Assembly: GCA_946480785.1 (NCBI GenBank)
Contig: CAMLLD010000007.1
Coordinates: 38,473-102,472 of the forward strand
Source of the DNA: an uncultured Blastocatellia bacterium
Lineage (GTDB): Bacteria; Acidobacteriota; Blastocatellia; Pyrinomonadales; Pyrinomonadaceae
Reading direction: 5' to 3'
DNA: 64,000 nt
Shown here: positions 1 to 64,000 of the stretch, one piece after another
Layout: each line of letters starts with the position of its first letter
How positions within the stretch are numbered: position 1 is the stretch's first letter
The notes under the pieces: model-generated
Database searches by the model: none
Told to the model about the DNA's origin: nothing
Seen by the model: the letters and a program-made list of their open reading frames with translations, nothing else
Made by a program: the position numbers and the translations under genes

Positions 1-417
1 CGCGCACGACGCGCCGGTGATTGCGATCACGTCCGGGTTGTTGTCCGGGTCGGCTGAAATCACGCTGGCTATTACCTGGGTTTCGTTGCGGTAACCTTCG
101 GCGAAGAGTGGGCGGCAGGGTCGGTCGATCAGGCGGCTGGTCAGAACTTCTTTTTCGTTCGGACGGCCTTCGCGCCGGAAGTAATTGCCGGGGATACGTC
201 CCGCGGCGTAGTTTGCCTCGCGGTATTCAACTGTAAGCGGGAAGAAGTCAACGCCTTCCCGAGGAGTCGGAGCGCCCACGGCTGCGACCAGCAACATCGT
301 GTCGCCATAGCGGATCACCACGGATCCGTCTGCTTGTTTGGCAACCCGACCGGTTTCGACGGTCAATTCCTTGTCGCCTAATTTGATTGATTCTTTAAGG
401 TATTTCTTCTCTGGCAT
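1..417 (-). CDS. pnp: Polyribonucleotide nucleotidyltransferase (PNPase), N-terminal part only
   Basis: PNPase degrades RNA 3'-to-5' by phosphorolysis in the cytoplasm and is a core degradosome enzyme. Only the first 139 codons are in the window; the gene continues past the left edge. The protein begins [18 protein letters not shown] and contains the first RNase PH-like domain, with the family stretches '[19 protein letters not shown]' and '[11 protein letters not shown]' followed by '[13 protein letters not shown]'. The ATG at 417 is preceded by AAGGAGAC at a good distance, so the start is secure. It lies downstream of rpsO on the same strand, the common rpsO-pnp order, with an intrinsic terminator between the two. 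Identification is near certain. Confidence 0.97.
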
Positions 418-550
418 CTTGTTCGTCTCCTTGGGACATTCACACCTGAACTCGTTCAGGTCGCAGGCGTCTCATCCGCCTGCTGTTTTTGCGCAAGCAC
501 TGGGGCCTGGAAAGCTGTTAAACCGCTAACGTGAAGCGGAGGGTGTAACG

Positions 551-596
551 AAAAAGGCGGCACGAGCCTCTGAACCGTGAAGCTCATGCCGCCTTA
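551..596 (-). terminator. Rho-independent terminator between rpsO and pnp
   Basis: On the minus strand a 12-bp stem, GGCGGCATGAGC paired with GCTCGTGCCGCC (one T.G wobble), closes a loop of about 14 bases and is followed by a run of five T. The wobble pairs only when the minus strand is the transcript, which supports the orientation. It would end or attenuate the rpsO transcript before pnp. The rest of the 418-739 gap shows no gene; it may hold a pnp promoter or RNase III processing hairpins, as in other rpsO-pnp loci, but I could not identify them. Confidence 0.85.
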
Positions 597-739
597 ATGC
601 TTAAAAGCTGGGCCGTACACGCCTGCTTGTTGCAGTCAATCGCCGTCACGTTCGGCACTGTCACAAGCTCTTCGATAGACGTGGGCTTGATAAACGGAGA
701 CTCGAAGATCTCTCGCGCTAATGTTCTCTTCAGAATCTG

Positions 740-1009
740 CTACCGGCGCAGGCCCAGACGATTCACGACTTCATGATAGCGTTCGATGTCCGTGCGCTTT
801 AGGTAATCCAGCAGACTCCGTCGCTGCGAGACCATTTTCAGCAGGCCGCGCCGCGAATGATTGTCCTTCTTGTGAGTCTTGAAATGCTCGGTCAGGTCGT
901 TAATTCTCTTACTCAGCAGTGCCACCTGAACCTGAGGCGAACCGGTGTCGGCCTCATGGGTCCGGAAGTCAGACACAATCTGCTCTTTGATTTCTTTTGC
1001 TAACGCCAC
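740..1009 (-). CDS. rpsO: 30S ribosomal protein S15
   Basis: Small-subunit protein binding 16S rRNA helices 20-22 early in assembly. The 89-residue product has the normal S15 length and the family signatures '[16 protein letters not shown]', '[15 protein letters not shown]' and '[10 protein letters not shown]'. A longer frame is open upstream, but homologues begin at ALAKE, so I place the start at the GTG at 1009. AGGAGG lies 13 bases upstream of it, rather far. The gene is followed by an intrinsic terminator and then pnp. A small hairpin (1043-1057) just upstream of the Shine-Dalgarno could serve S15 autoregulation, which is known in other bacteria with varied RNA structures. Confidence 0.96.
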
Positions 1010-1042
1010 TTGCTTAAATGGTCCTCCTAGACGGCAGTAGAT

Positions 1043-1057
1043 CCGCGTAACACGCGG
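1043..1057 (-). promoter_or_regulatory. rpsO: Possible rpsO leader hairpin
   Basis: CCGCGT-GTT-ACGCGG, a 6-bp GC-rich hairpin, sits about 15 bases before the AGGAGG of rpsO. S15 represses its own translation through leader structures in several phyla. Whether this hairpin is an S15 site is inference; only the hairpin and its position are seen. Confidence 0.3.
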
Positions 1058-1134
1058 CAACCGCTAAACTTAAAAAGCAACGCCAATTTAACACAAGCCG
1101 CTGAGAAGCACAAAACGGGGTCACAAACAGTACT

Positions 1135-1217
1135 GAGTCAGTTTGGTTGAGCGCCTCCTTGGAGTGCGCCGGCTGTCGGCGCTTTGGCCAAAGCGGTGCC
1201 GGGGCACCGCACTCCAC
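1135..1217. repeat. Dispersed palindromic element, copy 1 (one outer arm lost)
   Basis: This intergenic stretch between divergent rpsO and the NADH dehydrogenase gene matches, in reverse orientation, the complete element at 33800-33908. It has the left outer arm (GTCAGTTTGGTTGAGCGCC), an inner stem GGAGTGC/GCACTCC, and inside it the hairpin GCCGGC..GTCGGC, the palindrome GCTTTGGCCAAAGC and the hairpin GGTGCC..GGCACC. The right outer arm is missing. No coding function is assigned; short frames across it encode strings such as LWPKRRQ, which I regard as spurious. Confidence 0.85.
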
Positions 1218-1264
1218 AAACGACACCAAAGTGTCCCTTGTGCCTTTTGTGGCCGGGGTTTACT

Positions 1265-2506
1265 ATGCCGCAAATGGCAAAACCCAGAGTCGTCATCCTC
1301 GGTGGTGGATTTGGAGGACTGTTTACCGCCCTCGAACTCGCCGGTTCGCTCGATGTGACCCTCGTCACCGACAGCGATCACTTCGTTTTTACGCCGATGC
1401 TCTACGAGTATTTCAGCGGCGAAGTCGAGGCGTGGCACATCGGGCCGCGCTACGACGAACTGCTCGACAGCAACGTGAACGTCGTCGTCGCGCAAGCCAC
1501 CGCCGTCGACCTGGAAGCCAAGACGGTTTCACTCGAAAAACGCGAGCCGCTCAGCTACGACGTGCTCGTGCTGGCGGTCGGCGGCGTCACGAACTACGCC
1601 GGTGTCCCGGGCGCGCAGGAGTTCTCGCTTCCCTTCCGCAAGATCGAACACGCCGACCGGTTGCGGCGCGTGATGGTCGACGCACTCGATCGCATTCCAC
1701 CCGAGATGCCGCCGCAGGACGTGCGCAGCGAGTTGACGTTCGCGCTCGTCGGCGCGGGCGCGAGCGGCTGCGAGCTCTCGACCAAAATGGCGGATCTGCT
1801 CATCGACGCATTCAAACGACGCGCGCTGCACGGCGAGCCGCGCGTAATGCTGCTCGAGATGGGTGACAAGGTCGTGCCCGGCATGGGAGACGAGATTCGC
1901 GGACTGGTCGAAGACGCTTTGCTCCAGTCGCGGGTTGAAGTCCACACGTTGACGCGCGTCGTGAATGTGACCCGCGATGGCCTCACGTTCGAGCACGCGG
2001 GAAACGAAGAACAGATCAAAACTGCGGGAGTGGTCTGGCTTGGCGGTGTGCGCATGAATCCGCTGATCGAACAGCTCGACGTCGAAAAAAACAAACGCGG
2101 CCTGCTCGCCATTCGCCCGACGTTTCAACTCACGCAACACGACAACGCCTTCGCGCTCGGCGACATTGCTTTCTATCCCGACGCCGCGCCGACGTTGCAC
2201 GGCACCGCGCAACTCGCGTTTCAGGAAGCCAGCGTCGTGGGCCATAACATCAAGGCGTTTCTCGATGGCAAGCAGTTGCGCACGAAACATTTTGAAGAAC
2301 TCGGTGAAGCGATAAGTCTCGGGACCGAACGCGCCGCGGTGCTCACCGGCGGCAAAGCCTTCGGCGGCGCACTCGCACGACAAGCACGCTTCGCGCTTTA
2401 CACTTCTCGTCTGCCCACCTGGCAACACCGGCTGCGCGTCGGCGCGAGCTGGTTCTTTGAAGGGACCACGCCGAGGCCACTCCTGCCGCTCGGTATGGAA
2501 CAGTAG
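1265..2506 (+). CDS. ndh: Type II NADH dehydrogenase / FAD-dependent pyridine nucleotide oxidoreductase
   Basis: Predicted non-proton-pumping NADH:quinone oxidoreductase, peripheral on the inner membrane. The 413-residue protein starts with a Rossmann FAD-binding motif (VVILGGGFGGLFTALEL, from about residue 8) and has a second dinucleotide fold at 'FALVGAGASGCELS' for NADH. 'FALGDIAFYPD' is the usual C-terminal FAD contact (xxGD), followed by 'AFQEASVVGHNI'. The C-terminal ~70 residues resemble the membrane-associating part of NDH-2. I chose the ATG at 1265; an ATG at 1274 is an alternative, and neither has a strong Shine-Dalgarno. The M23 peptidase gene follows after 17 bases. NDH-2 is the best call, though other flavoproteins of this superfamily are possible. 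Confidence 0.85.
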   Translation: MPQMAKPRVVILGGGFGGLFTALELAGSLDVTLVTDSDHFVFTPMLYEYFSGEVEAWHIGPRYDELLDSNVNVVVAQATAVDLEAKTVSLEKREPLSYDVLVLAVGGVTNYAGVPGAQEFSLPFRKIEHADRLRRVMVDALDRIPPEMPPQDVRSELTFALVGAGASGCELSTKMADLLIDAFKRRALHGEPRVMLLEMGDKVVPGMGDEIRGLVEDALLQSRVEVHTLTRVVNVTRDGLTFEHAGNEEQIKTAGVVWLGGVRMNPLIEQLDVEKNKRGLLAIRPTFQLTQHDNAFALGDIAFYPDAAPTLHGTAQLAFQEASVVGHNIKAFLDGKQLRTKHFEELGEAISLGTERAAVLTGGKAFGGALARQARFALYTSRLPTWQHRLRVGASWFFEGTTPRPLLPLGMEQ

Positions 2507-2523
2507 TTGTGAGATAGCCGGTG

Positions 2524-3162
2524 ATGAACCGGTTACAGGTTTTATTTCTGGTTTTGTTGATTGGGTTTGTTGCGCTCTTGTGGCTCGGAACAGGACGCGT
2601 GCCAAAACCGACCGAGTCCGTTCAACCTGAGGTCCAGCTCGCACGTTTTACACAACCTTCAGCGTCATTCGCACAACCTTCACCTGCGCCACCTGAGCCC
2701 TCTGCGCCGCCGGAGTCGCCGAGCTTCGTTGGACCACTGAGCCTGATCGTTCCCGTCGCCGGTGTTCATTCTGATCAACTCGTCGACACATTCACCGCGA
2801 GTCGTGCTGAAGGACGCACACACGATGCGATCGACATCATGGCGCCGGCAGATACGCCGGTGCTTGCGGCTGCTGACGGCACGATAACCAAGCTGTGGCA
2901 AAGCGAACGCGGTGGGACCACCATTTACCAGCTCAGCGCCGATCAAAAGATGATCTTCTACTACGCGCATCTCGCGCGTTACGCTGATGGTCTAACCGAA
3001 GGTAAGCAGGTGCGTCAGGGCGACGTGATCGCTTACGTCGGCGACACCGGCAATGCCGGCCCGGGCAACTACCATCTGCACTTCTCGATCGCGATCGTCT
3101 CCGACCCGAAGCGTTACTGGGAAGGAACAAACATCAATCCCTATCCTTTGTTGCACAAGTAG
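2524..3162 (+). CDS. M23-family (lysostaphin-type) metallopeptidase, membrane-anchored
   Basis: Predicted periplasmic zinc peptidase cleaving peptidoglycan cross-links, or a non-catalytic regulator of an amidase. The 212-residue protein has an N-terminal membrane anchor (about residues 3-21), a Pro/Ala/Ser-rich linker (about 45-70), and an M23 domain with both metal-binding motifs intact: H-x3-D (H100, D104) and HxH (H184, H186). The intact ligands favour a real enzyme. ATG at 2524 is taken as start; GTG at 2521 directly precedes it. It follows ndh by 17 bases and is probably co-transcribed. An L,D-transpeptidase lies ~200 bases downstream, giving a small cell-wall group. The gap 3163-3364 has no recognisable gene. 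Confidence 0.88.
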   Translation: MNRLQVLFLVLLIGFVALLWLGTGRVPKPTESVQPEVQLARFTQPSASFAQPSPAPPEPSAPPESPSFVGPLSLIVPVAGVHSDQLVDTFTASRAEGRTHDAIDIMAPADTPVLAAADGTITKLWQSERGGTTIYQLSADQKMIFYYAHLARYADGLTEGKQVRQGDVIAYVGDTGNAGPGNYHLHFSIAIVSDPKRYWEGTNINPYPLLHK

Positions 3163-3364
3163 CCCGCGGCACGTGCTTCCCAAACCCACGCACTATCTTT
3201 GTTCACCCAACACTGATTTCGTCCGCTAATCGTGCAGAAACGTGGCTCCTTGCTCGCGCGCCGTGGGAAAAGACGCGCCTCGATGAGGGAACGCTCGTTG
3301 CTCCGGTAATCGCGAGAACTAATCATCTCCCCCTCAGAAATGCACAAAGGAGAGAATCCAAACT

Positions 3365-4669
3365 ATGACCTCGTTGCCGCGTCTTTTGCTCTTCAGTTTC
3401 TTACTCGCGTTGTTTGCGATCGGTTGCACTGTGCAACCCGGTAATTCGAATGCGCCGGTCACGACGGCGAGCCCGACCACGTCGCCGACTGCGTCGCCCG
3501 TCGCGGCAACGAGTCCTTCGCCGTCCACTTCACAAGCGTCGGTGCAGGTCACGCTGCCTTTGCTCAACGCACTGCTCGCCGACGACGCGTTCGTGCGTGA
3601 AGCGAAGAACAAAGTGAAACTCTCGGACGACCAGATCGATTCCATCAAGCAGGCGTCGCAAGCCTCGATCGATCGTCTGCGCGCCGCCAACGCCGAAGAT
3701 ACTGATACCGACGGCACAGATGCGCCGGAGCGCGCGGCCGAACAACTGCGCTCGCTCATCGGTGAAGAAAAAGCGAAACAGCTCGGCGAGGTCGCAAACG
3801 ACTATTGGACCAATGGCGCACCCGGCGAAGGCGGTGGCAGCACGGGAGAATTCAAGATGCTGCCTGGTCCAAACGCGGTGCCGACCGACACGCGCGTCGT
3901 GGTCAACATTCCGGCGTTTCGCATGGACCTTTTCAAAGATGGTTCGCTCGTGAAGACGTACAAGATCGGCATCGGTTATCCGCAGTTTCCGTTACCGCTG
4001 GGACTGCGCAGGGCGCAAACCGTGATCTTCAATCCGCCGTGGACGCCGCCCGATTCGCCGTGGGTGGCGAAGATGAAAAACGCGACGCCGGGTGAGACGA
4101 TCGAGCCCGGGAGCAAAGATAATCCGCTTGGACCAATCAAGATTCCGATTGGCCTGCCGTCGTTGATTCATGGTGGGAAGTCGCCGGCGAAGATTGGGAA
4201 GTTTGCTTCGCACGGTTGTGTTGGTTTGACGACGCCGCAAATCAAAGACTTCTCGGCGTTGTTGATGGATGCCGCGGGAAACCAGGTTTCGCCGGAGCAG
4301 ATCTCGCAGTATTTGGAGGACAAGACGAAGACGAAGAGTGTGAAGCTCGATAAGGTGATTCCGGTGGAACTGCGTTACGAGACGATCGTGCTCGAAGACG
4401 GCAAGCTGCATATCTACAAGGACGTTTATGCGCAGCACACGAACACGGAAGAGAACTTGCGGCGTGTGCTGGAAGCGCAAGGTGGGCGACTTGAAGATCT
4501 TTCGGCGGAGCAGCGACAGCAGGCGCTTGATGCCTTGAAGACACCCGTTACCAAAGAGGTCGTGATCGACGTGCCGCAGTTAGCGCAGAAAGGCTACCCG
4601 GTCGCGGTCAATCTCGATGACGGGAAAGGTAAGCCAGCGGCGACACGCAGTAAGAAGAAGGCCGCGTAG
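3365..4669 (+). CDS. L,D-transpeptidase (YkuD domain) lipoprotein
   Basis: Predicted to form 3-3 peptidoglycan cross-links or attach proteins to peptidoglycan in the periplasm. The 434-residue protein starts with a lipoprotein signal ending FAIGC (lipidated Cys21). A low-complexity Thr/Ser/Pro segment follows, then a helical region (about 55-155). The YkuD catalytic domain starts near residue 178 ('DTRVVVNIPAFRMDLF') and carries the catalytic stretch SHGCVGL with Cys285. The usual arginine after SHGC-[IV] is absent; the motif reads VGLT. A charged tail of about 110 residues follows, ending in lysines. It is convergent with dusB and has its own upstream gap. Confidence 0.88.
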   Translation: MTSLPRLLLFSFLLALFAIGCTVQPGNSNAPVTTASPTTSPTASPVAATSPSPSTSQASVQVTLPLLNALLADDAFVREAKNKVKLSDDQIDSIKQASQASIDRLRAANAEDTDTDGTDAPERAAEQLRSLIGEEKAKQLGEVANDYWTNGAPGEGGGSTGEFKMLPGPNAVPTDTRVVVNIPAFRMDLFKDGSLVKTYKIGIGYPQFPLPLGLRRAQTVIFNPPWTPPDSPWVAKMKNATPGETIEPGSKDNPLGPIKIPIGLPSLIHGGKSPAKIGKFASHGCVGLTTPQIKDFSALLMDAAGNQVSPEQISQYLEDKTKTKSVKLDKVIPVELRYETIVLEDGKLHIYKDVYAQHTNTEENLRRVLEAQGGRLEDLSAEQRQQALDALKTPVTKEVVIDVPQLAQKGYPVAVNLDDGKGKPAATRSKKKAA

Positions 4670-4715
4670 AGCGCCTTACGTGTGACAACCAAGAAGGGGG
4701 ATTTAGGAAGGGATA

Positions 4716-5774
4716 CTAAGCCAATGCGGCTTCGCAGGAGTCCAAAACCGGCGCGTCTTCAATCGGCGCGCCGGCTTCGCCGTAATACGGGCGGCCTTCG
4801 AGGATGGCGCTGAAGTATTCCTCGATCCGGTCGAGCACTTCTTCAACGGAATGCGAGTGATAAATTGACGTACGAAACAATGCGCCGCCCTGAAGCCCAC
4901 GCGTAAACTGTCCCGCCAACTGCTTCATGCGATTGATCGCCGGCGTCTCCGGCATGTCTTCACGCAACATGTCGAAATACTCGTGCAGTATCGCGCGCTT
5001 GTCCGCGAGCGTCGGCTCGAAGATCTCGCGCCCGTGCATCGCGTCTTCAATCTGCCGAAAGATCCACGGGTTCGCCATCGCGCCACGCCCGATCAAAACA
5101 CCGTCACAACCCGTCTCGCGAAACTTCTCAAACGCACCGTCGATCGTCGTCACGTCGCCACTGCCCGACACCGGCACCCGCACCGCTTCTTTGATCTGCC
5201 GCACGAGATCCCAGTTTGCGAGCCCGCGATAACCCTGCTCTTTCGTGCGCCCGTGCAACGCGATGTGCTCGACGCCGCAATCTTCCGCGAGCTTCGCCGT
5301 CTCGACCGCGTTGATCGTGTGATCGTAGAAACCCGCGCGGATCTTCACCGTCAACGGAATCGTGATCACTTTCTTGATCTCTTTGAGAATCGTCTCGAGC
5401 CGGCTGTGGTCCTTCAACAAACCCGAGCCACCGCCATGCTTAACGACCTTCGGCGCCGGACAACCGCAATTGACGTCGAGTATGTCCGCCCCGACTTCCT
5501 GCGCCATCTCCGCCGCCATCGCCATGCGCTCCGGCTGCCCACCAAAGATCTGCACCGCAAACGGCCGCTCGTCTTCGTAAAAACGCATCTGCCGTTTCGA
5601 CTTCGGATTGTTGCGCGTCAAGCCTTCAACCGAAATAAACTCCGACACAGACAAACCGACGCCGCCGCGACGCTTCAACAGCCGCCGAAACGACACGTCG
5701 GTCACACCCGCCATCGGCGACAAAATCAGCGGCGGATTTATCTCGACGTCACGAATTTTGAAGGGTTTCGTCAA
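4716..5774 (-). CDS. dusB: tRNA-dihydrouridine synthase
   Basis: Flavin enzyme reducing specific uridines of tRNA D-loops to dihydrouridine. The 352-residue TIM-barrel protein has 'PLILSPMAGVTDVSFR' at the N-terminus, the catalytic-cysteine region DVNCGCPAPKV (Cys near residue 104), 'PLTVKIRAGF', 'IALHGRTKEQGY' and 'GRGAMANPWIFRQIEDA', all typical of the DusB branch. The start appears to be a TTG at 5774, one base beyond the stop of the upstream SurA-like gene, with no Shine-Dalgarno visible. Translation by re-initiation after that gene is the likely explanation. The operon order mfd - SurA-like - dusB is clear. Confidence 0.93.
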   Translation of the reverse strand: MTKPFKIRDVEINPPLILSPMAGVTDVSFRRLLKRRGGVGLSVSEFISVEGLTRNNPKSKRQMRFYEDERPFAVQIFGGQPERMAMAAEMAQEVGADILDVNCGCPAPKVVKHGGGSGLLKDHSRLETILKEIKKVITIPLTVKIRAGFYDHTINAVETAKLAEDCGVEHIALHGRTKEQGYRGLANWDLVRQIKEAVRVPVSGSGDVTTIDGAFEKFRETGCDGVLIGRGAMANPWIFRQIEDAMHGREIFEPTLADKRAILHEYFDMLREDMPETPAINRMKQLAGQFTRGLQGGALFRTSIYHSHSVEEVLDRIEEYFSAILEGRPYYGEAGAPIEDAPVLDSCEAALA

Positions 5775-5775
5775 A

Positions 5776-6867
5776 CTACGGCTTTTTGTTTTTCTTGTTG
5801 TCGCTCTTCTCGGGCGCCTTCGCGGTCGCAGACTGTTTGAGTTTCAACAGCGGCTCGACGCTAGCGCGATACGAATCGGTGACCTTGATGAACGCTTCGT
5901 TGCGCAGGTTCTGCAAGTAATCCTCGCGCTCTTTCTGTTGCCGTTCACCGAGCATCGCTTCGCGCACGCGATTGTCGTTGAAGGTCGGCGCGTCGCCGCC
6001 GGGCGTGCGCGCGTCAACACGCAGAATCTGATAACCCTCGGGCGTGCGGATCGGTTCAGTGATGCCGCCGGCTTTCACGTCTTTCAACACTCCGATCAGA
6101 TCTTCGCGCAAACTCGGAACATCAAACTCGCCCACGTAACCTTTGTCCTGCGGCGCGGTGCGCGTACCGTTCTTCTCCCGTTCGGAGTTCGCCGCCGCGA
6201 GTGCCCCGAAATCAGCCCCCGCGCGAGCCTGCTTGACCAGTTCCATGATGCGCGCCTTGACGGCCGCTTCATCTTTGCCGTTGGTCGAGAGATAAATCTC
6301 CGACAGCTTCACGCTCTCCGGCTTGCGAAACTTGTCCTGGTGCGCGTCATAGTATTTCTTGACTTCGTCCGTCGAAAAACCGAGATAGATGCGGCGATCG
6401 ACTTCCTGCTGGAAGACCGCCTGCTTCATCATCTCCGTGCGCATCGTGCGCCGCACTTCGTCCGGGTCGAGCTTGCTCTCGCGCATCGCCTGGTACAGTT
6501 TTTCGATCGAGTTGATGCCCTGCTCCTGCGCGATCTGCAACATGCGGCGATTCACTTCCGCCTCGATGTCGTTGGCGAGATCGAGTTCCTTGCCTTTTTG
6601 CAGCAACAACTTCTCGTTGATGAGCGTGGCGATCAACTCGGCCTGATGTTTGGTCACTTCGTCCCGCGCCTGTTGCTCGGTCATGCCGTTTTGCTTCAGC
6701 GCCTCGATACGCTCCTGCGTCTCTTTTTTCAGCATCGAGAGCGTGATGACGTCGTCGTTGACCTGGGCGACGACTTCGTCCACCACCTGCGTCTCGCCTT
6801 CCTGGGCGAAGGCGCTGCCCGCAAAAACCAAAACCATCGCGGCTACTGCTAAATACTTCAGTTTCAC
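5776..6867 (-). CDS. Periplasmic peptidyl-prolyl isomerase / chaperone, SurA-like
   Basis: Predicted to assist folding of outer-membrane and secreted proteins. The 363-residue product has a signal peptide cut near SAFAQ, a helical SurA-type N-domain ('VNDDVITLSMLKKETQERI', 'LINEKLLLQKGKEL'), and one parvulin domain (about 185-290) ending 'GYQILRVDARTPGG'. The C-terminus is Lys-rich. The GTG at 6867 is the start: AGGAG lies 7 bases upstream and the signal peptide begins there; an upstream extension in frame is unlikely. It sits 52 bases after mfd and one base before dusB. Enterobacterial SurA has two parvulin domains; this has one, so a PrsA/PpiC-like name is equally fair. Confidence 0.88.
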   Translation of the reverse strand: MKLKYLAVAAMVLVFAGSAFAQEGETQVVDEVVAQVNDDVITLSMLKKETQERIEALKQNGMTEQQARDEVTKHQAELIATLINEKLLLQKGKELDLANDIEAEVNRRMLQIAQEQGINSIEKLYQAMRESKLDPDEVRRTMRTEMMKQAVFQQEVDRRIYLGFSTDEVKKYYDAHQDKFRKPESVKLSEIYLSTNGKDEAAVKARIMELVKQARAGADFGALAAANSEREKNGTRTAPQDKGYVGEFDVPSLREDLIGVLKDVKAGGITEPIRTPEGYQILRVDARTPGGDAPTFNDNRVREAMLGERQQKEREDYLQNLRNEAFIKVTDSYRASVEPLLKLKQSATAKAPEKSDNKKNKKP

Positions 6868-6919
6868 TACAGTACTCCTAATAAGAGTTGTGTCGGGACA
6901 CGGGATGAGACGGGTGATT

Positions 6920-9900
6920 CTAATCATTGGCCCGAAGTCGTAGCAACACGTCGCGCGCTACCTCGAGCACATTGTCCTGTTCATCTTCCGTCAAAACGAG
7001 GCGCAAAACACCGTTTGGGGTGAACGTCGCGCCCTCCTGCGAGCTCATGTACTGCGCCAGTTTTTCCGGCGAAATACGCGCCTTTTCACTAAATTTTATT
7101 GCCACTCCGTCGGGCGTGCGATCGATCGAAAGGAGTCCCAACTCCTCAGCCAGACGACGCAACCGCGCATACGCAAACAGTCGCTCGAGCGACAACGGCA
7201 CGCGCCCGTAACGGTCTTCGGTCTCCGTCCGAATCGCCGTCAGCGTCGTTTCATCACGCGCCGACGAGACTCGTTTGTACGTCCGCAGCCGCTGCCCCAT
7301 GTCCGAAATGTAATCTTCCGGAATCGCAACATCGACGCCGAGATTTAACGCGACGCTCGTCTCGTCTTCAACTTCCTCGCCGCGCAGCTCCAGCACCGTT
7401 CGTTCGAGCATCTGCGTGTAGAGATCGAATCCGAGCGCCTCCATGTGGCCGGATTGCTCGCCCCCGAGAAGGCTACCCGCACCCCGCAATTCCAAATCGA
7501 GGGCCGCGATGCGAAAGCCCGCGCCCAGATCCGAAAACTCACGAATGGCTGCTAAACGACGGCGAGCGATTGGTGTAAGTTCCTGCTCGCCAGGTATCAG
7601 AAGATACGCGTAAGCGCGCCGGTTTGAACGCCCGACCCGCCCGCGCAATTGATAAAGCTGAGAAAGACCGTACTGATCGGCGCGGTTTATGATGATCGTG
7701 TTTGCGCGGGGGATGTCTATTCCGTTCTCAATGATGGTAGTCGCAACGAGAACGTCATACTTGTAGTCGATGAAGTCGAGCATCACGCGCTCCATCTCTT
7801 TCTCGTTCATCTGCCCGTGACCGATGGCGAGGCGCGCGTTCGGCGCCATGCGCTGGACCAGCGCCGCGATCGTTTCGATCGTTTCGACGCGGTTGTGAAT
7901 GAAGAACACCTGGCCGCCACGCGAGAGCTCGAGATCGATCGCCGATTTGATCACGCTGTCGGAAAACTGCACGACCTGCGTTTGAATCGCGAGGCGATCG
8001 CGGGGCGGCGTTTCGATCAGCGACATGTCGCGCATGCCTGTGAGCGACATGTTGAGCGTACGCGGAATCGGTGTTGCCGAAAGCGTCAACACGTCGACTT
8101 TCTTTTTCAAGTGCTTTAGACGCTCTTTGTGCGCGACGCCGAAGCGTTGTTCTTCGTCGACGACGACGAGACCGAGATCCTTGAACTGCACGTCCTTCGA
8201 AAGGATGCGATGCGTGCCGATGATCACATCGACCTCGCCCGACTCGACGCGCTTCACAACCTCTTTCTGTTCCTTCGTCGAACGAAAACGCGAGAGCAGT
8301 TCCACCTTCACCGGAAACGGCGCGAAGCGCGTCCGAAACGTGTCGTAGTGCTGATACGCGAGCACGGTCGTCGGCGTGAGTATCGCGGTCTGTTTTCCTT
8401 CCATCACCGCTTTGAACGCCGCGCGCATCGCGACTTCCGTCTTGCCGTAACCGACGTCGCCGCACAGCAGGCGATCCATCGGCACGGCCTCTTCCATGTC
8501 CTTCTTCACTTCCTCGATCGCTGTTTCCTGATCGGGCGTGAGCACAAACGGAAAGCCGTCTTCAAACTCCTGCTGCCACGGCGTATCCGCGGCGAACGCG
8601 TAACCGCCGACGAGTTTGCGTTCGGCGTAGAGACGCAAAAGCTCGTCGGCCATGTCGCGCATCGCGCGCTTGGCTTTGGCTTTGGTTTTCTGCCAGCCCA
8701 AGCCCCCGAGTCGATCGAGTTGCGGTTGATGACCTTCGGCGCTCGAGTAACGTTGGACCAGATCGAGCCGCTCGACGGGGACGTAGAGCTTCGCTTCGTC
8801 GGCGTAGTAGAGCAGCATGAACTCGCCGGTGCGTTGGCCCAGGTCGAGTGTTTGCAAACCGCCGAAGCGCGCGACGCCGTGATCGATGTGGACCACGTAA
8901 TCGTTCGGCTTGAGGTCTCGGAAGTCGGAAAGGAACGCCGCGGTTTTCGATCGGCGCTTGCGGCCTTCTTTTCGTGTGTCGGCAACCGCGCCACGCCGCT
9001 CGACCGTGTCGGCTGTTTCGTCGAAAACGTCTGACTCGACGTGGACGATCAGCCACGATTTCGGCAGCTCGAAACCGCTGCTCAAACGACCGACAGTGAT
9101 CGTGACCGGGCGCGCGTCGGCTGCGTCGGAAGTCTCCCCCGTCAACGCGAGACGCGTGTCGACCTGGTATTCGCTGAGAATTTCGGAAATGCGTTCGGCG
9201 ACGCCGAGACTCGGCATCACGAACAACACATTCCTCGTCTCTTCTGCGGCGTGTTTGACGTCCGCCACGAGATCGACGATGCGGCCGTGATAACGCATCG
9301 CCGACTGCGCCTGCCACTCGACCTCGAAAGCCGTTGCCGCGAGGGGAAAGACGAAGACGGGACGGCGCGCTTCCCGCTCGCGTCCGATTTGGACCTTCGG
9401 CTGTTCGGCGTCGAGCTTGAGATTCAGATCCGTTTCCGCCGCCGCGCGGCCGAGCGTGCGCAACTCGACGCGCTGTCTTTGTTCGACAAGCCCGCGCAGT
9501 TCTTCATCGCTGAGAAAAAGCTCGTCGGGACGGAGCGCGATGTCGTCAGCCTGATCGATCTCGCGAAAACGCTCCACGAGCCGTTCGTAAAACTCACTCA
9601 AGTACGACTCGATACCGCCGGGTTCGTCAACCACCAGCACCGCGTCGCCGAGATGTTCGAACACGGTCGCGTCGCAATGGATCGAGATCGGGATCAGCCA
9701 TTCCCAACCGGCGAACGCTTCGCCTTCATCGGCAAACGCGGTGCGATCGCGCAAAGAGCGCGTGAAGCGCTGATCGTGCCAACGCTCGCGCGCGGCCTCG
9801 CTCCAAAGCTGGAAGTCGAGCGCCGTGGTCCAAAACTCGCGCATCGGCGGCACTTCGACCACGCGGATTTGACTGGTTGAAAGCTGGTTCTCGGGATCGA

Positions 9901-10576
9901 ACTCGCGCAGCGAATCGACCGTGTCCCCGAAAAACTCGACGCGCACCGGCGCTTCGCGTCCGGGCGGCCAGATGTCGATGATGCCGCCGCGCACCGAAAA
10001 CTCGCCGACGGCTGTGACCGGATCTTCGCGCACGTAACCCGTGGCCATCAGCTTTTCGATCAGTTCGTCGGGCGATTGCTCTTCGTCCCGCCGCAACACG
10101 GTGCCGGCGCGAGCAACCGCTGACGGGGGAACTGTTTTGCGTGCGAGTGCGCGCGCGGTGAGCAGGACGAAGCTCGGCGCTTGTCGTTGCAAACGCCAGA
10201 GCGCGAGCGCGCGGCGTTCGAGTGTTTGCGCGTGCGGCGAGACGCCGGCGTAAGGATCCGTTTCCGATGCGGGCAGCACGAGCACTTCGTTGTCCGCGCT
10301 CTGTTTGCCGGAGAGCGCACAATACCAGAAGCTCAGGTCCTGTTCCCACGGCTCGAGATCGCGCGTCGTTTGCGACACCACCGCGAACGTTTTGCCGGTG
10401 TCTCGTTGTAAAGCCGCCACCGCGAGTGCGCGCGACGAACCGGCTACGAGGCCGCTGATCGAGATCACGCGCGCATTCGCACGCACTTGCGCGAGGAGTT
10501 GTTGATACTCGCGCGTGTCCGTAACCTGTCGCAGCGCCTGCTGCAACGTGCTTGTTTGTTGAACTGAACTGCTCAC
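6920..10576 (-). CDS. mfd: Transcription-repair coupling factor
   Basis: ATP-dependent translocase that removes RNA polymerase stalled at lesions and recruits UvrA. The 1218-residue length is normal. In order: UvrB-like N-terminal region ('[16 protein letters not shown]' near residue 195), CarD-like RNA-polymerase-interacting domain ([12 protein letters not shown] near 560), helicase domain with Walker A GDVGYGKT (about 705) and DEEQ box (about 809), the helicase VI region '[18 protein letters not shown]', and the C-terminal TRCF domain. The start is a GTG whose bases overlap the stop of the adenylyltransferase gene (GTGA), so the two are probably translationally coupled. Long antisense frames in this gene are shadows. 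Confidence 0.97.
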
Positions 10577-11043
10577 TGCTTCATCCGCTCGATCAGGGAA
10601 GATGTCGACGCGCCCGGAACAAACGGCAACGAAATCACTTTGCCGCCCGCAGTTTCGACCTCTTCCCGGCCATGAATCTCATCAAGCTGGTAGTCGCCGC
10701 CTTTTACCAGCACGTCGGGCAACAATCTCCTGATTAGGCTGCGCGGCGAGATATCGTCGAACACAACAACGTAATCAACGGGTCGCAACGCCGCCAGGAT
10801 TTCCGCGCGCTCGTCTTCAGCAAACACCGGGCGGTCCGCACCTTTCAACTCGCGCACGCTCCGATCGCTATTAATCGCGACGAGAAGCGCGTCGCCGAGC
10901 GCGCGCGCCTGTGCCAGATACCGCACGTGCCCGACGTGCAAAAGGTCAAACACTCCGTTAGTAAACACGAGCCGCGCGCCCACAGCACGCAGACGCTCCC
11001 GCTCCGCGAGCATCCTTTCGATGCTCAGTATTTTGGCTTTCAT
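10573..11043 (-). CDS. rfaE2: D-glycero-beta-D-manno-heptose 1-phosphate adenylyltransferase
   Basis: Makes ADP-heptose, the precursor of LPS inner-core heptose. The 156-residue protein is a stand-alone nucleotidyltransferase equal to the C-terminal half of E. coli HldE. It has the cytidylyltransferase signature [17 protein letters not shown] (His36 and His39), the '[12 protein letters not shown]' segment and 'VDYVVVFDD', ending '[14 protein letters not shown]'. No kinase half is present in the window. It shares four bases with mfd downstream and is divergent from lysS across 46 bases. The enzyme implies a heptose-containing LPS or glycan. Confidence 0.92.
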
Positions 11044-11089
11044 CCGTAGTTAGAATCTAGCATAATCCTCCCTTTACTTTGGAGACAGC

Positions 11090-12640
11090 ATGTCGGTTCC
11101 GTTCATAGAAGACAACGATCAAACTCTCGCGCGACGCGCGCACCTCGATGCGCTGCGCGAACTCGTCGGCAACGTTTATCCGAACAAGTTCGAACGCAGC
11201 GAAGTCGTCGCGGCCGGACGCGAAGACACGATCAGTTCTGTGGTTGAGAAGTTTCGTAGCTTCGAACCGCAGGTTCCCGAGGGTGGACGACCGTCGCCTG
11301 AAGAGCTTGATGGTGCGAACGAGCAGCTCAACAAGTTCATCGTGCGGCTCGCGGGACGTATCGCGTCACCGCCGCGCGTGATGGGCAAAGCCGCGTTCGT
11401 TCATCTTTCCGATGGCATCTCGCGTCTGCAACTCTACATTCGCCGCGACGACGTGATCGGCGTACACAACGAACAACTCGGCGGCGAGGTCGACGGCTGG
11501 CAACTGTTTCAGCTCCTGGACCACGGCGACTTCATCGGCGTCGAAGGTTTTCTCTTCGTCACGAAAACCGGCGAGCTCTCAGTGCACGTGCAGAAGCTGC
11601 AATTTCTCGTGAAGGCGCTGTTGCCGCTGCCCGACAAGATGCACGGCGTACACGATCCGGAGATTCGGCAGCGACAACGTTACGTCGATCTGATCGCCGG
11701 CAGTTTGAAACTAGAAAAGGACGACACGCTCACGGCGCGCGAAGTGTTCGACCGTCGCGCCGCGGCCGTGAAAGAGTTGCGCCGCATACTCGACGATCAC
11801 GGTTATGTGGAAGTCGAGACGCCGATGTTGACGCCGCTGCCGACGGGTGCGGCCGCGCGTCCGTTCAAGACTCATCACAACACGCTCGACATCGATCTCT
11901 ATGCGCGCATCGCGCCGGAGTTGTATCTGAAGCGGCTGCTGGTCGGTGGATTTGAAAAAGTCTACGAGCTCAATCGCAACTTTCGAAACGAGGGGATCTC
12001 AACGCGTCACAATCCCGAGTTCACGATGCTCGAGTTTTACTGGGCGTATGCCGACGTGAACGCGATGATGGATTTCTGCGAAGAGATGTTGCGCGCCGTG
12101 GTGTTCAAGGTGTTGGGCCACACGCGCGTGTGGTTTGGCGATCAGGAGATCGATTTTGGCGCACCGTTTCGGCGTGTCGGAATGAAGGAAAGCTTGCTCG
12201 AGATATCGCCGGGCGAGTTGGTCACGAACGAGAACCTCGTCGAGTTGTTTGAAGAGCGCGTCGAGCACGGGTTGATCCAGCCGACTTTCATCACGAAGTT
12301 TCCGAAACGGATCTCGCCGTTGTCAAAAGCGTCGCCCGCAGATCCGGCGGTGGCGGAACGTTTCGAACTCTACATCGCGGGGATGGAAGTCGCGAACGGG
12401 TTTTCCGAGTTGAACGATCCGGCAGAGCAGGCGGAACGTTTTCGCGAGCAGATGCTGGAGCGCGAGCGTGGCGATGAAGAAGCGATGTTGATGGACGAGG
12501 ACTACATCCGCGCGCTGTCGTACGGCATGCCGCCCGCAGCCGGCAACGGCATCGGCATCGATCGCCTCGTGATGTTACTCACCAACAAGCAATCGATCCG
12601 CGACGTGATCATCTTCCCGCACCTCCGGCCGGAAAGATAA
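11090..12640 (+). CDS. lysS: Lysyl-tRNA synthetase, class II
   Basis: Charges tRNA-Lys. The 516-residue protein has the N-terminal OB-fold anticodon-binding domain ('[19 protein letters not shown]') and the class II catalytic core: motif 1 around '[18 protein letters not shown]', motif 2 [19 protein letters not shown], and motif 3 [13 protein letters not shown]. The length and presence of the OB-fold separate it from EpmA/GenX. The ATG at 11090 is preceded by GGAG at a good distance. The 46-base divergent spacer to rfaE2 must hold both promoters, which therefore overlap. Confidence 0.97.
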
Positions 12641-12677
12641 ACGAGAAGTGTGGTCCAGCGTCGCACGGGTGTGTGTA

Positions 12678-12914
12678 GCGCCGAAGGCGCGGCCGGAAGG
12701 TAGCCAGGGGCAAGTGCGGAGCGAAGCGCAGCACGCAGCCCCTGGATCATCAGCAAAGAGCGCGGAGGCCCGAAGGGCCGACAGAAAAAGCGCGGCACCC
12801 AAGGTCTATCGCCCGTTTCGGGCTGTCCGCTCTTATTGAGAGGATCCAGGGGCGGCGTGCGCCGCTAAGCGTCGCACTTGCCCCTGGCTACCTTCTGGTC
12901 GCGCCTTCGGCGCT
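12678..12914. repeat. Large interrupted inverted repeat between convergent genes
   Basis: Two arms of about 72-74 bases (12678-12751 and 12841-12914) are imperfect inverted copies, sharing GCGCCGAAGGCGCG, GAAGGTAGCCAGGGGCAAGT and CCCCTGGATC, separated by ~90 bases. Two further GCGCC-TTCG-GCGC-like hairpins lie at about 12935-12952 and 12975-12990, just before the stop of the TPR gene. It fills the 363-base gap between lysS and the convergent TPR gene; no gene is supported here. It looks like a dispersed acidobacterial-type intergenic palindrome and could act as a two-way terminator. Confidence 0.8.
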
Positions 12915-13003
12915 CAAACACATACCAGCGCAGAGTGACGCTTTCGGCGCTCCGCACAAATTAACGCGGGGTTGCGCCTTCGGCGCTACATATCAGGCAA
13001 AAC

Positions 13004-14152
13004 TCACTGCGCCTTTGCGCGGAGTTGGGCGAGGCGCTCGTCGCACCAGGAAGGTTTCTGGCCTTGTTGTTGGACAAGGGAGGCGTAGCGTTCCATCGCT
13101 TCGAGCGCGCCCTTGAAGTCGCCCTGCTTTTCGCGCACGCGGCTCAGGTCCAGAAGGAATTGGTTGTTCGTGGGAACGTTTGCGTCCAGCGCCTGCGAGA
13201 AAGCGGCCTCGGCGTTCTTCAAGTCGCCTTTCATTTCGTAGACGCGCGCGAGATGGTAATAACTCACGGGATAACGCGCGCCGTCGCGCTGCGTCACCGC
13301 GATCAGTTGCGTGAGTGCCTCGTCGTAACGCTTCAAACTCAACAACGCATAACTCAACTCCAGATTCGCTGGCGCGAAGTAGCCGCCTTGCCGGTTCAAT
13401 AACCGTTGGAAATTATTCACCGCGTCGAGCAGCTTGCCGCGCTCGGACGCGTCGCGCGCGCGTTGCAGGTAGTCGAAACTGATCTGGTCCAGGATGAGTG
13501 TTTTAGCAGGACGCGGATATTCCGTCGCGTGAGTAGTGGTTGAGTTCACCGAGTTAACGGCAACCGGCTTCGCAGCAGACTCCGCAACCCGCGGTCGCTC
13601 GACTACGATCCGCTCGTCGTTTGCACCACGCGCCAACGCCTCGGCTGCGGCCGCGTGGTTTGGATCGACGGCTAAAGCCCGGCGCCACGCGCGCGCCGCG
13701 AGATCGTTCTGCCCGCGCGCGGCGTAGAGACGGCCGAGGTTGTAACTCGCCTCGGCGTAACGAAAGTTCTCGAGTCGCAGCGCCGCGGTAAACGCGTCGT
13801 ACGCTTCATCCCAACGCCCGGCGCGCAACAACACCACGCCGAGATTGTTGTAGGCGCGCGAGTACGAACCCTTGCGCTGTTCGATCGCGTGACGATACGC
13901 GCTAACCGCAGCATCCGTTTCGCCAAGCCGCGCGAACGCGTTGCCGAGGTTATAGAAGCCGATTGGATCGAAGTCGCTCGAAGCGGCGATCTTGTTCAAC
14001 TCGACGAGCGCTTCGGATCGCTTGCCGTTGTCGACCAGCGCTTGCGCGGCCTTCAGTTGTTCAGCGTTTCGCTCACTGGCTGTCTGGCCCACAGCGACGA
14101 GGCAAAGGGAGGAGATTAAAACAGCGATAAAAAGAGGGGATAGTAGTTTCAT
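13004..14152 (-). CDS. Secreted tetratricopeptide-repeat protein, last gene of the exosortase operon
   Basis: Function unknown; TPR arrays mediate protein contacts. The 382-residue protein has a signal peptide ending near VAVGQ, a first TPR block (about residues 25-170, including 'FYNLGNAFARLGETDAAVSAY' cut here for length and 'AYNNLGVVLLRAGRWDEAY'), a spacer (about 190-230), and a second block to the C-terminus ('ANLELSYALLSLKRYDEAL'). An upstream in-frame extension overlaps the preceding gene; the ATG at 14152 starts directly at the signal peptide and is preferred. It lies 19 bases after the Ycf48-like gene, so it is probably part of the EPS operon and periplasmic. Confidence 0.8.
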   Translation of the reverse strand: MKLLSPLFIAVLISSLCLVAVGQTASERNAEQLKAAQALVDNGKRSEALVELNKIAASSDFDPIGFYNLGNAFARLGETDAAVSAYRHAIEQRKGSYSRAYNNLGVVLLRAGRWDEAYDAFTAALRLENFRYAEASYNLGRLYAARGQNDLAARAWRRALAVDPNHAAAAEALARGANDERIVVERPRVAESAAKPVAVNSVNSTTTHATEYPRPAKTLILDQISFDYLQRARDASERGKLLDAVNNFQRLLNRQGGYFAPANLELSYALLSLKRYDEALTQLIAVTQRDGARYPVSYYHLARVYEMKGDLKNAEAAFSQALDANVPTNNQFLLDLSRVREKQGDFKGALEAMERYASLVQQQGQKPSWCDERLAQLRAKAQ

Positions 14153-14171
14153 CGTGTGTAGACCACCACGT

Positions 14172-15164
14172 TCATGATCTTGTGTAAGCCACGACAGTGC
14201 CGCCGAAACCAACGGCCCAACCGTGCGACTTGTCAGTAAAGAAAACTCGTTCCAGCGGATGCGGTGTGCCGCTGCGCTCCACCGTCCAATGGCCGCCGCC
14301 ATCGGTCGTGTGAATGATCGTTCCTTCCGCGCCAACGGCCCAACCTTCCTGCGCGTCGACAAACTTCACGTCAAACAGATCCGTTTCCACACCCGATTCC
14401 TGTTTGACCCAGGTACGGCCGCCGTTCGTCGTGCGATAGACGCTGCCGGCGCTCCCGACTGCCCAGCCCACGCGATTATCGAAGAACGAAGTCGCAGTGA
14501 AACGAACACTCTTCTCAACGCCCGGTAAAGTCGATTGATACCACGTGTCGCCGCCGTCGGAAGTCTGAATGATCGTCGCGCCCGCGCCGACGACCCAGCC
14601 GCGATCGTCATCGACGAACGTGCCGCCGAGCAGCAACCGGCGCGTCGGCGAACGCAAACGCGTCCAGGTCTCACCGGCATCGCGCGTCGTGAAGATCGCG
14701 CCCGCTTCACCAAACGCCCAACCGCGCCCGCCGTGACTGAACACCGCGCGCACGAGAATCGCATCGACGTCAAAACCCTTGATCTCGACTCGCGTCCACT
14801 TCGCGCCGCCGTCAGTGGTCTTCATCAAATAGGATCTCGGATCGTCCACGTTCTGGAGTTGATAAGCGTTGACTTCACAAACCAGCCAGCCGTTCTTTTC
14901 GTCGATGAAGAACACGTCACGCACGACGTCGTCAGTCGAAGCAGCGGTGGCTTTCCACGTTCGGCCGCCGTCGTCCGTGTGCAGCAGCGTGCCTTTACTA
15001 CCCGCGGCCCAACCGCGATTTTGATCGATGAAGAAGACGGAATGCAGCCACGCCATCGTGCCGGCCGGCTGCTTCGTCCAACCGCCGTTTTGCGCGACCG
15101 CGGCAGCAGCCGCAACCAGGCACAATACGACGGTGGACACAGCTTTTGCGGCTGTCTGAGGCAT
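14172..15164 (-). CDS. Secreted Ycf48/HCF136-like beta-propeller protein
   Basis: Likely periplasmic scaffold or binding protein; exact role unknown. The 330-residue protein has a signal peptide cut near AAVAQ and about six repeats of the Ycf48 type, each with a 'GWA(V/A)G..G.I..T.DGG..W' pattern, for example GWAAGSKGTLLHTDDGG and GWAVGAEGTIIHTTDGG. In plants and cyanobacteria the family helps photosystem II assembly; here there is no photosynthesis gene, and such propellers are frequent in non-phototrophs. It starts 3 bases after the Wza-like gene and precedes a TPR gene, so a role at the EPS export machine is plausible but inferred. Confidence 0.82.
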   Translation of the reverse strand: MPQTAAKAVSTVVLCLVAAAAAVAQNGGWTKQPAGTMAWLHSVFFIDQNRGWAAGSKGTLLHTDDGGRTWKATAASTDDVVRDVFFIDEKNGWLVCEVNAYQLQNVDDPRSYLMKTTDGGAKWTRVEIKGFDVDAILVRAVFSHGGRGWAFGEAGAIFTTRDAGETWTRLRSPTRRLLLGGTFVDDDRGWVVGAGATIIQTSDGGDTWYQSTLPGVEKSVRFTATSFFDNRVGWAVGSAGSVYRTTNGGRTWVKQESGVETDLFDVKFVDAQEGWAVGAEGTIIHTTDGGGHWTVERSGTPHPLERVFFTDKSHGWAVGFGGTVVAYTRS

Positions 15165-15167
15165 TGA

Positions 15168-16010
15168 TTACCAACCGCCGAGGCCGAAGATGCGCGCGAA
15201 ATTGAGCACGTTCGAGAAGGCGAGCACCTGTTGCACCTTCTTCAGTTTGTTTCCGGGAACGAGGATCTGATCGCCCGGCACGAGGTAAGTCGTGTCGGCA
15301 GCCTTGCCTTTGTAAACGGCCGAGACATTTACCGGAATCTGCGCCAACACGCCGTTCTGGCCGCGGCGCAGCACGGTGACCTTACTCTTGTCGCCGGTGC
15401 CCAGCACTCCGCCGGCTTCCGCGATTGCTTCGGTGACGGTCATGCGGTGACTCATCAGGCGAACGCCGGGTTGCGCCACATCGCCGACGATGCTGTAACG
15501 ATAAGATCCGGCTTTGTCGATCGAGACGGTCACTTGCGGATCGATGATGAACTCGTCGTATTTCTTCTTGATGACCTCGGCCACTTCGTCGACGGTCTTG
15601 CCGTTAACGAAAACGCCGCCCGGAATGAGCGCCAGCGAAATGCGGCCACTCGGCGGAACCGTGACGCCGGAGCGCGAATACCGCGGCTGATTGAAGACCT
15701 CGATCGAAATCACGTCTTCCGGTCCCAGCTTGTAGGTGCTGAAGAAGTTGTTGTAGTACGGATCGATCGCGGCGGCTTCCGACATCTGCTCTTTGCGATT
15801 AGCGGTGATGTCGTCGGAAACATCCGAGGGCGGGCGCGATGTATCGTCCGGCTCGAGCCGATCGGTGTTGCCGGCGGGCTTTTGCGCCGTCGTTGTCGTG
15901 CGCGGCCGCGCCTTTTGCTGATCGTCCTGCGTCTGGGCCGCGCTGCTGATCGCTGCCGCGATTAGGACCACTACGATTCCCAACGCCGTCAATTTGTCGT
16001 TCTTCTTCAT
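15168..16010 (-). CDS. Polysaccharide export protein, Wza/SLBB type
   Basis: Periplasmic/outer-membrane component of the EPS export channel. The 280-residue protein has a signal peptide ('VVVLIAAAISSAAQ'), a disordered Thr/Pro/Asp-rich part (about 30-75), the poly-export domain ('YKLGPEDVISIEVFNQPRYS'), and an SLBB domain ('YSIVGDVAQPGVRLM', 'TVTEAIAEAGGV'), ending 'LVPGDQILVPGN'. I see no lipobox and no Wza-type C-terminal amphipathic barrel helix of usual length, only a short hydrophobic tail. ATG at 16010 is chosen because GGAGG lies 9 bases upstream; a TTG at 16022 is inside that Shine-Dalgarno region. It is 24 bases after the sugar transferase gene. Confidence 0.88.
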   Translation of the reverse strand: MKKNDKLTALGIVVVLIAAAISSAAQTQDDQQKARPRTTTTAQKPAGNTDRLEPDDTSRPPSDVSDDITANRKEQMSEAAAIDPYYNNFFSTYKLGPEDVISIEVFNQPRYSRSGVTVPPSGRISLALIPGGVFVNGKTVDEVAEVIKKKYDEFIIDPQVTVSIDKAGSYRYSIVGDVAQPGVRLMSHRMTVTEAIAEAGGVLGTGDKSKVTVLRRGQNGVLAQIPVNVSAVYKGKAADTTYLVPGDQILVPGNKLKKVQQVLAFSNVLNFARIFGLGGW

Positions 16011-16034
16011 CTCCACCTCCAAAGCCGCGAACGA

Positions 16035-17423
16035 TCACTGGGCCCCACGGCCAAACAGAATGATCTTCACGGTCTCAAACAAAATAATTGCATCGAAGAC
16101 CAGCCCGTGATTTTTGATGTAGAACAGGTCGTATTGCAGCTTCTGCCGCGCGTCTTCGATGGATGCGCCATAGGGATACTTGATCTGCGCCCAACCGGTG
16201 AGTCCGGGCGCAATCAAATGGCGCTGTTCGTAATAAGGGATCTCTTCAGCCAACTGCGCGACGAAATGCGGCCGCTCAGGGCGCGGGCCGACGAAATTCA
16301 TTTCGCCTTTGAGAATGTTCCAGAATTGCGGAATCTCGTCGATGCGAATCTTGCGAATGATGCGGCCGACGCGCGTCGTGCGGTCGTCGCCTTTCTGCGC
16401 CCAAACCGGTCCTTCTTTCTCGGCGTCAACCCGCATCGAGCGAAACTTCGTCAGGACAAACGGCCGTCCATTTTTACCGACGCGTTCCTGCTTGTAGAAG
16501 ACTGGACCACGGGATTCGAGTTTGATGAGGATCGCCGTCACGATGATAATCGGCAGCGCGAGCAGCGTGCCGATCAAAGCCGCGAGACGATGCACTGCGG
16601 TGCGCGCGAACGAAGCGAATCGTTTTTGCCGTCCCGGGCCCGTAAAGATCAACCACGACGGACGAATCATGCTCAGCGAAACGCGCCCGGTGATGCGCTC
16701 GTAAAACGCGGCGCCTTCTTCAATCGAAACACTGCCGGTCAAACTCAGTTGCAGCAGTTTGTCAGTCGGAAATTGTCCGCGACGCTCGCCCATCGCCACG
16801 ACGATGCGATCGACGTCTTCACGCGCGACGATCTCGCCGAGCTCGTCGGTCAAACCGATCACGCGGGGATTGATCAGGCTCTTGCCGAGTAGTTCGGAAT
16901 CAGTGCCGATGAAACCGACGACGCGATAACCCGCGTCGGGCCGGCTCAAAACTTCACGCGCGACTTCCACCGCGGCGTCGCCCGAACCAACGATCAGGAT
17001 GCGTTCGCCGAAACCCGGATGGCCCAGCACCCAGTGAATCGACACGCGCCACGCGACCATGAACGTCAACGCGAGCGGCAACGCGATTAGCGCGATGCTG
17101 CGACCTAGCATCAACGGCGAATAGAAGTAGAAAGAGAGTGCGAGCGCGATCCAGGCGAGACCGAGTGCCTGCACGAGCCGCAACACGAGCTCGCGGCGAT
17201 CGTGCATCACGACGAAGTCGTAGAGATCGAAGAGATAGAAAGCCGCGATACAAAAACCCGTCGCCACGCCGGCTTTCCAGTAGGCGTGCTTCATTACAAG
17301 CTCGTAATAAGCGTTCACGGCGCCGACGCGCAGATAGACCGCGGCGATGATCGCCACGTAGACCAGTGCTGCTTCACCGAAAAGCAGCAGCAGGGTGCGC
17401 CCATTTAACCGGAGCACTCTCAC
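16035..17423 (-). CDS. Polyprenyl-phosphate sugar-1-phosphate transferase (initiating EPS glycosyltransferase, EpsB-like)
   Basis: Starts each repeat unit by moving a hexose-1-phosphate from a UDP-sugar to undecaprenyl phosphate at the inner membrane. The 462-residue protein has four or five N-terminal membrane helices (to about residue 125), a Rossmann-like domain ('ERILIVGSGDAAVEVAREVL'), a further hydrophobic helix (about 282-302), and the C-terminal catalytic domain with FKQERVGKNGRPF-like 'FYKQERVGKNGRPFVLTKFR', 'RIDEIPQFWNILKGEMNFVG' and 'RHLIAPGLTGWAQI'. This layout is that of the sugar transferase tied to exosortase systems. It starts with GTG overlapping the stop of the kinase gene (GTGA). 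Confidence 0.92.
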   Translation of the reverse strand: MRVLRLNGRTLLLLFGEAALVYVAIIAAVYLRVGAVNAYYELVMKHAYWKAGVATGFCIAAFYLFDLYDFVVMHDRRELVLRLVQALGLAWIALALSFYFYSPLMLGRSIALIALPLALTFMVAWRVSIHWVLGHPGFGERILIVGSGDAAVEVAREVLSRPDAGYRVVGFIGTDSELLGKSLINPRVIGLTDELGEIVAREDVDRIVVAMGERRGQFPTDKLLQLSLTGSVSIEEGAAFYERITGRVSLSMIRPSWLIFTGPGRQKRFASFARTAVHRLAALIGTLLALPIIIVTAILIKLESRGPVFYKQERVGKNGRPFVLTKFRSMRVDAEKEGPVWAQKGDDRTTRVGRIIRKIRIDEIPQFWNILKGEMNFVGPRPERPHFVAQLAEEIPYYEQRHLIAPGLTGWAQIKYPYGASIEDARQKLQYDLFYIKNHGLVFDAIILFETVKIILFGRGAQ

Positions 17424-18538
17424 TGAACGATTGCGACCTCCTCTTCCGGATGACCGCCGGGCAGCGGCGAGCCGTTGCCGTTGGTCTTGTCGGCCTGAAC
17501 TTCAGCGTCGCGTTTTGAATAGCGATACTGGTAGTAGTAGCTCGTCGCCTCGGGTTGTTCTTCAGCGCGATTGAGCACGACGCCGAGCACACGCTCGCGC
17601 GGAATCTGCTCGAGCAGTTTGTCGACGACGGAGTAACGTGTTTTGCCGGCGCGTACGACAAGCATGGCACCATCGGCGCGACTCATCAGTACGTTTGCGT
17701 CCGTAAAGATGCCGAGCGGCGGCGCGTCGATGATGATGTAGTCGAACATGCGGCGGGCTTCGTTGAGCACGCGCGTGTATTTCGGACCGGAAAGAAGTTC
17801 GGCGACGTCGTCGCGCGGGCGTCCGCCGGGCAGCAGGTAAAGACCGGCGGGATCGAGCCGCACGATGGCGTCTTCGAGGCTGATCTGATCGCCGAGCACT
17901 TCGGAAAGACCGACGGGCGCTTCGATGCCGAAGTAATCGGTGGCGCACGGGCGGCGCAGGTCGCTGTCGATCACGAGCGCGCGGACGCCGTCCGTTTGGG
18001 CCAAAAGCCAACCGAGATTCAACGCTGTCAGAGTCTTGCCTTCGCCCACGCCGGCGCTGGTGATGACGAACGCGCGCATTTGCATGCGCTCACCGGCTTG
18101 GAGGATGCGCGTGCGCAGCGAGCGAAACTGTTCGCAGTAGGCGGAACGCGGCTGGCTAATCGCGACAAGATGTGGTTCGACGCGCGCAGGAGAAATGTCA
18201 TAGCTGACAAATCCTCCGGCGCGCGTCGCCCCGGCAGCGTCCAAAGTTGCCCCAGCATCACGCGAAGCAAATCCGGCGGGGAGTGCCGACCCGTCGGGTA
18301 CATCCGCAGTGTGCGCAGAGGACGCTGAAGTGTGCGCCGCCTCTTTCGAGGCCTCTTTCGAGATGGCCATGATGGTTGAGGAGGCGAATAGCTGCTCCTC
18401 GACCTCTTTGGCGGAAGGCGAGCCGGCGATGCCGGATCCTTCGCTACGGCGCTCGGGATTCTTTGGTGTTGGTCGTTTAGCCGCGTTGCCGTTATCAGCA
18501 GCGCTGGTTTTTCTAATCGCGTCGAATACTCTTCCCAT
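17420..18538 (-). CDS. Exosortase-linked tyrosine autokinase (CpsD/CapB/BY-kinase type)
   Basis: Cytoplasmic ATPase that autophosphorylates on a C-terminal tyrosine cluster and cycles EPS assembly together with the Wzz protein. In the 372-residue protein a low-complexity N-terminal part (1-125) precedes the P-loop domain: Walker A SAGVGEGKT (161-169), Walker A' ALVIDSDLRRP, Walker B YIIIDAPPLG. The C-terminal tyrosines are seen in 'TSYYYQYRYSK'. The partner Wzz-type protein is encoded separately two genes upstream, as in Gram-positive style split systems and XrtA operons. The stop overlaps the start of the sugar transferase by four bases. Confidence 0.92.
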   Translation of the reverse strand: MGRVFDAIRKTSAADNGNAAKRPTPKNPERRSEGSGIAGSPSAKEVEEQLFASSTIMAISKEASKEAAHTSASSAHTADVPDGSALPAGFASRDAGATLDAAGATRAGGFVSYDISPARVEPHLVAISQPRSAYCEQFRSLRTRILQAGERMQMRAFVITSAGVGEGKTLTALNLGWLLAQTDGVRALVIDSDLRRPCATDYFGIEAPVGLSEVLGDQISLEDAIVRLDPAGLYLLPGGRPRDDVAELLSGPKYTRVLNEARRMFDYIIIDAPPLGIFTDANVLMSRADGAMLVVRAGKTRYSVVDKLLEQIPRERVLGVVLNRAEEQPEATSYYYQYRYSKRDAEVQADKTNGNGSPLPGGHPEEEVAIVQ

Positions 18539-18578
18539 TAGTCACCTCTCAGTAAGCGATCCGCAGATCGCGGATTGC

Positions 18579-19502
18579 TTAGCTCTCTTTCTCCACGGCC
18601 GTGCCGGCGGCCCACAGTTCCGCTTCGCCCGCGGGCGAGAAGATCTTGGTGGGGGCCTCGCGTTCCACCGCCGTCGGCATGCCGGCGTTCTGGCGCGGCA
18701 ACATGTCGAAGGTTTCCGCAACCTCCTCGATGATTGCCTTGCTGATCACTTGCTCGCCGGCCGCGTAACCCGCCAGCAACGCGTTGTCGCAAAGGTTGTT
18801 GATGTTGCGTGGAATACCTTCGGAACAACGGAAGATGAAGTCCACCGCCGCCGGCGAAAAGATGTCGGTGCGTTCGGCGCCCGCCACCAGCAGCCGCGAA
18901 ATGATGTAACGGTCGGTTTCCTCGACGTTCGGCAAAGCCTTGATCACGCAACGCAGCGCGATGCGCTGTTTGAGCTGGCGCAGGTCGGGGTTGTTGAGCA
19001 CTTCGCGCAACTCCGGCTGGCCCGTCAACACGATCTGCAACTGCTTCGCCGTGTTTGATTCGAAGTTTGACAACAAGCGGATCTCTTCGAGCACGTGCGC
19101 CGATAAACCCTGCGCTTCGTCGACGATTAGCACGGTCCGCAAACCGCGCGAATGTCTCGACTCCAAAGCCCGGCCCAACTCCAGCAACAACTCCGCTTTC
19201 GTTTCCCACTTCTGCACGTCGAGCAACGAAGCCACGTGCTGGTAAAACTCGGGCACTGACAAACGCGGATTGAAGATGTAAGCAACGAGCACGGTGCGGT
19301 CCAGGCGCTGCATCATCCAGCGCAGGATCGTCGTCTTTCCCGTGCCGACTTCGCCCGTCACGACGACCAGTCCCTTACCGCTCTCAATGCCGTAGTGCAG
19401 GTTGGCCATCACTTCCGTGTGCGACGGAGTGAAGTAGATAAAGCGCGGATCGGGAGTCAGCGCGAAAGGTAATTCTTTTAGTCCGTAAAATTCTGCGTAC
19501 AC
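18579..19502 (-). CDS. ExeA-like AAA ATPase of the exosortase/EPS operon
   Basis: Predicted cytoplasmic ATPase typical of XrtA operons; its exact step is not known. The 307-residue protein begins MYAEFYGLKELPFALTPDPR, the family's standard opening, then Walker A GEVGTGKTT (about residues 50-58), Walker B TVLIVDEAQGL and the sensor region 'IVLTGQPELREVL', followed by 'QRIALRC' and a winged-helix-like end. The acidic C-terminal 40 residues are low complexity. The start is GTG at 19502 with GGAGG 10 bases upstream. It lies 25 bases after the Wzz gene and 40 before the kinase. Confidence 0.9.
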   Translation of the reverse strand: MYAEFYGLKELPFALTPDPRFIYFTPSHTEVMANLHYGIESGKGLVVVTGEVGTGKTTILRWMMQRLDRTVLVAYIFNPRLSVPEFYQHVASLLDVQKWETKAELLLELGRALESRHSRGLRTVLIVDEAQGLSAHVLEEIRLLSNFESNTAKQLQIVLTGQPELREVLNNPDLRQLKQRIALRCVIKALPNVEETDRYIISRLLVAGAERTDIFSPAAVDFIFRCSEGIPRNINNLCDNALLAGYAAGEQVISKAIIEEVAETFDMLPRQNAGMPTAVEREAPTKIFSPAGEAELWAAGTAVEKES

Positions 19503-19527
19503 TCTTTATGCCTCCAGTGCAGTCTCT

Positions 19528-21159
19528 TTACGCGCGTCCCGACGACTGCGACAGGATTTCAAAAACGTGAGTGAGTTTGAGGGCCAGAATGAGCAGCGGA
19601 ATACTGATCACTGTAGCTACCATTCCCGCCGCCAGCAGTAAACGCCGGCGACGCGGAATCGCGCGCGCTTCCTGCGGCGTCAGCAGCTCAGGCACGGCAA
19701 TCAGCACGGGCAAACCGGTGTAGTGGCGTGCGTCTTCGCTGTTTTCGATCGTCAGCAGACGCGGAAACTCGAAGAGCGCCGTCAGAAACAGCCCGAGACC
19801 CAGGCCGGCAACAACACCCATCACCGCCAGCATGAGACGCTTCGGCGCAACCGGGTCCTGCGGCAGGTTCGCGGGGTCGACGACTACGATGCTCTCGCTT
19901 TGTTGCTGGGAGGCGGCGTCGACGCCGAGCGAAATCTTCTGTTGCTGATCGAGCAGTTTGTCGTAAGCGGCTTTCTTCGTTTGGTATTCGCGTTCGATCG
20001 CGCTTAGTTGGACGTCCGCGCCTGGGACCTTGTTGATTCGCTCAGTGATCTGCGCGATCTGCTGTTCGCTGTCGTCGAGCATTTTCTGTTGCCGCTTCAT
20101 TTCTGAATCGACATTCTTCATCTCCGCTTCGATCGCGCCCGCTTGCATGTCGGGCATGCCCTCCAGCTTCTTCGCTCGCTCGGCGATGCGTTCTTTCCAC
20201 TCAGCGATCTGCTGATCCATTTCCTTCTGCACGGACTCGATCTGTTCTTTCTTGGCGATCACATCGGGATGGTTGTCCTTGTACTGCGTTTGCAACTGGC
20301 GCAGTTCGGCTTGCAGGTCGGCTTTACGTTTTACCAGTTCAGCCCAACCCATGGTCGTCTTGGGATCCGTCGTGTTCTCAGCGATGGTTTCCTTGGTTTG
20401 CTCGGTCTGTTTTTTAACGAGCGATAGCTGCGTCGCGAGGGTGGACCGGCGATCCTGCAAACGTCCGACCTCGGCGATGAGTGCTTTCTGTGATTCGCGC
20501 AGGCCTGTTAATTGGCTCAGGAGCGAGCTCGCTTCCGAAGGCAGAGTGCCGATGTTTTGCTGCATGAAGTCGAGCCGCTTCTGATCTATCTTGTCGAGTT
20601 CTTCTTTAGTTTGCGCGACCTGTGCGTCGATAAAATTCTTCGCTGAAACGCCGGAGTTGATCGTGGCGCTGGTCTGTTCGTTGATGTACTTGCTGGCCAG
20701 CTCCGTCGTCACTGCCTGCGTGAGTTTCGGATCGCGATAGCGATATTTGATATCGAAACCGTCGGTGATGTCGCGACGGCTCGTGTTGACCTGGACGTCG
20801 ATGTCGTGGCGCATGATGCCGATGATCGATTCCATCGCTTCACCACGCTGACGCTCTTTCGCGTAGAGGTCGTATTTTTTGACTAGCGGTTCGAGCGAAC
20901 TGCGGCTGGTTACGACTTGCGCGATGCTCGAGAGTTGTCGCGTCAAAGTGTCTTCATTGACAGTGGGAATGACGCTTTCCGGAAGCGTCGCGGGTTTCAC
21001 CACGATGAGCGTGCTCGACTCGTAAACGTTCGGCAGCCGCAACACGACCCAGCCTACGGCTGAAGCGACCGCGATGACTGGAAGAATGATCAGCCACTTA
21101 CGTCGCTTGAGGATCTTCAGGTATTCACCGGGGGTTCGTTGCCGAAATTGAACGCTCAT
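19528..21159 (-). CDS. EPS chain-length determinant, Wzz/GNVR family (XrtA system)
   Basis: Inner-membrane polysaccharide co-polymerase that sets chain length and contacts the tyrosine kinase. The 543-residue protein has a first membrane helix near residues 19-38 ('RKWLIILPVIAVASAVGWVV'), a periplasmic Wzz domain, a long coiled coil (about 190-400, rich in K/E/Q, e.g. 'MDQQIAEWKERIAERAKKLE'), a GNVR-type stretch ('EREYQTKKAAYDKLLDQQQ') and two C-terminal hydrophobic segments (about 435-455 and 505-530). ATG at 21159 has AGGAG upstream. No kinase domain is fused; the kinase is a separate gene. Confidence 0.9.
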   Translation of the reverse strand: MSVQFRQRTPGEYLKILKRRKWLIILPVIAVASAVGWVVLRLPNVYESSTLIVVKPATLPESVIPTVNEDTLTRQLSSIAQVVTSRSSLEPLVKKYDLYAKERQRGEAMESIIGIMRHDIDVQVNTSRRDITDGFDIKYRYRDPKLTQAVTTELASKYINEQTSATINSGVSAKNFIDAQVAQTKEELDKIDQKRLDFMQQNIGTLPSEASSLLSQLTGLRESQKALIAEVGRLQDRRSTLATQLSLVKKQTEQTKETIAENTTDPKTTMGWAELVKRKADLQAELRQLQTQYKDNHPDVIAKKEQIESVQKEMDQQIAEWKERIAERAKKLEGMPDMQAGAIEAEMKNVDSEMKRQQKMLDDSEQQIAQITERINKVPGADVQLSAIEREYQTKKAAYDKLLDQQQKISLGVDAASQQQSESIVVVDPANLPQDPVAPKRLMLAVMGVVAGLGLGLFLTALFEFPRLLTIENSEDARHYTGLPVLIAVPELLTPQEARAIPRRRRLLLAAGMVATVISIPLLILALKLTHVFEILSQSSGRA

Positions 21160-21207
21160 GTTTCCACTCCTCTTCTGCTAAAACCAACTCGTCCTAAACC
21201 AAGGGAT

Positions 21208-23601
21208 TTACAAAGTCGCGAGGGCTTTCTTGGCTTCCTCTGCGTCAGCGAAAGGTTTCTTCTCGGCGAGACGTAGCGCCGCTTCGAGCTCGCGGCGTGA
21301 ACCATCCTTATCGCCTTTTCCTTTCAAAGCCATGCCGAGATGGTAGCGATAAGTTGCGCTCGGCACTCCGTTCATCGCGCGCGCCGCCGCTTCGTCGAGA
21401 TTGACTGCTTTTTGCAACTGCTCAACGGCTGCCGCATACAGGTTCTTCTTGTAGTAAACCCAACCGAGCGTGTCGGCGTAGCCGGCCACGTCCGGATTTC
21501 TCTGGACCACTGACTGCGCGAGTCGCACGGCTTCATCGGGATTGCCTTTGCCGACCGCAGCCCACATCCAGGCAAGATTGTTTCCGGCGATGGAGGCATT
21601 CTGATCCAGCTCCAACGCTTTGCGGTAATTCTGCTCGGCGGCGTCGTAGTTCTGACGTCCGTCTTCAAGCATGCCGATCAACGTGTAGACCGACGGATTG
21701 TCGGGCCTGATGGCGAGAATCTTTTTGTACTCGGCAATCGCGCGATCTTCCTGCTTCGTGCTGATGAAGATTGCGGCGAGCGCTGAATACGCGCGCAAGT
21801 AATTCGGATCGATTTCCAGCGCGCGGCGGTACTCGGCTTCGGCAGCCTGCGCGTTGCTTTGGAACCCGTAAACCTGTCCCTTCAGGAAGTGAAGCCAGGC
21901 AACATTCGGATACTGGCTCAAGGCCTGATCGACGCGGCTTTGCGCCTTGTCGAGTTCCTTGTTGCTTGCATACTGCCGGGTCAATCCGTCGAGCGCGATG
22001 AAGTTAGTGGCGTCGACGCTAAGCGCGTTCTCAAACGCCGCTATCGCATCCTGCGGTTTGTTCTCCGCAATCGCCGTGAAAGCGAGATTGTTGTAGACGT
22101 TTGGATCGCCCGGCGCCATCTGGCGGGCGGTTTCAAAGTCCTGACGCGCGGCCGGGAAATTCTTCTCCTGAATTTGCGCCGCGCCGCGAGCGAGATAAGA
22201 CTTTTCCGCCAGTTCGGCGAGTTGCGCCGCTGAGATGTCGCGATCCGGCGTCGCCTTGCTCAAACGACCGAGTAAGTCTGTGGCCTGAGCAATCGTCAAC
22301 TTCGAGTTTCCGCTCGACATCGTGACCTGCAAAGTCATCGCCTTCGCCGGAATGAAGTCCGAATAGTTTCTTTCCAGTTCACCAGCGAACGAGCGCGCTT
22401 TATCGAGATCGCCCAGATTTAAATTTGCCTGGGCCATGTAGTACAGCCCGGCGCGCGAAGTCGGTTCCTGGCGCAACACTTCGTTGAGATCTTCGATCGC
22501 GGCCTTGAGTCCGTTCGGCTGGTTGTCTTTCATGCGGATGCGGGCGCGCAGCAGTAACGCCTGGCGATCGTGCTGGTCCTTTTTCAACGCTTCTTCCATC
22601 TGCGCGGTCGCGCCTTGCACGTCGCCATTCCGCAACAGGATCTCGCCGAGCCGGTAGCGGCCTTCCATGTAATCGGGGGCCTTCGCGAGAATGTCCTTGT
22701 AAATCTTCACCGCCTCGTCCGTACGATTGGTGAAGACGTAGAACTCAGCCAACACCGCCTGGTTTTCCGGCTTCTCGCCGTCCAGTGCTGATAACTCTTT
22801 GAAGGTGTTCTCCGCTTTGTCGAATTGTTTGTTGACGAGATAGAAACTCGCGAGCGTGAAACGCGCGTTGCGATCCTTTGGACCAACCTCGATGGCTTTC
22901 GTCAGCTCCGCTTCGGCTTCCGGCAGACGATTGCCCTGCGTAAGAAACTTGCCGTACTCGGAGTGGGCCAGCGCGGAGTTGCCGTCGATCGAGATCGCTT
23001 TCTTGTAGAGATCTTCGGCTTTATTGCGTTCACCTGTGACGATGTAGAACTTCGCGAGGCTGAGATACGACTCAACTCGGTTCGGGTTCAGTTCGACGGC
23101 GTGATTCAGTTCGGCGAAGGCTTTGTCACGATCGTTGCGGGTAAACAAAATACTACCCATCAGGATGTGACCTTCGATGTTGTTTGGATCGTGTTCGATA
23201 ATTTCTTTGGCGAGGCGTTCCGCTTCGTCGATGAGTTGCGCCTGTCCCTTGCTGAAGGCGAGGTAGTAATTGCCGAGCTTGATGCGGGCGTCGAGATTGT
23301 TCTTGTCGAGATCAACCGTGCGCCGCAGCTCGTCGACCATTTCCGGAAAACGCTGCAGTCCTTCGAAAGCCTGAGCGAGACCCCAATGCGCCGCGGCCAT
23401 GTTGCCGTCGATCTGAAGCGCGCCGCGATACTCGAGCGAGGCTTCCTGATACTTCTGGTCTTTCAGGTAAGCGTCGCCGCGTCTGACGTGTTCGGATTTG
23501 GCTTTCTCTGCGTTCGTGCAGCCGCTCAAGGCGAGGACTGCCAGCAGGAGGACACAAAGGAGCGATGGATAAATGCGGAAACCGCAGCACTCTTTTCTCA
23601 T
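21208..23601 (-). CDS. prsT: PEP-CTERM/XrtA-system TPR-repeat lipoprotein, PrsT-like
   Basis: Large periplasmic TPR lipoprotein found in exosortase EPS operons, thought to support secretion or assembly. The 797-residue protein has a lipobox ALSGC (Cys28) and then about 20 tetratricopeptide repeats to the C-terminus, such as 'AAHWGLAQAFEGLQRFPEM', 'VYNNLAFTAIAENKPQDAI' and 'AWLHFLKGQVYGFQSNAQA'. Length and layout match the PrsT family (~900 residues) but slightly shorter. It follows epsI after 97 bases and precedes the Wzz gene by 48. Confidence 0.88.
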   Translation of the reverse strand: MRKECCGFRIYPSLLCVLLLAVLALSGCTNAEKAKSEHVRRGDAYLKDQKYQEASLEYRGALQIDGNMAAAHWGLAQAFEGLQRFPEMVDELRRTVDLDKNNLDARIKLGNYYLAFSKGQAQLIDEAERLAKEIIEHDPNNIEGHILMGSILFTRNDRDKAFAELNHAVELNPNRVESYLSLAKFYIVTGERNKAEDLYKKAISIDGNSALAHSEYGKFLTQGNRLPEAEAELTKAIEVGPKDRNARFTLASFYLVNKQFDKAENTFKELSALDGEKPENQAVLAEFYVFTNRTDEAVKIYKDILAKAPDYMEGRYRLGEILLRNGDVQGATAQMEEALKKDQHDRQALLLRARIRMKDNQPNGLKAAIEDLNEVLRQEPTSRAGLYYMAQANLNLGDLDKARSFAGELERNYSDFIPAKAMTLQVTMSSGNSKLTIAQATDLLGRLSKATPDRDISAAQLAELAEKSYLARGAAQIQEKNFPAARQDFETARQMAPGDPNVYNNLAFTAIAENKPQDAIAAFENALSVDATNFIALDGLTRQYASNKELDKAQSRVDQALSQYPNVAWLHFLKGQVYGFQSNAQAAEAEYRRALEIDPNYLRAYSALAAIFISTKQEDRAIAEYKKILAIRPDNPSVYTLIGMLEDGRQNYDAAEQNYRKALELDQNASIAGNNLAWMWAAVGKGNPDEAVRLAQSVVQRNPDVAGYADTLGWVYYKKNLYAAAVEQLQKAVNLDEAAARAMNGVPSATYRYHLGMALKGKGDKDGSRRELEAALRLAEKKPFADAEEAKKALATL

Positions 23602-23698
23602 ATTTTCCCTCTTACTCTACTTCGCGACTCAGCGGGCAAGGCCGGGTCGCATTACTCACTACACAATTACTAAATTTTCAATTCCAACCCGTTTTCCA

Positions 23699-24349
23699 TT
23701 AATTCGGGACAAACTCCGGTAAGGCCGCCGCGGCCTGCGCCGCGAGGTCTTTTGCCGACGCCAGCGCCGTCGCTTCGGAATTGCCGAGCGGCACCGTCAC
23801 GCGCACCAGCGCGCCGTCTGAGCGACGCAACCGAACGCTGTCGATAACCGTGTAAACCTTCCCCCAATACTCGCTCGCTACGCTGCGCCCGCGACCCTGG
23901 TACCAGTAGATCATCAGGCTCTTGTATTCACCGTTTTGCAGCACGTACTTGTTCGCATTGAAGCTCTTGCCGTTGGGCAGCGAAATCAGCACCTTGTCGG
24001 GACTCGTCAGCGTCCAGCCCGAGCCGGGCAAGCAGTTCAACGGGCTGTGATACGACGCGCCGTCGCGCTGGCTGGCGTAGTAACCGACGTAAAAATTGCC
24101 TGACGTTCCGTCCGGCCGGCTGAAGTCGCGCAGCAGGTAATCACTCGCGCGCAGTACCTTCATCGTAGGCTCGTCGAGGATTTGATCGGGCTTGCTCTTG
24201 CGCCATTGTCCCACTTGCTCGGGAAAGTTTTTCAACGGCTGGCGGTCCACATGCGCCTCGCCGAGATACGCCCAGGTGTTGACGAGAACGCCGGTTACGA
24301 CGATCGCCACCAGTAAAACCGCAAAACGCACTGCAGACGACTTGTTCAT
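23699..24349 (-). CDS. epsI: EpsI-family exosortase-associated protein
   Basis: EpsI proteins accompany exosortases, often fused to them; they are needed for EPS or sorting but their biochemistry is unclear. The 216-residue protein has one N-terminal membrane anchor (about 8-27) and the EpsI domain: 'QPLKNFPEQVGQWRKS', 'DYLLRDFSRPDGTSGNFYVG', 'YHSPLNCLPGSGWTLTS' and 'MIYWYQGRGRSVASEYW'. The conserved H-S-P-x-x-C-x-P-x-x-G-W pattern is intact. Here it is a separate gene whose ATG overlaps the exosortase stop by four bases. Confidence 0.92.
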   Translation of the reverse strand: MNKSSAVRFAVLLVAIVVTGVLVNTWAYLGEAHVDRQPLKNFPEQVGQWRKSKPDQILDEPTMKVLRASDYLLRDFSRPDGTSGNFYVGYYASQRDGASYHSPLNCLPGSGWTLTSPDKVLISLPNGKSFNANKYVLQNGEYKSLMIYWYQGRGRSVASEYWGKVYTVIDSVRLRRSDGALVRVTVPLGNSEATALASAKDLAAQAAAALPEFVPN

Positions 24350-25365
24350 TCTGTTCCTTCCGCTGACGCCACCGTCGTCGTCGACGTTGCGCCTACTGTC
24401 GCGTGCTCGCGCGACATTTGTGTTACGCGATCGTCCGTCTTAACAACCGCTGTCTTCGGCTTGAAAAAGCGATCGAGCAACCAACCAACCAGAAACAAAA
24501 GCAGAAAAGCGATGACGTAAATGACCCAGCCGGAAAAGGTGTGGAAGAACCCGTCAGCGATCTCCGTGCCGTAATAACGCGACAGGATGCCGGTGCCACT
24601 CACGCGCGAAGCGTTCGTCAAAATCGCGATCGGAACCGCGGAACAAACGATGATCGTCGAGCGCCAGAAACCGTAACTGCGCAACCAGCCAAACGGGCCG
24701 CGCGGCTGGTTTGAATCGCCCGATCGTGGGTGGGTGAAATAAGCAAAGACCACGGCCAGTGTCACGAGGGTCATCAGCGAGCGAATGCCGCTGCACGCCT
24801 CCACCACTTCGAGCTTTTTCGTGTCGAACGAATTGAGTGGTTTCAACTCGATCACGTTGCCCTGCCGCAAGACCGGAATGCCTAGCACGCTCATGGACCA
24901 CACGGCGCAGCGCGACGCAAACAGTTGCAGCGGAAAAGCGATCTTGTTGAAGACGATCGTGGGGATCGGAATCGCGAGTATCAACAAACCCAGCGGCACG
25001 AGAATCAGCCGCAGAAACGCGAGCCCGCCGAAATAGACCACTGTGCCGGCAATCAGCAGCACGAGCGACATCCGCTGCGTGTAGAGCTCCGCGCCCGCCA
25101 CCCCGGTCCACAACGCCAACAAGGCAAACGCGACGGCCAGCCCGCCCAGGAGCACCGAAGGACGAGCCGGCGCCGTCGCAAACTTATCGCGTTGCTGCCA
25201 AAGGATGTAACCGATTAAGAAGGGGACGAGGAGACCGTGCGAGTAGTTTTCGTCAAACCACCAGTCACGCGAGAGTTTCACCAATACCGCGGCATAGGTG
25301 AAAAGAACAGCAGAAATAATGGCGAAGGCGCGCCAGTGATACCTGGCGACGGCCGGGACACTCAT
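24346..25365 (-). CDS. xrtA: Exosortase (XrtA-like)
   Basis: Multi-pass inner-membrane cysteine transpeptidase that cleaves PEP-CTERM proteins and links them to the cell surface. The 339-residue protein has about eight hydrophobic segments and all three catalytic residues: Cys191 in EACSGIRSL, Arg254 in NASRVSGTG, and His275 in FFHTFSGW. A 50-residue hydrophilic tail follows the last helix. AAGGA lies upstream of the ATG. It is the first gene of the minus-strand operon ending at 13004. The call as exosortase is firm; assignment to the XrtA subtype rests on the downstream gene set. No substrate with a PEP-CTERM tail was found in the window. Confidence 0.95.
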   Translation of the reverse strand: MSVPAVARYHWRAFAIISAVLFTYAAVLVKLSRDWWFDENYSHGLLVPFLIGYILWQQRDKFATAPARPSVLLGGLAVAFALLALWTGVAGAELYTQRMSLVLLIAGTVVYFGGLAFLRLILVPLGLLILAIPIPTIVFNKIAFPLQLFASRCAVWSMSVLGIPVLRQGNVIELKPLNSFDTKKLEVVEACSGIRSLMTLVTLAVVFAYFTHPRSGDSNQPRGPFGWLRSYGFWRSTIIVCSAVPIAILTNASRVSGTGILSRYYGTEIADGFFHTFSGWVIYVIAFLLLFLVGWLLDRFFKPKTAVVKTDDRVTQMSREHATVGATSTTTVASAEGTE

Positions 25366-25383
25366 ACAGGTTCCTTTTGCTCA

Positions 25384-25417
25384 TTCTCACAAGCGGAGGG
25401 CAATTCCCTTGCGAGAA
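25384..25417 (-). promoter_or_regulatory. Hairpin in the leader of the exosortase operon
   Basis: On the minus strand, TTCTCGCAAG pairs with CTTGTGAGAA over 10 bp (one G.T wobble) around a 14-base loop, ending 18 bases before the exosortase ATG and about 8 before its AAGGA. The mismatch on the plus strand becomes a wobble on the minus strand, supporting an RNA role. It may control translation of the first operon gene. The remaining gap to 25578 shows no gene. Confidence 0.4.
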
Positions 25418-25578
25418 CGTGGTCGATCCTGAACTACACCACCCGGGTTCGTTAATTGGGGAGAAAGCTTATCTCAGGTCGGTGGGCCATGACAAACACT
25501 TGCGACTGGCTCCGACAGCAGGAGAAAAAGAGTAATAGCACCTCGTTTCCAAAAATTTCTTTATCTGTGCTTAAACCA

Positions 25579-28500
25579 TCACGGAACCACAATGCTCGGC
25601 GCATTGCTCCGGCGGCCACCGACGATCAGGGTAAGTTGCACGTTACCCGCGCCGGTTAGTTGCGAGATCACGCGGAAGGTAACCTGATCCAAGCCCGGTA
25701 CCTGGCCTTGAGCGCCAGCAAAATCAACCGGCAACATGAAGGTGCGCCCGTTTGCGAGACGCGCCTCAATCTGCACCGATTCCGCGAAATTCGGTATCGC
25801 GACGCCATTGACCAAAACATCGTTCGTCGTGTCGGAATTGCTGGCGCTGCCGGTGATTCCGGTGGCGAAAATCGTCAGCCGCGTCTGCTTGTCGGGACCG
25901 AAGTTCTGGTCCGTTATCAGGCCGAGACCGGAGGTCGCGAGGGTCTGGTTGTTCACAATCGCCGCCGGGCCGGTTTCGTCATCGGCGAGCGTCATGATGT
26001 GCGAGACGTTATTCTCGATCGCGATCAAACCCTGGCACGCATAGCCGTCCTGCGACGTGACGACGACTTCAGCCGTTCCGGGCTGCACGTCGGCCGGCAG
26101 GTAGAACTTCACCGTCCACGGCGAAGAATAAATCACCGGCACAGCCACACCGCCGATCGTCACGGTGAGCCCGCCCACTTCGTACGGCGGCATACCCGTT
26201 GACGCCAGCGACGCGAAAAAAGTCTGCGACGTCATCGGCTGAATGTTGCCACCGCCGATGATCGCGATCAGGCTGCCCGGCGCGACTGAAGGCACAACCG
26301 ACAGTCCGTAACCGATGTTCGCCTGACCGATGCTAAGGCTCGTTCTCGTACCGGTGACGTCAGCCTCGTCGAGAGTCGCCGTCGAGATGATGCCGGTCCG
26401 CATCAGGTCTAAAGCAACCGCGAGATGCGTAGCCACACGCAGCAGATCGTTCTTGATGTTCGGACTCGTCGCCGCTCTCATCGCGAGACCGTTGCTCGCT
26501 TTGCTGAACAACAACGCGGCGGTGATTTGAGCGTCGATCGCGGGCGCGTTCGCGCCAAACGAAGCGCTCTCGGCTTTGAAGTCGGAGTAGGCCTGTTGAA
26601 TGTCGGCCGTGAGAGATGTGATATCGGCAGCGAGGGCGAGGTTTTCAGTAAAGGTTGCCGTGTCAGTTATAGCGGCATTGTCCACCGTTTGCTGAAGCAG
26701 CGTGCTCGCGTGTCCGCGTGCCTTGTTCACACTGTTCGGTGAAGACGTAACCGTGATCGAAACAGCCGCCGAGGTAGTGGCTTTGCCGTTGTTGTCCGTC
26801 GCCTTCGCCGTGAGACTGTAGCTTCCCTTTGACACGGCCGGCCAAACAACACTGTAGGGCGCGGTCGTGTCGGTTCCGATCAGCGTCGTCCCATTAAAGA
26901 AGTCGACTTTCTTGATGAAGCCGTCCGGATCGCTCGCCGTAGCCGCGAGGGTGATGTCGTTGCCGGCGACGAACGTCGCACCCGTTGTCGGCACCGTCAA
27001 ACTGACGATCGGAAAACCAGTCGCAGGCGCCGGTGTCGGACTTGGCGACGGAGTTGGCGTCGGTGTCGGCGTTGGCGACGGCGTTGAGTTTGCCATGGGG
27101 CCGCCGAAGTAGAGACCACTCACCACCGCGGTCTTGCCGCCCGTCTTGGTGACCACGAACTTAACGCGGCCGTTAACGTTCCAAACCAGATACTGTCCCG
27201 CGTTGAAACCAGCAACCGTGCGGCTGTCGAGTTGTATGTTGGTGACCCAATCGATCACGTCGACGCGTTGCGCGCGGTTGTTGCCGTCCCAATCCAGGTT
27301 GTAGAGCGCGACGCGATGCGGCTGACTATCGCTAACATTCACGTCGATCGTGAAGGATGAATTCGACTCCCAACGCGCGGCCACGCGATCGGTCCCCACC
27401 ATTTTCTGCAGCGCGCGCATGTCGGTCGTGGAAGCAGACCACGTCGGCGAACTGAAGCCGGTGACGTTTACCTGCGCGTAACTCGGATACTTCATCGCAT
27501 CGTTGACGGTGTTGTAGCCGTCGCCGCCGTACAGGCTCTTCCAGCTACCGCGCGTCGTTGTGTCCAACTGCACGAACGCAACACTCGCTGCTGGCGTCGG
27601 CGTGGGAGACGGAGTCGGCGTCGCAACAGGAGTCGGTGTCGGCGTCGGGGTTGCGACTGGAGTCGGTGTCGGGGTCGCAATCGGAGTCGGCGTTGGTGTG
27701 GCTATCGGCGTAACTGTCGGTGTAGGCGTCGGCATTGGCACTGCGCCACCCTGACGCCAGATCAAGTAACGGCCGCCCATGCGGTAATTCTGGTTGTAGT
27801 TCTTCGCCGTCCCGTCCGCTTCGTCGCGGATCGCATCCGTCACATCGCCAAACGCGGCCTCGAACAAGTCGTCGCCCATCGTCTTGTAAATCGGATCGCC
27901 GGTGAGCAAATACGCATAGCCATAGGCACTGAAGATCGTCGAGATGCCTTGCCGTTCCGACTTCACGATCCAATCCTGGTCCGCAGTGGTGTAACTGCCG
28001 CCGCCGTTTTCATACTTCGTCGGATTGACGGTCGTACCGCCGTGATAGAAGTACCAGAACGAGCGCCAACGAATTCCCGGCGCCAGACCAACCACCTGTT
28101 CGTCCTTGCGGTATGGTCCACCCTCGTACAAGTGATGACACGCGCGGGTGATTTGATTCTGAATGCTCGCCCTGACACCGGAGTTGGTGCTCAAGCGATG
28201 CACTTCGATCAGCGAATTCAACAACAGCCCGATCATGAACGGTTGCATGATGCCCTTTAGCAGACCACCGTCCTCATCGACGTAATCGGGATCGTCCCAA
28301 CGCCACGAACCATCCGCGAACTGCAAACGTCCGTAGTAGTTCACGGCAATCGCTTCGACGTCGGCCTGGTATTGCGCGCGCAACGCAGCGCCGTTGATCT
28401 CGGTACCGCCTGCTTGCAGCGGAAACGAATCGGGCAGCGCCTTCGCCAACCACGCCGCATAGTGCAGCGCAAACGCGCCCTCACGCACACCGTAATAAAG

Positions 28501-29115
28501 CTGCGGATCGTTGATGCGCATCTTCAACCAGAGATTGAAATGATAACGAGTGTAGCTGTTGATCCAATCCCACATCTCGGGCCGGCCATCGATCGCGCGC
28601 AGGATCAAGCCACCGATACCAGCATGTCGTGGCGGCGGTCCCTGGCCGTTGCTGAAGTCGCGTTGCGCGCCACTCTGAATCCATTGCGGATGTTTCCACC
28701 ACGCGTCAGCACACTTCTCCGCGTAACCGAGAAAGGTCGGATCACCCGTTCGCTTGTAGCTGATGTATTCCGTCAGCGGCAGATCGTAGTAGTTGAGCAG
28801 CACGTAGTCGTTCAGCGCTGTCGGATCTGTCGGCGGTGTGTCGGGACACGATGCGCCGTGCACCTTTGCTCGCGCTATTTCCGTGGCGTCGAACCACGAC
28901 GTCGATAGCGGCGCCTGTGGGCCAATGATGAAATCGACGTCGTCGAGCGTCGCGGCCGCGAAGAGATCGGGAACCGGCGGCGGCGCAGCGGCGTGTGCTA
29001 ATGAAACGTTCTGTAGTAGAACCGAAAAAACTACGAGTATGAAAACGACGAAACGTAGATGATTTGATTTTAAAACCCTAATCGAACGGGGAACGTGCTT
29101 CGACCTGGTGCCCAT
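25579..29115 (-). CDS. Large secreted multidomain protein: helical-toroid domain, PT linkers, carbohydrate-binding-like and Ig-like domains, Solibacter-type C-terminus
   Basis: Catalytic function unknown. The 1178-residue protein has a signal segment (about 22-42), then an all-helical region (about 60-450) with aromatic motifs ('WFYFYHGG'-like [14 protein letters not shown], '[19 protein letters not shown]') that recur in the divergent protein at 29769. Such alpha/alpha toroids are often glycan lyases or hydrolases. Next come a Pro-Thr linker (about 458-507), a beta domain beginning '[19 protein letters not shown]' (about 510-670, possibly carbohydrate binding), a second PT linker, a bacterial Ig-like domain (about 705-790), and a C-terminal region like the TIGR03437 domain ('[19 protein letters not shown]'). 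ATG 29115 has GGAG 7 bases upstream; GTG 29127 is an alternative. The leader carries two c-di-GMP riboswitches. Confidence 0.75.
27010..27098 (-). repeat. Pro-Thr linker-coding repeat, distal
   Basis: Hexanucleotide-like tandem repeats (GGCGTC/GGTGTC/GGCGAC on the plus strand) encode alternating Pro-Thr/Pro-Ser residues that form a flexible linker between the carbohydrate-binding-like and Ig-like domains. The DNA is likely slippage-prone in whole codon pairs. Confidence 0.75.
27592..27745 (-). repeat. Pro-Thr linker-coding repeat, proximal
   Basis: A longer tandem array (about 150 bases) of the same hexanucleotide type encodes a linker of Pro-Thr pairs broken by Val-Ala and Ile-Ala, for example [18 protein letters not shown]. 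It separates the helical toroid from the beta domain. Unit size of six bases means copy changes keep the reading frame. Confidence 0.8.
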
Positions 29116-29120
29116 TGGAT

Positions 29121-29220
29121 GCTCCACTTCGGTGACCGGACGATCTCTCGTGCTTCGGCGAGAGACTCCTGGCTTTGCGAACCCGCATCACTGCGGGAGT
29201 GCCTTTTATCGGTGGCTGCT
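29121..29220 (-). promoter_or_regulatory. c-di-GMP-I (GEMM) riboswitch aptamer B, proximal
   Basis: Minus-strand RNA shows the GEMM-I core: GATAAAAGGCA, then a hairpin CCCGCA-GTGA-TGCGGG with a GNRA tetraloop, then TTCGCAAAGCC, a second stem TCTCTCG/CGAGAGA, and GGTCACCGAAGTGG. P1 is weak but CCAC/GTGG can pair; its 3' strand abuts the GGAG used by the ATG at 29115, so ligand binding could hide the ribosome binding site. The aptamer is upstream of the secreted toroid protein gene. Ligand c-di-GMP is inferred from the family; a cGAMP-selective variant cannot be excluded by eye. Confidence 0.85.
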
Positions 29221-29420
29221 GCCTGGACCGGCGGATGAAAGCATTACAGGGGGAACCTGTGATCCAGCGGTCGGGATTAGCAGATAGGAACGTGAGTTAA
29301 CGAGATGTTTTTATCTGGATGACGAACTACTGGCGATAGGAATAACGACCCTCAGTCGATAAAGGTGCAGTTGAGAGTCTTCGGCCCACTTCGAAGGGAG
29401 TCACGCGAAGCGGGTTTCCA

Positions 29421-29530
29421 GATCGCCTTCGGCAACCAGACTTTCTCCTCCGGTCCGTCGTCGGCTCGTGGGGGAGACTCTCGGCTTTGCGTCCCTACCT
29501 CGCGGCAGGTTTGCCTTTATCGGTGCAATC
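29421..29530 (-). promoter_or_regulatory. c-di-GMP-I (GEMM) riboswitch aptamer A, distal
   Basis: Minus-strand RNA: P1 GATTGC/GCGATC (one wobble), ACCGATAAAGGCAAACC, hairpin CCTGCC-GCGA-GGTAGG with a GNRA tetraloop, GGGACGCAAAGCC, a second arm closed by TCTCC/GGAGA, then GGTTGCCGAAGG. These are the hallmark conserved positions of GEMM-I. It lies about 35 bases after the predicted transcription start and 200 bases upstream of aptamer B. The spacer contains a long imperfect hairpin (CTGGATC/GGTCCAG) but no U-tract terminator that I can see. Confidence 0.9.
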
Positions 29531-29571
29531 GTTTTCTAAAAGAGCTGGCCTGAGAAGGTGGGGCCAACGAG

Positions 29572-29600
29572 ATTAAACATCGTTCAGCAAGATGTGTCAA
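29572..29600 (-). promoter_or_regulatory. Sigma-70 type promoter for the riboswitch-controlled gene
   Basis: Minus strand TTGACA (29600-29595), 17-base spacer, TTTAAT (29577-29572): a perfect -35 and a 5/6 match to -10 at ideal spacing. Transcription would begin near 29565, giving a leader of about 450 bases with both aptamers before the ATG at 29115. This is by far the strongest promoter seen by eye in the window. Confidence 0.75.
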
Positions 29601-29640
29601 CAGTCATTTTGAAAGAGATTTTTTAGTCGTGAGCGGTGAT

Positions 29641-29690
29641 GGGTTGTGATCAACCCGACGCGTTTGGTGAAAGGCCCTGCTAAGTATAAA
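29641..29690 (+). promoter_or_regulatory. Possible promoter/operator for the divergent plus-strand gene
   Basis: An inverted repeat GGGTTG-TGAT-CAACCC (29641-29656) is followed by TATAAA (29685-29690), about 80 bases before the ATG at 29769. A matching -35 is poor (TTTGGT-like), so the promoter may need an activator, for which the inverted repeat could be a site. No riboswitch is seen on this strand. Weakly supported. Confidence 0.3.
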
Positions 29691-29768
29691 CTCTCGCCTC
29701 CCCAATATGCCTCAGTAGAGCTCACCCGTCGGACTCTACTCCCACAAACCTAGAAACAGGAGACCGTG

Positions 29769-32700
29769 ATGTCAGTCAAGAAATATTTCTCTCTCGCAGC
29801 TCTGCTCTACCTTATTTGCGGCTGCGCCCAGTATGCGACAGCTCAAAGTCCGCAAAACGTAATCTGGACGAACGTGGTTAACGCCACGGCGACGGGTAAC
29901 ACGTTACAGAAGACCTCAGGCTGCAATGGCTGTCCCGATGCAGGCGCTACCTCGCAGCAAACCATTACCTCCGGTGACGGCTACGTGGAGTTTACTGTCG
30001 GCGCTCTGACCGGGCAGCGTTTTGCCGGTCTCAGTCACGACAATCCCGGCACGGGCTGGCAGGAGATCGATTTCGCTTTCAGGTTGTGGGGCAACGCTGG
30101 TCCCGGGAATCTGGATGTGGAAGAGAACGGTACTTACCACAATCTCAGCGCGACTTACGTTGTCGGCGACGTGTTGCGAGTCGCGGTGGAAAGTGGTGTG
30201 GTCAAGTATTACCAGAACGGAGTGCTGCGTTACACCAGCACCGTCGCGCCTACTTACCCGTTGATGGTCGATACTTCGCTCCTCGACTCCAACGCCACAA
30301 TAAATAACGCCGTCATTTTTATCCCGTCCAACACTACTCAGAACGTCACCTGGACGAACATCGTTAACGCTACGGCGACAGGTAACACGCTACAGAAAAC
30401 TTCAGGCTGCAATGGCTGCCCCGATGCAGGCGCTACCTCGCAGCAGACCATAACCTCCGGCGACGGCTACGTGGAGTTTACTGTCGGCGCCCTGACCGGA
30501 CAGCGTTTTGCCGGCCTCAGTCATGACAATCCCGGCACGGGCTGGCAGGAGATCGATTTCGCCTTCAGGTTGTGGGGCAATGCTGGTCCCGGGAATCTGG
30601 ATGTGGAGGAGAACGGCACTTACCATAATCTTAGCGCGACCTATGTTGTCGGTGACGTGTTGCGAGTCGCGGTGGAAAGTGGTGTGGTCAAGTATTATCA
30701 GAACGGCGTGCTGCGCTACACCAGCACCGTGGCGCCTACTTACCCGTTGATGGTCGATACTTCGCTTCTCGACTCCAACGCCACAATAAATAACGCCGTC
30801 ATTTCCACCGGCTCCGGCAGTACGAGCAGCACCCTAACTGCTCCGGTCAACGCGCCACGAGCTCATCCACTGGCGCCTAATCCACACACGTCAATTGGTC
30901 TCTTCTGGATCTACACTGACCCGACGACCGGCAGGCAATGGACCGGAGGCACCTACAAAGTTAAGCGTTGCACCGGCGCGAGCTGCACGCCAACAACCGT
31001 AGTAGCAACCGGACTTACCCACGCCGACTATCAGGACACGGGACTTTCTACAAATACCACCTACGGCTATCGCTATCTGGCAAACGACGGCACTGGTGAC
31101 TCGAGCGACTCGCCCATCGTCTATGTCACGACAACAGCGACCGACGACAACATGGTCCATTTCCCCGCCGGCGCCTGGGCCGAGCTGCTTGGGCCACAGG
31201 TCGAAGCCGGCCAGATCCCCTTCACGTGGTACAACTCAGCCGCGACTACAACGGCGCAGACCATCATCTCGAAGTTTCCGGTCGTTGGCCCGGCGCAGAT
31301 AGCCGGTACTGGAGCCATCACCAACGGATCGACGACGCTGACCGGCACGTCAACCTTCTTTATCGAAGAGACTGCCGCCAATAACCCGACCTGCCTGAAC
31401 CACATCATGATCAACGGAGTGGATGCGGGGACGATCGCCAGCATCAACTCGAACACCTCGATCACTCTGACTTCGCCCTGGACCGGCGCGACGACCTCGG
31501 GCGCGACGCTCAGCACGAACGTTCCGCAGTGCAACATCGCCGATCCGATCAACGATTACCTCACCGGCAACCAGTTGATGTACTACGACAGCCCGATGGC
31601 GATGTGGCAGATCTACTTTCGCACGGGCGATCCGCAATATCTGCGCGGCGCAATCAAAGGGAGCGAGTCGATTTTTGCCGGCTACATGTGGCTGGGAAGA
31701 AATCGCGCGTGGAACCTGTATTCGACGACCCAGAACTACGACAGCATGCCCGCGCCCCGCAACTTCCAGTTCTCGGGCTATGTCCTGTTGGGAATGGCCG
31801 GTCACAACGGCGTGTGGGACTTGCTCGACGACTACCTGGCCCAGCGCTATGACACGTGGCTCATTCGCTACCGCGCGGGCAACAACGCATATCAGTACGT
31901 GCGCGAGAAGGCGTACATGATTCTGTTTACGAGTTGGTTCATCACCGCTGCGCCGGATAGCTTCCCCCGCAGCAACGGCACAACTACGAGCCTGAACGGC
32001 ACGATAACGGTGGACGGCTCGCTCGCCTCCGGCCGCAAGCTTTACTACAAAACGCAGCTCGACACCGACGTTCCCGGCTTCATCAACGACGACCAGTTGC
32101 CGTGGGGTTTCTGGACCGACGGCGGCTCAACCAACGTGAGCGGCGACATGGACTATCCGTACACCGGCGGCGATCTCGTCGGTCCATCACAGCCCTTCAT
32201 CCAGGGGTTGAATACCGATGCGCTCGGTTACTGCTGGCGCAACACGGCACTGAACCAAGCAACGCGTGACGCTGCTCGCAAAGAAGTGCTCAAGGGCGCG
32301 GCCGCAATGGGCTTGCTGAGTTACACGATGCAGACGATTCCGAGCGATCCCACGCATCGACATCGCGCCGTCTGGTACTTCTACAACGGCGGGACGCGAC
32401 TCAACCCTTACGCGTTTCAGCACGGTGGCGATGCCTACACGATCGACAACATCCCTTACAACCCGGCGGCTCCGCTTAACCGCGAAGCGATTCCGCTGAT
32501 GCTGTCGACATTCGGCTGGGCAGTGGAAATGGCCGGCGGATCCGACTCGTGGTACAAGCAAATCGGCGACGAGATGGCTAACTCGGCGTTTGCCCAGGTA
32601 GGTGAGAACACTATCGGCAGCGGCGCGGACGGCTTGAAAGCGTTGTGCGATAACACGAGTAACTTTAAGGATTTCGGCCAGTGCTTCCGCACCACCGGAC

Positions 32701-33728
32701 GCTACTTCGGGCACCGCCTCGCGACGCCGGGAATAGTTGGCACGCGGCCGGTCGTAACGATGCCCGTGGATCAAACGCTTACTGGCGGCGTAAACCAGGC
32801 GGTGCTCACGGCGAGCGTGGCCTGCACGAACACTCCTTGCACTTATCGCTGGGGCTTGCAGGAGTTTCCGCTGCACACAATCGCCAACAGCCGCTACCTG
32901 GCCCAGTCCATGTTCACCGACAATCAGGCACTGAGCACGAAGCTCTCCGGTATGCAGCCGGGAACTTACAAGATCGTGTTCTACGCGCTGGATGCACTCG
33001 GGCTCGAGGACCACGGCACGGTGACGGTGACTGTCGGTGACGGCGTGTTCCCGCCAGTGGTCGCGATTGGACCAGGCAATCCTCCGTCCGAAACCCACCA
33101 CATTTACCTGACCACCAGCAGCTCGATCAGCGGGGCGGCCAAGGCGTACTCAGCGGCCGGTCGAACTCTGACACACACCTTCACCGTCTACGGACCGAAG
33201 GACAAGACTGCCGCGACTCTGACGCCGAGCGGCACGACCGGCAACAGCGTGACGTTCACGCTGAGTGGACTAAGCGCGGGAGTATGGGCGGTGAAGGACA
33301 CAGTCACCGACTCCGCTGGCGCAACGTCGTTCGACATCATGTACATCCGGCACACGGCGGAGAACCAGCCGTCGTTGGCCCACAACACAGTGCCGACGCT
33401 GGCGATCCAGCCGAATCATGTCTTACCGGCTGGTTCCACCTCGACGCGGCTCTTTGTCGTGCCGCTTGACCCTGAAGCTGTAGCGTCGTATCCGCTCGCG
33501 GCTACCGGCTACACCAAGGGCTTCGAATCGGATCAGTACCTGGTGACGCAGCCCACTCACTCATGGACTCAGACGAGTGGACCCGTTACCGCAACGATCA
33601 CGAACGGCAACACAATCAGTCCCACCATCACGGGTCTGACCGCGTCAGGCACCTACACGTTTCGCTATACGGGCACGGACCAACAAGGCGACAGCGTGCA
33701 GGTGTCTATCAACGTCACTGTGCCTTAA
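29769..33728 (+). CDS. Large secreted protein with duplicated lectin-like domain, FN3-like, helical-toroid and Ig-like domains
   Basis: Function unknown; probably a surface or extracellular glycan-binding protein, perhaps an enzyme. The 1319-residue protein has a signal peptide (LYLICGC, possibly lipidated, or cut near ATAQ). Two copies of a ~155-residue jelly-roll-like domain follow (about 30-183 and 192-345), then an FN3-like domain (about 375-455). A helical region (about 530-985) shares motifs with the protein at 25579 (VWYFYNGGTRLNP, 'GRYFGHRLATPG'). The C-terminal 330 residues are beta/Ig-like modules ending DSVQVSINVTVP; there is no PEP-CTERM tail. AGGAG lies 7 bases before the ATG. 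Downstream it faces the beta-helix gene across a palindromic element. Confidence 0.75.
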   Translation: MSVKKYFSLAALLYLICGCAQYATAQSPQNVIWTNVVNATATGNTLQKTSGCNGCPDAGATSQQTITSGDGYVEFTVGALTGQRFAGLSHDNPGTGWQEIDFAFRLWGNAGPGNLDVEENGTYHNLSATYVVGDVLRVAVESGVVKYYQNGVLRYTSTVAPTYPLMVDTSLLDSNATINNAVIFIPSNTTQNVTWTNIVNATATGNTLQKTSGCNGCPDAGATSQQTITSGDGYVEFTVGALTGQRFAGLSHDNPGTGWQEIDFAFRLWGNAGPGNLDVEENGTYHNLSATYVVGDVLRVAVESGVVKYYQNGVLRYTSTVAPTYPLMVDTSLLDSNATINNAVISTGSGSTSSTLTAPVNAPRAHPLAPNPHTSIGLFWIYTDPTTGRQWTGGTYKVKRCTGASCTPTTVVATGLTHADYQDTGLSTNTTYGYRYLANDGTGDSSDSPIVYVTTTATDDNMVHFPAGAWAELLGPQVEAGQIPFTWYNSAATTTAQTIISKFPVVGPAQIAGTGAITNGSTTLTGTSTFFIEETAANNPTCLNHIMINGVDAGTIASINSNTSITLTSPWTGATTSGATLSTNVPQCNIADPINDYLTGNQLMYYDSPMAMWQIYFRTGDPQYLRGAIKGSESIFAGYMWLGRNRAWNLYSTTQNYDSMPAPRNFQFSGYVLLGMAGHNGVWDLLDDYLAQRYDTWLIRYRAGNNAYQYVREKAYMILFTSWFITAAPDSFPRSNGTTTSLNGTITVDGSLASGRKLYYKTQLDTDVPGFINDDQLPWGFWTDGGSTNVSGDMDYPYTGGDLVGPSQPFIQGLNTDALGYCWRNTALNQATRDAARKEVLKGAAAMGLLSYTMQTIPSDPTHRHRAVWYFYNGGTRLNPYAFQHGGDAYTIDNIPYNPAAPLNREAIPLMLSTFGWAVEMAGGSDSWYKQIGDEMANSAFAQVGENTIGSGADGLKALCDNTSNFKDFGQCFRTTGRYFGHRLATPGIVGTRPVVTMPVDQTLTGGVNQAVLTASVACTNTPCTYRWGLQEFPLHTIANSRYLAQSMFTDNQALSTKLSGMQPGTYKIVFYALDALGLEDHGTVTVTVGDGVFPPVVAIGPGNPPSETHHIYLTTSSSISGAAKAYSAAGRTLTHTFTVYGPKDKTAATLTPSGTTGNSVTFTLSGLSAGVWAVKDTVTDSAGATSFDIMYIRHTAENQPSLAHNTVPTLAIQPNHVLPAGSTSTRLFVVPLDPEAVASYPLAATGYTKGFESDQYLVTQPTHSWTQTSGPVTATITNGNTISPTITGLTASGTYTFRYTGTDQQGDSVQVSINVTVP
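29856..30804 (+). repeat. Direct repeat of ~463 bases (29856-30318 and 30342-30804) inside the gene
   Basis: Two copies with a period of 486 bases (162 codons) encode the tandem lectin-like domains. From ATATGNTLQKTSGC to the end of the unit the amino acids are identical, while by hand count about 26 nucleotides differ, all synonymous. Only two residues differ in the leading strand (VIWTNVV against VTWTNIV). Confidence 0.92.
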
Positions 33729-33799
33729 GCCGCAAGCAAGCCTGCGCGGTCGCGTTATGCTTTTTCGCGACCGCGCAGATTGTTCGCTACGGCGGCACT

Positions 33800-33908
33800 G
33801 GGTCAGTTTGGGTTGAGCGCCCTGTGGAGTGCGGTGCCTTAGCACCGCTTTGGCCAAAGCGCCGACAAGTCGGCGCACTCCACGGAGGCGCTCAACCCAA
33901 ACTGACCC
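33800..33908. repeat. Dispersed palindromic element, copy 2 (complete, cloverleaf-like)
   Basis: A perfect 22-base inverted repeat (33800-33821 and 33887-33908, GGGTCAGTTTGGGTTGAGCGCC) encloses a 9-bp stem GTGGAGTGC/GCACTCCAC, which encloses three hairpins in a row: GGTGC-CTTA-GCACC, the 14-base palindrome GCTTTGGCCAAAGC, and GCCGAC-AA-GTCGGC. Nearly every base is paired. It lies between convergent genes, 8 bases from the stop of the beta-helix gene, and could stop transcription from both sides. It is the reverse-orientation relative of the element at 1135-1217. Confidence 0.9.
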
Positions 33909-33916
33909 ACTACTCG

Positions 33917-35455
33917 CTACGGGGACTTTGGTGGAAGTGTGGGGAGGCGGGTGAAATCGGCGCCCGCCTTGAAACGACTGCGCGGAGACAGGCGGTAGTC
34001 GCCGGTTTCAGGGTTCGTGAAGCCGACATCGCTGATTGATGACGGATACGCATTGCCGGCCGGATACTGCGATGAGTTCGCGCCGACGATCACGTTATTC
34101 CGAAAAACAGCTCCGGGTGTGAACTGGGCCAGCGCGATCGTGCCCTCGCCGGTCGCGTCGCCTTTGACGCCGTAACCTTTAGGATCGCGAACCGTGATGT
34201 TGTTCTCGTAAACAAATCCCGGCGAGGGATCGCCGTAGAGCGTCATGATGTTGCCGGACTGGATATGAGTATTGTTCGAGATCGTCACGTCAACATAGCC
34301 CATCAACGTCAGGAAAGTTCCGCTGATGCCGCTGATGAAATTGTTTGAGATCTTGATCCGCGCGGCGCGTTGCGAAGGTTGCAGATCGTCTTTGCCGAGC
34401 AGGTTGATGGCGGACGGACTGTTCTTCAGGATGTTGTTCGTGAACGTGACGTCTTCGATCGTGGTCCAGGGCGCGTGGCCATCCTGGTTTCGCACTGTGA
34501 ACAAGATCGCCGAACCCGCCTGCGCGTCGACCCAGTTGTTTTCGAAGATGTTGCCGTCGATGATCACGCGGCGCGCGCTCTTGAGCTCGAAGAGGTTCTT
34601 CACCGACCAGTGGCGGCCGGCATAACTCGGGTCGCCCTGTTTCCAACTCATCGGTTTGAATAAGTAGTTGCCACGGATCTCGATGTCGGCCGGCACGAGA
34701 TTGGGAATACTCGGATCCGAGCCGCCGAACATTATGTTTTCGCCCGAGCCTTCGAGATAGTTGTTGATGATCTTGAACGGGCCGGGACCATTCCAGCCGC
34801 AAATGGCCTGCGTGTCGTAACCCTTGCCGTGAATCTCGGAGATATAGGAATTGGTGATGCTGGTCTCCGCGCTGTTGAGCGAGACGCCGCGCTGGACTTC
34901 CTGTGACTCGAAGCCGTGAATGTAACTGCGATCGATGATCAGGTGATGCGGCACGGCGTCGATCGTGGTTTGCGTCGCCGCTTCACCGAAACGAATCAGA
35001 TCGTGAACGACGACGTTTTCGTCAGCGGTGGAGAACTCGATACCGACGAACTTGAAATGATGCGCGCCCGGTTGCGTCTTGACCACGGCGGCGGATTTTT
35101 CGTTCGACTGGAGCTTCGCAAACAGCGCTGCTTGTGATGGCGAAACGCGGACACCTTCCGGCAGTTCAGACGCGCGCGAACTTTGAATCGTGATGTACTC
35201 GCTGCCGTTCTTTACCGGAAGTGTGAACGCGCCGGTGTAGATCGCGCCGGCTTGCAGGATGATTGTGTCGCCCGGCCGCGCGCGATTGATCGCCGCTTGC
35301 AGATCGCCGTTCTTGTCGAGCTGGATAATCGGACCTTTTTGCTGGGCGTGACTGTCGTTCAGTAAGCCGCGACAGCCGAGGACCGCGCCGGTCGTGCTCA
35401 GCACAATCGCGGCCAAAACGACGGAGAGTAACGACGAGTTGGGTATAAACCTCAT
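33917..35455 (-). CDS. Secreted right-handed parallel beta-helix protein
   Basis: Probably binds, cleaves or epimerises an acidic polysaccharide outside the cytoplasm; many beta-helix proteins in EPS loci are lyases or C5-epimerases, but no catalytic motif is recognised. The 512-residue protein has a signal sequence with a possible lipobox (VLGC, Cys28) and then 'DLQAAINRARPGDTIILQAG', the usual opening of pectate-lyase-like folds. Repeated rungs with Asn ladders follow ('IIDGNIFENNW', 'TFTNNILKNSPSAINL', 'TISNNTHIQSGNI'). Its ATG overlaps the stop of the amidotransferase gene by four bases; it is the last gene of the synthesis cluster. Confidence 0.82.
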   Translation of the reverse strand: MRFIPNSSLLSVVLAAIVLSTTGAVLGCRGLLNDSHAQQKGPIIQLDKNGDLQAAINRARPGDTIILQAGAIYTGAFTLPVKNGSEYITIQSSRASELPEGVRVSPSQAALFAKLQSNEKSAAVVKTQPGAHHFKFVGIEFSTADENVVVHDLIRFGEAATQTTIDAVPHHLIIDRSYIHGFESQEVQRGVSLNSAETSITNSYISEIHGKGYDTQAICGWNGPGPFKIINNYLEGSGENIMFGGSDPSIPNLVPADIEIRGNYLFKPMSWKQGDPSYAGRHWSVKNLFELKSARRVIIDGNIFENNWVDAQAGSAILFTVRNQDGHAPWTTIEDVTFTNNILKNSPSAINLLGKDDLQPSQRAARIKISNNFISGISGTFLTLMGYVDVTISNNTHIQSGNIMTLYGDPSPGFVYENNITVRDPKGYGVKGDATGEGTIALAQFTPGAVFRNNVIVGANSSQYPAGNAYPSSISDVGFTNPETGDYRLSPRSRFKAGADFTRLPTLPPKSP

Positions 35456-37362
35456 CCGAGGACCGCCGCCCCTTCGGGCTCAAACTCTGGACTGACAATA
35501 TTAGCGGGCTCAACGGGGGAATCTTGTTCGTGGCGCAGCCATGATTCGAGCACGAAGATGTACCAGAACTGGTTCGGCGCCCAGCCTTTTTCGGCGGCGG
35601 CGTTGAGCTGCTTCACGACCGCGCGCGAGTTTATCCAGCCTTCGCGATCGGAGATCGCGTTGTCGAGCAAATTTGTTAACGCGCTGCGCCAGCGGCCGGT
35701 AAGCCAGCGATTCACCGGAATCGTGAAGCCGCGTTTGCGGCCCCGCGCCAAACGCTCGCCGATCTTCTCGGCAGCGAGCGCGCGCAGCAACGACTTCGAA
35801 CGGCCGCCGTGCATGCGCGTCTCGTACGAAAGCCCCGCCGCAAACTCCCAAAGATCCTGATCGAGAAAAGGCGAGCGCGCCTCGAGCGAGTGATACGTTG
35901 TCGCGCCGTCGACCTTCGTCATGAACTCACCGACAAAGCGACCGGCGCGATCGTATTCGAGAAACTCCGCGAGCACGTTGCGCCCGGAAATATGCGACCA
36001 CTCGATCTCCCTTTGCGCGAGCGACACGCTCGCTAGTCTGTCGCCGAGCATGCCGAATTGTTTGTACGCCGGCAGACCGTCGTGCGTGCAAGCGACCGCG
36101 CCGAGTCCGCCGGTCGAGTAGTTCATGAACGAATTGAGTCGCTTGAACGAGCCGATGCGCGGCAGTTTGTCCTGGTTCTTACGCCAGCCGTTTGCGACGA
36201 AACCGGGCAGCGTCCGCGCGAGCTTTTGCGCGAGCAATAAGTGGCGGTGCTCGGGATAACCGAGAAACACATCGTCGCCGCCGTCGCCCGTCAACAAAAC
36301 CGTCGCCGAGCCGCGCACCGCTGTTGAAACGCGCAACATCCCGAGCGCGGAGGCGCAGGCGAAAGGCTCGCCGTAAGCAGCAACAAGCTCCGACAAATCC
36401 GGCTCGCTGTTCGAAGTGAGCTCAAGGACCTGGTGACGAATTCCCAGGCGTTGCGCGGTGTCCTTCGCGTCAGCCGTTTCGTCGGTCGGATCGCCGGGCG
36501 TGCCGACGGTGAAAGCGGTCACGTCGCCGCCGAGTTTCTTGATGGCCCAACAGATCAGACTCGAGTCGATGCCGCCGCTGAGCAGCGCGCCGACGGGCAC
36601 GTCCGCGAAGAGACGTTTCTCGACCGCGCTGACGAAGAGTCGTTCGGTTTCTTCGAGCGCTTCCGCGAACGATGGTTGTGTGGCCGTAGGCGTCGGTGGT
36701 CGCCAGTAGGTGCGTGTTTGCAGTTTGCCGTTGGACCATTCGACAACGCTCGCCGCGCCGACCTTGTGCACGTTGCGATAAATTGAGCGCTGATCGGTGA
36801 CGTAACCCCACTCCAGATACTCGGCGATCGCGAGATCGTCGATCTCATGCGCGAAGCCGCCCGCGCGCAGCGCGCGTGCGGTCGAAGCGAAAGCGAGTTG
36901 TCCGTTCTGCGCGGAGTAGAGCAGCGGCTTGACGCCGAGTCGATCGCGCACGAGAAAGAGCGTGCGTCTGCGATCGTCCCAGAGAGCAAACGCGAACATG
37001 CCGCGGATGCGTTCGAGAAGTTTGTCGAGGCCCCATGCGTCGTAGCCGTGCAGCAGGACTTCGGTATCGGTGTGGCTTTTGAAGTTATAACCGGCGGCTT
37101 CGAGCTCGACGCGAAGGTCGCGGAAGTTGTAGATAGCGCCGTTGAAGATGATGCCGACCGCGCCGTCTGGCGACAACATCGGCTGCGCGCCTGACTCGCT
37201 CAGGTCGAAGATGGCGAGGCGTCGATGGCCAATAACGGCCGTTGACCACGCGTGCAGGCCTTCACTGTCGGGACCGCGACGCGTGAGGGTGGACATCATC
37301 CGCCGGACACGCCCCTGCGCCTCACGATCACCGAATCCGACTAAACCCGCTATGCCACACAT
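35452..37362 (-). CDS. Asparagine synthase-type glutamine amidotransferase, copy 1
   Basis: The 636-residue protein has both AsnB halves: an N-terminal glutaminase with nucleophile Cys2 (MCGIAGLVGF) and a synthetase domain with the ATP pyrophosphatase loop LLSGGIDSS (near residue 255), and 'LTGDGGDDVFLGY'. The family activates a carboxylate as acyl-AMP and amidates it with glutamine-derived ammonia. In an EPS locus the substrate is more likely a uronic acid or a sugar substituent than aspartate; this is inference. It is 54 bases downstream of the aminotransferase-dehydrogenase fusion. Two more paralogues occur at 40840 and 52009. Confidence 0.9.
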   Translation of the reverse strand: MCGIAGLVGFGDREAQGRVRRMMSTLTRRGPDSEGLHAWSTAVIGHRRLAIFDLSESGAQPMLSPDGAVGIIFNGAIYNFRDLRVELEAAGYNFKSHTDTEVLLHGYDAWGLDKLLERIRGMFAFALWDDRRRTLFLVRDRLGVKPLLYSAQNGQLAFASTARALRAGGFAHEIDDLAIAEYLEWGYVTDQRSIYRNVHKVGAASVVEWSNGKLQTRTYWRPPTPTATQPSFAEALEETERLFVSAVEKRLFADVPVGALLSGGIDSSLICWAIKKLGGDVTAFTVGTPGDPTDETADAKDTAQRLGIRHQVLELTSNSEPDLSELVAAYGEPFACASALGMLRVSTAVRGSATVLLTGDGGDDVFLGYPEHRHLLLAQKLARTLPGFVANGWRKNQDKLPRIGSFKRLNSFMNYSTGGLGAVACTHDGLPAYKQFGMLGDRLASVSLAQREIEWSHISGRNVLAEFLEYDRAGRFVGEFMTKVDGATTYHSLEARSPFLDQDLWEFAAGLSYETRMHGGRSKSLLRALAAEKIGERLARGRKRGFTIPVNRWLTGRWRSALTNLLDNAISDREGWINSRAVVKQLNAAAEKGWAPNQFWYIFVLESWLRHEQDSPVEPANIVSPEFEPEGAAVLG

Positions 37363-37416
37363 CTTCGATCAAGACCAACCGCGGCTATCATCAACCAAGG
37401 CCGCAGCGTTATCAAG

Positions 37417-39930
37417 TTACACCATCTGTGGTTCGCGGCTCAGGTGCTGCTCAATGAATTTTTCATACGCGCGGCGATCGAGCGGCAACTGAACTGCCGT
37501 ACCCAGCGCAGAGCTCAGCAGCATCGCATTCGCCAACTCCACCGCGTTTCGCCCTTCGTCGCCACGACACGTCAACGCCCGTTCACCGTGCGCCGCCGCC
37601 GCGAAGTCTTCATAAAACACGGCCAACACGTCGCCCGTCGAGGGAAGCTGAAGCGTGCGCGTATCGCTCTCGAGTTCACCCATGAGCTGCGTATCGTGCT
37701 CGGTGCGCTCGCGAATCGAATCGCGCAACCGCGAGATCTGCACCTTGCCGTTCTCAATCGTGACGCGCCCACGATCGCACGAAATCACCACCCGCGAGAT
37801 CGCCGGCGCCTCGACCGTGCTGATGTGAATGTAACCATGCGCGCCATTCGCGTGACGCATGATCGCACTCGCCGTGTCTTCAACCTCTATCTTGTGTAAA
37901 GACGTATCACAGCGCGCGTTGACCGTCTCGGGCATGCCGCACAACCACGCATACCGATCGAGAATATGCGGCGCCTGGTTCAACAACACTCCGCCGCCTT
38001 CACCTTTCCACGTGCCGCGCCACGGGCTGCTGCGATAGTAAGCCTCCGACCGCCACGCCGACTCAATCATCGAGCAGCGATACATCTCCCCGAGCTCACC
38101 ACTGTCGAGCAATTGCTTGGCGTAGAGATACGCCGGCTCGAAACGCTTCTGGTGTACGACCGCGAAGATGCCGCGACTCTGCTCCGCCACCTTCAGTACC
38201 TCGTCCGCTTGCGCCACGGTCACCGTGAGCGGCTTCTCGCACAGCACGTGCAGCCCGGCTTTCAGTGCCTCGATCGCGAGCTCGCCGTGTTGCCAGTGCG
38301 GCGTAGCGATCACGACCGCGTCGACGTCGTTGCTGCGTATCATCTCCGTCGCACTGTCGAACCACTTGCAGTTCAGATCGGCGGCGACCTGGCGGCCTCG
38401 TTTCGGCTGAATATCGGTAACGGCAGCGAGCTTCAGCAGCGCGTTCGCGCCGATAGCCCGCGCATGCTCCTGGCCCATGATGCCGAGGCCGATGATTCCG
38501 AAACGAATCGGTTTGACATCCGCTTTTCGCACCGGCGCTGTCGCCGCAGTCGCCGCAGGTTTCGCGGGTTCGGCCGCCTCCCGCTTCTTCAAGCCTTGCG
38601 GCTGGTAACGCGTCTGCACCTTAACGAACGTCGCCGCGACTTCGCGCATGTCGGCATCCGTGCCGAGGAAAATATCGTGCGGCAGGAAGAGCATGTTGGC
38701 GACCGCCGCATCTGAAACCGGTGTCGGCAGCACGCGCAGATAGGTGGGATGCTTCTCCGCGATGAGCTGCAACGCCGGCTGTTGGGCCATCGTCGCTTCG
38801 TAGCCGCGATTGATTGGCAGTCCCTCGGCCTGGAGCGCGCGAATGAAGTCTCCGATTGCCAAACCGTCGCACTGGTCCGCGTGATAACGCAGCACAAACA
38901 TGTGGACGCCGTGACGTTCGACACCTGGTCCAATAGCAAGCGGCGTCACACACGAGACTTCCGCAATGTACTCACGCAGCCGCGCAAAGTTTTCCGCCCG
39001 TCGCTGCTGTTCGCCTTCAAACTTCTGCAACCGGTGCAGCAGTATCGCCGCGAGGTATTCGCTCGCGCGCATGTTGAAGCCGAGCGAATGGTGTCCCCAA
39101 CGTTGTCCGCCCTGGCGCGCGCGACCGACGTTGTGGAACGAATAAGCACGCTCGAAGATCTCCGGATCGTTGGTGGTGAACGCGCCACCTTCACCCGCGG
39201 AAAGGTTCTTCGATGATTGAAAACTAAAAGCGGCGGCGGCGCCGATTGAACCGCTGCGCCCGAGCGCGTGAATCGAGCCGTGCGCCTGCGCTGCGTCTTC
39301 GAGCAGCACGAGCGAATGACGTTTTGCAATATCCGCGAGCGCGGTCATATCGGCGGGTTGGCCAAACAAGTGCACCGCCATGATCGCGCGCGTCTTGCCG
39401 GGAATGATCGCTTCTTCAACGCGTCGCGGATCGATCAGGTAAGTGTCCGGATCGACGTCGACGAGGGCAACGCCGAAGTGTCGATCGAGAACGGTCGTGG
39501 CGCTCGCGATGAACGACAAGTTCGGCACGATGATCTCGCCGCCGTACTCCATGCCATCGTGGTCCAGCGCGGCGGTGATCGCGACGCGCAGCGCGTCAGT
39601 GCCATGCGGCAACAGCAGCGCGTGTCGGGCGCCGCAGTAACGCGCCCACTCCGCGCAAAACTGCGTCGCCAGCGGTTGCGGCAGACCTTCAACACCGGTC
39701 AAAAAAATCTGGAGAAACTTCGGACTCAGTTTCGTGGTCCACTCGACCAGCGACGTCGAAGGCGACGAGGGCCACGGCCGAAAGCGAACGTCTCGTACCG
39801 GCAGACCGCCTTCTTTCGCCAGTTTGCCGGTGAGCCGGCCAGGCCGTCCGGGCAGCGGTGGCAGGGTTCGAATGACGCCTTTAGCGGCGAGCTTCGCTGA
39901 CTTCCGAACTATTTTTTTGATCGGTGGCAT
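37417..39930 (-). CDS. Fusion of DegT/DnrJ/EryC1-type sugar aminotransferase with Gfo/Idh/MocA-type dehydrogenase
   Basis: Predicted to make an amino sugar nucleotide: the dehydrogenase half would oxidise a hydroxyl to a ketone and the PLP half would aminate it. The 837-residue protein has the aminotransferase first, with PLP lysine K241 in SSKNLSAGEGGAF. An Ala/Pro/Lys linker (about 451-473) leads to a Rossmann domain (GIIGLGIMGQEHA) with the catalytic EKP motif (CEKPLTV, K566). Both active sites look intact. These activities are normally separate genes (for example WbpB and WbpE types). The neighbouring AAC(3)-fold acetyltransferase could acetylate the new amine. No sequence break suggests an assembly error: the frame is open throughout. 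Confidence 0.9.
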   Translation of the reverse strand: MPPIKKIVRKSAKLAAKGVIRTLPPLPGRPGRLTGKLAKEGGLPVRDVRFRPWPSSPSTSLVEWTTKLSPKFLQIFLTGVEGLPQPLATQFCAEWARYCGARHALLLPHGTDALRVAITAALDHDGMEYGGEIIVPNLSFIASATTVLDRHFGVALVDVDPDTYLIDPRRVEEAIIPGKTRAIMAVHLFGQPADMTALADIAKRHSLVLLEDAAQAHGSIHALGRSGSIGAAAAFSFQSSKNLSAGEGGAFTTNDPEIFERAYSFHNVGRARQGGQRWGHHSLGFNMRASEYLAAILLHRLQKFEGEQQRRAENFARLREYIAEVSCVTPLAIGPGVERHGVHMFVLRYHADQCDGLAIGDFIRALQAEGLPINRGYEATMAQQPALQLIAEKHPTYLRVLPTPVSDAAVANMLFLPHDIFLGTDADMREVAATFVKVQTRYQPQGLKKREAAEPAKPAATAATAPVRKADVKPIRFGIIGLGIMGQEHARAIGANALLKLAAVTDIQPKRGRQVAADLNCKWFDSATEMIRSNDVDAVVIATPHWQHGELAIEALKAGLHVLCEKPLTVTVAQADEVLKVAEQSRGIFAVVHQKRFEPAYLYAKQLLDSGELGEMYRCSMIESAWRSEAYYRSSPWRGTWKGEGGGVLLNQAPHILDRYAWLCGMPETVNARCDTSLHKIEVEDTASAIMRHANGAHGYIHISTVEAPAISRVVISCDRGRVTIENGKVQISRLRDSIRERTEHDTQLMGELESDTRTLQLPSTGDVLAVFYEDFAAAAHGERALTCRGDEGRNAVELANAMLLSSALGTAVQLPLDRRAYEKFIEQHLSREPQMV

Positions 39931-39958
39931 AGTTCAAAGTCTCCACTCATTCATTGGA

Positions 39959-40831
39959 TCACGCAGGCCTGAGGCGTCGCTGCGCTTCAGGTCGCGCCTT
40001 TTCGTGGACCAAAAATAGAGGATCGTTACGCAGCGTCTGCACCATCTTCTCGTGCAGCGCGCGCGCGTCGGGAATGAACAACAGCTCACTCAGACCGAGC
40101 TTCCGTCGTACCACCAACCCCTGCTCGACGAGCCCATCAGTGCTGGCTTCGAAATTACGAGTAATGCTCATGTCCTGTCGCCACATCTGAATCGACCGAA
40201 CCGAACCGTCTTTTTCTTTCGTACGCAAGGTGACCTGCTCGGGTGCGTACAGGTAACCGACCTCCGCTTCGTCTTCGGCGGTGTGAAAGAGCGTGTACGA
40301 CTCGAGCGTCGCGCCAAACATCAGCACACTCGAGTTGCCGTGCGCGATCTGAGAATAAGGTGTGCCCGCGCCACACGGCGTTTCGAAATCTTCGTGACCT
40401 GCGAGCAGCTTTTCCGCGTCAGGGCCGCTGCAGGCCAGCGAGTGACTCGGATGCAGACTACGCACGATGCCCGGCTGTCGCCAGTAAAAGTTTGTGATCG
40501 TGCCGACGACGCTCGGTGTCGACTGGAAATCGTAAACGGGCGCGACGCCGCTTTTATCAGGATAGCTCCAAGTGTGCGTCGGCATCGCGAGCGCGGCGCG
40601 GTCGCCGATCCACGAACGCAAAGCGTTGACGACGGTTTGCGGTCCACCGTCTATCGAACCGCACGCCGACAACGAGCTGTGCACAAAGAGCAGATCGGTT
40701 TTGAAAGTGCCGCAGCTCTTCAGCGCTTCCAGGATCTTCGCCTCGTTCAGATGGACAAGTTTGCGTTTGGCCCGCTTGTAACGGCGCGAGACGCCTTCAG
40801 TGATTCTTTTGCTAAAGTTGCTGGTAATCAT
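39959..40831 (-). CDS. AAC(3)-family N-acetyltransferase, probably acting on an amino sugar
   Basis: Acetyl-CoA-dependent N-acetyltransferase fold of the aminoglycoside 3-N-acetyltransferase family. The 290-residue protein shows 'LLFVHSSLSACGSIDGGPQT', 'ALAMPTHTWSYPD', RSLHPSHSLAC and TPCGAGTPYSQI, the family's conserved blocks with the catalytic His region. Homologues occur in glycan clusters where they acetylate sugar amines, and its place beside the aminotransferase-dehydrogenase fusion suits that. An upstream in-frame extension would overlap the previous gene; ATG 40831 lies 8 bases after that gene's stop and gives the normal length. Antibiotic resistance is not implied. Confidence 0.85.
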   Translation of the reverse strand: MITSNFSKRITEGVSRRYKRAKRKLVHLNEAKILEALKSCGTFKTDLLFVHSSLSACGSIDGGPQTVVNALRSWIGDRAALAMPTHTWSYPDKSGVAPVYDFQSTPSVVGTITNFYWRQPGIVRSLHPSHSLACSGPDAEKLLAGHEDFETPCGAGTPYSQIAHGNSSVLMFGATLESYTLFHTAEDEAEVGYLYAPEQVTLRTKEKDGSVRSIQMWRQDMSITRNFEASTDGLVEQGLVVRRKLGLSELLFIPDARALHEKMVQTLRNDPLFLVHEKARPEAQRRLRPA

Positions 40832-40839
40832 GATTGTTC

Positions 40840-42693
40840 TTATCGCGGCGAGACGAGCTCCAGATTTTCCGCGTCTGTTGCCGGCGTCGCGGCGCCCGTC
40901 AGCTTCGAGAGTTCCGCCACCATCACGTCCTGCCACGCGCGCCCGCCGAGCCACTTCGCCTGCGGCGGCATGTAGCCGAGCTTGTCGGCGCGCCACGTGA
41001 TCTCCTCGGGAACGTAATCGCGAAACGCTTCGCGCAGGATCCACTTGGTCCAGCCGTTTCGGATCAACAACCGATCGGGCAGCTTGAAAACAAACTCGAC
41101 GAGATGATGGTCCAAAAACGGCAGCCGCACCTCGCGACTATGGGCCATGCTGTTGCGATCCGCGTAACGCAGTAGTTCCACCAGTCCCTGGCGCGTCGTG
41201 TTCCACCAGAGCAACTTGCGGAGGTTCGAGACCTTGCTGAACTCGCGCGGATAAACCGGATTCGAAGGTTCTACCTCGGTGTTCTCGCGGAGATGTTTCT
41301 TCAGCACGCGCTTCAATGGCTCCGGCGTCTTTTGCTTCAGCACTCGCGTCACGCCGCCGGGATTTACGCCGTGCAGAGCGAGGCAGTCTCGCCGCCATTT
41401 GAGATACGCAGGCAGGTTGAACGCATGCAGCAGGTCGTCCGTGATCTCGTTGAAGTACGAATGATAGCCGGCGAGCATCTCATCGGCGCCCTGGCCGTCG
41501 AGCAGCACGGTGACGCCATTCGCTTTCGCGAGCCGCATCACGTTCCACTGTGCGTAAACGCTCGTCGACGAGAAAGGCTCTTCCTGATGCCAGAACAGAT
41601 CGCCCAGCTCTTCGAAAAATCTTTCGGCCGTGGGCCAAACGTCGTGACGCTCGACGCGGTTTTTGTTCGTCACCAGCTCCATCCACTTGCCTTCGTCTCG
41701 CGCCGGATCGTCGAACCGCGCCGAGAAGGTTTTCTGAACGGAAGTTTCCGGTAACAGGCGGTTGATGATGCCTACAACGGTACTGGAATCGAGTCCGCCT
41801 GAAAGGCTGGAACCGACGGGAACGTCGGCGCGCAGTCGCAGGCGCACTGAACTGATCATCAAGTCGCGAAACTGTTCGACGTAACGCTCGTCGGTCCAGT
41901 CGTCGATCTTGTCGCGCGGATCGATGTCCCAGTAACGTCGCTTGCGAAGCTGGCCATCCGCAGTCAACGTGAGGCAGTGTGCCTGCGGCAACCGAAAAAC
42001 ATTTTCGTAGATCGTCTGTTCGCCCGTTTCGACCTCTCCGTACTGAGTGAAAAGCGCGAGCGTGTCCGGGTGAATGGTGCGACCCGCGACACCCGCGGCC
42101 CACAATGCTTTTATCTCCGACCCGAAGGCAAACAGGCGGTTGGGAATGTAAACGTAATTGAATGGTTTTTCGCCAAAGCGATCGCGAGCGACGAAGAGTT
42201 TCTGCGCCACCGAATCCCAGATCGCGAGCGCGAACATGCCGTTGAAATGCTCGACACACGACTCGCCCCATTGCTGATACGCGGCGAGTATGACCTCGGT
42301 GTCCGACGTGGTTTCGAAGTTGTGTTGCTGTTGAGCGAGCTCAGCGCGGAGTTCTTCGTAGTTGTAGATCTCGCCGTTGAAAACGATCCAGAACTTTCCA
42401 TCGTGACTCACCATCGGTTGATGGCCGGCGGGAGAGAGGTCGAGGATCGCGAGGCGGCGAAAACCGAAAGCCAGATCGAAACGATCGGAGTTGAAGCGAT
42501 CGAGCTGCGGCAGGCTAAGCCGGTGGTCGGTATCCGGTCCCGCGCACGACACTGCCCGGCCGGCGCGCGTGTCGACCAGCAGATAACCCTCATCGTCAGG
42601 CCCGCGGTGCCTGATCGCGTTGGTCGCGCCGTGCAACGCGCTCAGATCGACGGGCTCGCCGTTCAAACTCCAGATTCCAAAGATTCCGCACAT
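40840..42693 (-). CDS. Asparagine synthase-type glutamine amidotransferase, copy 2
   Basis: The 617-residue protein starts MCGIFGIWSLNG (Cys2 nucleophile), has the glutaminase motifs 'RHRGPDDEGYL' and FNGEIYNYEELR, and the PP-loop SLSGGLDSSTVVG near residue 298. 'LDGQGADEMLAGYHSYF' is the second synthetase signature. It is clearly diverged from copies 1 and 3, so the three may have different substrates rather than being a recent duplication. It follows the GT4 gene by 18 bases. Role in amidating an EPS carboxylate is inferred from context. Confidence 0.9.
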   Translation of the reverse strand: MCGIFGIWSLNGEPVDLSALHGATNAIRHRGPDDEGYLLVDTRAGRAVSCAGPDTDHRLSLPQLDRFNSDRFDLAFGFRRLAILDLSPAGHQPMVSHDGKFWIVFNGEIYNYEELRAELAQQQHNFETTSDTEVILAAYQQWGESCVEHFNGMFALAIWDSVAQKLFVARDRFGEKPFNYVYIPNRLFAFGSEIKALWAAGVAGRTIHPDTLALFTQYGEVETGEQTIYENVFRLPQAHCLTLTADGQLRKRRYWDIDPRDKIDDWTDERYVEQFRDLMISSVRLRLRADVPVGSSLSGGLDSSTVVGIINRLLPETSVQKTFSARFDDPARDEGKWMELVTNKNRVERHDVWPTAERFFEELGDLFWHQEEPFSSTSVYAQWNVMRLAKANGVTVLLDGQGADEMLAGYHSYFNEITDDLLHAFNLPAYLKWRRDCLALHGVNPGGVTRVLKQKTPEPLKRVLKKHLRENTEVEPSNPVYPREFSKVSNLRKLLWWNTTRQGLVELLRYADRNSMAHSREVRLPFLDHHLVEFVFKLPDRLLIRNGWTKWILREAFRDYVPEEITWRADKLGYMPPQAKWLGGRAWQDVMVAELSKLTGAATPATDAENLELVSPR

Positions 42694-42711
42694 ACCTTCG
42701 TTAACTGCTTA

Positions 42712-43878
42712 CTAAAGCTGTTCGTATATCGCCGCGACGTTCCGCGCAAACATTTCCGGACTGAATCTATCTACGACCGAGTTTCTGATCGTCTGCGCGT
42801 CGAAGTGCTTACGATCCAAAATGAAATCGGCCATTGCGTCCGCCAGCGGTTCAGGCTTCGCGACGTCAACTAAAACTCCGTTCTGGTCCGTGACAATAAA
42901 TTCAGGACCGCCGCAACGCGTCGAGATAACCGGTTTGCCGCAGGCCATCGCTTCGCCGACGACCACGCCAAAAGTCTCATGCAAACTTGACAGAACAAAC
43001 ACGTCGCAAAGCTGCATCTGCTGTCTCACCTGTTCGCGGCTGAGCGCGCCCAGAAAGTTGCAGCGCTCGGCGATCCCCAAAGATCTTGCCAGATGCTCCA
43101 GCTTCTCGCGATCCGGCCCGCCACCGCCGATCACCAGTTCGAACGAATTCAAGCCGCGCCTTTCGAGCAGGCCGACGGCGTTGAGAAGATGATCGAGACC
43201 TTTTTGTTCCGCCAGTCGCGCGGCCACAAAGAATCGCTTCTGCGTTTTGTTTGCGGCGCCGTTACCGTTGCCGTTTGCCGGGACGAAGAAATCAGTTCGC
43301 ACCGATTCTCCGATCACATCAATCCGTAATCCGGGCTCGAAGTCCAAAAGCTGTTTCGCCAGGCTCGGGCTGATGGCAATCAGTCGATCGACGTTAGTAA
43401 GCGTCTCACGCACGAGTTGGCGACTCAACTCCGTTTGCAGATGCATGGAGAACGGGCTCGAGTGTTCAGTCAGGACAAGCGGAATGCCGTATCGCTTCGC
43501 GAGGTTCAAAGCCGACCAGCCTCCCGGCAAAACCACATGAGCGTGAATCACGTCGGGCGTGCCCCACTCATTCCGCACTTTCTTGAAACCGTTTTCCGCG
43601 GCCCTGACGAACGTCGCATAATCCGTTGACTCCGGACCATGTGGAATCAGCGGTCGCGCAAACTCGCGATAGACCGTCAAACCAGCCTGCGACACCTTGC
43701 TCGATCTGTCGCTCGCCTTCGAGTCAAACACGTTTCTCCACGCCGCCATCCCGGGAATTAAAACGGCCACGTCAAACTCGCGCGACAGCGCCACGGCCTG
43801 TTCCTGAATGAAGATGCCGCTGATCGGATCAGCGTCGTTCGGAAACCATGAAGGTATGAATAGAACTTTCTTTCGCAT
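42712..43878 (-). CDS. Glycosyltransferase, GT4 (GT-B fold)
   Basis: Adds a sugar to the growing lipid-linked repeat unit in the cytoplasm. The 388-residue protein starts 'KVLFIPSWFPNDADPISGIF', has the N-terminal acceptor domain ('VIHAHVVLPGGWSALNLA', 'LVLTEHSSPFSMH') and the C-terminal nucleotide-sugar domain with 'FFVAARLAEQKGLDHLLNAV' and the E-x7-E region 'SLHETFGVVVGEAMACGKPV'. Donor and acceptor cannot be read from sequence. It lies 1 base after the flippase gene and is co-transcribed with it. Confidence 0.9.
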   Translation of the reverse strand: MRKKVLFIPSWFPNDADPISGIFIQEQAVALSREFDVAVLIPGMAAWRNVFDSKASDRSSKVSQAGLTVYREFARPLIPHGPESTDYATFVRAAENGFKKVRNEWGTPDVIHAHVVLPGGWSALNLAKRYGIPLVLTEHSSPFSMHLQTELSRQLVRETLTNVDRLIAISPSLAKQLLDFEPGLRIDVIGESVRTDFFVPANGNGNGAANKTQKRFFVAARLAEQKGLDHLLNAVGLLERRGLNSFELVIGGGGPDREKLEHLARSLGIAERCNFLGALSREQVRQQMQLCDVFVLSSLHETFGVVVGEAMACGKPVISTRCGGPEFIVTDQNGVLVDVAKPEPLADAMADFILDRKHFDAQTIRNSVVDRFSPEMFARNVAAIYEQL

Positions 43879-43879
43879 C

Positions 43880-45268
43880 TCAGACTGCCCTTTGCGGTCG
43901 AATGTGTTTCAGGACGGGATCGGCCAGGTGCAGCGCGAGCGCCACGTCTTCGGACGAGGGAATCAACAGTTGCCGCAGTGAAGACCCGGTATTTCTCATG
44001 TAAAAAATTATCGTTAGCAGCGCACTCACCGAATACGATGCGGTGCTGGCGATCGAAGCGCCGCGGATGTCCAGTCTCGGTATCAGGTACAAATCCAAAC
44101 CGACGGTCACGAGCAGAGCCACAATCGCGATTTTCAGGTTCACACCCGGGCGGCCGATACCAGCGACGTAGGCCGCCAGGATGTTCACAATACTAAAAGA
44201 AACAATGCCCGGCAGTATCAACAAAAGAGCCGGAAAACTCGGCCGAAAAGCCTCGCCGTAAAGCAGCGGTATGGCCTGACTGGCGACCACGCCCAAGCCC
44301 AACGCGCTAACGAAGCTGGCGCTAAAGATCAGCCTGGTTAGCCGGTTCGTATTCGTGATTGAGTCAGTTGACCCTTCAGAGGCGGCAATCTTCGGCAACA
44401 ACACCGTCGCCGCCGAACTGGATAACAGCCAGATCAACTGGCCCAGCGATACGGCCAGCGTGTAGCGACCCACGGCGGAGTACCCGGCAAGCAGACTCAG
44501 TATGAAGAGATCCAGACGATAATTCAGGAACTGCACCAGATTCCCGAAGTAACACGGCAACGCAAACACAATCGCGTTCTTCAGCGGATTCCGCGTGCCT
44601 TCCGACCGAAATGCCGGACTGAGCGACACGAGCAGCAGCACGTTGATGAGAATCGAAATGCTCAGCACGATCGCGAAGAGCACCACCACAGTGACTCGGC
44701 TGCCGTTCAAATACAGCAAGCCCGCGACGAGGAACAGCAGCACGAACTGCATTATGCGAGCGAAGAGTTCAACGTGATTCGATTTCGTTATTTCCTGCCG
44801 CCCGTTGAGAATTGCGCGCCAGTGACTCGCGAGCATTTCCAGAAACAGATACAAGGCGATGGCCGGAATCCACCACGCTTGATTTTGGCTCGGAAGAATG
44901 GAGTTCGCCCGACCAAACCCGACAAGGATGCTCAGGATCCCCGCGCCAATCACAGCTTGCAACGCGCCGATCAAAACGAGGCCGAGTGCGAGCGAGCGCA
45001 CGTTTGTGTTGCCGCGAGCGACTTCGTAAGTCACGCCGGTCGGGAGTGATAAACCGAGTGCGGTCAGCAGCAGCGTGGAAGTAGCGATGATCAGATCGAA
45101 CGCGCCTTTGCCGGCAGGACCGATCGTACGTGCGATCAATATGCTGCTGGCGATGCCGATCGGAATCAGGATGAGGTTCGTTCCCAGAGTATGCAGCGTG
45201 CGCGGCAGCCTCATCGCGACGCGAGGTCTGCGCCTGAACACTTGCGATATTGCGGCGATGTTCACCAT
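43880..45268 (-). CDS. Wzx-type oligosaccharide flippase, copy 1
   Basis: Predicted to flip lipid-linked repeat units across the inner membrane. The 462-residue protein is mostly hydrophobic with about 12-14 membrane helices, begins the membrane part with 'LGTNLILIPIGIASSILIAR' and 'IGPAGKGAFDLIIATSTLLL', typical of the polysaccharide-synthesis MATE-like family. A second, unrelated-looking flippase is encoded at 57986. It follows the methyltransferase by 9 bases. Confidence 0.88.
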   Translation of the reverse strand: MVNIAAISQVFRRRPRVAMRLPRTLHTLGTNLILIPIGIASSILIARTIGPAGKGAFDLIIATSTLLLTALGLSLPTGVTYEVARGNTNVRSLALGLVLIGALQAVIGAGILSILVGFGRANSILPSQNQAWWIPAIALYLFLEMLASHWRAILNGRQEITKSNHVELFARIMQFVLLFLVAGLLYLNGSRVTVVVLFAIVLSISILINVLLLVSLSPAFRSEGTRNPLKNAIVFALPCYFGNLVQFLNYRLDLFILSLLAGYSAVGRYTLAVSLGQLIWLLSSSAATVLLPKIAASEGSTDSITNTNRLTRLIFSASFVSALGLGVVASQAIPLLYGEAFRPSFPALLLILPGIVSFSIVNILAAYVAGIGRPGVNLKIAIVALLVTVGLDLYLIPRLDIRGASIASTASYSVSALLTIIFYMRNTGSSLRQLLIPSSEDVALALHLADPVLKHIRPQRAV

Positions 45269-45277
45269 AGAAAAGTC

Positions 45278-46000
45278 TTACTCTGGTTTCCGCAACACGT
45301 AAAAGAGGCACCAGCCTTTCTGATGTCCTTTACCTACCACGTAGGCGAACCCTCTCAAAAAATTCAGCGCCGCGGTCCACATAAGCGGTTTTAGAGTAGT
45401 GAAATCGAAGACGGAGAGCGAACCACCGCCAGTGATCTCCAACACTTCCCACCCGCATTTACGGGCAGCGTATTCTAGCTCAAAAGACGAGATCGGACTG
45501 ATGTGCCCGTAGCTCAAGTCGCCGTCGTCAAACTGATGAAAGCGACCACTCAGAAAGAAAATCCCGCGCGACAGGAACGACGTGATGTTCGGAGTTGAGA
45601 GCAACAGATACCCGCCAGGCTTCACCACGCTGTAGATTTCGCGCAACAGATTCCACGGGTTTTCGACGTGTTCTATTACCTCCAGGCAGCACACAGCATC
45701 GAACGTGTCGTTTACCGAAGCGGCTATGCCGGCGTCGATGTCTAATTGCATAAACGGAATGTCCGCCGGTATCCACTTCTCCGGGTCTACATCAAGCGCA
45801 GTCACGCGATAGCCGAGATCCGCGAGACGCTGAGAAAAAGCACCCGCTCCGGCGCCGACATCCAACACGCGCTGCCCCGTGGGTACATATCTGGCGAAAA
45901 GCTCCGCGGCCTGCTCATGAACGCCGAGGTCGGCATGGATCAGAATACCTTTGTAGTATTGCAGTTCCTTGCTTTCGGTATTGATCAACCAATTTCGCAC
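45278..46000 (-). CDS. Class I SAM-dependent methyltransferase
   Basis: Predicted to methylate a sugar or related small molecule. The 240-residue protein has SAM motif I VLDVGAGAGAF (residues 45-55), the acidic motif TALDVDPEKW, and 'FDAVCCLEVIEHVENPW', typical of the UbiG/UbiE-like group. The apparent start is a GTG at 46000 without a Shine-Dalgarno; no better in-frame ATG exists upstream before a stop. It begins a sub-block after a 187-base gap, which may contain a promoter. Confidence 0.85.
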   Translation of the reverse strand: MRNWLINTESKELQYYKGILIHADLGVHEQAAELFARYVPTGQRVLDVGAGAGAFSQRLADLGYRVTALDVDPEKWIPADIPFMQLDIDAGIAASVNDTFDAVCCLEVIEHVENPWNLLREIYSVVKPGGYLLLSTPNITSFLSRGIFFLSGRFHQFDDGDLSYGHISPISSFELEYAARKCGWEVLEITGGGSLSVFDFTTLKPLMWTAALNFLRGFAYVVGKGHQKGWCLFYVLRKPE

Positions 46001-46187
46001 GTTATTTTCGGCTGGCAGGGGCTCGGCTCTACGTTGAAGGGAATATCGTTTTGGCGAGCATCAATTTGACTGGCAATCACGCGAGACGCCCGCAACTGCT
46101 TCAATGCGACCGCCTCACGCTAGTCACTTAAAGTCACAAAACCGGCTGCTTTCCACCCTCCGCATTCGTAAAACTAACGATAAAAGC

Positions 46188-47162
46188 TCAAACTTCGGCA
46201 GTCCGGCGCCGCGAAACGCGCGCCTGGTAAGCGCGTCTAAGCAAGTCTGGAGCCAATTGCATTCCAGCACAGATAACCCGAAGTTTCCACCCGCCCCCAA
46301 GCTCTCTTGCCTGCCGGAACGCGCCCGCAGCGGCCTCGAAATCCCGGCTCAACAGATGGTCTTTTCCTTCTTCCAGAGCCAGCTCGGCGCGCGTCCTATT
46401 CAGGTTCAGTTGTAGTGCGGCCTTTTCTTTTTCAGACAAGTCGTCGCGCGTTCCGATCTTATCCAATACACTCAACGTGCGCTCGAGCTGGCTGATGGTG
46501 CCGCCCGAAAGACCGGTTTCCAGGATGCGATGATGGGCCAGGACCTCGTGTTGATAGGCGAACCGAATCCCGTGCTTCGCGAGCCGCAGCCAGAGTTCAA
46601 AATCGTGGCCCCGCCGCAACGTCTCGTCGAACATCCCGACAGCGACGATCGGTTCTTTGCGGGCCAAGACCGTGGAAGTCAGAACAGTGACCTGCACAGC
46701 TAACAGGCTCGCGGCGGTGACTTCACCACGCGAAGGTTGCACATGCATGAAGGTGCGTCCGGCGAGCGGCGAGTCACCGGTGAGCAGGGCATCGGCGTAA
46801 ACGAAATCCGCGCCCGTGCGCTGCAAGAGGTCGAGCTGCTTCTCGAGAAACTTTGGCAGCCAGGTGTCGTCGGCATCGAGAAAGGCAACGAACTCTCCGC
46901 GCGCCGCTTTTATTCCCGTGTTGCGCGCCGCGGCTGCGCCCTGGTTCGCCTGCTTGATGTAGCGAAGTTTTTCCGGATACCGCTCGAGCGCTTGCTCCAG
47001 CGCTTCCGTGTCAGGCGAGCCGTCGTTGATGACGATCACTTCGAAGTCGCTGAACGTCTGGGCCAGGACCGAGTCGAGAGTCTCGTTGATGAACTCCGCG
47101 GCGTTGTACGCGGGAATGACCACGCTGACTCTGGGCGATGTTATCAATGACTGATCAGCCAT
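46188..47162 (-). CDS. Glycosyltransferase, GT2 (GT-A fold)
   Basis: The 324-residue protein starts with the GT2 signature 'RVSVVIPAYNAAEFINETLD', has 'VIVINDGSPDTE', the acceptor loop 'NQGAAAARNTGIKAARGEFV' and the metal-binding DxD as FLDADDTWLP. Predicted to add one sugar of the repeat unit on the cytoplasmic face. The C-terminal 90 residues are helical without a clear membrane segment. Its start overlaps the end of the DUF218 gene by eight bases. The 187 bases after its stop (46001-46187) contain no recognised gene. Confidence 0.9.
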   Translation of the reverse strand: MADQSLITSPRVSVVIPAYNAAEFINETLDSVLAQTFSDFEVIVINDGSPDTEALEQALERYPEKLRYIKQANQGAAAARNTGIKAARGEFVAFLDADDTWLPKFLEKQLDLLQRTGADFVYADALLTGDSPLAGRTFMHVQPSRGEVTAASLLAVQVTVLTSTVLARKEPIVAVGMFDETLRRGHDFELWLRLAKHGIRFAYQHEVLAHHRILETGLSGGTISQLERTLSVLDKIGTRDDLSEKEKAALQLNLNRTRAELALEEGKDHLLSRDFEAAAGAFRQARELGGGWKLRVICAGMQLAPDLLRRAYQARVSRRRTAEV

Positions 47163-47775
47163 ACTTCAACCAATAATAGATCAGTTTCACATACTCGCCG
47201 GCGACAGATCGCCAGCCTTCGTAGTGCAACCACCACCACTCGGACCGTGGCGTTTGCCACCCGGGCGGCGCGGTCGTCATGCCGAGCGTCGTTCCGGTGC
47301 CGGCAAGTGTTTGCTGCAACGTACGCAGTGCGCGCCGCGAGTGATAAGCAGACGTGACAACCAAAACCGAGTGCAGTCCGTGGGCGGCGACGTAATCGCG
47401 AATGATCAACGCCTCTTCGTGCGTGCCGTCAGCAACTCCCGGCGCGACTCTGATCTGCGTCGGCGGCACGCCTTGTTTGACGAGTTCTTCGTGCGCGCGC
47501 TCGACGAAATACGGATTGCGCTGTTGCGCGCTGGACCAACCGCCGCGCGTGTTGTCGTCCGTCAGTACGACAAGCGGCGCGCGGCCTTGCTTGAATAAAT
47601 CCGCGGCCGTGTGGGTGCGCTCGACGTAGGTGCTCGATCCGCTCAAGACGACGATCGCATCCGCCTGCGGCAGGTCTGCGCTGACAATCAATGCGCGCGC
47701 GGCGATCGGCGCCAGCAGCCACCAGCAGAGCGCGGCGAACAGTAGCAGCTTAATTACTCGGCGCTTCACGACCAT
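47155..47775 (-). CDS. DUF218 (YdcF/ElyC/SanA-like) membrane-anchored protein
   Basis: The family contains envelope proteins such as ElyC and SanA with poorly defined roles in envelope assembly. The 206-residue protein has one N-terminal membrane helix (about 7-27), then the DUF218 core: 'ADAIVVLSGSSTYVERTHTA', 'PLVVLTDDNTRGGW', 'THEEALIIRDYVAAHG' and 'LVVTSAYHSRRALRTLQ'. It overlaps the genes on both sides (10 bases upstream, 8 downstream), so tight co-expression with the EPS enzymes is expected. Confidence 0.88.
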   Translation of the reverse strand: MVVKRRVIKLLLFAALCWWLLAPIAARALIVSADLPQADAIVVLSGSSTYVERTHTAADLFKQGRAPLVVLTDDNTRGGWSSAQQRNPYFVERAHEELVKQGVPPTQIRVAPGVADGTHEEALIIRDYVAAHGLHSVLVVTSAYHSRRALRTLQQTLAGTGTTLGMTTAPPGWQTPRSEWWWLHYEGWRSVAGEYVKLIYYWLKYG

Positions 47776-49439
47776 TTCGATCGTTTCACCAGACAGTCGA
47801 TTACTGTCAGGTCGCCGGCCATGCTGATCGTGTGAGTGCCGCGCAGGTTCTTGTTCCAGTTGGGAAGAATCGTGGAGACTTCTTCTTCGCGATACGCTTC
47901 CGTGTCGAGCCGCGTGATCTTATTGATCGACATGCCGTAGCCATAACGGCCGGAAGAGTTCTGCGCCGGACGATAGAGCTCGTCGTTCCAGTTGAACAGT
48001 CCGCCCGCCGGACGCGAGCCTCTCACGTCCGACTTCACCGGATTGCGCGGATGCGGCGTCCATGGTCCAAGCGGGCTGTCAGCATGGAACAGATACAGCT
48101 CGTCGGGAATCGCGTGTTCGGCGATCGAGACAAACATCCACCAGTGGCCGTCGATCTCGGCGAGCGTCGCGTCCTTCGCACGCATGCCTTCGAGTAAAAC
48201 TTTTTCCAACTGCCATTCGAACGGAAACGAAGTGCTGCGATACAGCTCGACCGTTTTGTTCGCCGCGCTTTCGGGAACCATGTAGTAGCTGTTGTTCCAT
48301 TCGAAAACGAACGGATACGACAGGTGATAGTCGCGTTCGAGCACGGTGGTTGGACCACTCACGACACCCTTCTTTCGATCGAGCTCGACGACTGAGATGT
48401 GTCCTTTGCGCGTGCTGTTCAAATACTCTTCGATGAAAACGTAGTAAGTGTCGGCGGCTTTGATCGCACACGGGTCGGCCCAGAAACGATCCTTCGGCGG
48501 CACGAGCTGCTTGTAACGATAGAACGTATTGTTCGCGTCACACGGGCCGGTTTTGAAACGATACGCGAGCTGCCACTGATCTTCCGCCAAAAGACTCTGC
48601 ACCTTGCCGACGACGCGCTGCGTCGCGAGTCGCGTCAGACGCGGCAACATCTCGCTGTTCGTCGGCATACGAAACAACCGGTTGGAATACGGACGATAAA
48701 CGTGATTATCAGCCGCGTGAACCGGAACTCCATTCGCCAGATCGCGCAGCTTTCGCATCACAAACGCCGACGACTTCCAGTACAAATTATTTCGATTCGC
48801 GCGCACGGAAAACTTGTCGCTGGTCGGCGACAGCGAGCGATAGATCACCGGACCGTTGTCGAGATCTTCAGTGAGGACCTGGAGCACCGAGCCGGTCACG
48901 GGGATGCCGTCCATCACTTCCCAAAAACCCGCCGGCCCGCCGCGATTCACGGAGTTGTCGCCGTGGTGATAGGACCAGATGCCGTGACGCGCAATCTTCA
49001 GCACGTCGCCTTTGAGGATGCGAAAGCCGAAAGAAAGCGCGACGTCGAGATCGAATTCGCGAATGCGTTCGATGTCGTCGGCGGGAAACCAGTCGGAGTA
49101 GGCTTTCATCTCCGGCAACACTTCGATCACCGGAACATCCGCGATTAGCGGCTCTAGATCAGTCGGCGCGAAAGCGTCGGGATTGAGCGCGACGCGGCGG
49201 TTGTCGACCTTCTCGTAGAGCGTGAAGAGCAGATACTTGCGATTGCGCCAGTAACTCTTGAACCTGCTTTGTGTGGGTGCGGAACTCTGCGCGGCGTTCT
49301 TGATGACGACTACGATCTCGGCAATGTCCGACGCGCGGATCTCTTCGACGATCTTGCAGATCCATTTACGCTGCACAAACGAATCGACAAGCAATCCGAC
49401 GCGCAGCGGCAAACGTGTGCTTGAGAGATCATTCGTCAC
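47766..49439 (-). CDS. Formyltransferase-like domain fused to a five-bladed GH43/GINT1-like beta-propeller
   Basis: Possibly formylates an amino sugar of the EPS; the propeller half may bind or transfer glycan. In the 557-residue protein the N-terminal ~230 residues resemble the formyl-transfer domain: 'WSYHHGDNSVNRGGPAGFWE' (about 155-175) holds the presumed catalytic His, and 'EDLDNGPVIY' the Asp. The Asn that precedes the His by two in Met-tRNA formyltransferase is Tyr here. Residues ~290-550 show propeller motifs 'DRFWADPCAIKAADTYYVF', YPFVFEWNNSYYMVPES and 'DATLAEIDGHWWMFVS', like the N-terminal domain of plant GINT1-type proteins. GTG start overlaps the dehydrogenase stop by four bases (GTGA). 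Confidence 0.8.
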   Translation of the reverse strand: MTNDLSSTRLPLRVGLLVDSFVQRKWICKIVEEIRASDIAEIVVVIKNAAQSSAPTQSRFKSYWRNRKYLLFTLYEKVDNRRVALNPDAFAPTDLEPLIADVPVIEVLPEMKAYSDWFPADDIERIREFDLDVALSFGFRILKGDVLKIARHGIWSYHHGDNSVNRGGPAGFWEVMDGIPVTGSVLQVLTEDLDNGPVIYRSLSPTSDKFSVRANRNNLYWKSSAFVMRKLRDLANGVPVHAADNHVYRPYSNRLFRMPTNSEMLPRLTRLATQRVVGKVQSLLAEDQWQLAYRFKTGPCDANNTFYRYKQLVPPKDRFWADPCAIKAADTYYVFIEEYLNSTRKGHISVVELDRKKGVVSGPTTVLERDYHLSYPFVFEWNNSYYMVPESAANKTVELYRSTSFPFEWQLEKVLLEGMRAKDATLAEIDGHWWMFVSIAEHAIPDELYLFHADSPLGPWTPHPRNPVKSDVRGSRPAGGLFNWNDELYRPAQNSSGRYGYGMSINKITRLDTEAYREEEVSTILPNWNKNLRGTHTISMAGDLTVIDCLVKRSKWS

Positions 49440-50746
49440 CAGCAGATGCCCTGATAGTTTTCGTTCGAAGTGCGATCGTAGAGACGCACGAGATCGATGA
49501 GCTGCTGTCCCTCGCGCAACCGCTCCGCGACGCCGCGAAACTCTTCCGCGTGGTTACCGATGATGACGATGTCCGAATCGTTCAGCACCGCGTCGATGTC
49601 GCTGCGCATCAGTTTCGAAATGTGTGGGATCTCGCGCTCGATGTATTCCTTGTTCGCGCCGACGAGTTTCGCGACCGAAACGTGGCGATCGTAAATCGCG
49701 AGCTCGAAACCTTTGCCGATCAAAGTTTCAATCAGCGTCACGATCGGTGATTCGCGCAGATCGTCAGTACCGGCTTTGAAACTGAACCCAAGCACGCCGA
49801 CGCGTTTCTTGCCGCTGCGTACGACCATCTCGACCGCGCGCTCGATCTGCAAACGATTGCTCGGCAGGATCGACGAAAGCACCGGCACTTCGACGTCGAG
49901 CTCTTTGGCTTTGTAGTTGATGGCGCGCAGGTCCTTCGGCAAACACGAGCCGCCAAACGCGAAGCCCGGTTTGAGATAGTAAGGCGACAGGTTCAGCTTC
50001 GTGTCCTGGCAAAACACCTGCATCACTTCGTGACTGTCGATCTGTAGCGCCTTGCAGATGTTTCCGACTTCGTTCGCAAACGTGACCTTGAGCGCGTGAA
50101 AACAGTTACAGACGTACTTCACCATCTCGGCGGTCTTCAACGACGTCACGAACATTTGCGCTTTGATGTCCGCGTAAAGAGCCTGCACCGCGCTCGTCGT
50201 CACTTCGTCATCCGCGCCGATGAGCGTGAACGGCGGCGCGTGATAGTCCTTCAACGAAGAACCTTCGCGTAAGAATTCGGGATTGATGCAGATGCCGAAG
50301 TCCCTCACCGCCTTCTTGCCCGACGTTTCTTCAAGCACCGGAACGACCGTGTTCTCGACCGTGCCCGGCAACATCGTGCTGCGAATCACGACGATGTGCC
50401 GTTCGTTTTTATTCTTGAGCGCCGCGCCGATCTCAGCGCAAACCTGTTCGACGTGACGCAGGTGCAAACTGCCGTTTTGATTGCTCGGCGTGCCGACGCA
50501 GACCAGCGAGATATCCGAATCGCGAATCGCGCGAGCGGAATCGGTCGTCGCCGAGAGGCGGCCGGTTTCAACGACCTTCGCGATCAACTCGCTGATGCCG
50601 TCCTCGATGATCGGACTCTTCCCCGAATTTATGATTTCGACTTTGGTCGGGTTCACGTCCACGCCGACAACGTCGTGTCCGGCGTCAGCCAGACACGCCG
50701 CCGCGACACAACCCACGTAACCCAGACCAAACACGCTCAGTTTCAC
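49436..50746 (-). CDS. algD: GDP-mannose 6-dehydrogenase-like nucleotide-sugar dehydrogenase
   Basis: Four-electron oxidation of a nucleotide sugar to the uronate, most likely GDP-mannose to GDP-mannuronic acid. The 436-residue length, the catalytic Cys268 in FGGSCLPKDLRAI and the terminal pentapeptide QGICW follow Pseudomonas AlgD closely. Other shared blocks are VFGLGYVGCVAAACL, SGKSPIIEDGI and LGFSFKAGTDDLRESP. These are recalled similarities, so GDP-mannose specificity is likely but not proven; UDP-sugar dehydrogenases are the alternative. The GTG at 50746 shares one base with the stop of the upstream GT4 gene; a longer frame exists but would overlap it by 75 bases. Confidence 0.88.
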   Translation of the reverse strand: MKLSVFGLGYVGCVAAACLADAGHDVVGVDVNPTKVEIINSGKSPIIEDGISELIAKVVETGRLSATTDSARAIRDSDISLVCVGTPSNQNGSLHLRHVEQVCAEIGAALKNKNERHIVVIRSTMLPGTVENTVVPVLEETSGKKAVRDFGICINPEFLREGSSLKDYHAPPFTLIGADDEVTTSAVQALYADIKAQMFVTSLKTAEMVKYVCNCFHALKVTFANEVGNICKALQIDSHEVMQVFCQDTKLNLSPYYLKPGFAFGGSCLPKDLRAINYKAKELDVEVPVLSSILPSNRLQIERAVEMVVRSGKKRVGVLGFSFKAGTDDLRESPIVTLIETLIGKGFELAIYDRHVSVAKLVGANKEYIEREIPHISKLMRSDIDAVLNDSDIVIIGNHAEEFRGVAERLREGQQLIDLVRLYDRTSNENYQGICW

Positions 50747-51972
50747 TAAACCAGTTCTCCCACTTGAGAATTGATGCGGCTCTCGCAGATCGCCGCAAAG
50801 CTTTCGGCCACTTTGTCCCAACCAAATTGCTGTCTGACTTTCGCCGCCGCGCGCTGACCAATTTCATCCGCAAGCTGCGGTTGCTTAATCAACTTCACCA
50901 CGGCATCAGCAAACGTTTCCGGTGTGTCGGCGAGCACGATCTCCTGTCCGTTTTCAACCGGCAAACCTTCCGCACCGATCGACGTGGACACGATCGGTTT
51001 CTCCATCGCCATCGCTTCGTAAATCTTGAGCCGCGTGCCGCCGCCGATGCGCAAAGGCACGATGTAGACCGACGCCTCTTCCATGTACGGCCGGACGTCG
51101 TCGACGCGGCCGGTGACGATCACCGCCGGGTCGCGTTTGCTCAATTCCAACAAGCCCGGATACGGGTTGCGACCGACAACCGTCAACGTCACGTTCGGCA
51201 CTTCCTGCTTCACGCGCGGCAGGATCTGTTCGGTGAAATAACGAATCGCGTCTTCATTCGGCAGCCAGTCCATCGAACCGGTGAACACGAGATTTTCCGC
51301 GCGTCGCTCTCGATTGCCGCTCGGACGAAAGAACTCGGTGTCGACGCCCGTCGGCACGTCGTAAACCTCTTTCAGTCCGTACTCCTGCTCCATCAGATCC
51401 CGATCTTCACGCGACACTGCGATCACGCAGTCAAACTCGGGACACGCTTTCGCTTCGAACGCGTGCATCTTCTGCCACTGCCGAAAGAGGTACGACTTCT
51501 TCGCGGCGTTCGTCTGCACTTCGTAGTGACGTTTCCAGATCATCGCTTCGACGTTGTGCTGAAACAGCACCGAAGGACAATCAAGGCCGCGCGGCACGTT
51601 CACTGCGGGCGCCAGAAAGTCGCAAACGAGCACGTCAAAACGTCCGGCAGCGACACGGCGCGCGATCTCGTCGCGCATCGCCGGCGATTCATATTTCTTG
51701 ATCGCGTAAGGCAAGTCGGAAGTCAGATTCACCACGAGGTCGAGATAAAAACCGGGCGTGAACTTCTCGCGCACGCGATGCGGAATGGAAACGAGCTCGT
51801 GGCAATACTCGGTGGCGAGCTCGCGCGCATTCGCTTCAGCAGTGCCGTCGTCGAGCGTCAGGTACGTGATGTGGCAGCTTCGCTTCAGCTCCTTGAGCAT
51901 GTTGTAGCTGCGAATCTTTCCGCCCTTATCGACCGGATGAAGCAATTCAGTTTTGAGCCAGAGTATGCGCAC
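50746..51972 (-). CDS. Glycosyltransferase, GT4, exosortase-system type
   Basis: The 408-residue GT-B enzyme starts MRILWLKTELLHPVDKGGKI, close to the P-x-DKG-x-KIRS opening of glycosyltransferases that travel with exosortase EPS loci. The donor-binding half shows 'NLVFTGSMDWLPNEDAIRYF', 'VTLTVVGRNPYP' and 'PLRIGGGTRLKIYEAMAMEK'. It probably adds an early sugar. The start is GTG; no strong Shine-Dalgarno is visible. It lies 36 bases after the third amidotransferase gene and touches the AlgD-like gene by one base. Confidence 0.88.
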   Translation of the reverse strand: MRILWLKTELLHPVDKGGKIRSYNMLKELKRSCHITYLTLDDGTAEANARELATEYCHELVSIPHRVREKFTPGFYLDLVVNLTSDLPYAIKKYESPAMRDEIARRVAAGRFDVLVCDFLAPAVNVPRGLDCPSVLFQHNVEAMIWKRHYEVQTNAAKKSYLFRQWQKMHAFEAKACPEFDCVIAVSREDRDLMEQEYGLKEVYDVPTGVDTEFFRPSGNRERRAENLVFTGSMDWLPNEDAIRYFTEQILPRVKQEVPNVTLTVVGRNPYPGLLELSKRDPAVIVTGRVDDVRPYMEEASVYIVPLRIGGGTRLKIYEAMAMEKPIVSTSIGAEGLPVENGQEIVLADTPETFADAVVKLIKQPQLADEIGQRAAAKVRQQFGWDKVAESFAAICESRINSQVGELV

Positions 51973-52008
51973 TCGGAAAAGTTTGACCGCCTTGTTCGCG
52001 TGTTGGGA

Positions 52009-53958
52009 CTACGTGGCGAGGGCGAGTTCACGCTCCATGTGTTTCGGCGCGGATGATTTCTCGCCGTCAAAGAATTGCCGCTGCCAGATCTCGAAATTCA
52101 GTAACGACCACAGCCGCTCGGCATGGTCCTCTCCCGCCTGGTGCAGCGCCACGATCTGTCGCACAAAATCCGGCGCGAAGATGCCGCGCGACAAAGCCCG
52201 ATCGCTCAAAACGTATTCGTCGATGATCGACTTGAATGGACCACGAAACCACGTGCCAATCGGCACCGGAAAGCCCATCTTGCTGCGCGTCAGGATCTTC
52301 TCCGGCAACACGCCCTTCATCGCTTCGCGCAACACGTACTTCGTCGTCTGGCCGCGCAGTTTCATCGTGTCGGGCATGCGCGCGGTGAACTCCACGAGCT
52401 TGTGATCGAGGAAAGGCACGCGGCTCTCGAGCGACGTCGCCATGCTCATCTGGTCCTGTTTCATCAAAAGCTCGTGCAGATAAGTCTTGATGTCGGCGTA
52501 CAACAGACCATCGAGCAGCGACATGTCTTTCGTGTGCGACAGCACGCGGCGCAGCTCGACGTACGGATCGATCTCGTGCATGCGCGCGCGCGTCTCGCGC
52601 GTGAACATGTGCTGCTGCATCGGCGTGGGAAAGACGGCGAAGTTGTCGAAGTAAATGCTTTCGAGCTCGGGCGACAGCACAAGAAACGTGCGCATTAATT
52701 TCTGGCGCAGGCGGCCGGTGGGCAGCGTGTTTTCGATTTGGCTACGAAGCGCGTCGCGCGCGAACGAAGGGGTGAGTTTGTTGTAGCGTCGGCCCATCGA
52801 AAGGTTCCAGATCGTGCGGCGATAACGGCCGTAGCCCGCCAGCAGCTCGTCGCTTCCCTCGCCTGTCAGCACGACCTTCACGTGTTGCGCCGCGAGATGT
52901 GAAACGAAGTAAAGCGCGACGCTTGATGGGTGCGCTAACGGCTCATCCTCATGCCATACGAGCCGCGGCAATGCGTCGAAGAACTGTTCCGGACTGACGA
53001 CGATCTCGTGATGATTTGTTTTGTAAGTTTCCGCTACCAGCCGCGCGTATTCGAGCTCGTTCGCTTCACGTTCAGCAAACGCGACCGAAAACGTCTTGAT
53101 CGGTTCGCGCACCATCGTGCTCATCATCGCGGCGATCGCGGACGAGTCGATGCCGCCCGAAAGAAACATGCCGAGCGGCACGTCAGCCATCAAACGCAAA
53201 CGCACCGATTCGCGAAACAGCTCGGACCATTGCTTGATGTACGTCTTGTCGTCGCGAGTGTCTGACGCGTCCTTCGTGAAATCGACGTCCCAATAACGGC
53301 GAACGTTCACTTCACCGTCGCGCCACGTGAGCACGTGACCCGGCAGCAATCGCTTCACGCCGCGGAAGAGCGTCTCCTCACCTGACGTGGCGTGATTCGC
53401 GAGGTAATCCGAAAGGACCGGGTAGTTGATCTCGGGACGGAGCGCGCCCGCTTCGAGCAGCGTTTTGATCTCCGAACCGAAGAAGAGCGAGCCGTCATCG
53501 CGACGAACGTAGTAGAGCGGTTTGACCCCCAGGCGATCGCGCGCGATGAAGAGCTCCTGCTTGCGCTGGTCCCAGATCGCAAACGCAAACATGCCGCGCA
53601 GGTAATCGACGCACGCCGAGCCGTGCTCTTCGTAAAGATGAAGGATTGTTTCGGTGTCGCAGTGAGTCTGGTAGACGTGACCGTTGGCTTCGAGCGACTC
53701 GCGATAGTCGGCGTGGTTGTAGATCTCGCCGTTGTAAACGATGTGCAGCGACGCGTCTTCATTCGTCATCGGCTGATGACCGGAAGCGACGTCGACGATG
53801 CTCAGTCGGCGATGGCCCAGCCCGACGTTGCGATCGATGAAGAGGCCTTCTTCATCCGGGCCGCGATGCGTTATGACGTCGCGCATCGCCTCCAGCACGG
53901 GCCGCGAAACGAGCTGACCCGACTTGCTGGAGAATGCTATTCCGTTAATGCCGCACAT
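52009..53958 (-). CDS. Asparagine synthase-type amidotransferase, copy 3 (exosortase-associated type)
   Basis: The 649-residue protein has the nucleophile Cys2 (MCGINGIAF), glutaminase motifs 'THRGPDEEGLF' and YNGEIYNHADYR, and PP-loop FLSGGIDSSAIAAM near residue 267. 'VVLTGEGSDELLAGYGRYRR' and 'SLESRVPFLDHKLVEFTA' are typical of the amidotransferase subfamily associated with XrtA clusters, and it lies next to the matching GT4. It starts inside the end of the lyase gene (22-base overlap). Amidation of a uronic acid made by the AlgD-like enzyme is a reasonable inference. Confidence 0.9.
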   Translation of the reverse strand: MCGINGIAFSSKSGQLVSRPVLEAMRDVITHRGPDEEGLFIDRNVGLGHRRLSIVDVASGHQPMTNEDASLHIVYNGEIYNHADYRESLEANGHVYQTHCDTETILHLYEEHGSACVDYLRGMFAFAIWDQRKQELFIARDRLGVKPLYYVRRDDGSLFFGSEIKTLLEAGALRPEINYPVLSDYLANHATSGEETLFRGVKRLLPGHVLTWRDGEVNVRRYWDVDFTKDASDTRDDKTYIKQWSELFRESVRLRLMADVPLGMFLSGGIDSSAIAAMMSTMVREPIKTFSVAFAEREANELEYARLVAETYKTNHHEIVVSPEQFFDALPRLVWHEDEPLAHPSSVALYFVSHLAAQHVKVVLTGEGSDELLAGYGRYRRTIWNLSMGRRYNKLTPSFARDALRSQIENTLPTGRLRQKLMRTFLVLSPELESIYFDNFAVFPTPMQQHMFTRETRARMHEIDPYVELRRVLSHTKDMSLLDGLLYADIKTYLHELLMKQDQMSMATSLESRVPFLDHKLVEFTARMPDTMKLRGQTTKYVLREAMKGVLPEKILTRSKMGFPVPIGTWFRGPFKSIIDEYVLSDRALSRGIFAPDFVRQIVALHQAGEDHAERLWSLLNFEIWQRQFFDGEKSSAPKHMERELALAT

Positions 53959-56084
53959 AAACGTTCGCTGACTTCACCGGCGCTGGTTCGTGTCCAAACC
54001 CACGCGCCGGAAGCGGGAATGATAACAGTATCCCGCGAATTTGCCCCCTCGACTGTAAAACCCCGCCCTTCGCTCGTTTGAATTTCCCTCACGTCCCGGT
54101 GAATGCCGGGGTTTTGGGGAAAAAGGAAGGTGACTATCTCGCCATTGCCGTTGAGAGTCGCTGAAAACTGAAGCGTCTTCGCCACCTTCCTTTGACCATA
54201 ACAGTGCGAAACGAATGAATCTTCCTCGATTTTGTGGTCGGTTCTGAAGGAAAGGATCTCGAGCGCGTGTTCAATGTCCGGCGCCGAGTCAAAGTGGAAG
54301 GAGATATCGATCCGATGTTCGCGACCGGCGGCGATGGTGTCGCGGATGATCCAGTAGTCGCCTTTGAGAAAGAGGATTTCGCGTTTGACGGTCACGGGAT
54401 CGGGGAGGCGCGTGAAGCCGTCATGCCGGGCGGAGATGAAGTCGAAGCGATCTTTGCTGATCCAGTTTTCGAGCGAGCAGCGGGCGATCGTATTCCACGA
54501 GAAAGGGCCGTTCGGTTCGGAGGACGATTGGCCGTCAATGGTGATCGTGTTGTGGGCGTGCGAACCGCGAAACCAGTCGCGGGCGTCCTTCGAGCCGGTG
54601 TAGGTGTACGTGCCGGGATCGACGAGAACGGTGCGGCCGTTCGCTGCCACGTCGATTGCTAAAGCGTCGGCATGCGCGTGACCGCAGGCTAGCGAGCCGT
54701 GTGGTCCACAATCGAAGAGCAGGTAGTTTGCGTCCGGTCTCCAACCGTCGCGCATGACGAAGTAACCGCCGTTGGGAAAGGCGACTGACGTTTTTGCCGG
54801 CGGCTGCCGTGCGATTGAATCAAACTTCGCGAGTCCTTCGACGCCCGTTAACCACAGCAACTCTTCAGCGGCGTCGTTTGCGACGAAACGATAATCTGCG
54901 CGCTCGAAAACAACAGCACCGGTTGCGAGCGTTCCGCGAAAATCATTTGCAGCGCGCACGTCGAGCATCGCGAGGCGTCCGCCGTCGTCATCGCCGAAGA
55001 GCGGCGTCGTACCGTCGGGCCGCGTCAGATACATCAGGTGATCGAGCAAACGCACGAGCGCGTCTTCAACCTGCGGCGGCAGCTCGTAATCGTTCGCACG
55101 CGCGAGCAGCAGAAAGTGCAGGTAAAAATCGGTCGTGTAACGATGGTAGTAGCTCGACTGCTCGAAGTAGACGCCGTCGGGCTGCACGTGAATCGGTAGT
55201 TGGTCGACGAGGATCTGCGCGCCGAGATCGCGCCAGCGCCGCGACTCTTTGAATTCCGGCAGCAACGTGCCGAGAAAGAAGAGCCCGAGCGCCTCGCCGG
55301 TCAGATGTGTGTTCGGACTGAAGTACGTCGACAAATACGACTCGAGATGCCGCGCGCTGAGATACAAAAACTTCCACGCGCGTTTGAACGTCTCATTCGA
55401 GATCGAAGGCGAAGTTTTGAAAAAGTGAAACGCCCAGAGCCACGCCATCGAGCGAAACGCGACTTCCAAACTACTGGCCCAGTTGATCCCGAGCTTCGGC
55501 GGGTTAGCATTCATCCACGCTTCGAGATGCGTTGCAAAAACTCGCGCGTAGCATTCGTCACCGGTCAACCAATAAGCCTGGCCCAGCGTCACGAAATACT
55601 GGTGCCGGTTCAACTCCCAAATGATCTTTTTGTCGCCCGCGACTTCGGCGTTGAGATAGTCGAGCTTGCTCCAGTGCAGCAGCGGAATGCGTTTTCCGGT
55701 CAGCGGCTCAAACTGCCAGTCGATCGGATCGCCGAAGCTCAAATTCTTGTAACCGAGCAGATCAAACCGTCCGGCGCAAATGCGATCGGCTTTGTCGATC
55801 AAGGCCTGCACAGTCGCCGGCCAGCGAGCTTTGAACGTGGCCGTCGTCTTTTCGGGATCGTCAAAGCTGCCGAAGAAATGTGGCTCCGATCTCCCACGAA
55901 AGTGATCGAGCAAACGATCGAGAGCAGTGGCCTTGTCGAGCGTGAGCAAAGAAGCAAACGCTTCATCCGCCGGCAGCTTCACGAGCGCGGACCACCCGCG
56001 CCGCTCGCTAAACGCCGCGACGCGCTGCGCCGCCCGCACACGCAGTTCATCGAAGCTCGCGTTTCTCAACTTCTCGAGGTTCAC
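53937..56084 (-). CDS. Heparinase II/III-family polysaccharide lyase-like protein
   Basis: Predicted uronate-polymer lyase or structural relative involved in EPS maturation. The 715-residue protein has an alpha/alpha-toroid N-terminal half with the family motif 'SPNTHLTGEALGLFFLG' (about 262-278) and the Tyr/His pair in QSSYYHRYTTDFY (about 313-325). The C-terminal beta half has 'CGHAHADALAI' (His468, His470), the usual metal/active-site region, and 'GSHAHNTITIDGQSSSE'. Catalytic candidates are present. I see no signal peptide, so it may stay cytoplasmic or leave by another route, which is odd for a lyase. GTG start overlaps the preceding stop (GTGA). Confidence 0.88.
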   Translation of the reverse strand: MNLEKLRNASFDELRVRAAQRVAAFSERRGWSALVKLPADEAFASLLTLDKATALDRLLDHFRGRSEPHFFGSFDDPEKTTATFKARWPATVQALIDKADRICAGRFDLLGYKNLSFGDPIDWQFEPLTGKRIPLLHWSKLDYLNAEVAGDKKIIWELNRHQYFVTLGQAYWLTGDECYARVFATHLEAWMNANPPKLGINWASSLEVAFRSMAWLWAFHFFKTSPSISNETFKRAWKFLYLSARHLESYLSTYFSPNTHLTGEALGLFFLGTLLPEFKESRRWRDLGAQILVDQLPIHVQPDGVYFEQSSYYHRYTTDFYLHFLLLARANDYELPPQVEDALVRLLDHLMYLTRPDGTTPLFGDDDGGRLAMLDVRAANDFRGTLATGAVVFERADYRFVANDAAEELLWLTGVEGLAKFDSIARQPPAKTSVAFPNGGYFVMRDGWRPDANYLLFDCGPHGSLACGHAHADALAIDVAANGRTVLVDPGTYTYTGSKDARDWFRGSHAHNTITIDGQSSSEPNGPFSWNTIARCSLENWISKDRFDFISARHDGFTRLPDPVTVKREILFLKGDYWIIRDTIAAGREHRIDISFHFDSAPDIEHALEILSFRTDHKIEEDSFVSHCYGQRKVAKTLQFSATLNGNGEIVTFLFPQNPGIHRDVREIQTSEGRGFTVEGANSRDTVIIPASGAWVWTRTSAGEVSERLCAALTE

Positions 56085-57220
56085 GCTTCCAATTCCAGCA
56101 ACTCGTACAACTCTTTCACCGCGCGATCAGTCGCGGTGCCGGGCTTGTAGAACATCTCATTCGCCACGGCGATCCGCGTCGCGGAATTCTCTCGCGGATC
56201 AGCAAACGCTAGCTCGACCGCCTGCACCAATTCATCTGCGCTCGTAACACTCGTCGAAGCGCTCGCCAGCAAATCCACATAACTCGGCTCGATGTCGGTG
56301 TTCTTGATCAACTCGGGAACATGTATCCGCAGCAACGGCCGGTCCAGCAATAAGTACTCAAACCCGACCGAGCTGTGATCGGTAATCATCAGATCCGCCG
56401 CCGCGAGGTACGGCGACGAATTGTGTCCCGCAGCCAGCACACCGCCGAACTTCTGCAGCAGCGGCTCCAGCCGCGCGCCCCAATCGACTCCGCCCGAATG
56501 AATGTATTCCAAATGTCGCGAACGATCGTGCAGCTTCACTATCAAAGCATAACCCGCGTCGCCGAGACGTTGGACCAACTCTTCGCCCATGCTCACAACC
56601 GACGAATGAGGCGACCACGTCGGCGCGTACAGAATCGTCTTACGCGCGGGATCGATGCCCATGCCAGCGAGCAGCTCGTCGCGGTTCAGCGATCCATCCA
56701 CGAGACAGTCAAGCTTGGGCATTCCGATCAGCCGCGCCGCCGGACTGCCTTCCTCGATCGCGCCCGAATCAACAAAGTGCCGCAGCCGGCGCTCGTTAAT
56801 AAAGAACAGCCGGTCCCAGCCGCGCATCGACTCCGAAGGCGAGTCGTAAACGGTGCGATACTTCCCCGCGACACCGTGAAACGTCTGCACGCGGCGCGCG
56901 CCGCGCGGGAGGCTCATCCACAAAAAATCCGCGGCCAGATATACGTCGATCTGCATCAGCGACGCGTGTCGCGGCGTGACGAATTCAAACGGCTGCCTAG
57001 CGTCGACGTAAACCGATTCAGTGCGAGAAGGCTCTTCGCTCGAGGTGAAGAAGAACTCGCAACGTTCATCGCGCTGCATGCGCTCGATGATGGGCGCGAG
57101 GGTCGCATAGTTCATCGGCGTGCGCGCGTTGACGAGCAAACGCCGCCGCTCGGGTGCACGCCAACGCTGCCATTGCTTGTCGAAACCACGAGCGGTGCTG
57201 ATAACGCGCTTAAGACTCAT
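56081..57220 (-). CDS. CDP-glycerol:poly(glycerophosphate) glycerophosphotransferase-like protein
   Basis: Predicted to transfer a polyol phosphate, or a related group, from a CDP-activated donor to a glycan. The 379-residue protein shows the family's 'QTFHGVAGKYRTVYDSP', KTILYAPTWSPHSSV, 'LIVKLHDRSRH' and 'DLMITDHSSVGFEYLLLDRP'. In Gram-positives such enzymes make teichoic acids; in Gram-negatives they build phosphate-containing capsules. I start at ATG 57220, 11 bases inside the end of the nucleotidyltransferase gene; TTG 57229 is a longer option. The upstream nucleotidyltransferase may supply its donor. Confidence 0.85.
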   Translation of the reverse strand: MSLKRVISTARGFDKQWQRWRAPERRRLLVNARTPMNYATLAPIIERMQRDERCEFFFTSSEEPSRTESVYVDARQPFEFVTPRHASLMQIDVYLAADFLWMSLPRGARRVQTFHGVAGKYRTVYDSPSESMRGWDRLFFINERRLRHFVDSGAIEEGSPAARLIGMPKLDCLVDGSLNRDELLAGMGIDPARKTILYAPTWSPHSSVVSMGEELVQRLGDAGYALIVKLHDRSRHLEYIHSGGVDWGARLEPLLQKFGGVLAAGHNSSPYLAAADLMITDHSSVGFEYLLLDRPLLRIHVPELIKNTDIEPSYVDLLASASTSVTSADELVQAVELAFADPRENSATRIAVANEMFYKPGTATDRAVKELYELLELEA

Positions 57221-57989
57221 TGAGGGCAACAGCGGCGGGTGTTTGCGGCAGATAACTTTGCTGATCGTGGAATTGCGTAGCTTCGATCTTCGGATAAACC
57301 TCGTTCACGGCGCGTTGGTAATCTTCGGGGAAGTCGATCTCGATCCACGGCAGGCCGCGCGTGCTCAACGCATACAGCGGATGATGTAAAGCAAACTCGC
57401 GAAATGCGCGCGGCGCCCAATCTTTTGTCGCGCCCCCGGCGATCAACTCGTTCATGTAACCAACAAGCGCTTTCGCTCCGGCCGCACTGAACTTCACGAT
57501 GCCCACGTTTTCGCCGTCTGCTTCGAGCGGATCCATCGCCTTCGAGATGTCGATCACGAGACGGTCCTGGAGTTTGACTTTCATCTCCTCGTCGCCGAGC
57601 GGATTCAGATCGGTGTCCGAAAGCAGCAGCGCATCTTCGTGCGCAGATTCGATCAGGTCGGCCAGGAGTTGCGGATGAACGAGGACATCGGAATTCAGGA
57701 CCACAAAGCCATCGACGAGATGTTCGCGGGCCATCCATAACGAATACAGGCTGCTTGTCTCAGCGTAACGCTCGTTTTCAACAAAACTCACGCTGTCGCC
57801 GCACGCTTCGCGAATGCTGTCCGCGCCGAACCCAACCACGATCACGACGTCGTCGATGTTTACCGCTCTCAACGAATCGATCTGTCGTTGCAGTAACGTC
57901 AAACCGCCGACCTCGACCAAACACTTCGGCTTCACCGCCGCGCCGTCCAAACGCGTCCCCTTGCCCGCTGCTAATATGATCGCTTTCAT
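57210..57989 (-). CDS. Sugar/choline-phosphate-type nucleotidyltransferase
   Basis: Predicted to activate a phosphorylated sugar, polyol or choline as an NDP/CDP derivative. The 259-residue GT-A-like protein has the nucleotide-binding start 'AIILAAGKGTRL', 'KCLVEVGGLTLLQRQIDSL', the 'NERYAETSSLYSLWMAREHL' block reminiscent of LicC-type phosphocholine cytidylyltransferases, and 'FVVLNSDVLVHPQLL'. Near the C-terminus 'WIEIDFPEDYQRAVNEVYP' closes the domain. Position between a flippase (4-base overlap) and the CDP-glycerol-type transferase (11-base overlap) makes a CDP-linked product likely. The exact substrate is unknown. Confidence 0.85.
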   Translation of the reverse strand: MKAIILAAGKGTRLDGAAVKPKCLVEVGGLTLLQRQIDSLRAVNIDDVVIVVGFGADSIREACGDSVSFVENERYAETSSLYSLWMAREHLVDGFVVLNSDVLVHPQLLADLIESAHEDALLLSDTDLNPLGDEEMKVKLQDRLVIDISKAMDPLEADGENVGIVKFSAAGAKALVGYMNELIAGGATKDWAPRAFREFALHHPLYALSTRGLPWIEIDFPEDYQRAVNEVYPKIEATQFHDQQSYLPQTPAAVALNES

Positions 57990-59572
57990 GACTCCGCTTT
58001 CAGGTCGCTGGACGCAGTCGCGACCGAGCCCCGCCTGAACATTTCCTTCATCTTGTTAAAGTACCAATTGAGTTCTTTTCGATCCATCGCCACCAAAAAC
58101 AGCACTGCGTAAATGGCAGCGGCCACGCCCGCGTGCACGACCAACGTCGCCCACGAGCGGTTGCCGAGCAGCTTGTCACGCCGCCACAGAATGAAGCCGC
58201 CCATCACGATCGCCGGCCAAACAGCGGGCCAAACGGCCCTCCACGCCACTTTCCAAACCGGCAACTCAACCCGGCGACACGCCGCCGGAAACGTCACAAA
58301 CATCGCCAGCACGATCATCGGTATCAGCGTGCCGATGGCCACGCCGACGAGTCCATAAACGTGCACCAGCAGGACACTCAACACCAAATTTCCGAGCGCC
58401 ATGCCGAGGTTCGAAAAGGCCAAAAACTTGTGCAGACCCGAACCTTTTAAGATCACGGTCGAGGTGGCGTTGCCGACGCGCAAAGCGACCACGATGCTCA
58501 GAATATAGATTACGTTTACGCTTTCGGCGAACTGCGGTCCCACCCACAGCAGCACGAGCGGACGCGCCGTCAGACCCAAAACCGTCGCCAGCGGCACGAC
58601 CATCCCGAGCGACAGACGCGTGCCCTGGATCAGTATCTGTTGCAGCCGATCGACGCGCTGAACTGTCGAGTTATCGACTACAACCGGAAACAGCGCCGCG
58701 TTGAGTTGATCCGTGATTCGCTGGACGATTTCGATGAGGCGTTGGGCCACGGCCCAAATCGCTACTGCACTCGTGCCGAGAAACACGCCGACAACGACGG
58801 CATCGGTCGAGTAGTTCAGCTTGTTAGCCAGATCGATTATGAGAATGAAGACGCTGAAGCCCGTGACTTCACGCAATCGCTCGCGTCTGAAATAACTCAG
58901 TCGCAGGCGCAAACCGGGAAAGACTCGATACGCATTCAGTGCGTAAGCTATATAGGAGAGGATGCGCACACCCGTGGTAGCAGCGACGAGTTCGGGCAGT
59001 CCATAACCCGCAAGTAAGACAATGACGTTCACCACGGCGACAACGAGCGCTGTTATGAAGGCGACGGCGCCGTTGAGATATTGGCGCTGAAAGCCGTTAA
59101 CGATGCCGCCGAAAACACTGACGGGAAAGCCGAGCGCGACGTAGGCGCTGATGCAGAGTAGAACGATCTGTCCCGTTCGCACCTGGGCCGGCGAGAGAGT
59201 GAAGAAGTGATCGAGATTGAGTGAGATCACAATCGCGACGAGGAATGCCAACAGACCGACGCCACTGAACAAACAGAACATCGTGCTCGCGATTTCATTC
59301 AACGCTTTCGTGTCGCCCTGCGCCCGATACTTCGCCGCGAAACGCACCTGGGCCACGCCGTAACCCATGTCGAGCATCGAGAAGTAAACCGTGACGGACG
59401 CGACCAGCACCCAAAGTCCGTAGGCCGATTGGCCCAGGTGCCGCACGTTGAACGGCAGCATGAAGATGCCGATCAAGACCTCAACGCCGGTGACGAGATA
59501 GTTCACCGAAACGTTTTGGAAGATGAGCTTGGCCTGACTGATCGGCTTATCGATGGGCGTGGGTTGTGACAC
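57986..59572 (-). CDS. Wzx-type oligosaccharide flippase, copy 2
   Basis: The 528-residue protein has about 14 membrane helices and a polysaccharide-synthesis flippase opening: 'LIFQNVSVNYLVTGVEVLIG' then 'LPFNVRHLGQSAYGLWVLVA', with 'YFSMLDMGYGVAQVRFAAKY'. It probably flips a lipid-linked unit. It is not close to copy 1, so the locus may make two glycans or flip two intermediates. The start is GTG at 59572 with no clear Shine-Dalgarno. It follows the GT2 gene by 33 bases. Confidence 0.88.
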   Translation of the reverse strand: MSQPTPIDKPISQAKLIFQNVSVNYLVTGVEVLIGIFMLPFNVRHLGQSAYGLWVLVASVTVYFSMLDMGYGVAQVRFAAKYRAQGDTKALNEIASTMFCLFSGVGLLAFLVAIVISLNLDHFFTLSPAQVRTGQIVLLCISAYVALGFPVSVFGGIVNGFQRQYLNGAVAFITALVVAVVNVIVLLAGYGLPELVAATTGVRILSYIAYALNAYRVFPGLRLRLSYFRRERLREVTGFSVFILIIDLANKLNYSTDAVVVGVFLGTSAVAIWAVAQRLIEIVQRITDQLNAALFPVVVDNSTVQRVDRLQQILIQGTRLSLGMVVPLATVLGLTARPLVLLWVGPQFAESVNVIYILSIVVALRVGNATSTVILKGSGLHKFLAFSNLGMALGNLVLSVLLVHVYGLVGVAIGTLIPMIVLAMFVTFPAACRRVELPVWKVAWRAVWPAVWPAIVMGGFILWRRDKLLGNRSWATLVVHAGVAAAIYAVLFLVAMDRKELNWYFNKMKEMFRRGSVATASSDLKAES

Positions 59573-59605
59573 TTATAACTCTTCGCGAGCTCCTCAAGCT
59601 TCTGG

Positions 59606-60574
59606 CTAACTCAACTGCCGGTCCTTCCAACGCTGGCGCAGGATTCCGGCGAAGAACCAGAGCCAGAGCTCGTCTTCAAAATGCACGATGGCATCGCCTT
59701 TCAGCAACGCTGCGCAACTCGAAAAGAACTTACTGATGCACGTGCGATACAGGTAGCGCGGCACCCCTGCGACGTGCGGCACCTGCGAGAAATCGAGCGC
59801 CCTGCTCTCCGGCGATTCCATGTCGAGACGGTTGTTCTGATATAGGATCGCGCGGCTGATTCCATGCCAGTAGAACCAGCGACGAAAGTATCGCTTCGTC
59901 AGACGATCCTCCGGTATGACGTGATGCACAATCAGGTCGGGTGAATAAAAGCCGCGCAAGCCGGCGGCGCGGGCGCGTTGCGACCATTCGCGCACTTCCT
60001 GGCCGAGCAGCGTCCCGGCTTTTCTCCCGATGCTGTTGTCCCACAACCCCGCGCGGTCGAAGCACTCGCGTTTGAAAACCGTGTTCACGCCGAGCGGCAC
60101 CTGCTCTTCACCAAACTCGACCGCCTTCGGGCCGTAATCGAGCAGCGCAATCACGCCCCAATGTTTGCCGCCGCGATTCGGCATCCACTTCGGCAACTTT
60201 CCACTCCAGATCGGCAGCGCTTTGCCGCCGAGATAGTCGCACTGCAAACGGTCGAGCGCCTGCTCCGCGTTGAGTAGCCAATGTTCGTCAACACGCACGT
60301 CGTCGTCAGTGATCGCGAGGATCTCGCCCTGCGACGCACGGATGCCGGCGTTGAGCGCGGCCGATCGTCCTTGTTCCCTTTCCATGATGTACCGCAAGGG
60401 AACCGGGAATGACTCCACGGTTCCGAGCACCACCTCGCGGGTGTTATCGGAGGAGTTGTTATCGACGATGATGACTTCCCACGGGCCGTTTGACTGGAGC
60501 TTTGCAAGACTTTCGAGTGTCTTGACCAGCTCGTCCGCGCGGTTGTAGGTGGCGATGATTACTGAAAACTTCAT
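59606..60574 (-). CDS. Glycosyltransferase, GT2
   Basis: First gene of the minus-strand synthesis block. The 322-residue protein begins 'KFSVIIATYNRADELVKTLE', has VIIVDNNSSDNT, the 'RSAALNAGIRASQGEILAIT' loop and the DxD equivalent TDDDVRVD. The C-terminal part contains 'YFRRWFYWHGISRAILYQNN' and a hydrophobic stretch near the end but no firm membrane anchor. ATG at 60574. The donor sugar is unknown. Confidence 0.9.
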   Translation of the reverse strand: MKFSVIIATYNRADELVKTLESLAKLQSNGPWEVIIVDNNSSDNTREVVLGTVESFPVPLRYIMEREQGRSAALNAGIRASQGEILAITDDDVRVDEHWLLNAEQALDRLQCDYLGGKALPIWSGKLPKWMPNRGGKHWGVIALLDYGPKAVEFGEEQVPLGVNTVFKRECFDRAGLWDNSIGRKAGTLLGQEVREWSQRARAAGLRGFYSPDLIVHHVIPEDRLTKRYFRRWFYWHGISRAILYQNNRLDMESPESRALDFSQVPHVAGVPRYLYRTCISKFFSSCAALLKGDAIVHFEDELWLWFFAGILRQRWKDRQLS

Positions 60575-60909
60575 GCTTTTAAATCTGATGGCCCGTCCCT
60601 AATTCAGATCACAATTCTGAGATTCAAACAATTTCCACGGCCGCCGTCCAGATTCTGAACTATTTGCTATCCACGCCGAGCAGCAACGTTTGGCCCTGCT
60701 TTTGCTTCTATCAGGTTCTCGACAACGCTTATTGAGCTTAACGTCGCAGCACCGAATGTCAAAGGTTTTGCGCGTTACAGATTGAAACTCAGATCCCTAA
60801 TCAATAAATGTCCATTAGGACGTGGATTTAGGTTTCGGTCAACTCCCAGATCATGGCTCGTCGAGAACTTCAGGTCTCAACGAAAACTTTGAATAGCTGT
60901 TCTCTTTCT
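60575..60909. other. Divergent intergenic region, no gene recognised
   Basis: This 335-base gap must carry promoters for the minus-strand synthesis block and for the plus-strand phosphoesterase fusion. On the plus strand TTGAAA (60782-60787) and TAAATG (60805-60810) are 17 bases apart, a poor but possible promoter. No riboswitch core, terminator or conserved small gene was seen. Confidence 0.4.
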
Positions 60910-63900
60910 ATGCGCGCCAGAATAATCCACGTTGCATTAGCAATCATCTTCGTAAGTCTCCTCTCCATAACCGCACACGCACAAGATCAACTCTGCGACA
61001 CGGCCTTCGAAGACTGTCGCGGGCCGCTGTGGAGTTTGATCGATCACGAAACCGTTGGCATCGATGTCGCTTTCTGGTTTATGCAGGACAACTCGATTGC
61101 CAACAAGATAGTCGCTCGCTGGCAGGCCGGAGTTCCCGTCAGGATCCTCGTCGATCCACGCGCGAACCCGACCTACGCTGGCAATGAAGACATCCTGAAT
61201 CAGTTCAAAGCCGCCGGCATTCCGATGCGATACAAAAACGGTGGCGGCATCCTGCACTGGAAGATGATGCTCTTCGAGGGACAAAACAAGATCGAATGGA
61301 CGGGCGCAAACTACTCGTCCAGTTTCTTTGTCCCCACGACGCCATATCAGAACTACATCGATGAAGCGATCTATTTCACCGATGATGCGTCGATCATCCA
61401 GAGTTTCAAGACGAAGTACGACGATCTCTGGACGGACACGGTCAACTACTCGGACTACGCCAACATCACCGCGCCGTTAACGCGGAAGTACCCGACGTTT
61501 CCGATCAATCCCGAGTTGAACTATCCGCCCAGCATCGACGACAGCCAGGACTTCTACAATCGCACCCAACAGAATTTCAATCAGGAAACGCAGAAGATCG
61601 ACATCATCATGTATCGGATTACCAACCAGGGGTACACCGATACGACGCTGGCAGCGGTGCAACGCGGTATTCCTGTTCGGCTCATTCACGAGCCGGACGA
61701 GTATCGCAATCCCGCGCGACAGTGGGACGCCTGGAACATCGATCGAATGTACATGGGCGGTGTTCAGATCAAGATGCGCAAGCACCTCGGCCTGAATCAC
61801 CAGAAGTCAGTAATACTCTACGGCAAGGGAATGACGATCTTCGGCTCGTCCAACTGGACGGGTCCGTCGTCAAACTCTCAGCAGGAGCACAACTACTTCA
61901 CGCTGAAGCCGTACTTCTTCAACTGGTTCGTCGATCAGTTTGAACGAAAGTGGAACTCAACGACCGAGAACCAGGATTTCGTTCCGCTGCCTCCGGGTGA
62001 GCCGTCATACATCGCGCCGGCAAACGGCGCTATTGCGCAGCCGACAACGCTCACGCTGCAGTGGGAAGGCGGCCCGTGGGCGCATAAATACGACATCTAC
62101 TTCGGTACGACCCCGAATCCGCCGTTGCTCGTGGCTGACGCAAGTACCAGCCAAAGCGGTGCGCAACCAGGACAGCCGTTGCTGGACACCGGCTCTGTCG
62201 ATGACGGCAATCCCGAGTCGTACACGATCAAAACCACGCTACTGCCGGGCACGACTTACTACTGGCGCATCGTCAGCAAGACGATGGCGAACGTCACTTG
62301 GAACGGTCAGACGTGGAGTTTCACGACGGCTGGTAACGTCGCGGCGCCTTCGGCTCCGACCGGCTTAACCGCCGCCGCGGCTTCGTCGACGCGGATCGAT
62401 TTGAGTTGGGCCGATACGGCAAGCGAGACGGGTTATCGCGTGGAGCGCAGTCCAAATGGATCGACCGGCTGGACGGAAATCGCGAGCCTGAACCAGAATC
62501 AGGTTACTTACTCCGATCTCACTGTCAGCGCACAGCAAACTTATTTCTACCGCGTGCGCGGACTGAATAGCGGCGGCTTCTCGCCGTACAGCAACACGGC
62601 GAGCGCGAGTACGCCCGCGCCCGCAGCGCCTACCGCAAATGACATTGTCTTGTGGGCGGCGGAAGCACCGGTGAAGGTGGGCGCGTGGTCGGTCGTGGCT
62701 GACGCGACCGCGGCTGGTGGCAATCGGATCGCGAATCCCGACGCTGGAGCGGCCAAGATCACAACTGCGTCGGCGAATCCGGCAAACTATTTCGAGATGA
62801 CGTTCAATGCCCAGTCTGGCGTTGATTATCGCTTGTGGATGCGCGGTAAGGCGCAGGCCGATTTCTGGGGCAACGATTCGGTCTTCATTCAGTTTTCCGA
62901 CAGTGTCGATAGCAGTAACAATCCGACCTACCGCATCGGCACGACAGCCGCGGCCGAGTACAACCTCGAAGACTGCTCGGGCTGCGGCGTTCAAGGCTGG
63001 GGTTGGCAGGACAACGGCTGGGGCGTCGGCGTGCTTGGACCACTACTCAGGTTCGCCACTACCGGCACGCACACACTGCGGATTCAGGTTCGTGAAGACG
63101 GTCTCTCGCTCGATCAGATCGTGCTTTCGCCACAAACGTATCTGACCTCGGCACCGGGATCGCTGAAGAACGACGCGACGATTCTGCCGAAGTCAGGTGG
63201 TGGCAGCGTTGGTAATCCAGCGCCGGTCGTTAGCGGTGTTAATCCGACTTCTGGTCCAACAGCGGGCGGAACTTCGATCACGATCACGGGTACAGGATTT
63301 TTGGCGAACGCGACGGTTTCGATCGGCGGAACTGCGGCCTCGAGTGTCGCAGTCGTGAACAGCACCACCATCACGGCCTTAACGCCGGCACATGCGGCGG
63401 GCACAGTCGACGTGGTGGTAACGAACACTGACAACCAGACGGGGACGAAGACGGGCGGGTTTACTTACGTCGCGCCGCAAAGCGCGGTGCCGGCGTTCGA
63501 TCGCGTTTACCTCGTGGTGAGCGAGAACGAGAGTAACACTAGCGTCATCGGCAGCCAGTCGATGCCCTACCTGAACGCGCTCGCAAATCGCTACGGTCTC
63601 GCGATCAATTACTACGCCAACACGCACCCGTCGATCGGCAACTACTTCTGGTTAACAACCGGACAGCAGATCACTAATGACGACTCGTTCACCGGCACAG
63701 TTTCGGTAGACAACATCGTTCGCCAACTCAACGCGGGCGGAAAGAGCTGGAAGGCATACGCGGAGAGTCTGCCCTCGGTTGGTTACGTCGGCGCCGATTC
63801 GTATCCGTATGTCAAACGGCACAATCCGTTCGCGTACATCACGGACGTTCTGAACAGCCAGGCGCAGAAGAACAACATCGTTCCGTTCACGCAATTCCCG

Positions 63901-64000
63901 ACCGACCTGGCAAACAACCAGACGCCGAACTATTCGTTCATCATTCCGAACCAGCAGAACAATGGACACGATTGTCCGGCAAACATCCCGAACTGCACGA
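60910..64000 (+). CDS. Very large secreted protein: phospholipase D-like module + FN3/TIG modules + phosphoesterase module, 3' end outside the window
   Basis: The frame is open from ATG 60910 to the right edge (1030 codons) without a stop. A signal peptide (cut near TAHAQ) leads to a PLD domain with two HxK motifs: H116-x-K, followed by GANYSS, and H297-x-K, followed by GSSNWT. Next come an FN3-like domain (about 375-470), a second FN3 (about 478-570), a beta domain (about 578-755), an IPT/TIG domain (about 768-850), and from about 860 a phosphoesterase domain of the phospholipase C/acid phosphatase type ('VYLVVSENESNTSVIG', 'NTHPSIGNYFWLTTG', NNGHDC). It could act extracellularly on phosphodiesters in lipids, nucleic acid or phospho-glycans. 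No Shine-Dalgarno is obvious. Confidence 0.85.
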   Translation, partial: MRARIIHVALAIIFVSLLSITAHAQDQLCDTAFEDCRGPLWSLIDHETVGIDVAFWFMQDNSIANKIVARWQAGVPVRILVDPRANPTYAGNEDILNQFKAAGIPMRYKNGGGILHWKMMLFEGQNKIEWTGANYSSSFFVPTTPYQNYIDEAIYFTDDASIIQSFKTKYDDLWTDTVNYSDYANITAPLTRKYPTFPINPELNYPPSIDDSQDFYNRTQQNFNQETQKIDIIMYRITNQGYTDTTLAAVQRGIPVRLIHEPDEYRNPARQWDAWNIDRMYMGGVQIKMRKHLGLNHQKSVILYGKGMTIFGSSNWTGPSSNSQQEHNYFTLKPYFFNWFVDQFERKWNSTTENQDFVPLPPGEPSYIAPANGAIAQPTTLTLQWEGGPWAHKYDIYFGTTPNPPLLVADASTSQSGAQPGQPLLDTGSVDDGNPESYTIKTTLLPGTTYYWRIVSKTMANVTWNGQTWSFTTAGNVAAPSAPTGLTAAAASSTRIDLSWADTASETGYRVERSPNGSTGWTEIASLNQNQVTYSDLTVSAQQTYFYRVRGLNSGGFSPYSNTASASTPAPAAPTANDIVLWAAEAPVKVGAWSVVADATAAGGNRIANPDAGAAKITTASANPANYFEMTFNAQSGVDYRLWMRGKAQADFWGNDSVFIQFSDSVDSSNNPTYRIGTTAAAEYNLEDCSGCGVQGWGWQDNGWGVGVLGPLLRFATTGTHTLRIQVREDGLSLDQIVLSPQTYLTSAPGSLKNDATILPKSGGGSVGNPAPVVSGVNPTSGPTAGGTSITITGTGFLANATVSIGGTAASSVAVVNSTTITALTPAHAAGTVDVVVTNTDNQTGTKTGGFTYVAPQSAVPAFDRVYLVVSENESNTSVIGSQSMPYLNALANRYGLAINYYANTHPSIGNYFWLTTGQQITNDDSFTGTVSVDNIVRQLNAGGKSWKAYAESLPSVGYVGADSYPYVKRHNPFAYITDVLNSQAQKNNIVPFTQFPTDLANNQTPNYSFIIPNQQNNGHDCPANIPNCT

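Follow-up and report, generated by a model that had tools for sequence, protein, structure and literature searches.

Two c-di-GMP-I aptamer subtypes and a P1/Shine-Dalgarno fusion in the probable conserved leader of an exosortase exopolysaccharide operon

Introduction

Why does a single leader carry two aptamers of the c-di-GMP-I class, and does it serve one protein or a whole operon? The question is raised by a 64 kb stretch of DNA, analysed at its full length and referred to here as the window, in which a sequence-only reading had proposed that tandem c-di-GMP-I aptamers behind a near-consensus promoter link the second messenger directly to one secreted protein in an exosortase exopolysaccharide (EPS) locus. 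The genes most often associated with c-di-GMP riboswitches are those for motility, pili and adhesion. Tandem arrangements as such are familiar: PMC9481103 reports 347 c-di-GMP-I doublets and 12 triplets, the doublets being the most numerous same-class tandems, PMC12452182 describes c-di-GMP riboswitches as enriched in tandem, and Bc3-5 of Bacillus thuringiensis is a triple c-di-GMP-I array (PMC4759541). We consider it likely that the window holds a conserved 5' leader of an exosortase EPS operon, in which two c-di-GMP-I subtypes are combined with a fusion of the closing stem P1 of the second aptamer to the Shine-Dalgarno and with an exchangeable, secreted and probably glycan-directed first protein.

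Results

Two places, and only two, reached the Rfam gathering score in the whole 64 kb, both on the minus strand. Aptamer 1 (29427..29524) was matched best by RF03167 (c-di-GMP-I-GGC), with 62.5 bits against a cut-off of 59 (E 2.2e-12), and aptamer 2 (29128..29213), a c-di-GMP-I subtype with an altered P1b internal loop (GGCACT ... GGGTTCGC), was matched by RF01051, with 48.8 bits against a cut-off of 35 (E 1.7e-6). Both scores lie above the Rfam cut-offs and bear out the tandem aptamers of the sequence-only reading, which had named RF01051 as a model to scan with; aptamer 1 was listed under the clan relative RF03167. The GEMM core motifs on which that reading relied were likewise seen in the sequence, comprising GATAAA(A)GGCA, a GNRA-capped P1b (GCGA, GTGA), CGCAAAGCC and GGTTGCCGAA / GGTCACCGAA, and two complete aptamers lie within one leader, as in a one-ligand tandem riboswitch. 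The RF03167 label should not be read as an altered ligand, because the consensus of that model is GACGCGAA, with a G that we take to be the variant base behind the name 'GGC', whereas aptamer 1 of the window has GACGCAAA; A occupies that base in 44/44 of the aptamers compared below. P1 of aptamer 1 pairs GATTGC (29525..29530, minus) with GCGATC (29421..29426, minus), running 29525..29530 against 29426..29421. In aptamer 2, P1 pairs CCAC (29212..29215, minus) with GTGG (29124..29127, minus), the latter read from 29127 to 29124 and sharing two bases with the Shine-Dalgarno GGAG (29122..29125, minus), which is placed 6 nt ahead of the ATG at 29115.

To judge from its protein relatives, the host would be a Pyrinomonadales-like acidobacterium; among 59 such relatives two are named, both of them Pyrinomonadaceae. 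In Acidobacteria bacterium 13_1_20CM_3_53_8 (locus L001), the same aptamer pair lies ahead of the same kind of gene, and the order to which this genome belongs, comprising 119 genomes, served as our survey sample. RF01051 matches occurred in 79/119 genomes. Places on the same strand and within about 500 nt of one another were picked from these by eye, yielding at least 21 tandem arrays (20 double, one triple) in 19/119 genomes, a lower bound in view of the strict filters; the tandem arrangement, which the earlier reading had proposed to look for upstream of homologues, is thus kept in relatives. The 21 arrays together with the window form the comparison set of 22 leaders used throughout. The two aptamers are 143-380 nt apart in the double arrays, and the spacings in the triple one are 226 and 461 nt. 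From the 22 sequences, window included, we also built a custom model of aptamer 2 with its Shine-Dalgarno (R1), the scores of these source sequences being high by construction; in the window, R1 gave 113.2 bits to aptamer 2, itself a source sequence, and 60.3 bits to aptamer 1. R1, which also detects aptamer 1 and single aptamers, matched in 92/119 genomes of the order and in 44/396 of a sample of the phylum in which the order is itself represented, and it added one firm tandem array (L034 in G098). Outside the 21 arrays stand L033, cut by a contig end, and L031, in which the second aptamer is weak (34.2 bits), while L083, from the phylum sample, is a tandem array of another layout. Single aptamers of the order precede, among others, pilM-like genes and small secreted proteins (names assigned by eye). 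A plasmid search with the leader gave no match.

The near-consensus promoter claimed for the window was found as a -35 hexamer TTGACA (29595..29600, minus) and a -10 hexamer TTTAAT (29572..29577, minus) with a spacer of 17, together amounting to 11/12 consensus matches. A like pair is present in 22/22 leaders, the window among them, with 9-11 of 12 matches and a mean of 10.6 as compared with 7.7 in shuffled sequence, and TTGACA is exact in 21/22, again counting the window. When each leader was held against its own shuffles, the value was <0.05 in 20/22, the exceptions being L018 and L020. A hairpin (GGCC...GGCC; 29547..29565, minus) was seen by eye near the predicted 5' end of the window RNA, and a hairpin at this place was found in most of the 18 leaders that were folded, i.e. 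all of the 22 except the window, L020, L023 and L026. Between this hairpin and aptamer 1 lies the motif NTCTTT (29539..29544, minus), of which CTTT is aligned in 21/22 leaders (alignment A3).

In a tree of the 44 aptamers from these leaders, two groups formed by position in the leader, with 0 misplaced and a support of 0.933, and aptamers of the same locus were no more alike (0.61) than cross-pairs (0.62); therefore the pair is old, with its members kept different. Aptamer 1 starts with GG(C/T)AAAC in 22/22, and aptamer 2 has GGCAC(C/U)C in 21/22, i.e. AC[CU] replacing AAA, which occurs in 0/22 copies of aptamer 1. A recent local duplication of one aptamer was ruled out by the position-split tree. 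In aptamer 1, 97.1% of cells are paired and 9/28 pairs carry double changes, with 0/500 shuffles as high, and its P1 (GAUUGC/GCGAUC) has 94.7% of cells paired across the 22 leaders. As ligand-contacting positions we take G20, A47 and C92 in Vc2 numbering: the two G before C22 (G20/G21) are invariant columns in alignments A2 and A3 (22 rows each), and the equivalents of A47 and C92 are present in 44/44 aptamers. In the cGAMP-type (GEMM-Ib), A replaces G at the selective position (PMC9481103); this A is found in 0/44 aligned copies, all of which have G, and which by this mark are not GEMM-Ib. Because the discriminating G, A47 and C92 are kept in the 44 aptamers, c-di-GMP is expected rather than cGAMP, and from these ligand-contacting bases we infer that both aptamers would bind c-di-GMP. 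Of the 20 known tandem genomes, 12 were scanned for GGDEF, and all 12 gave matches, at 8 to 15 per genome.

Directly 3' of aptamer 2, GTGAGG is found in 18/22 leaders and purine-rich variants in the other 4, and where the start codon is clear it lies 10-16 nt past the aptamer end. P1 of aptamer 2, mostly UCAC/GUGA, has two bases in common with GAGG and carries C-G in the window vs. U-A in 14/22. The structure of aptamer 2 plus Shine-Dalgarno has double changes in 13/27 pairs, with 0/500 shuffles as high, and 95.1% of its cells are paired vs. at most 41.7% in slid versions; for P1 itself the figures are 89.8% of cells paired and double changes in 2/4 pairs. In free folding without ligand, the mean unpaired value of the Shine-Dalgarno was 0.22, with frequent pairing to the coding start and with partners that vary by locus. 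A conserved anti-Shine-Dalgarno was not found in the coding start, where on average a fraction of 0.57 of the shuffles lay at or below the native value, and we recognize no conserved second partner for the Shine-Dalgarno because shuffled tails pair equally well. P1 is the one conserved structure seen, in these alignments, to touch the Shine-Dalgarno.

For the stretch 3' of aptamer 1, pairing with downstream sequence is better within a locus than between loci (permutation p 0.004, 22 loci), and the fold energy of this stretch has a mean z of -1.3 (range -3.4 to +1.5); in the predicted fold of the window a hairpin (CCCGCTTCG...CGAAGTGGG) occupies 29385..29414 on the minus strand. An extension of aptamer 1 P1 by NTCTTT with downstream GGAGAAAG was rejected, the same-locus duplexes being no better than permuted ones (p 0.37) in a test that is weak, with both sides conserved. 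By the criterion of our script, an intrinsic terminator lies between the aptamers in 3/22 loci (L021, L022, L025). A looser scan gave, in the spacer of the window, a weak 5-pair site at 29358..29346, one of 3 sites in the kilobase scanned vs. 0.9 expected. In the best 70-nt C-over-G stretch of the spacer, G is ≤0.16 in 20/22 (0.27 in L009 and 0.23 in L022), an uncontrolled figure; pyrimidine-rich stretches of this kind would suit Rho, which we offer as a suggestion.

The first gene under the leader (25579..29115, minus) encodes a 1178-aa protein that comprises, by profile matches and modelling, an (alpha/alpha) toroid domain, Big_7 and a TIG/TIGR03437 C-terminal domain, and its start is signal-peptide-like by eye, in keeping with the secreted target proposed earlier. 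The predicted structure of the toroid domain has a pLDDT of 94.6, and its PDB matches point to the (alpha/alpha) toroid fold of sugar enzymes. As judged from this predicted structure, the fold would be like that of AGE sugar epimerases and of the GH88/GH105 unsaturated glucuronyl hydrolases, at 5-12% identity among the matches listed; when PDB sequences were searched with a profile, the top stretches without exception fell beyond the toroid part. The divergent gene at 29769-33728 (plus) is a distant paralogue of the 1178-aa protein (28% identity over 403 columns).

Among the 22 arrays, the first genes are of differing types: 13 are beta-helix-like, two toroid (the window and L019), three CAP-domain (L010 and L025 by Pfam, L016 through its similarity to both) and two of a further type (L021, L022), with L012 (contig end) and L017 (frame unclear) left aside. 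The 13 are related to a protein that is encoded in the window at 33917-35455 without a leader, and that we call only 'beta-helix-like' because its Pfam Beta_helix match scored below the cut-off (22.8 vs. 25.9 bits); its single-sequence structure had a pLDDT of 45.9 and was left unused. TIGR03437 is above cut-off in the window, L008, L019 and L022 and absent from L011 and L025, which were also scanned, and tblastn found stretches similar to the C-terminal part of the window protein in L008, L011, L018, L021, L022, L026 and L027. Carbohydrate-binding domains occur in first genes as CBM6/CBM35 (L008) and malectin (L011). We surmise that the first protein is probably secreted, exchangeable and glycan-directed, acting on the polysaccharide of the operon.

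With the toroid in 2/22 first genes, a riboswitch specific to the toroid family was ruled out. In our search of the order we counted the toroid at 8 places in 5 genomes (G001, G093, G114, G115, G119); the raw tally of 34/119 genomes was set aside because matches weaker than E 1e-70 cover the 696-position model only from position 408 onwards, or fall further along, in the linker and other domains. In G115 and G119 a toroid gene stands just before the exosortase, and no aptamer was found upstream. Given the varied first genes and the toroid genes without aptamer, the riboswitch is therefore more informative on the operon than on the toroid family. The proposal of a direct link to one secreted protein was not supported, as the same leader precedes differing first genes and the exosortase then follows in 11/22.

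Behind the first gene of the window, all on the minus strand, lie the exosortase (24346..25365; PF09721 220 bits, TIGR02602 186.2 bits against a cut-off of 105.55), EpsI / DUF3485 (23699..24349; PF11984, TIGR02914 142 bits, cut-off 42.8), a PrsT-like TPR protein (21208..23601; TIGR02917 307.1 bits, just under the cut-off of 312.2), a polysaccharide chain length determinant (19528..21159; TIGR03007 237.3 bits, below 278.85), a PEP-CTERM system-type ATPase (18579..19502; TIGR03015 265.9 bits, below 324.5), a tyrosine autokinase (17420..18538; TIGR01007 137.7 bits, cut-off 108.05), an EPS glycosyltransferase (16035..17423; TIGR03013 474.1 bits, cut-off 393.35) and a polysaccharide export protein (15168..16022; TIGR03027 86.3 bits, below 180). 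The exosortase EPS setting was therefore read correctly from the sequence, with exosortase, EpsI and EPS synthesis/export genes in a row. XrtA-type PEP-CTERM EPS operons have the same row of exosortase, EpsI, PrsT-like TPR protein, chain length determinant, ATPase, tyrosine kinase, glycosyltransferase and export protein, but the window exosortase scores 177 bits with TIGR03109, the model of XrtA proper, under the cut-off of 208. Because TIGR03109, TIGR03007, TIGR03015, TIGR02917 and TIGR03027 are all below their cut-offs, we call the system XrtA-like and not XrtA; unlike XrtA-type operons, it has a tandem riboswitch at its head.

An exosortase follows the first gene in 11/22 arrays (the window and 10/21 others), and also in L034, and EpsI and the TPR gene follow it in turn wherever the stretch is long enough, L021 reaching only the exosortase start. 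The three CAP-domain arrays have other neighbours behind the first gene, no exosortase was seen in the 1.7-3.1 kb behind the first gene in L007, L018 and L026, and in L008, L012, L013, L024 and L027 the sequence ends inside or soon after the first gene. Exosortase is present at 89 places in 85/119 genomes of the order. From these places we took 20 loci with no aptamer known nearby, and in the 13 with at least 4.5 kb of upstream sequence no aptamer was found, the other 7 being too short; a leader on every exosortase operon was ruled out by these 13/20. In the exosortase tree, leaderless and tandem loci are intermixed in the closer part, and two deeper groups are without tandem (L056-L059 with L066; L061-L065, L063 being too short to judge). 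In the window the exosortase lies 213 nt behind the first gene, and a simple scan found no promoter in this interval, the same scan missing the main TTGACA/TTTAAT promoter too because it requires A at the second -10 position. Leader, first gene and exosortase block are thus separable parts, and the leader of the window is best called an operon leader.

Discussion

The sequence itself shows the promoter, the two aptamers, an overlap of P1 and Shine-Dalgarno that has compensatory changes, and one leader placed before differing first genes, and we propose the following mechanism for them. The RNA would start at the TTGACA/TTTAAT promoter and carry two class-I c-di-GMP aptamers of unlike subtype, and aptamer 2 is joined to the ribosome-binding site ahead of the first gene through the two bases that P1, its closing stem, has in common with the Shine-Dalgarno. 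Binding of c-di-GMP would stabilise P1, hide part of the Shine-Dalgarno and thereby compete with the ribosome, and the genes behind the first, if on the same promoter, would respond likewise to some extent. Aptamer 1 probably works in a different way, at the level of transcription or RNA stability, with Rho as one possibility.

As to the direction of control, we incline towards an OFF switch, with c-di-GMP closing P1 over the Shine-Dalgarno and lowering translation of the first gene. PMC9262584 describes Vc2 of Vibrio cholerae as a translational OFF switch with P1 in the key role, and a P1 decisive for translation is what we propose here likewise; set against Vc2, P1 of aptamer 2 itself overlaps the Shine-Dalgarno. 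In an ON switch, which we regard as possible and as the less probable sign, the Shine-Dalgarno would be masked without c-di-GMP, by the coding start or the pyrimidine-rich leader, and would be freed as aptamer 2 folds, turning the EPS operon up. The Shine-Dalgarno is indeed mostly paired in free folding (mean unpaired 0.22), but the coding start pairs with it no more readily than shuffled tails do (0.57), the partners change from locus to locus, and the aptamer's own P1 is the conserved structure in contact with it. An ON switch would also agree with the usual effect of c-di-GMP, which is to promote matrix production; an OFF switch on an EPS operon is contrary to this rule. From the pair of aptamers a steeper or two-step response is possible. 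We think it improbable that they form a two-stage gate, in which aptamer 1 would exert its effect early, at the level of transcription or RNA stability and for the most part with no intrinsic terminator, aptamer 2 would control translation through P1 over the Shine-Dalgarno, and the cassette would have been kept while first genes were exchanged. Aptamer 2 is perhaps of another affinity because its P1b internal loop is changed, and if the two aptamers were opposite in sign and unlike in affinity, the operon would be expressed only at a middle range of c-di-GMP, as a band-pass.

Two other readings concern what the leader serves and what it senses. The leader may serve the first protein only, with the exosortase genes on a promoter of their own and the riboswitch tuning one secreted matrix protein. 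We hold this to be doubtful: the 213-nt gap before the exosortase, the expectation that translational control exerted at the first Shine-Dalgarno has its strongest effect on the gene directly behind it, and the lack of an exosortase in the stretch examined behind the three CAP-domain arrays, L007, L018 and L026 all speak for it, but the N-terminal types of the first gene vary whereas leader and exosortase block stay constant in 11/22, and the gap has no promoter-like site by the simple scan, which passes over the main promoter as well. It seems very unlikely that one aptamer senses another ligand, e.g. 3',3'-cGAMP, which would make a two-input gate. RF03167 is the best model for aptamer 1, and aptamer 2 has AC[CU] for AAA in 21/22 copies (aptamer 1 in 0/22); against this, 44/44 aptamers have G where the cGAMP-type has A, along with the A47 and C92 equivalents, and the RF03167 consensus base is not that of the window. 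We retain a c-di-GMP-sensing leader of the operon as the preferred reading.

Tandem c-di-GMP-I doublets are already known, and the pair in the window is a variant of them: the known tandems described in PMC9481103 and Bc3-5 likewise have two or more class-I aptamers per 5' leader. Arrays of the window type differ from these in that: 1) the aptamers are of distinct subtypes in a fixed order; 2) the second is fused to the Shine-Dalgarno; 3) an intrinsic terminator lies between the aptamers in only 3/22; and 4) an exosortase EPS operon is headed in 11/22. The string 'Acidobacter' is absent from the main text of PMC9481103 and PMC12452182, whose collections may still include these arrays, and our search of titles and abstract starts, with few subscription papers, returned nothing on exosortase with riboswitch or on Acidobacteria with c-di-GMP riboswitch. 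As far as this literature search shows, three features are new: the exosortase EPS link, the order of the two subtypes, and a P1/Shine-Dalgarno fusion that persists although the first genes change.

If this reading is true, the leader would provide a direct RNA route from c-di-GMP to matrix polysaccharide in Acidobacteriota, a common soil phylum. In addition, the fixed order of the two subtypes makes the purpose of one-ligand tandem aptamers, which is an old question, directly testable.

Gene content behind the leader

Among the related genomes, the most frequent first gene behind the tandem c-di-GMP-I leader (13 of 22 leaders) encodes a beta-helix-like protein, a relative of which is also found in the window at 33917-35455 on the minus strand, where it lies away from the leader position and carries no leader of its own. 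It is as if the toroid gene had displaced the beta-helix-like gene from the leader in the window. A second toroid protein gene, at 29769-33728 on the plus strand, is divergent from the target toroid gene, and its product shares 28% identity with the target protein over 403 columns and carries in its N-terminal part, as judged by eye, a pair of near-identical repeats of ~160 residues each; we found no aptamer upstream of this divergent gene in the window.

Variation in the leader and its aptamers

Between the 5' hairpin and aptamer 1, the window harbors an NTCTTT motif (29539-29544), which recurs at the equivalent place in related leaders and is aligned in 21 of the 22. The same tandem leader precedes small secreted CAP-domain proteins at three loci (L010, L016 and L025), each followed by an ORF that resembles ispE by eye. 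Locus L020 (genome G086) comprises a triple aptamer array; since its middle aptamer appears by eye to have its own GTGAGG and an ATG downstream of it, a short gene may be encoded between aptamers 2 and 3. In L067 (G114:C808), the toroid first gene is preceded by an aptamer-2-type element with GTGAATG immediately 3' of it, and no second aptamer was found in the 1.2 kb upstream. The 3' flank differs in the phylum-sample aptamers (L083, L084, L085 and L086); the L083 aptamer scores 73.7 bits against RF03167.

Single c-di-GMP-I aptamers

Single aptamers of this class occur in L035, L036, L040, L044, L045 and L046, positioned ~250-350 nt upstream of genes with pilM-like starts (by eye), and we surmise that these aptamers possibly serve in pilus control within the same order.
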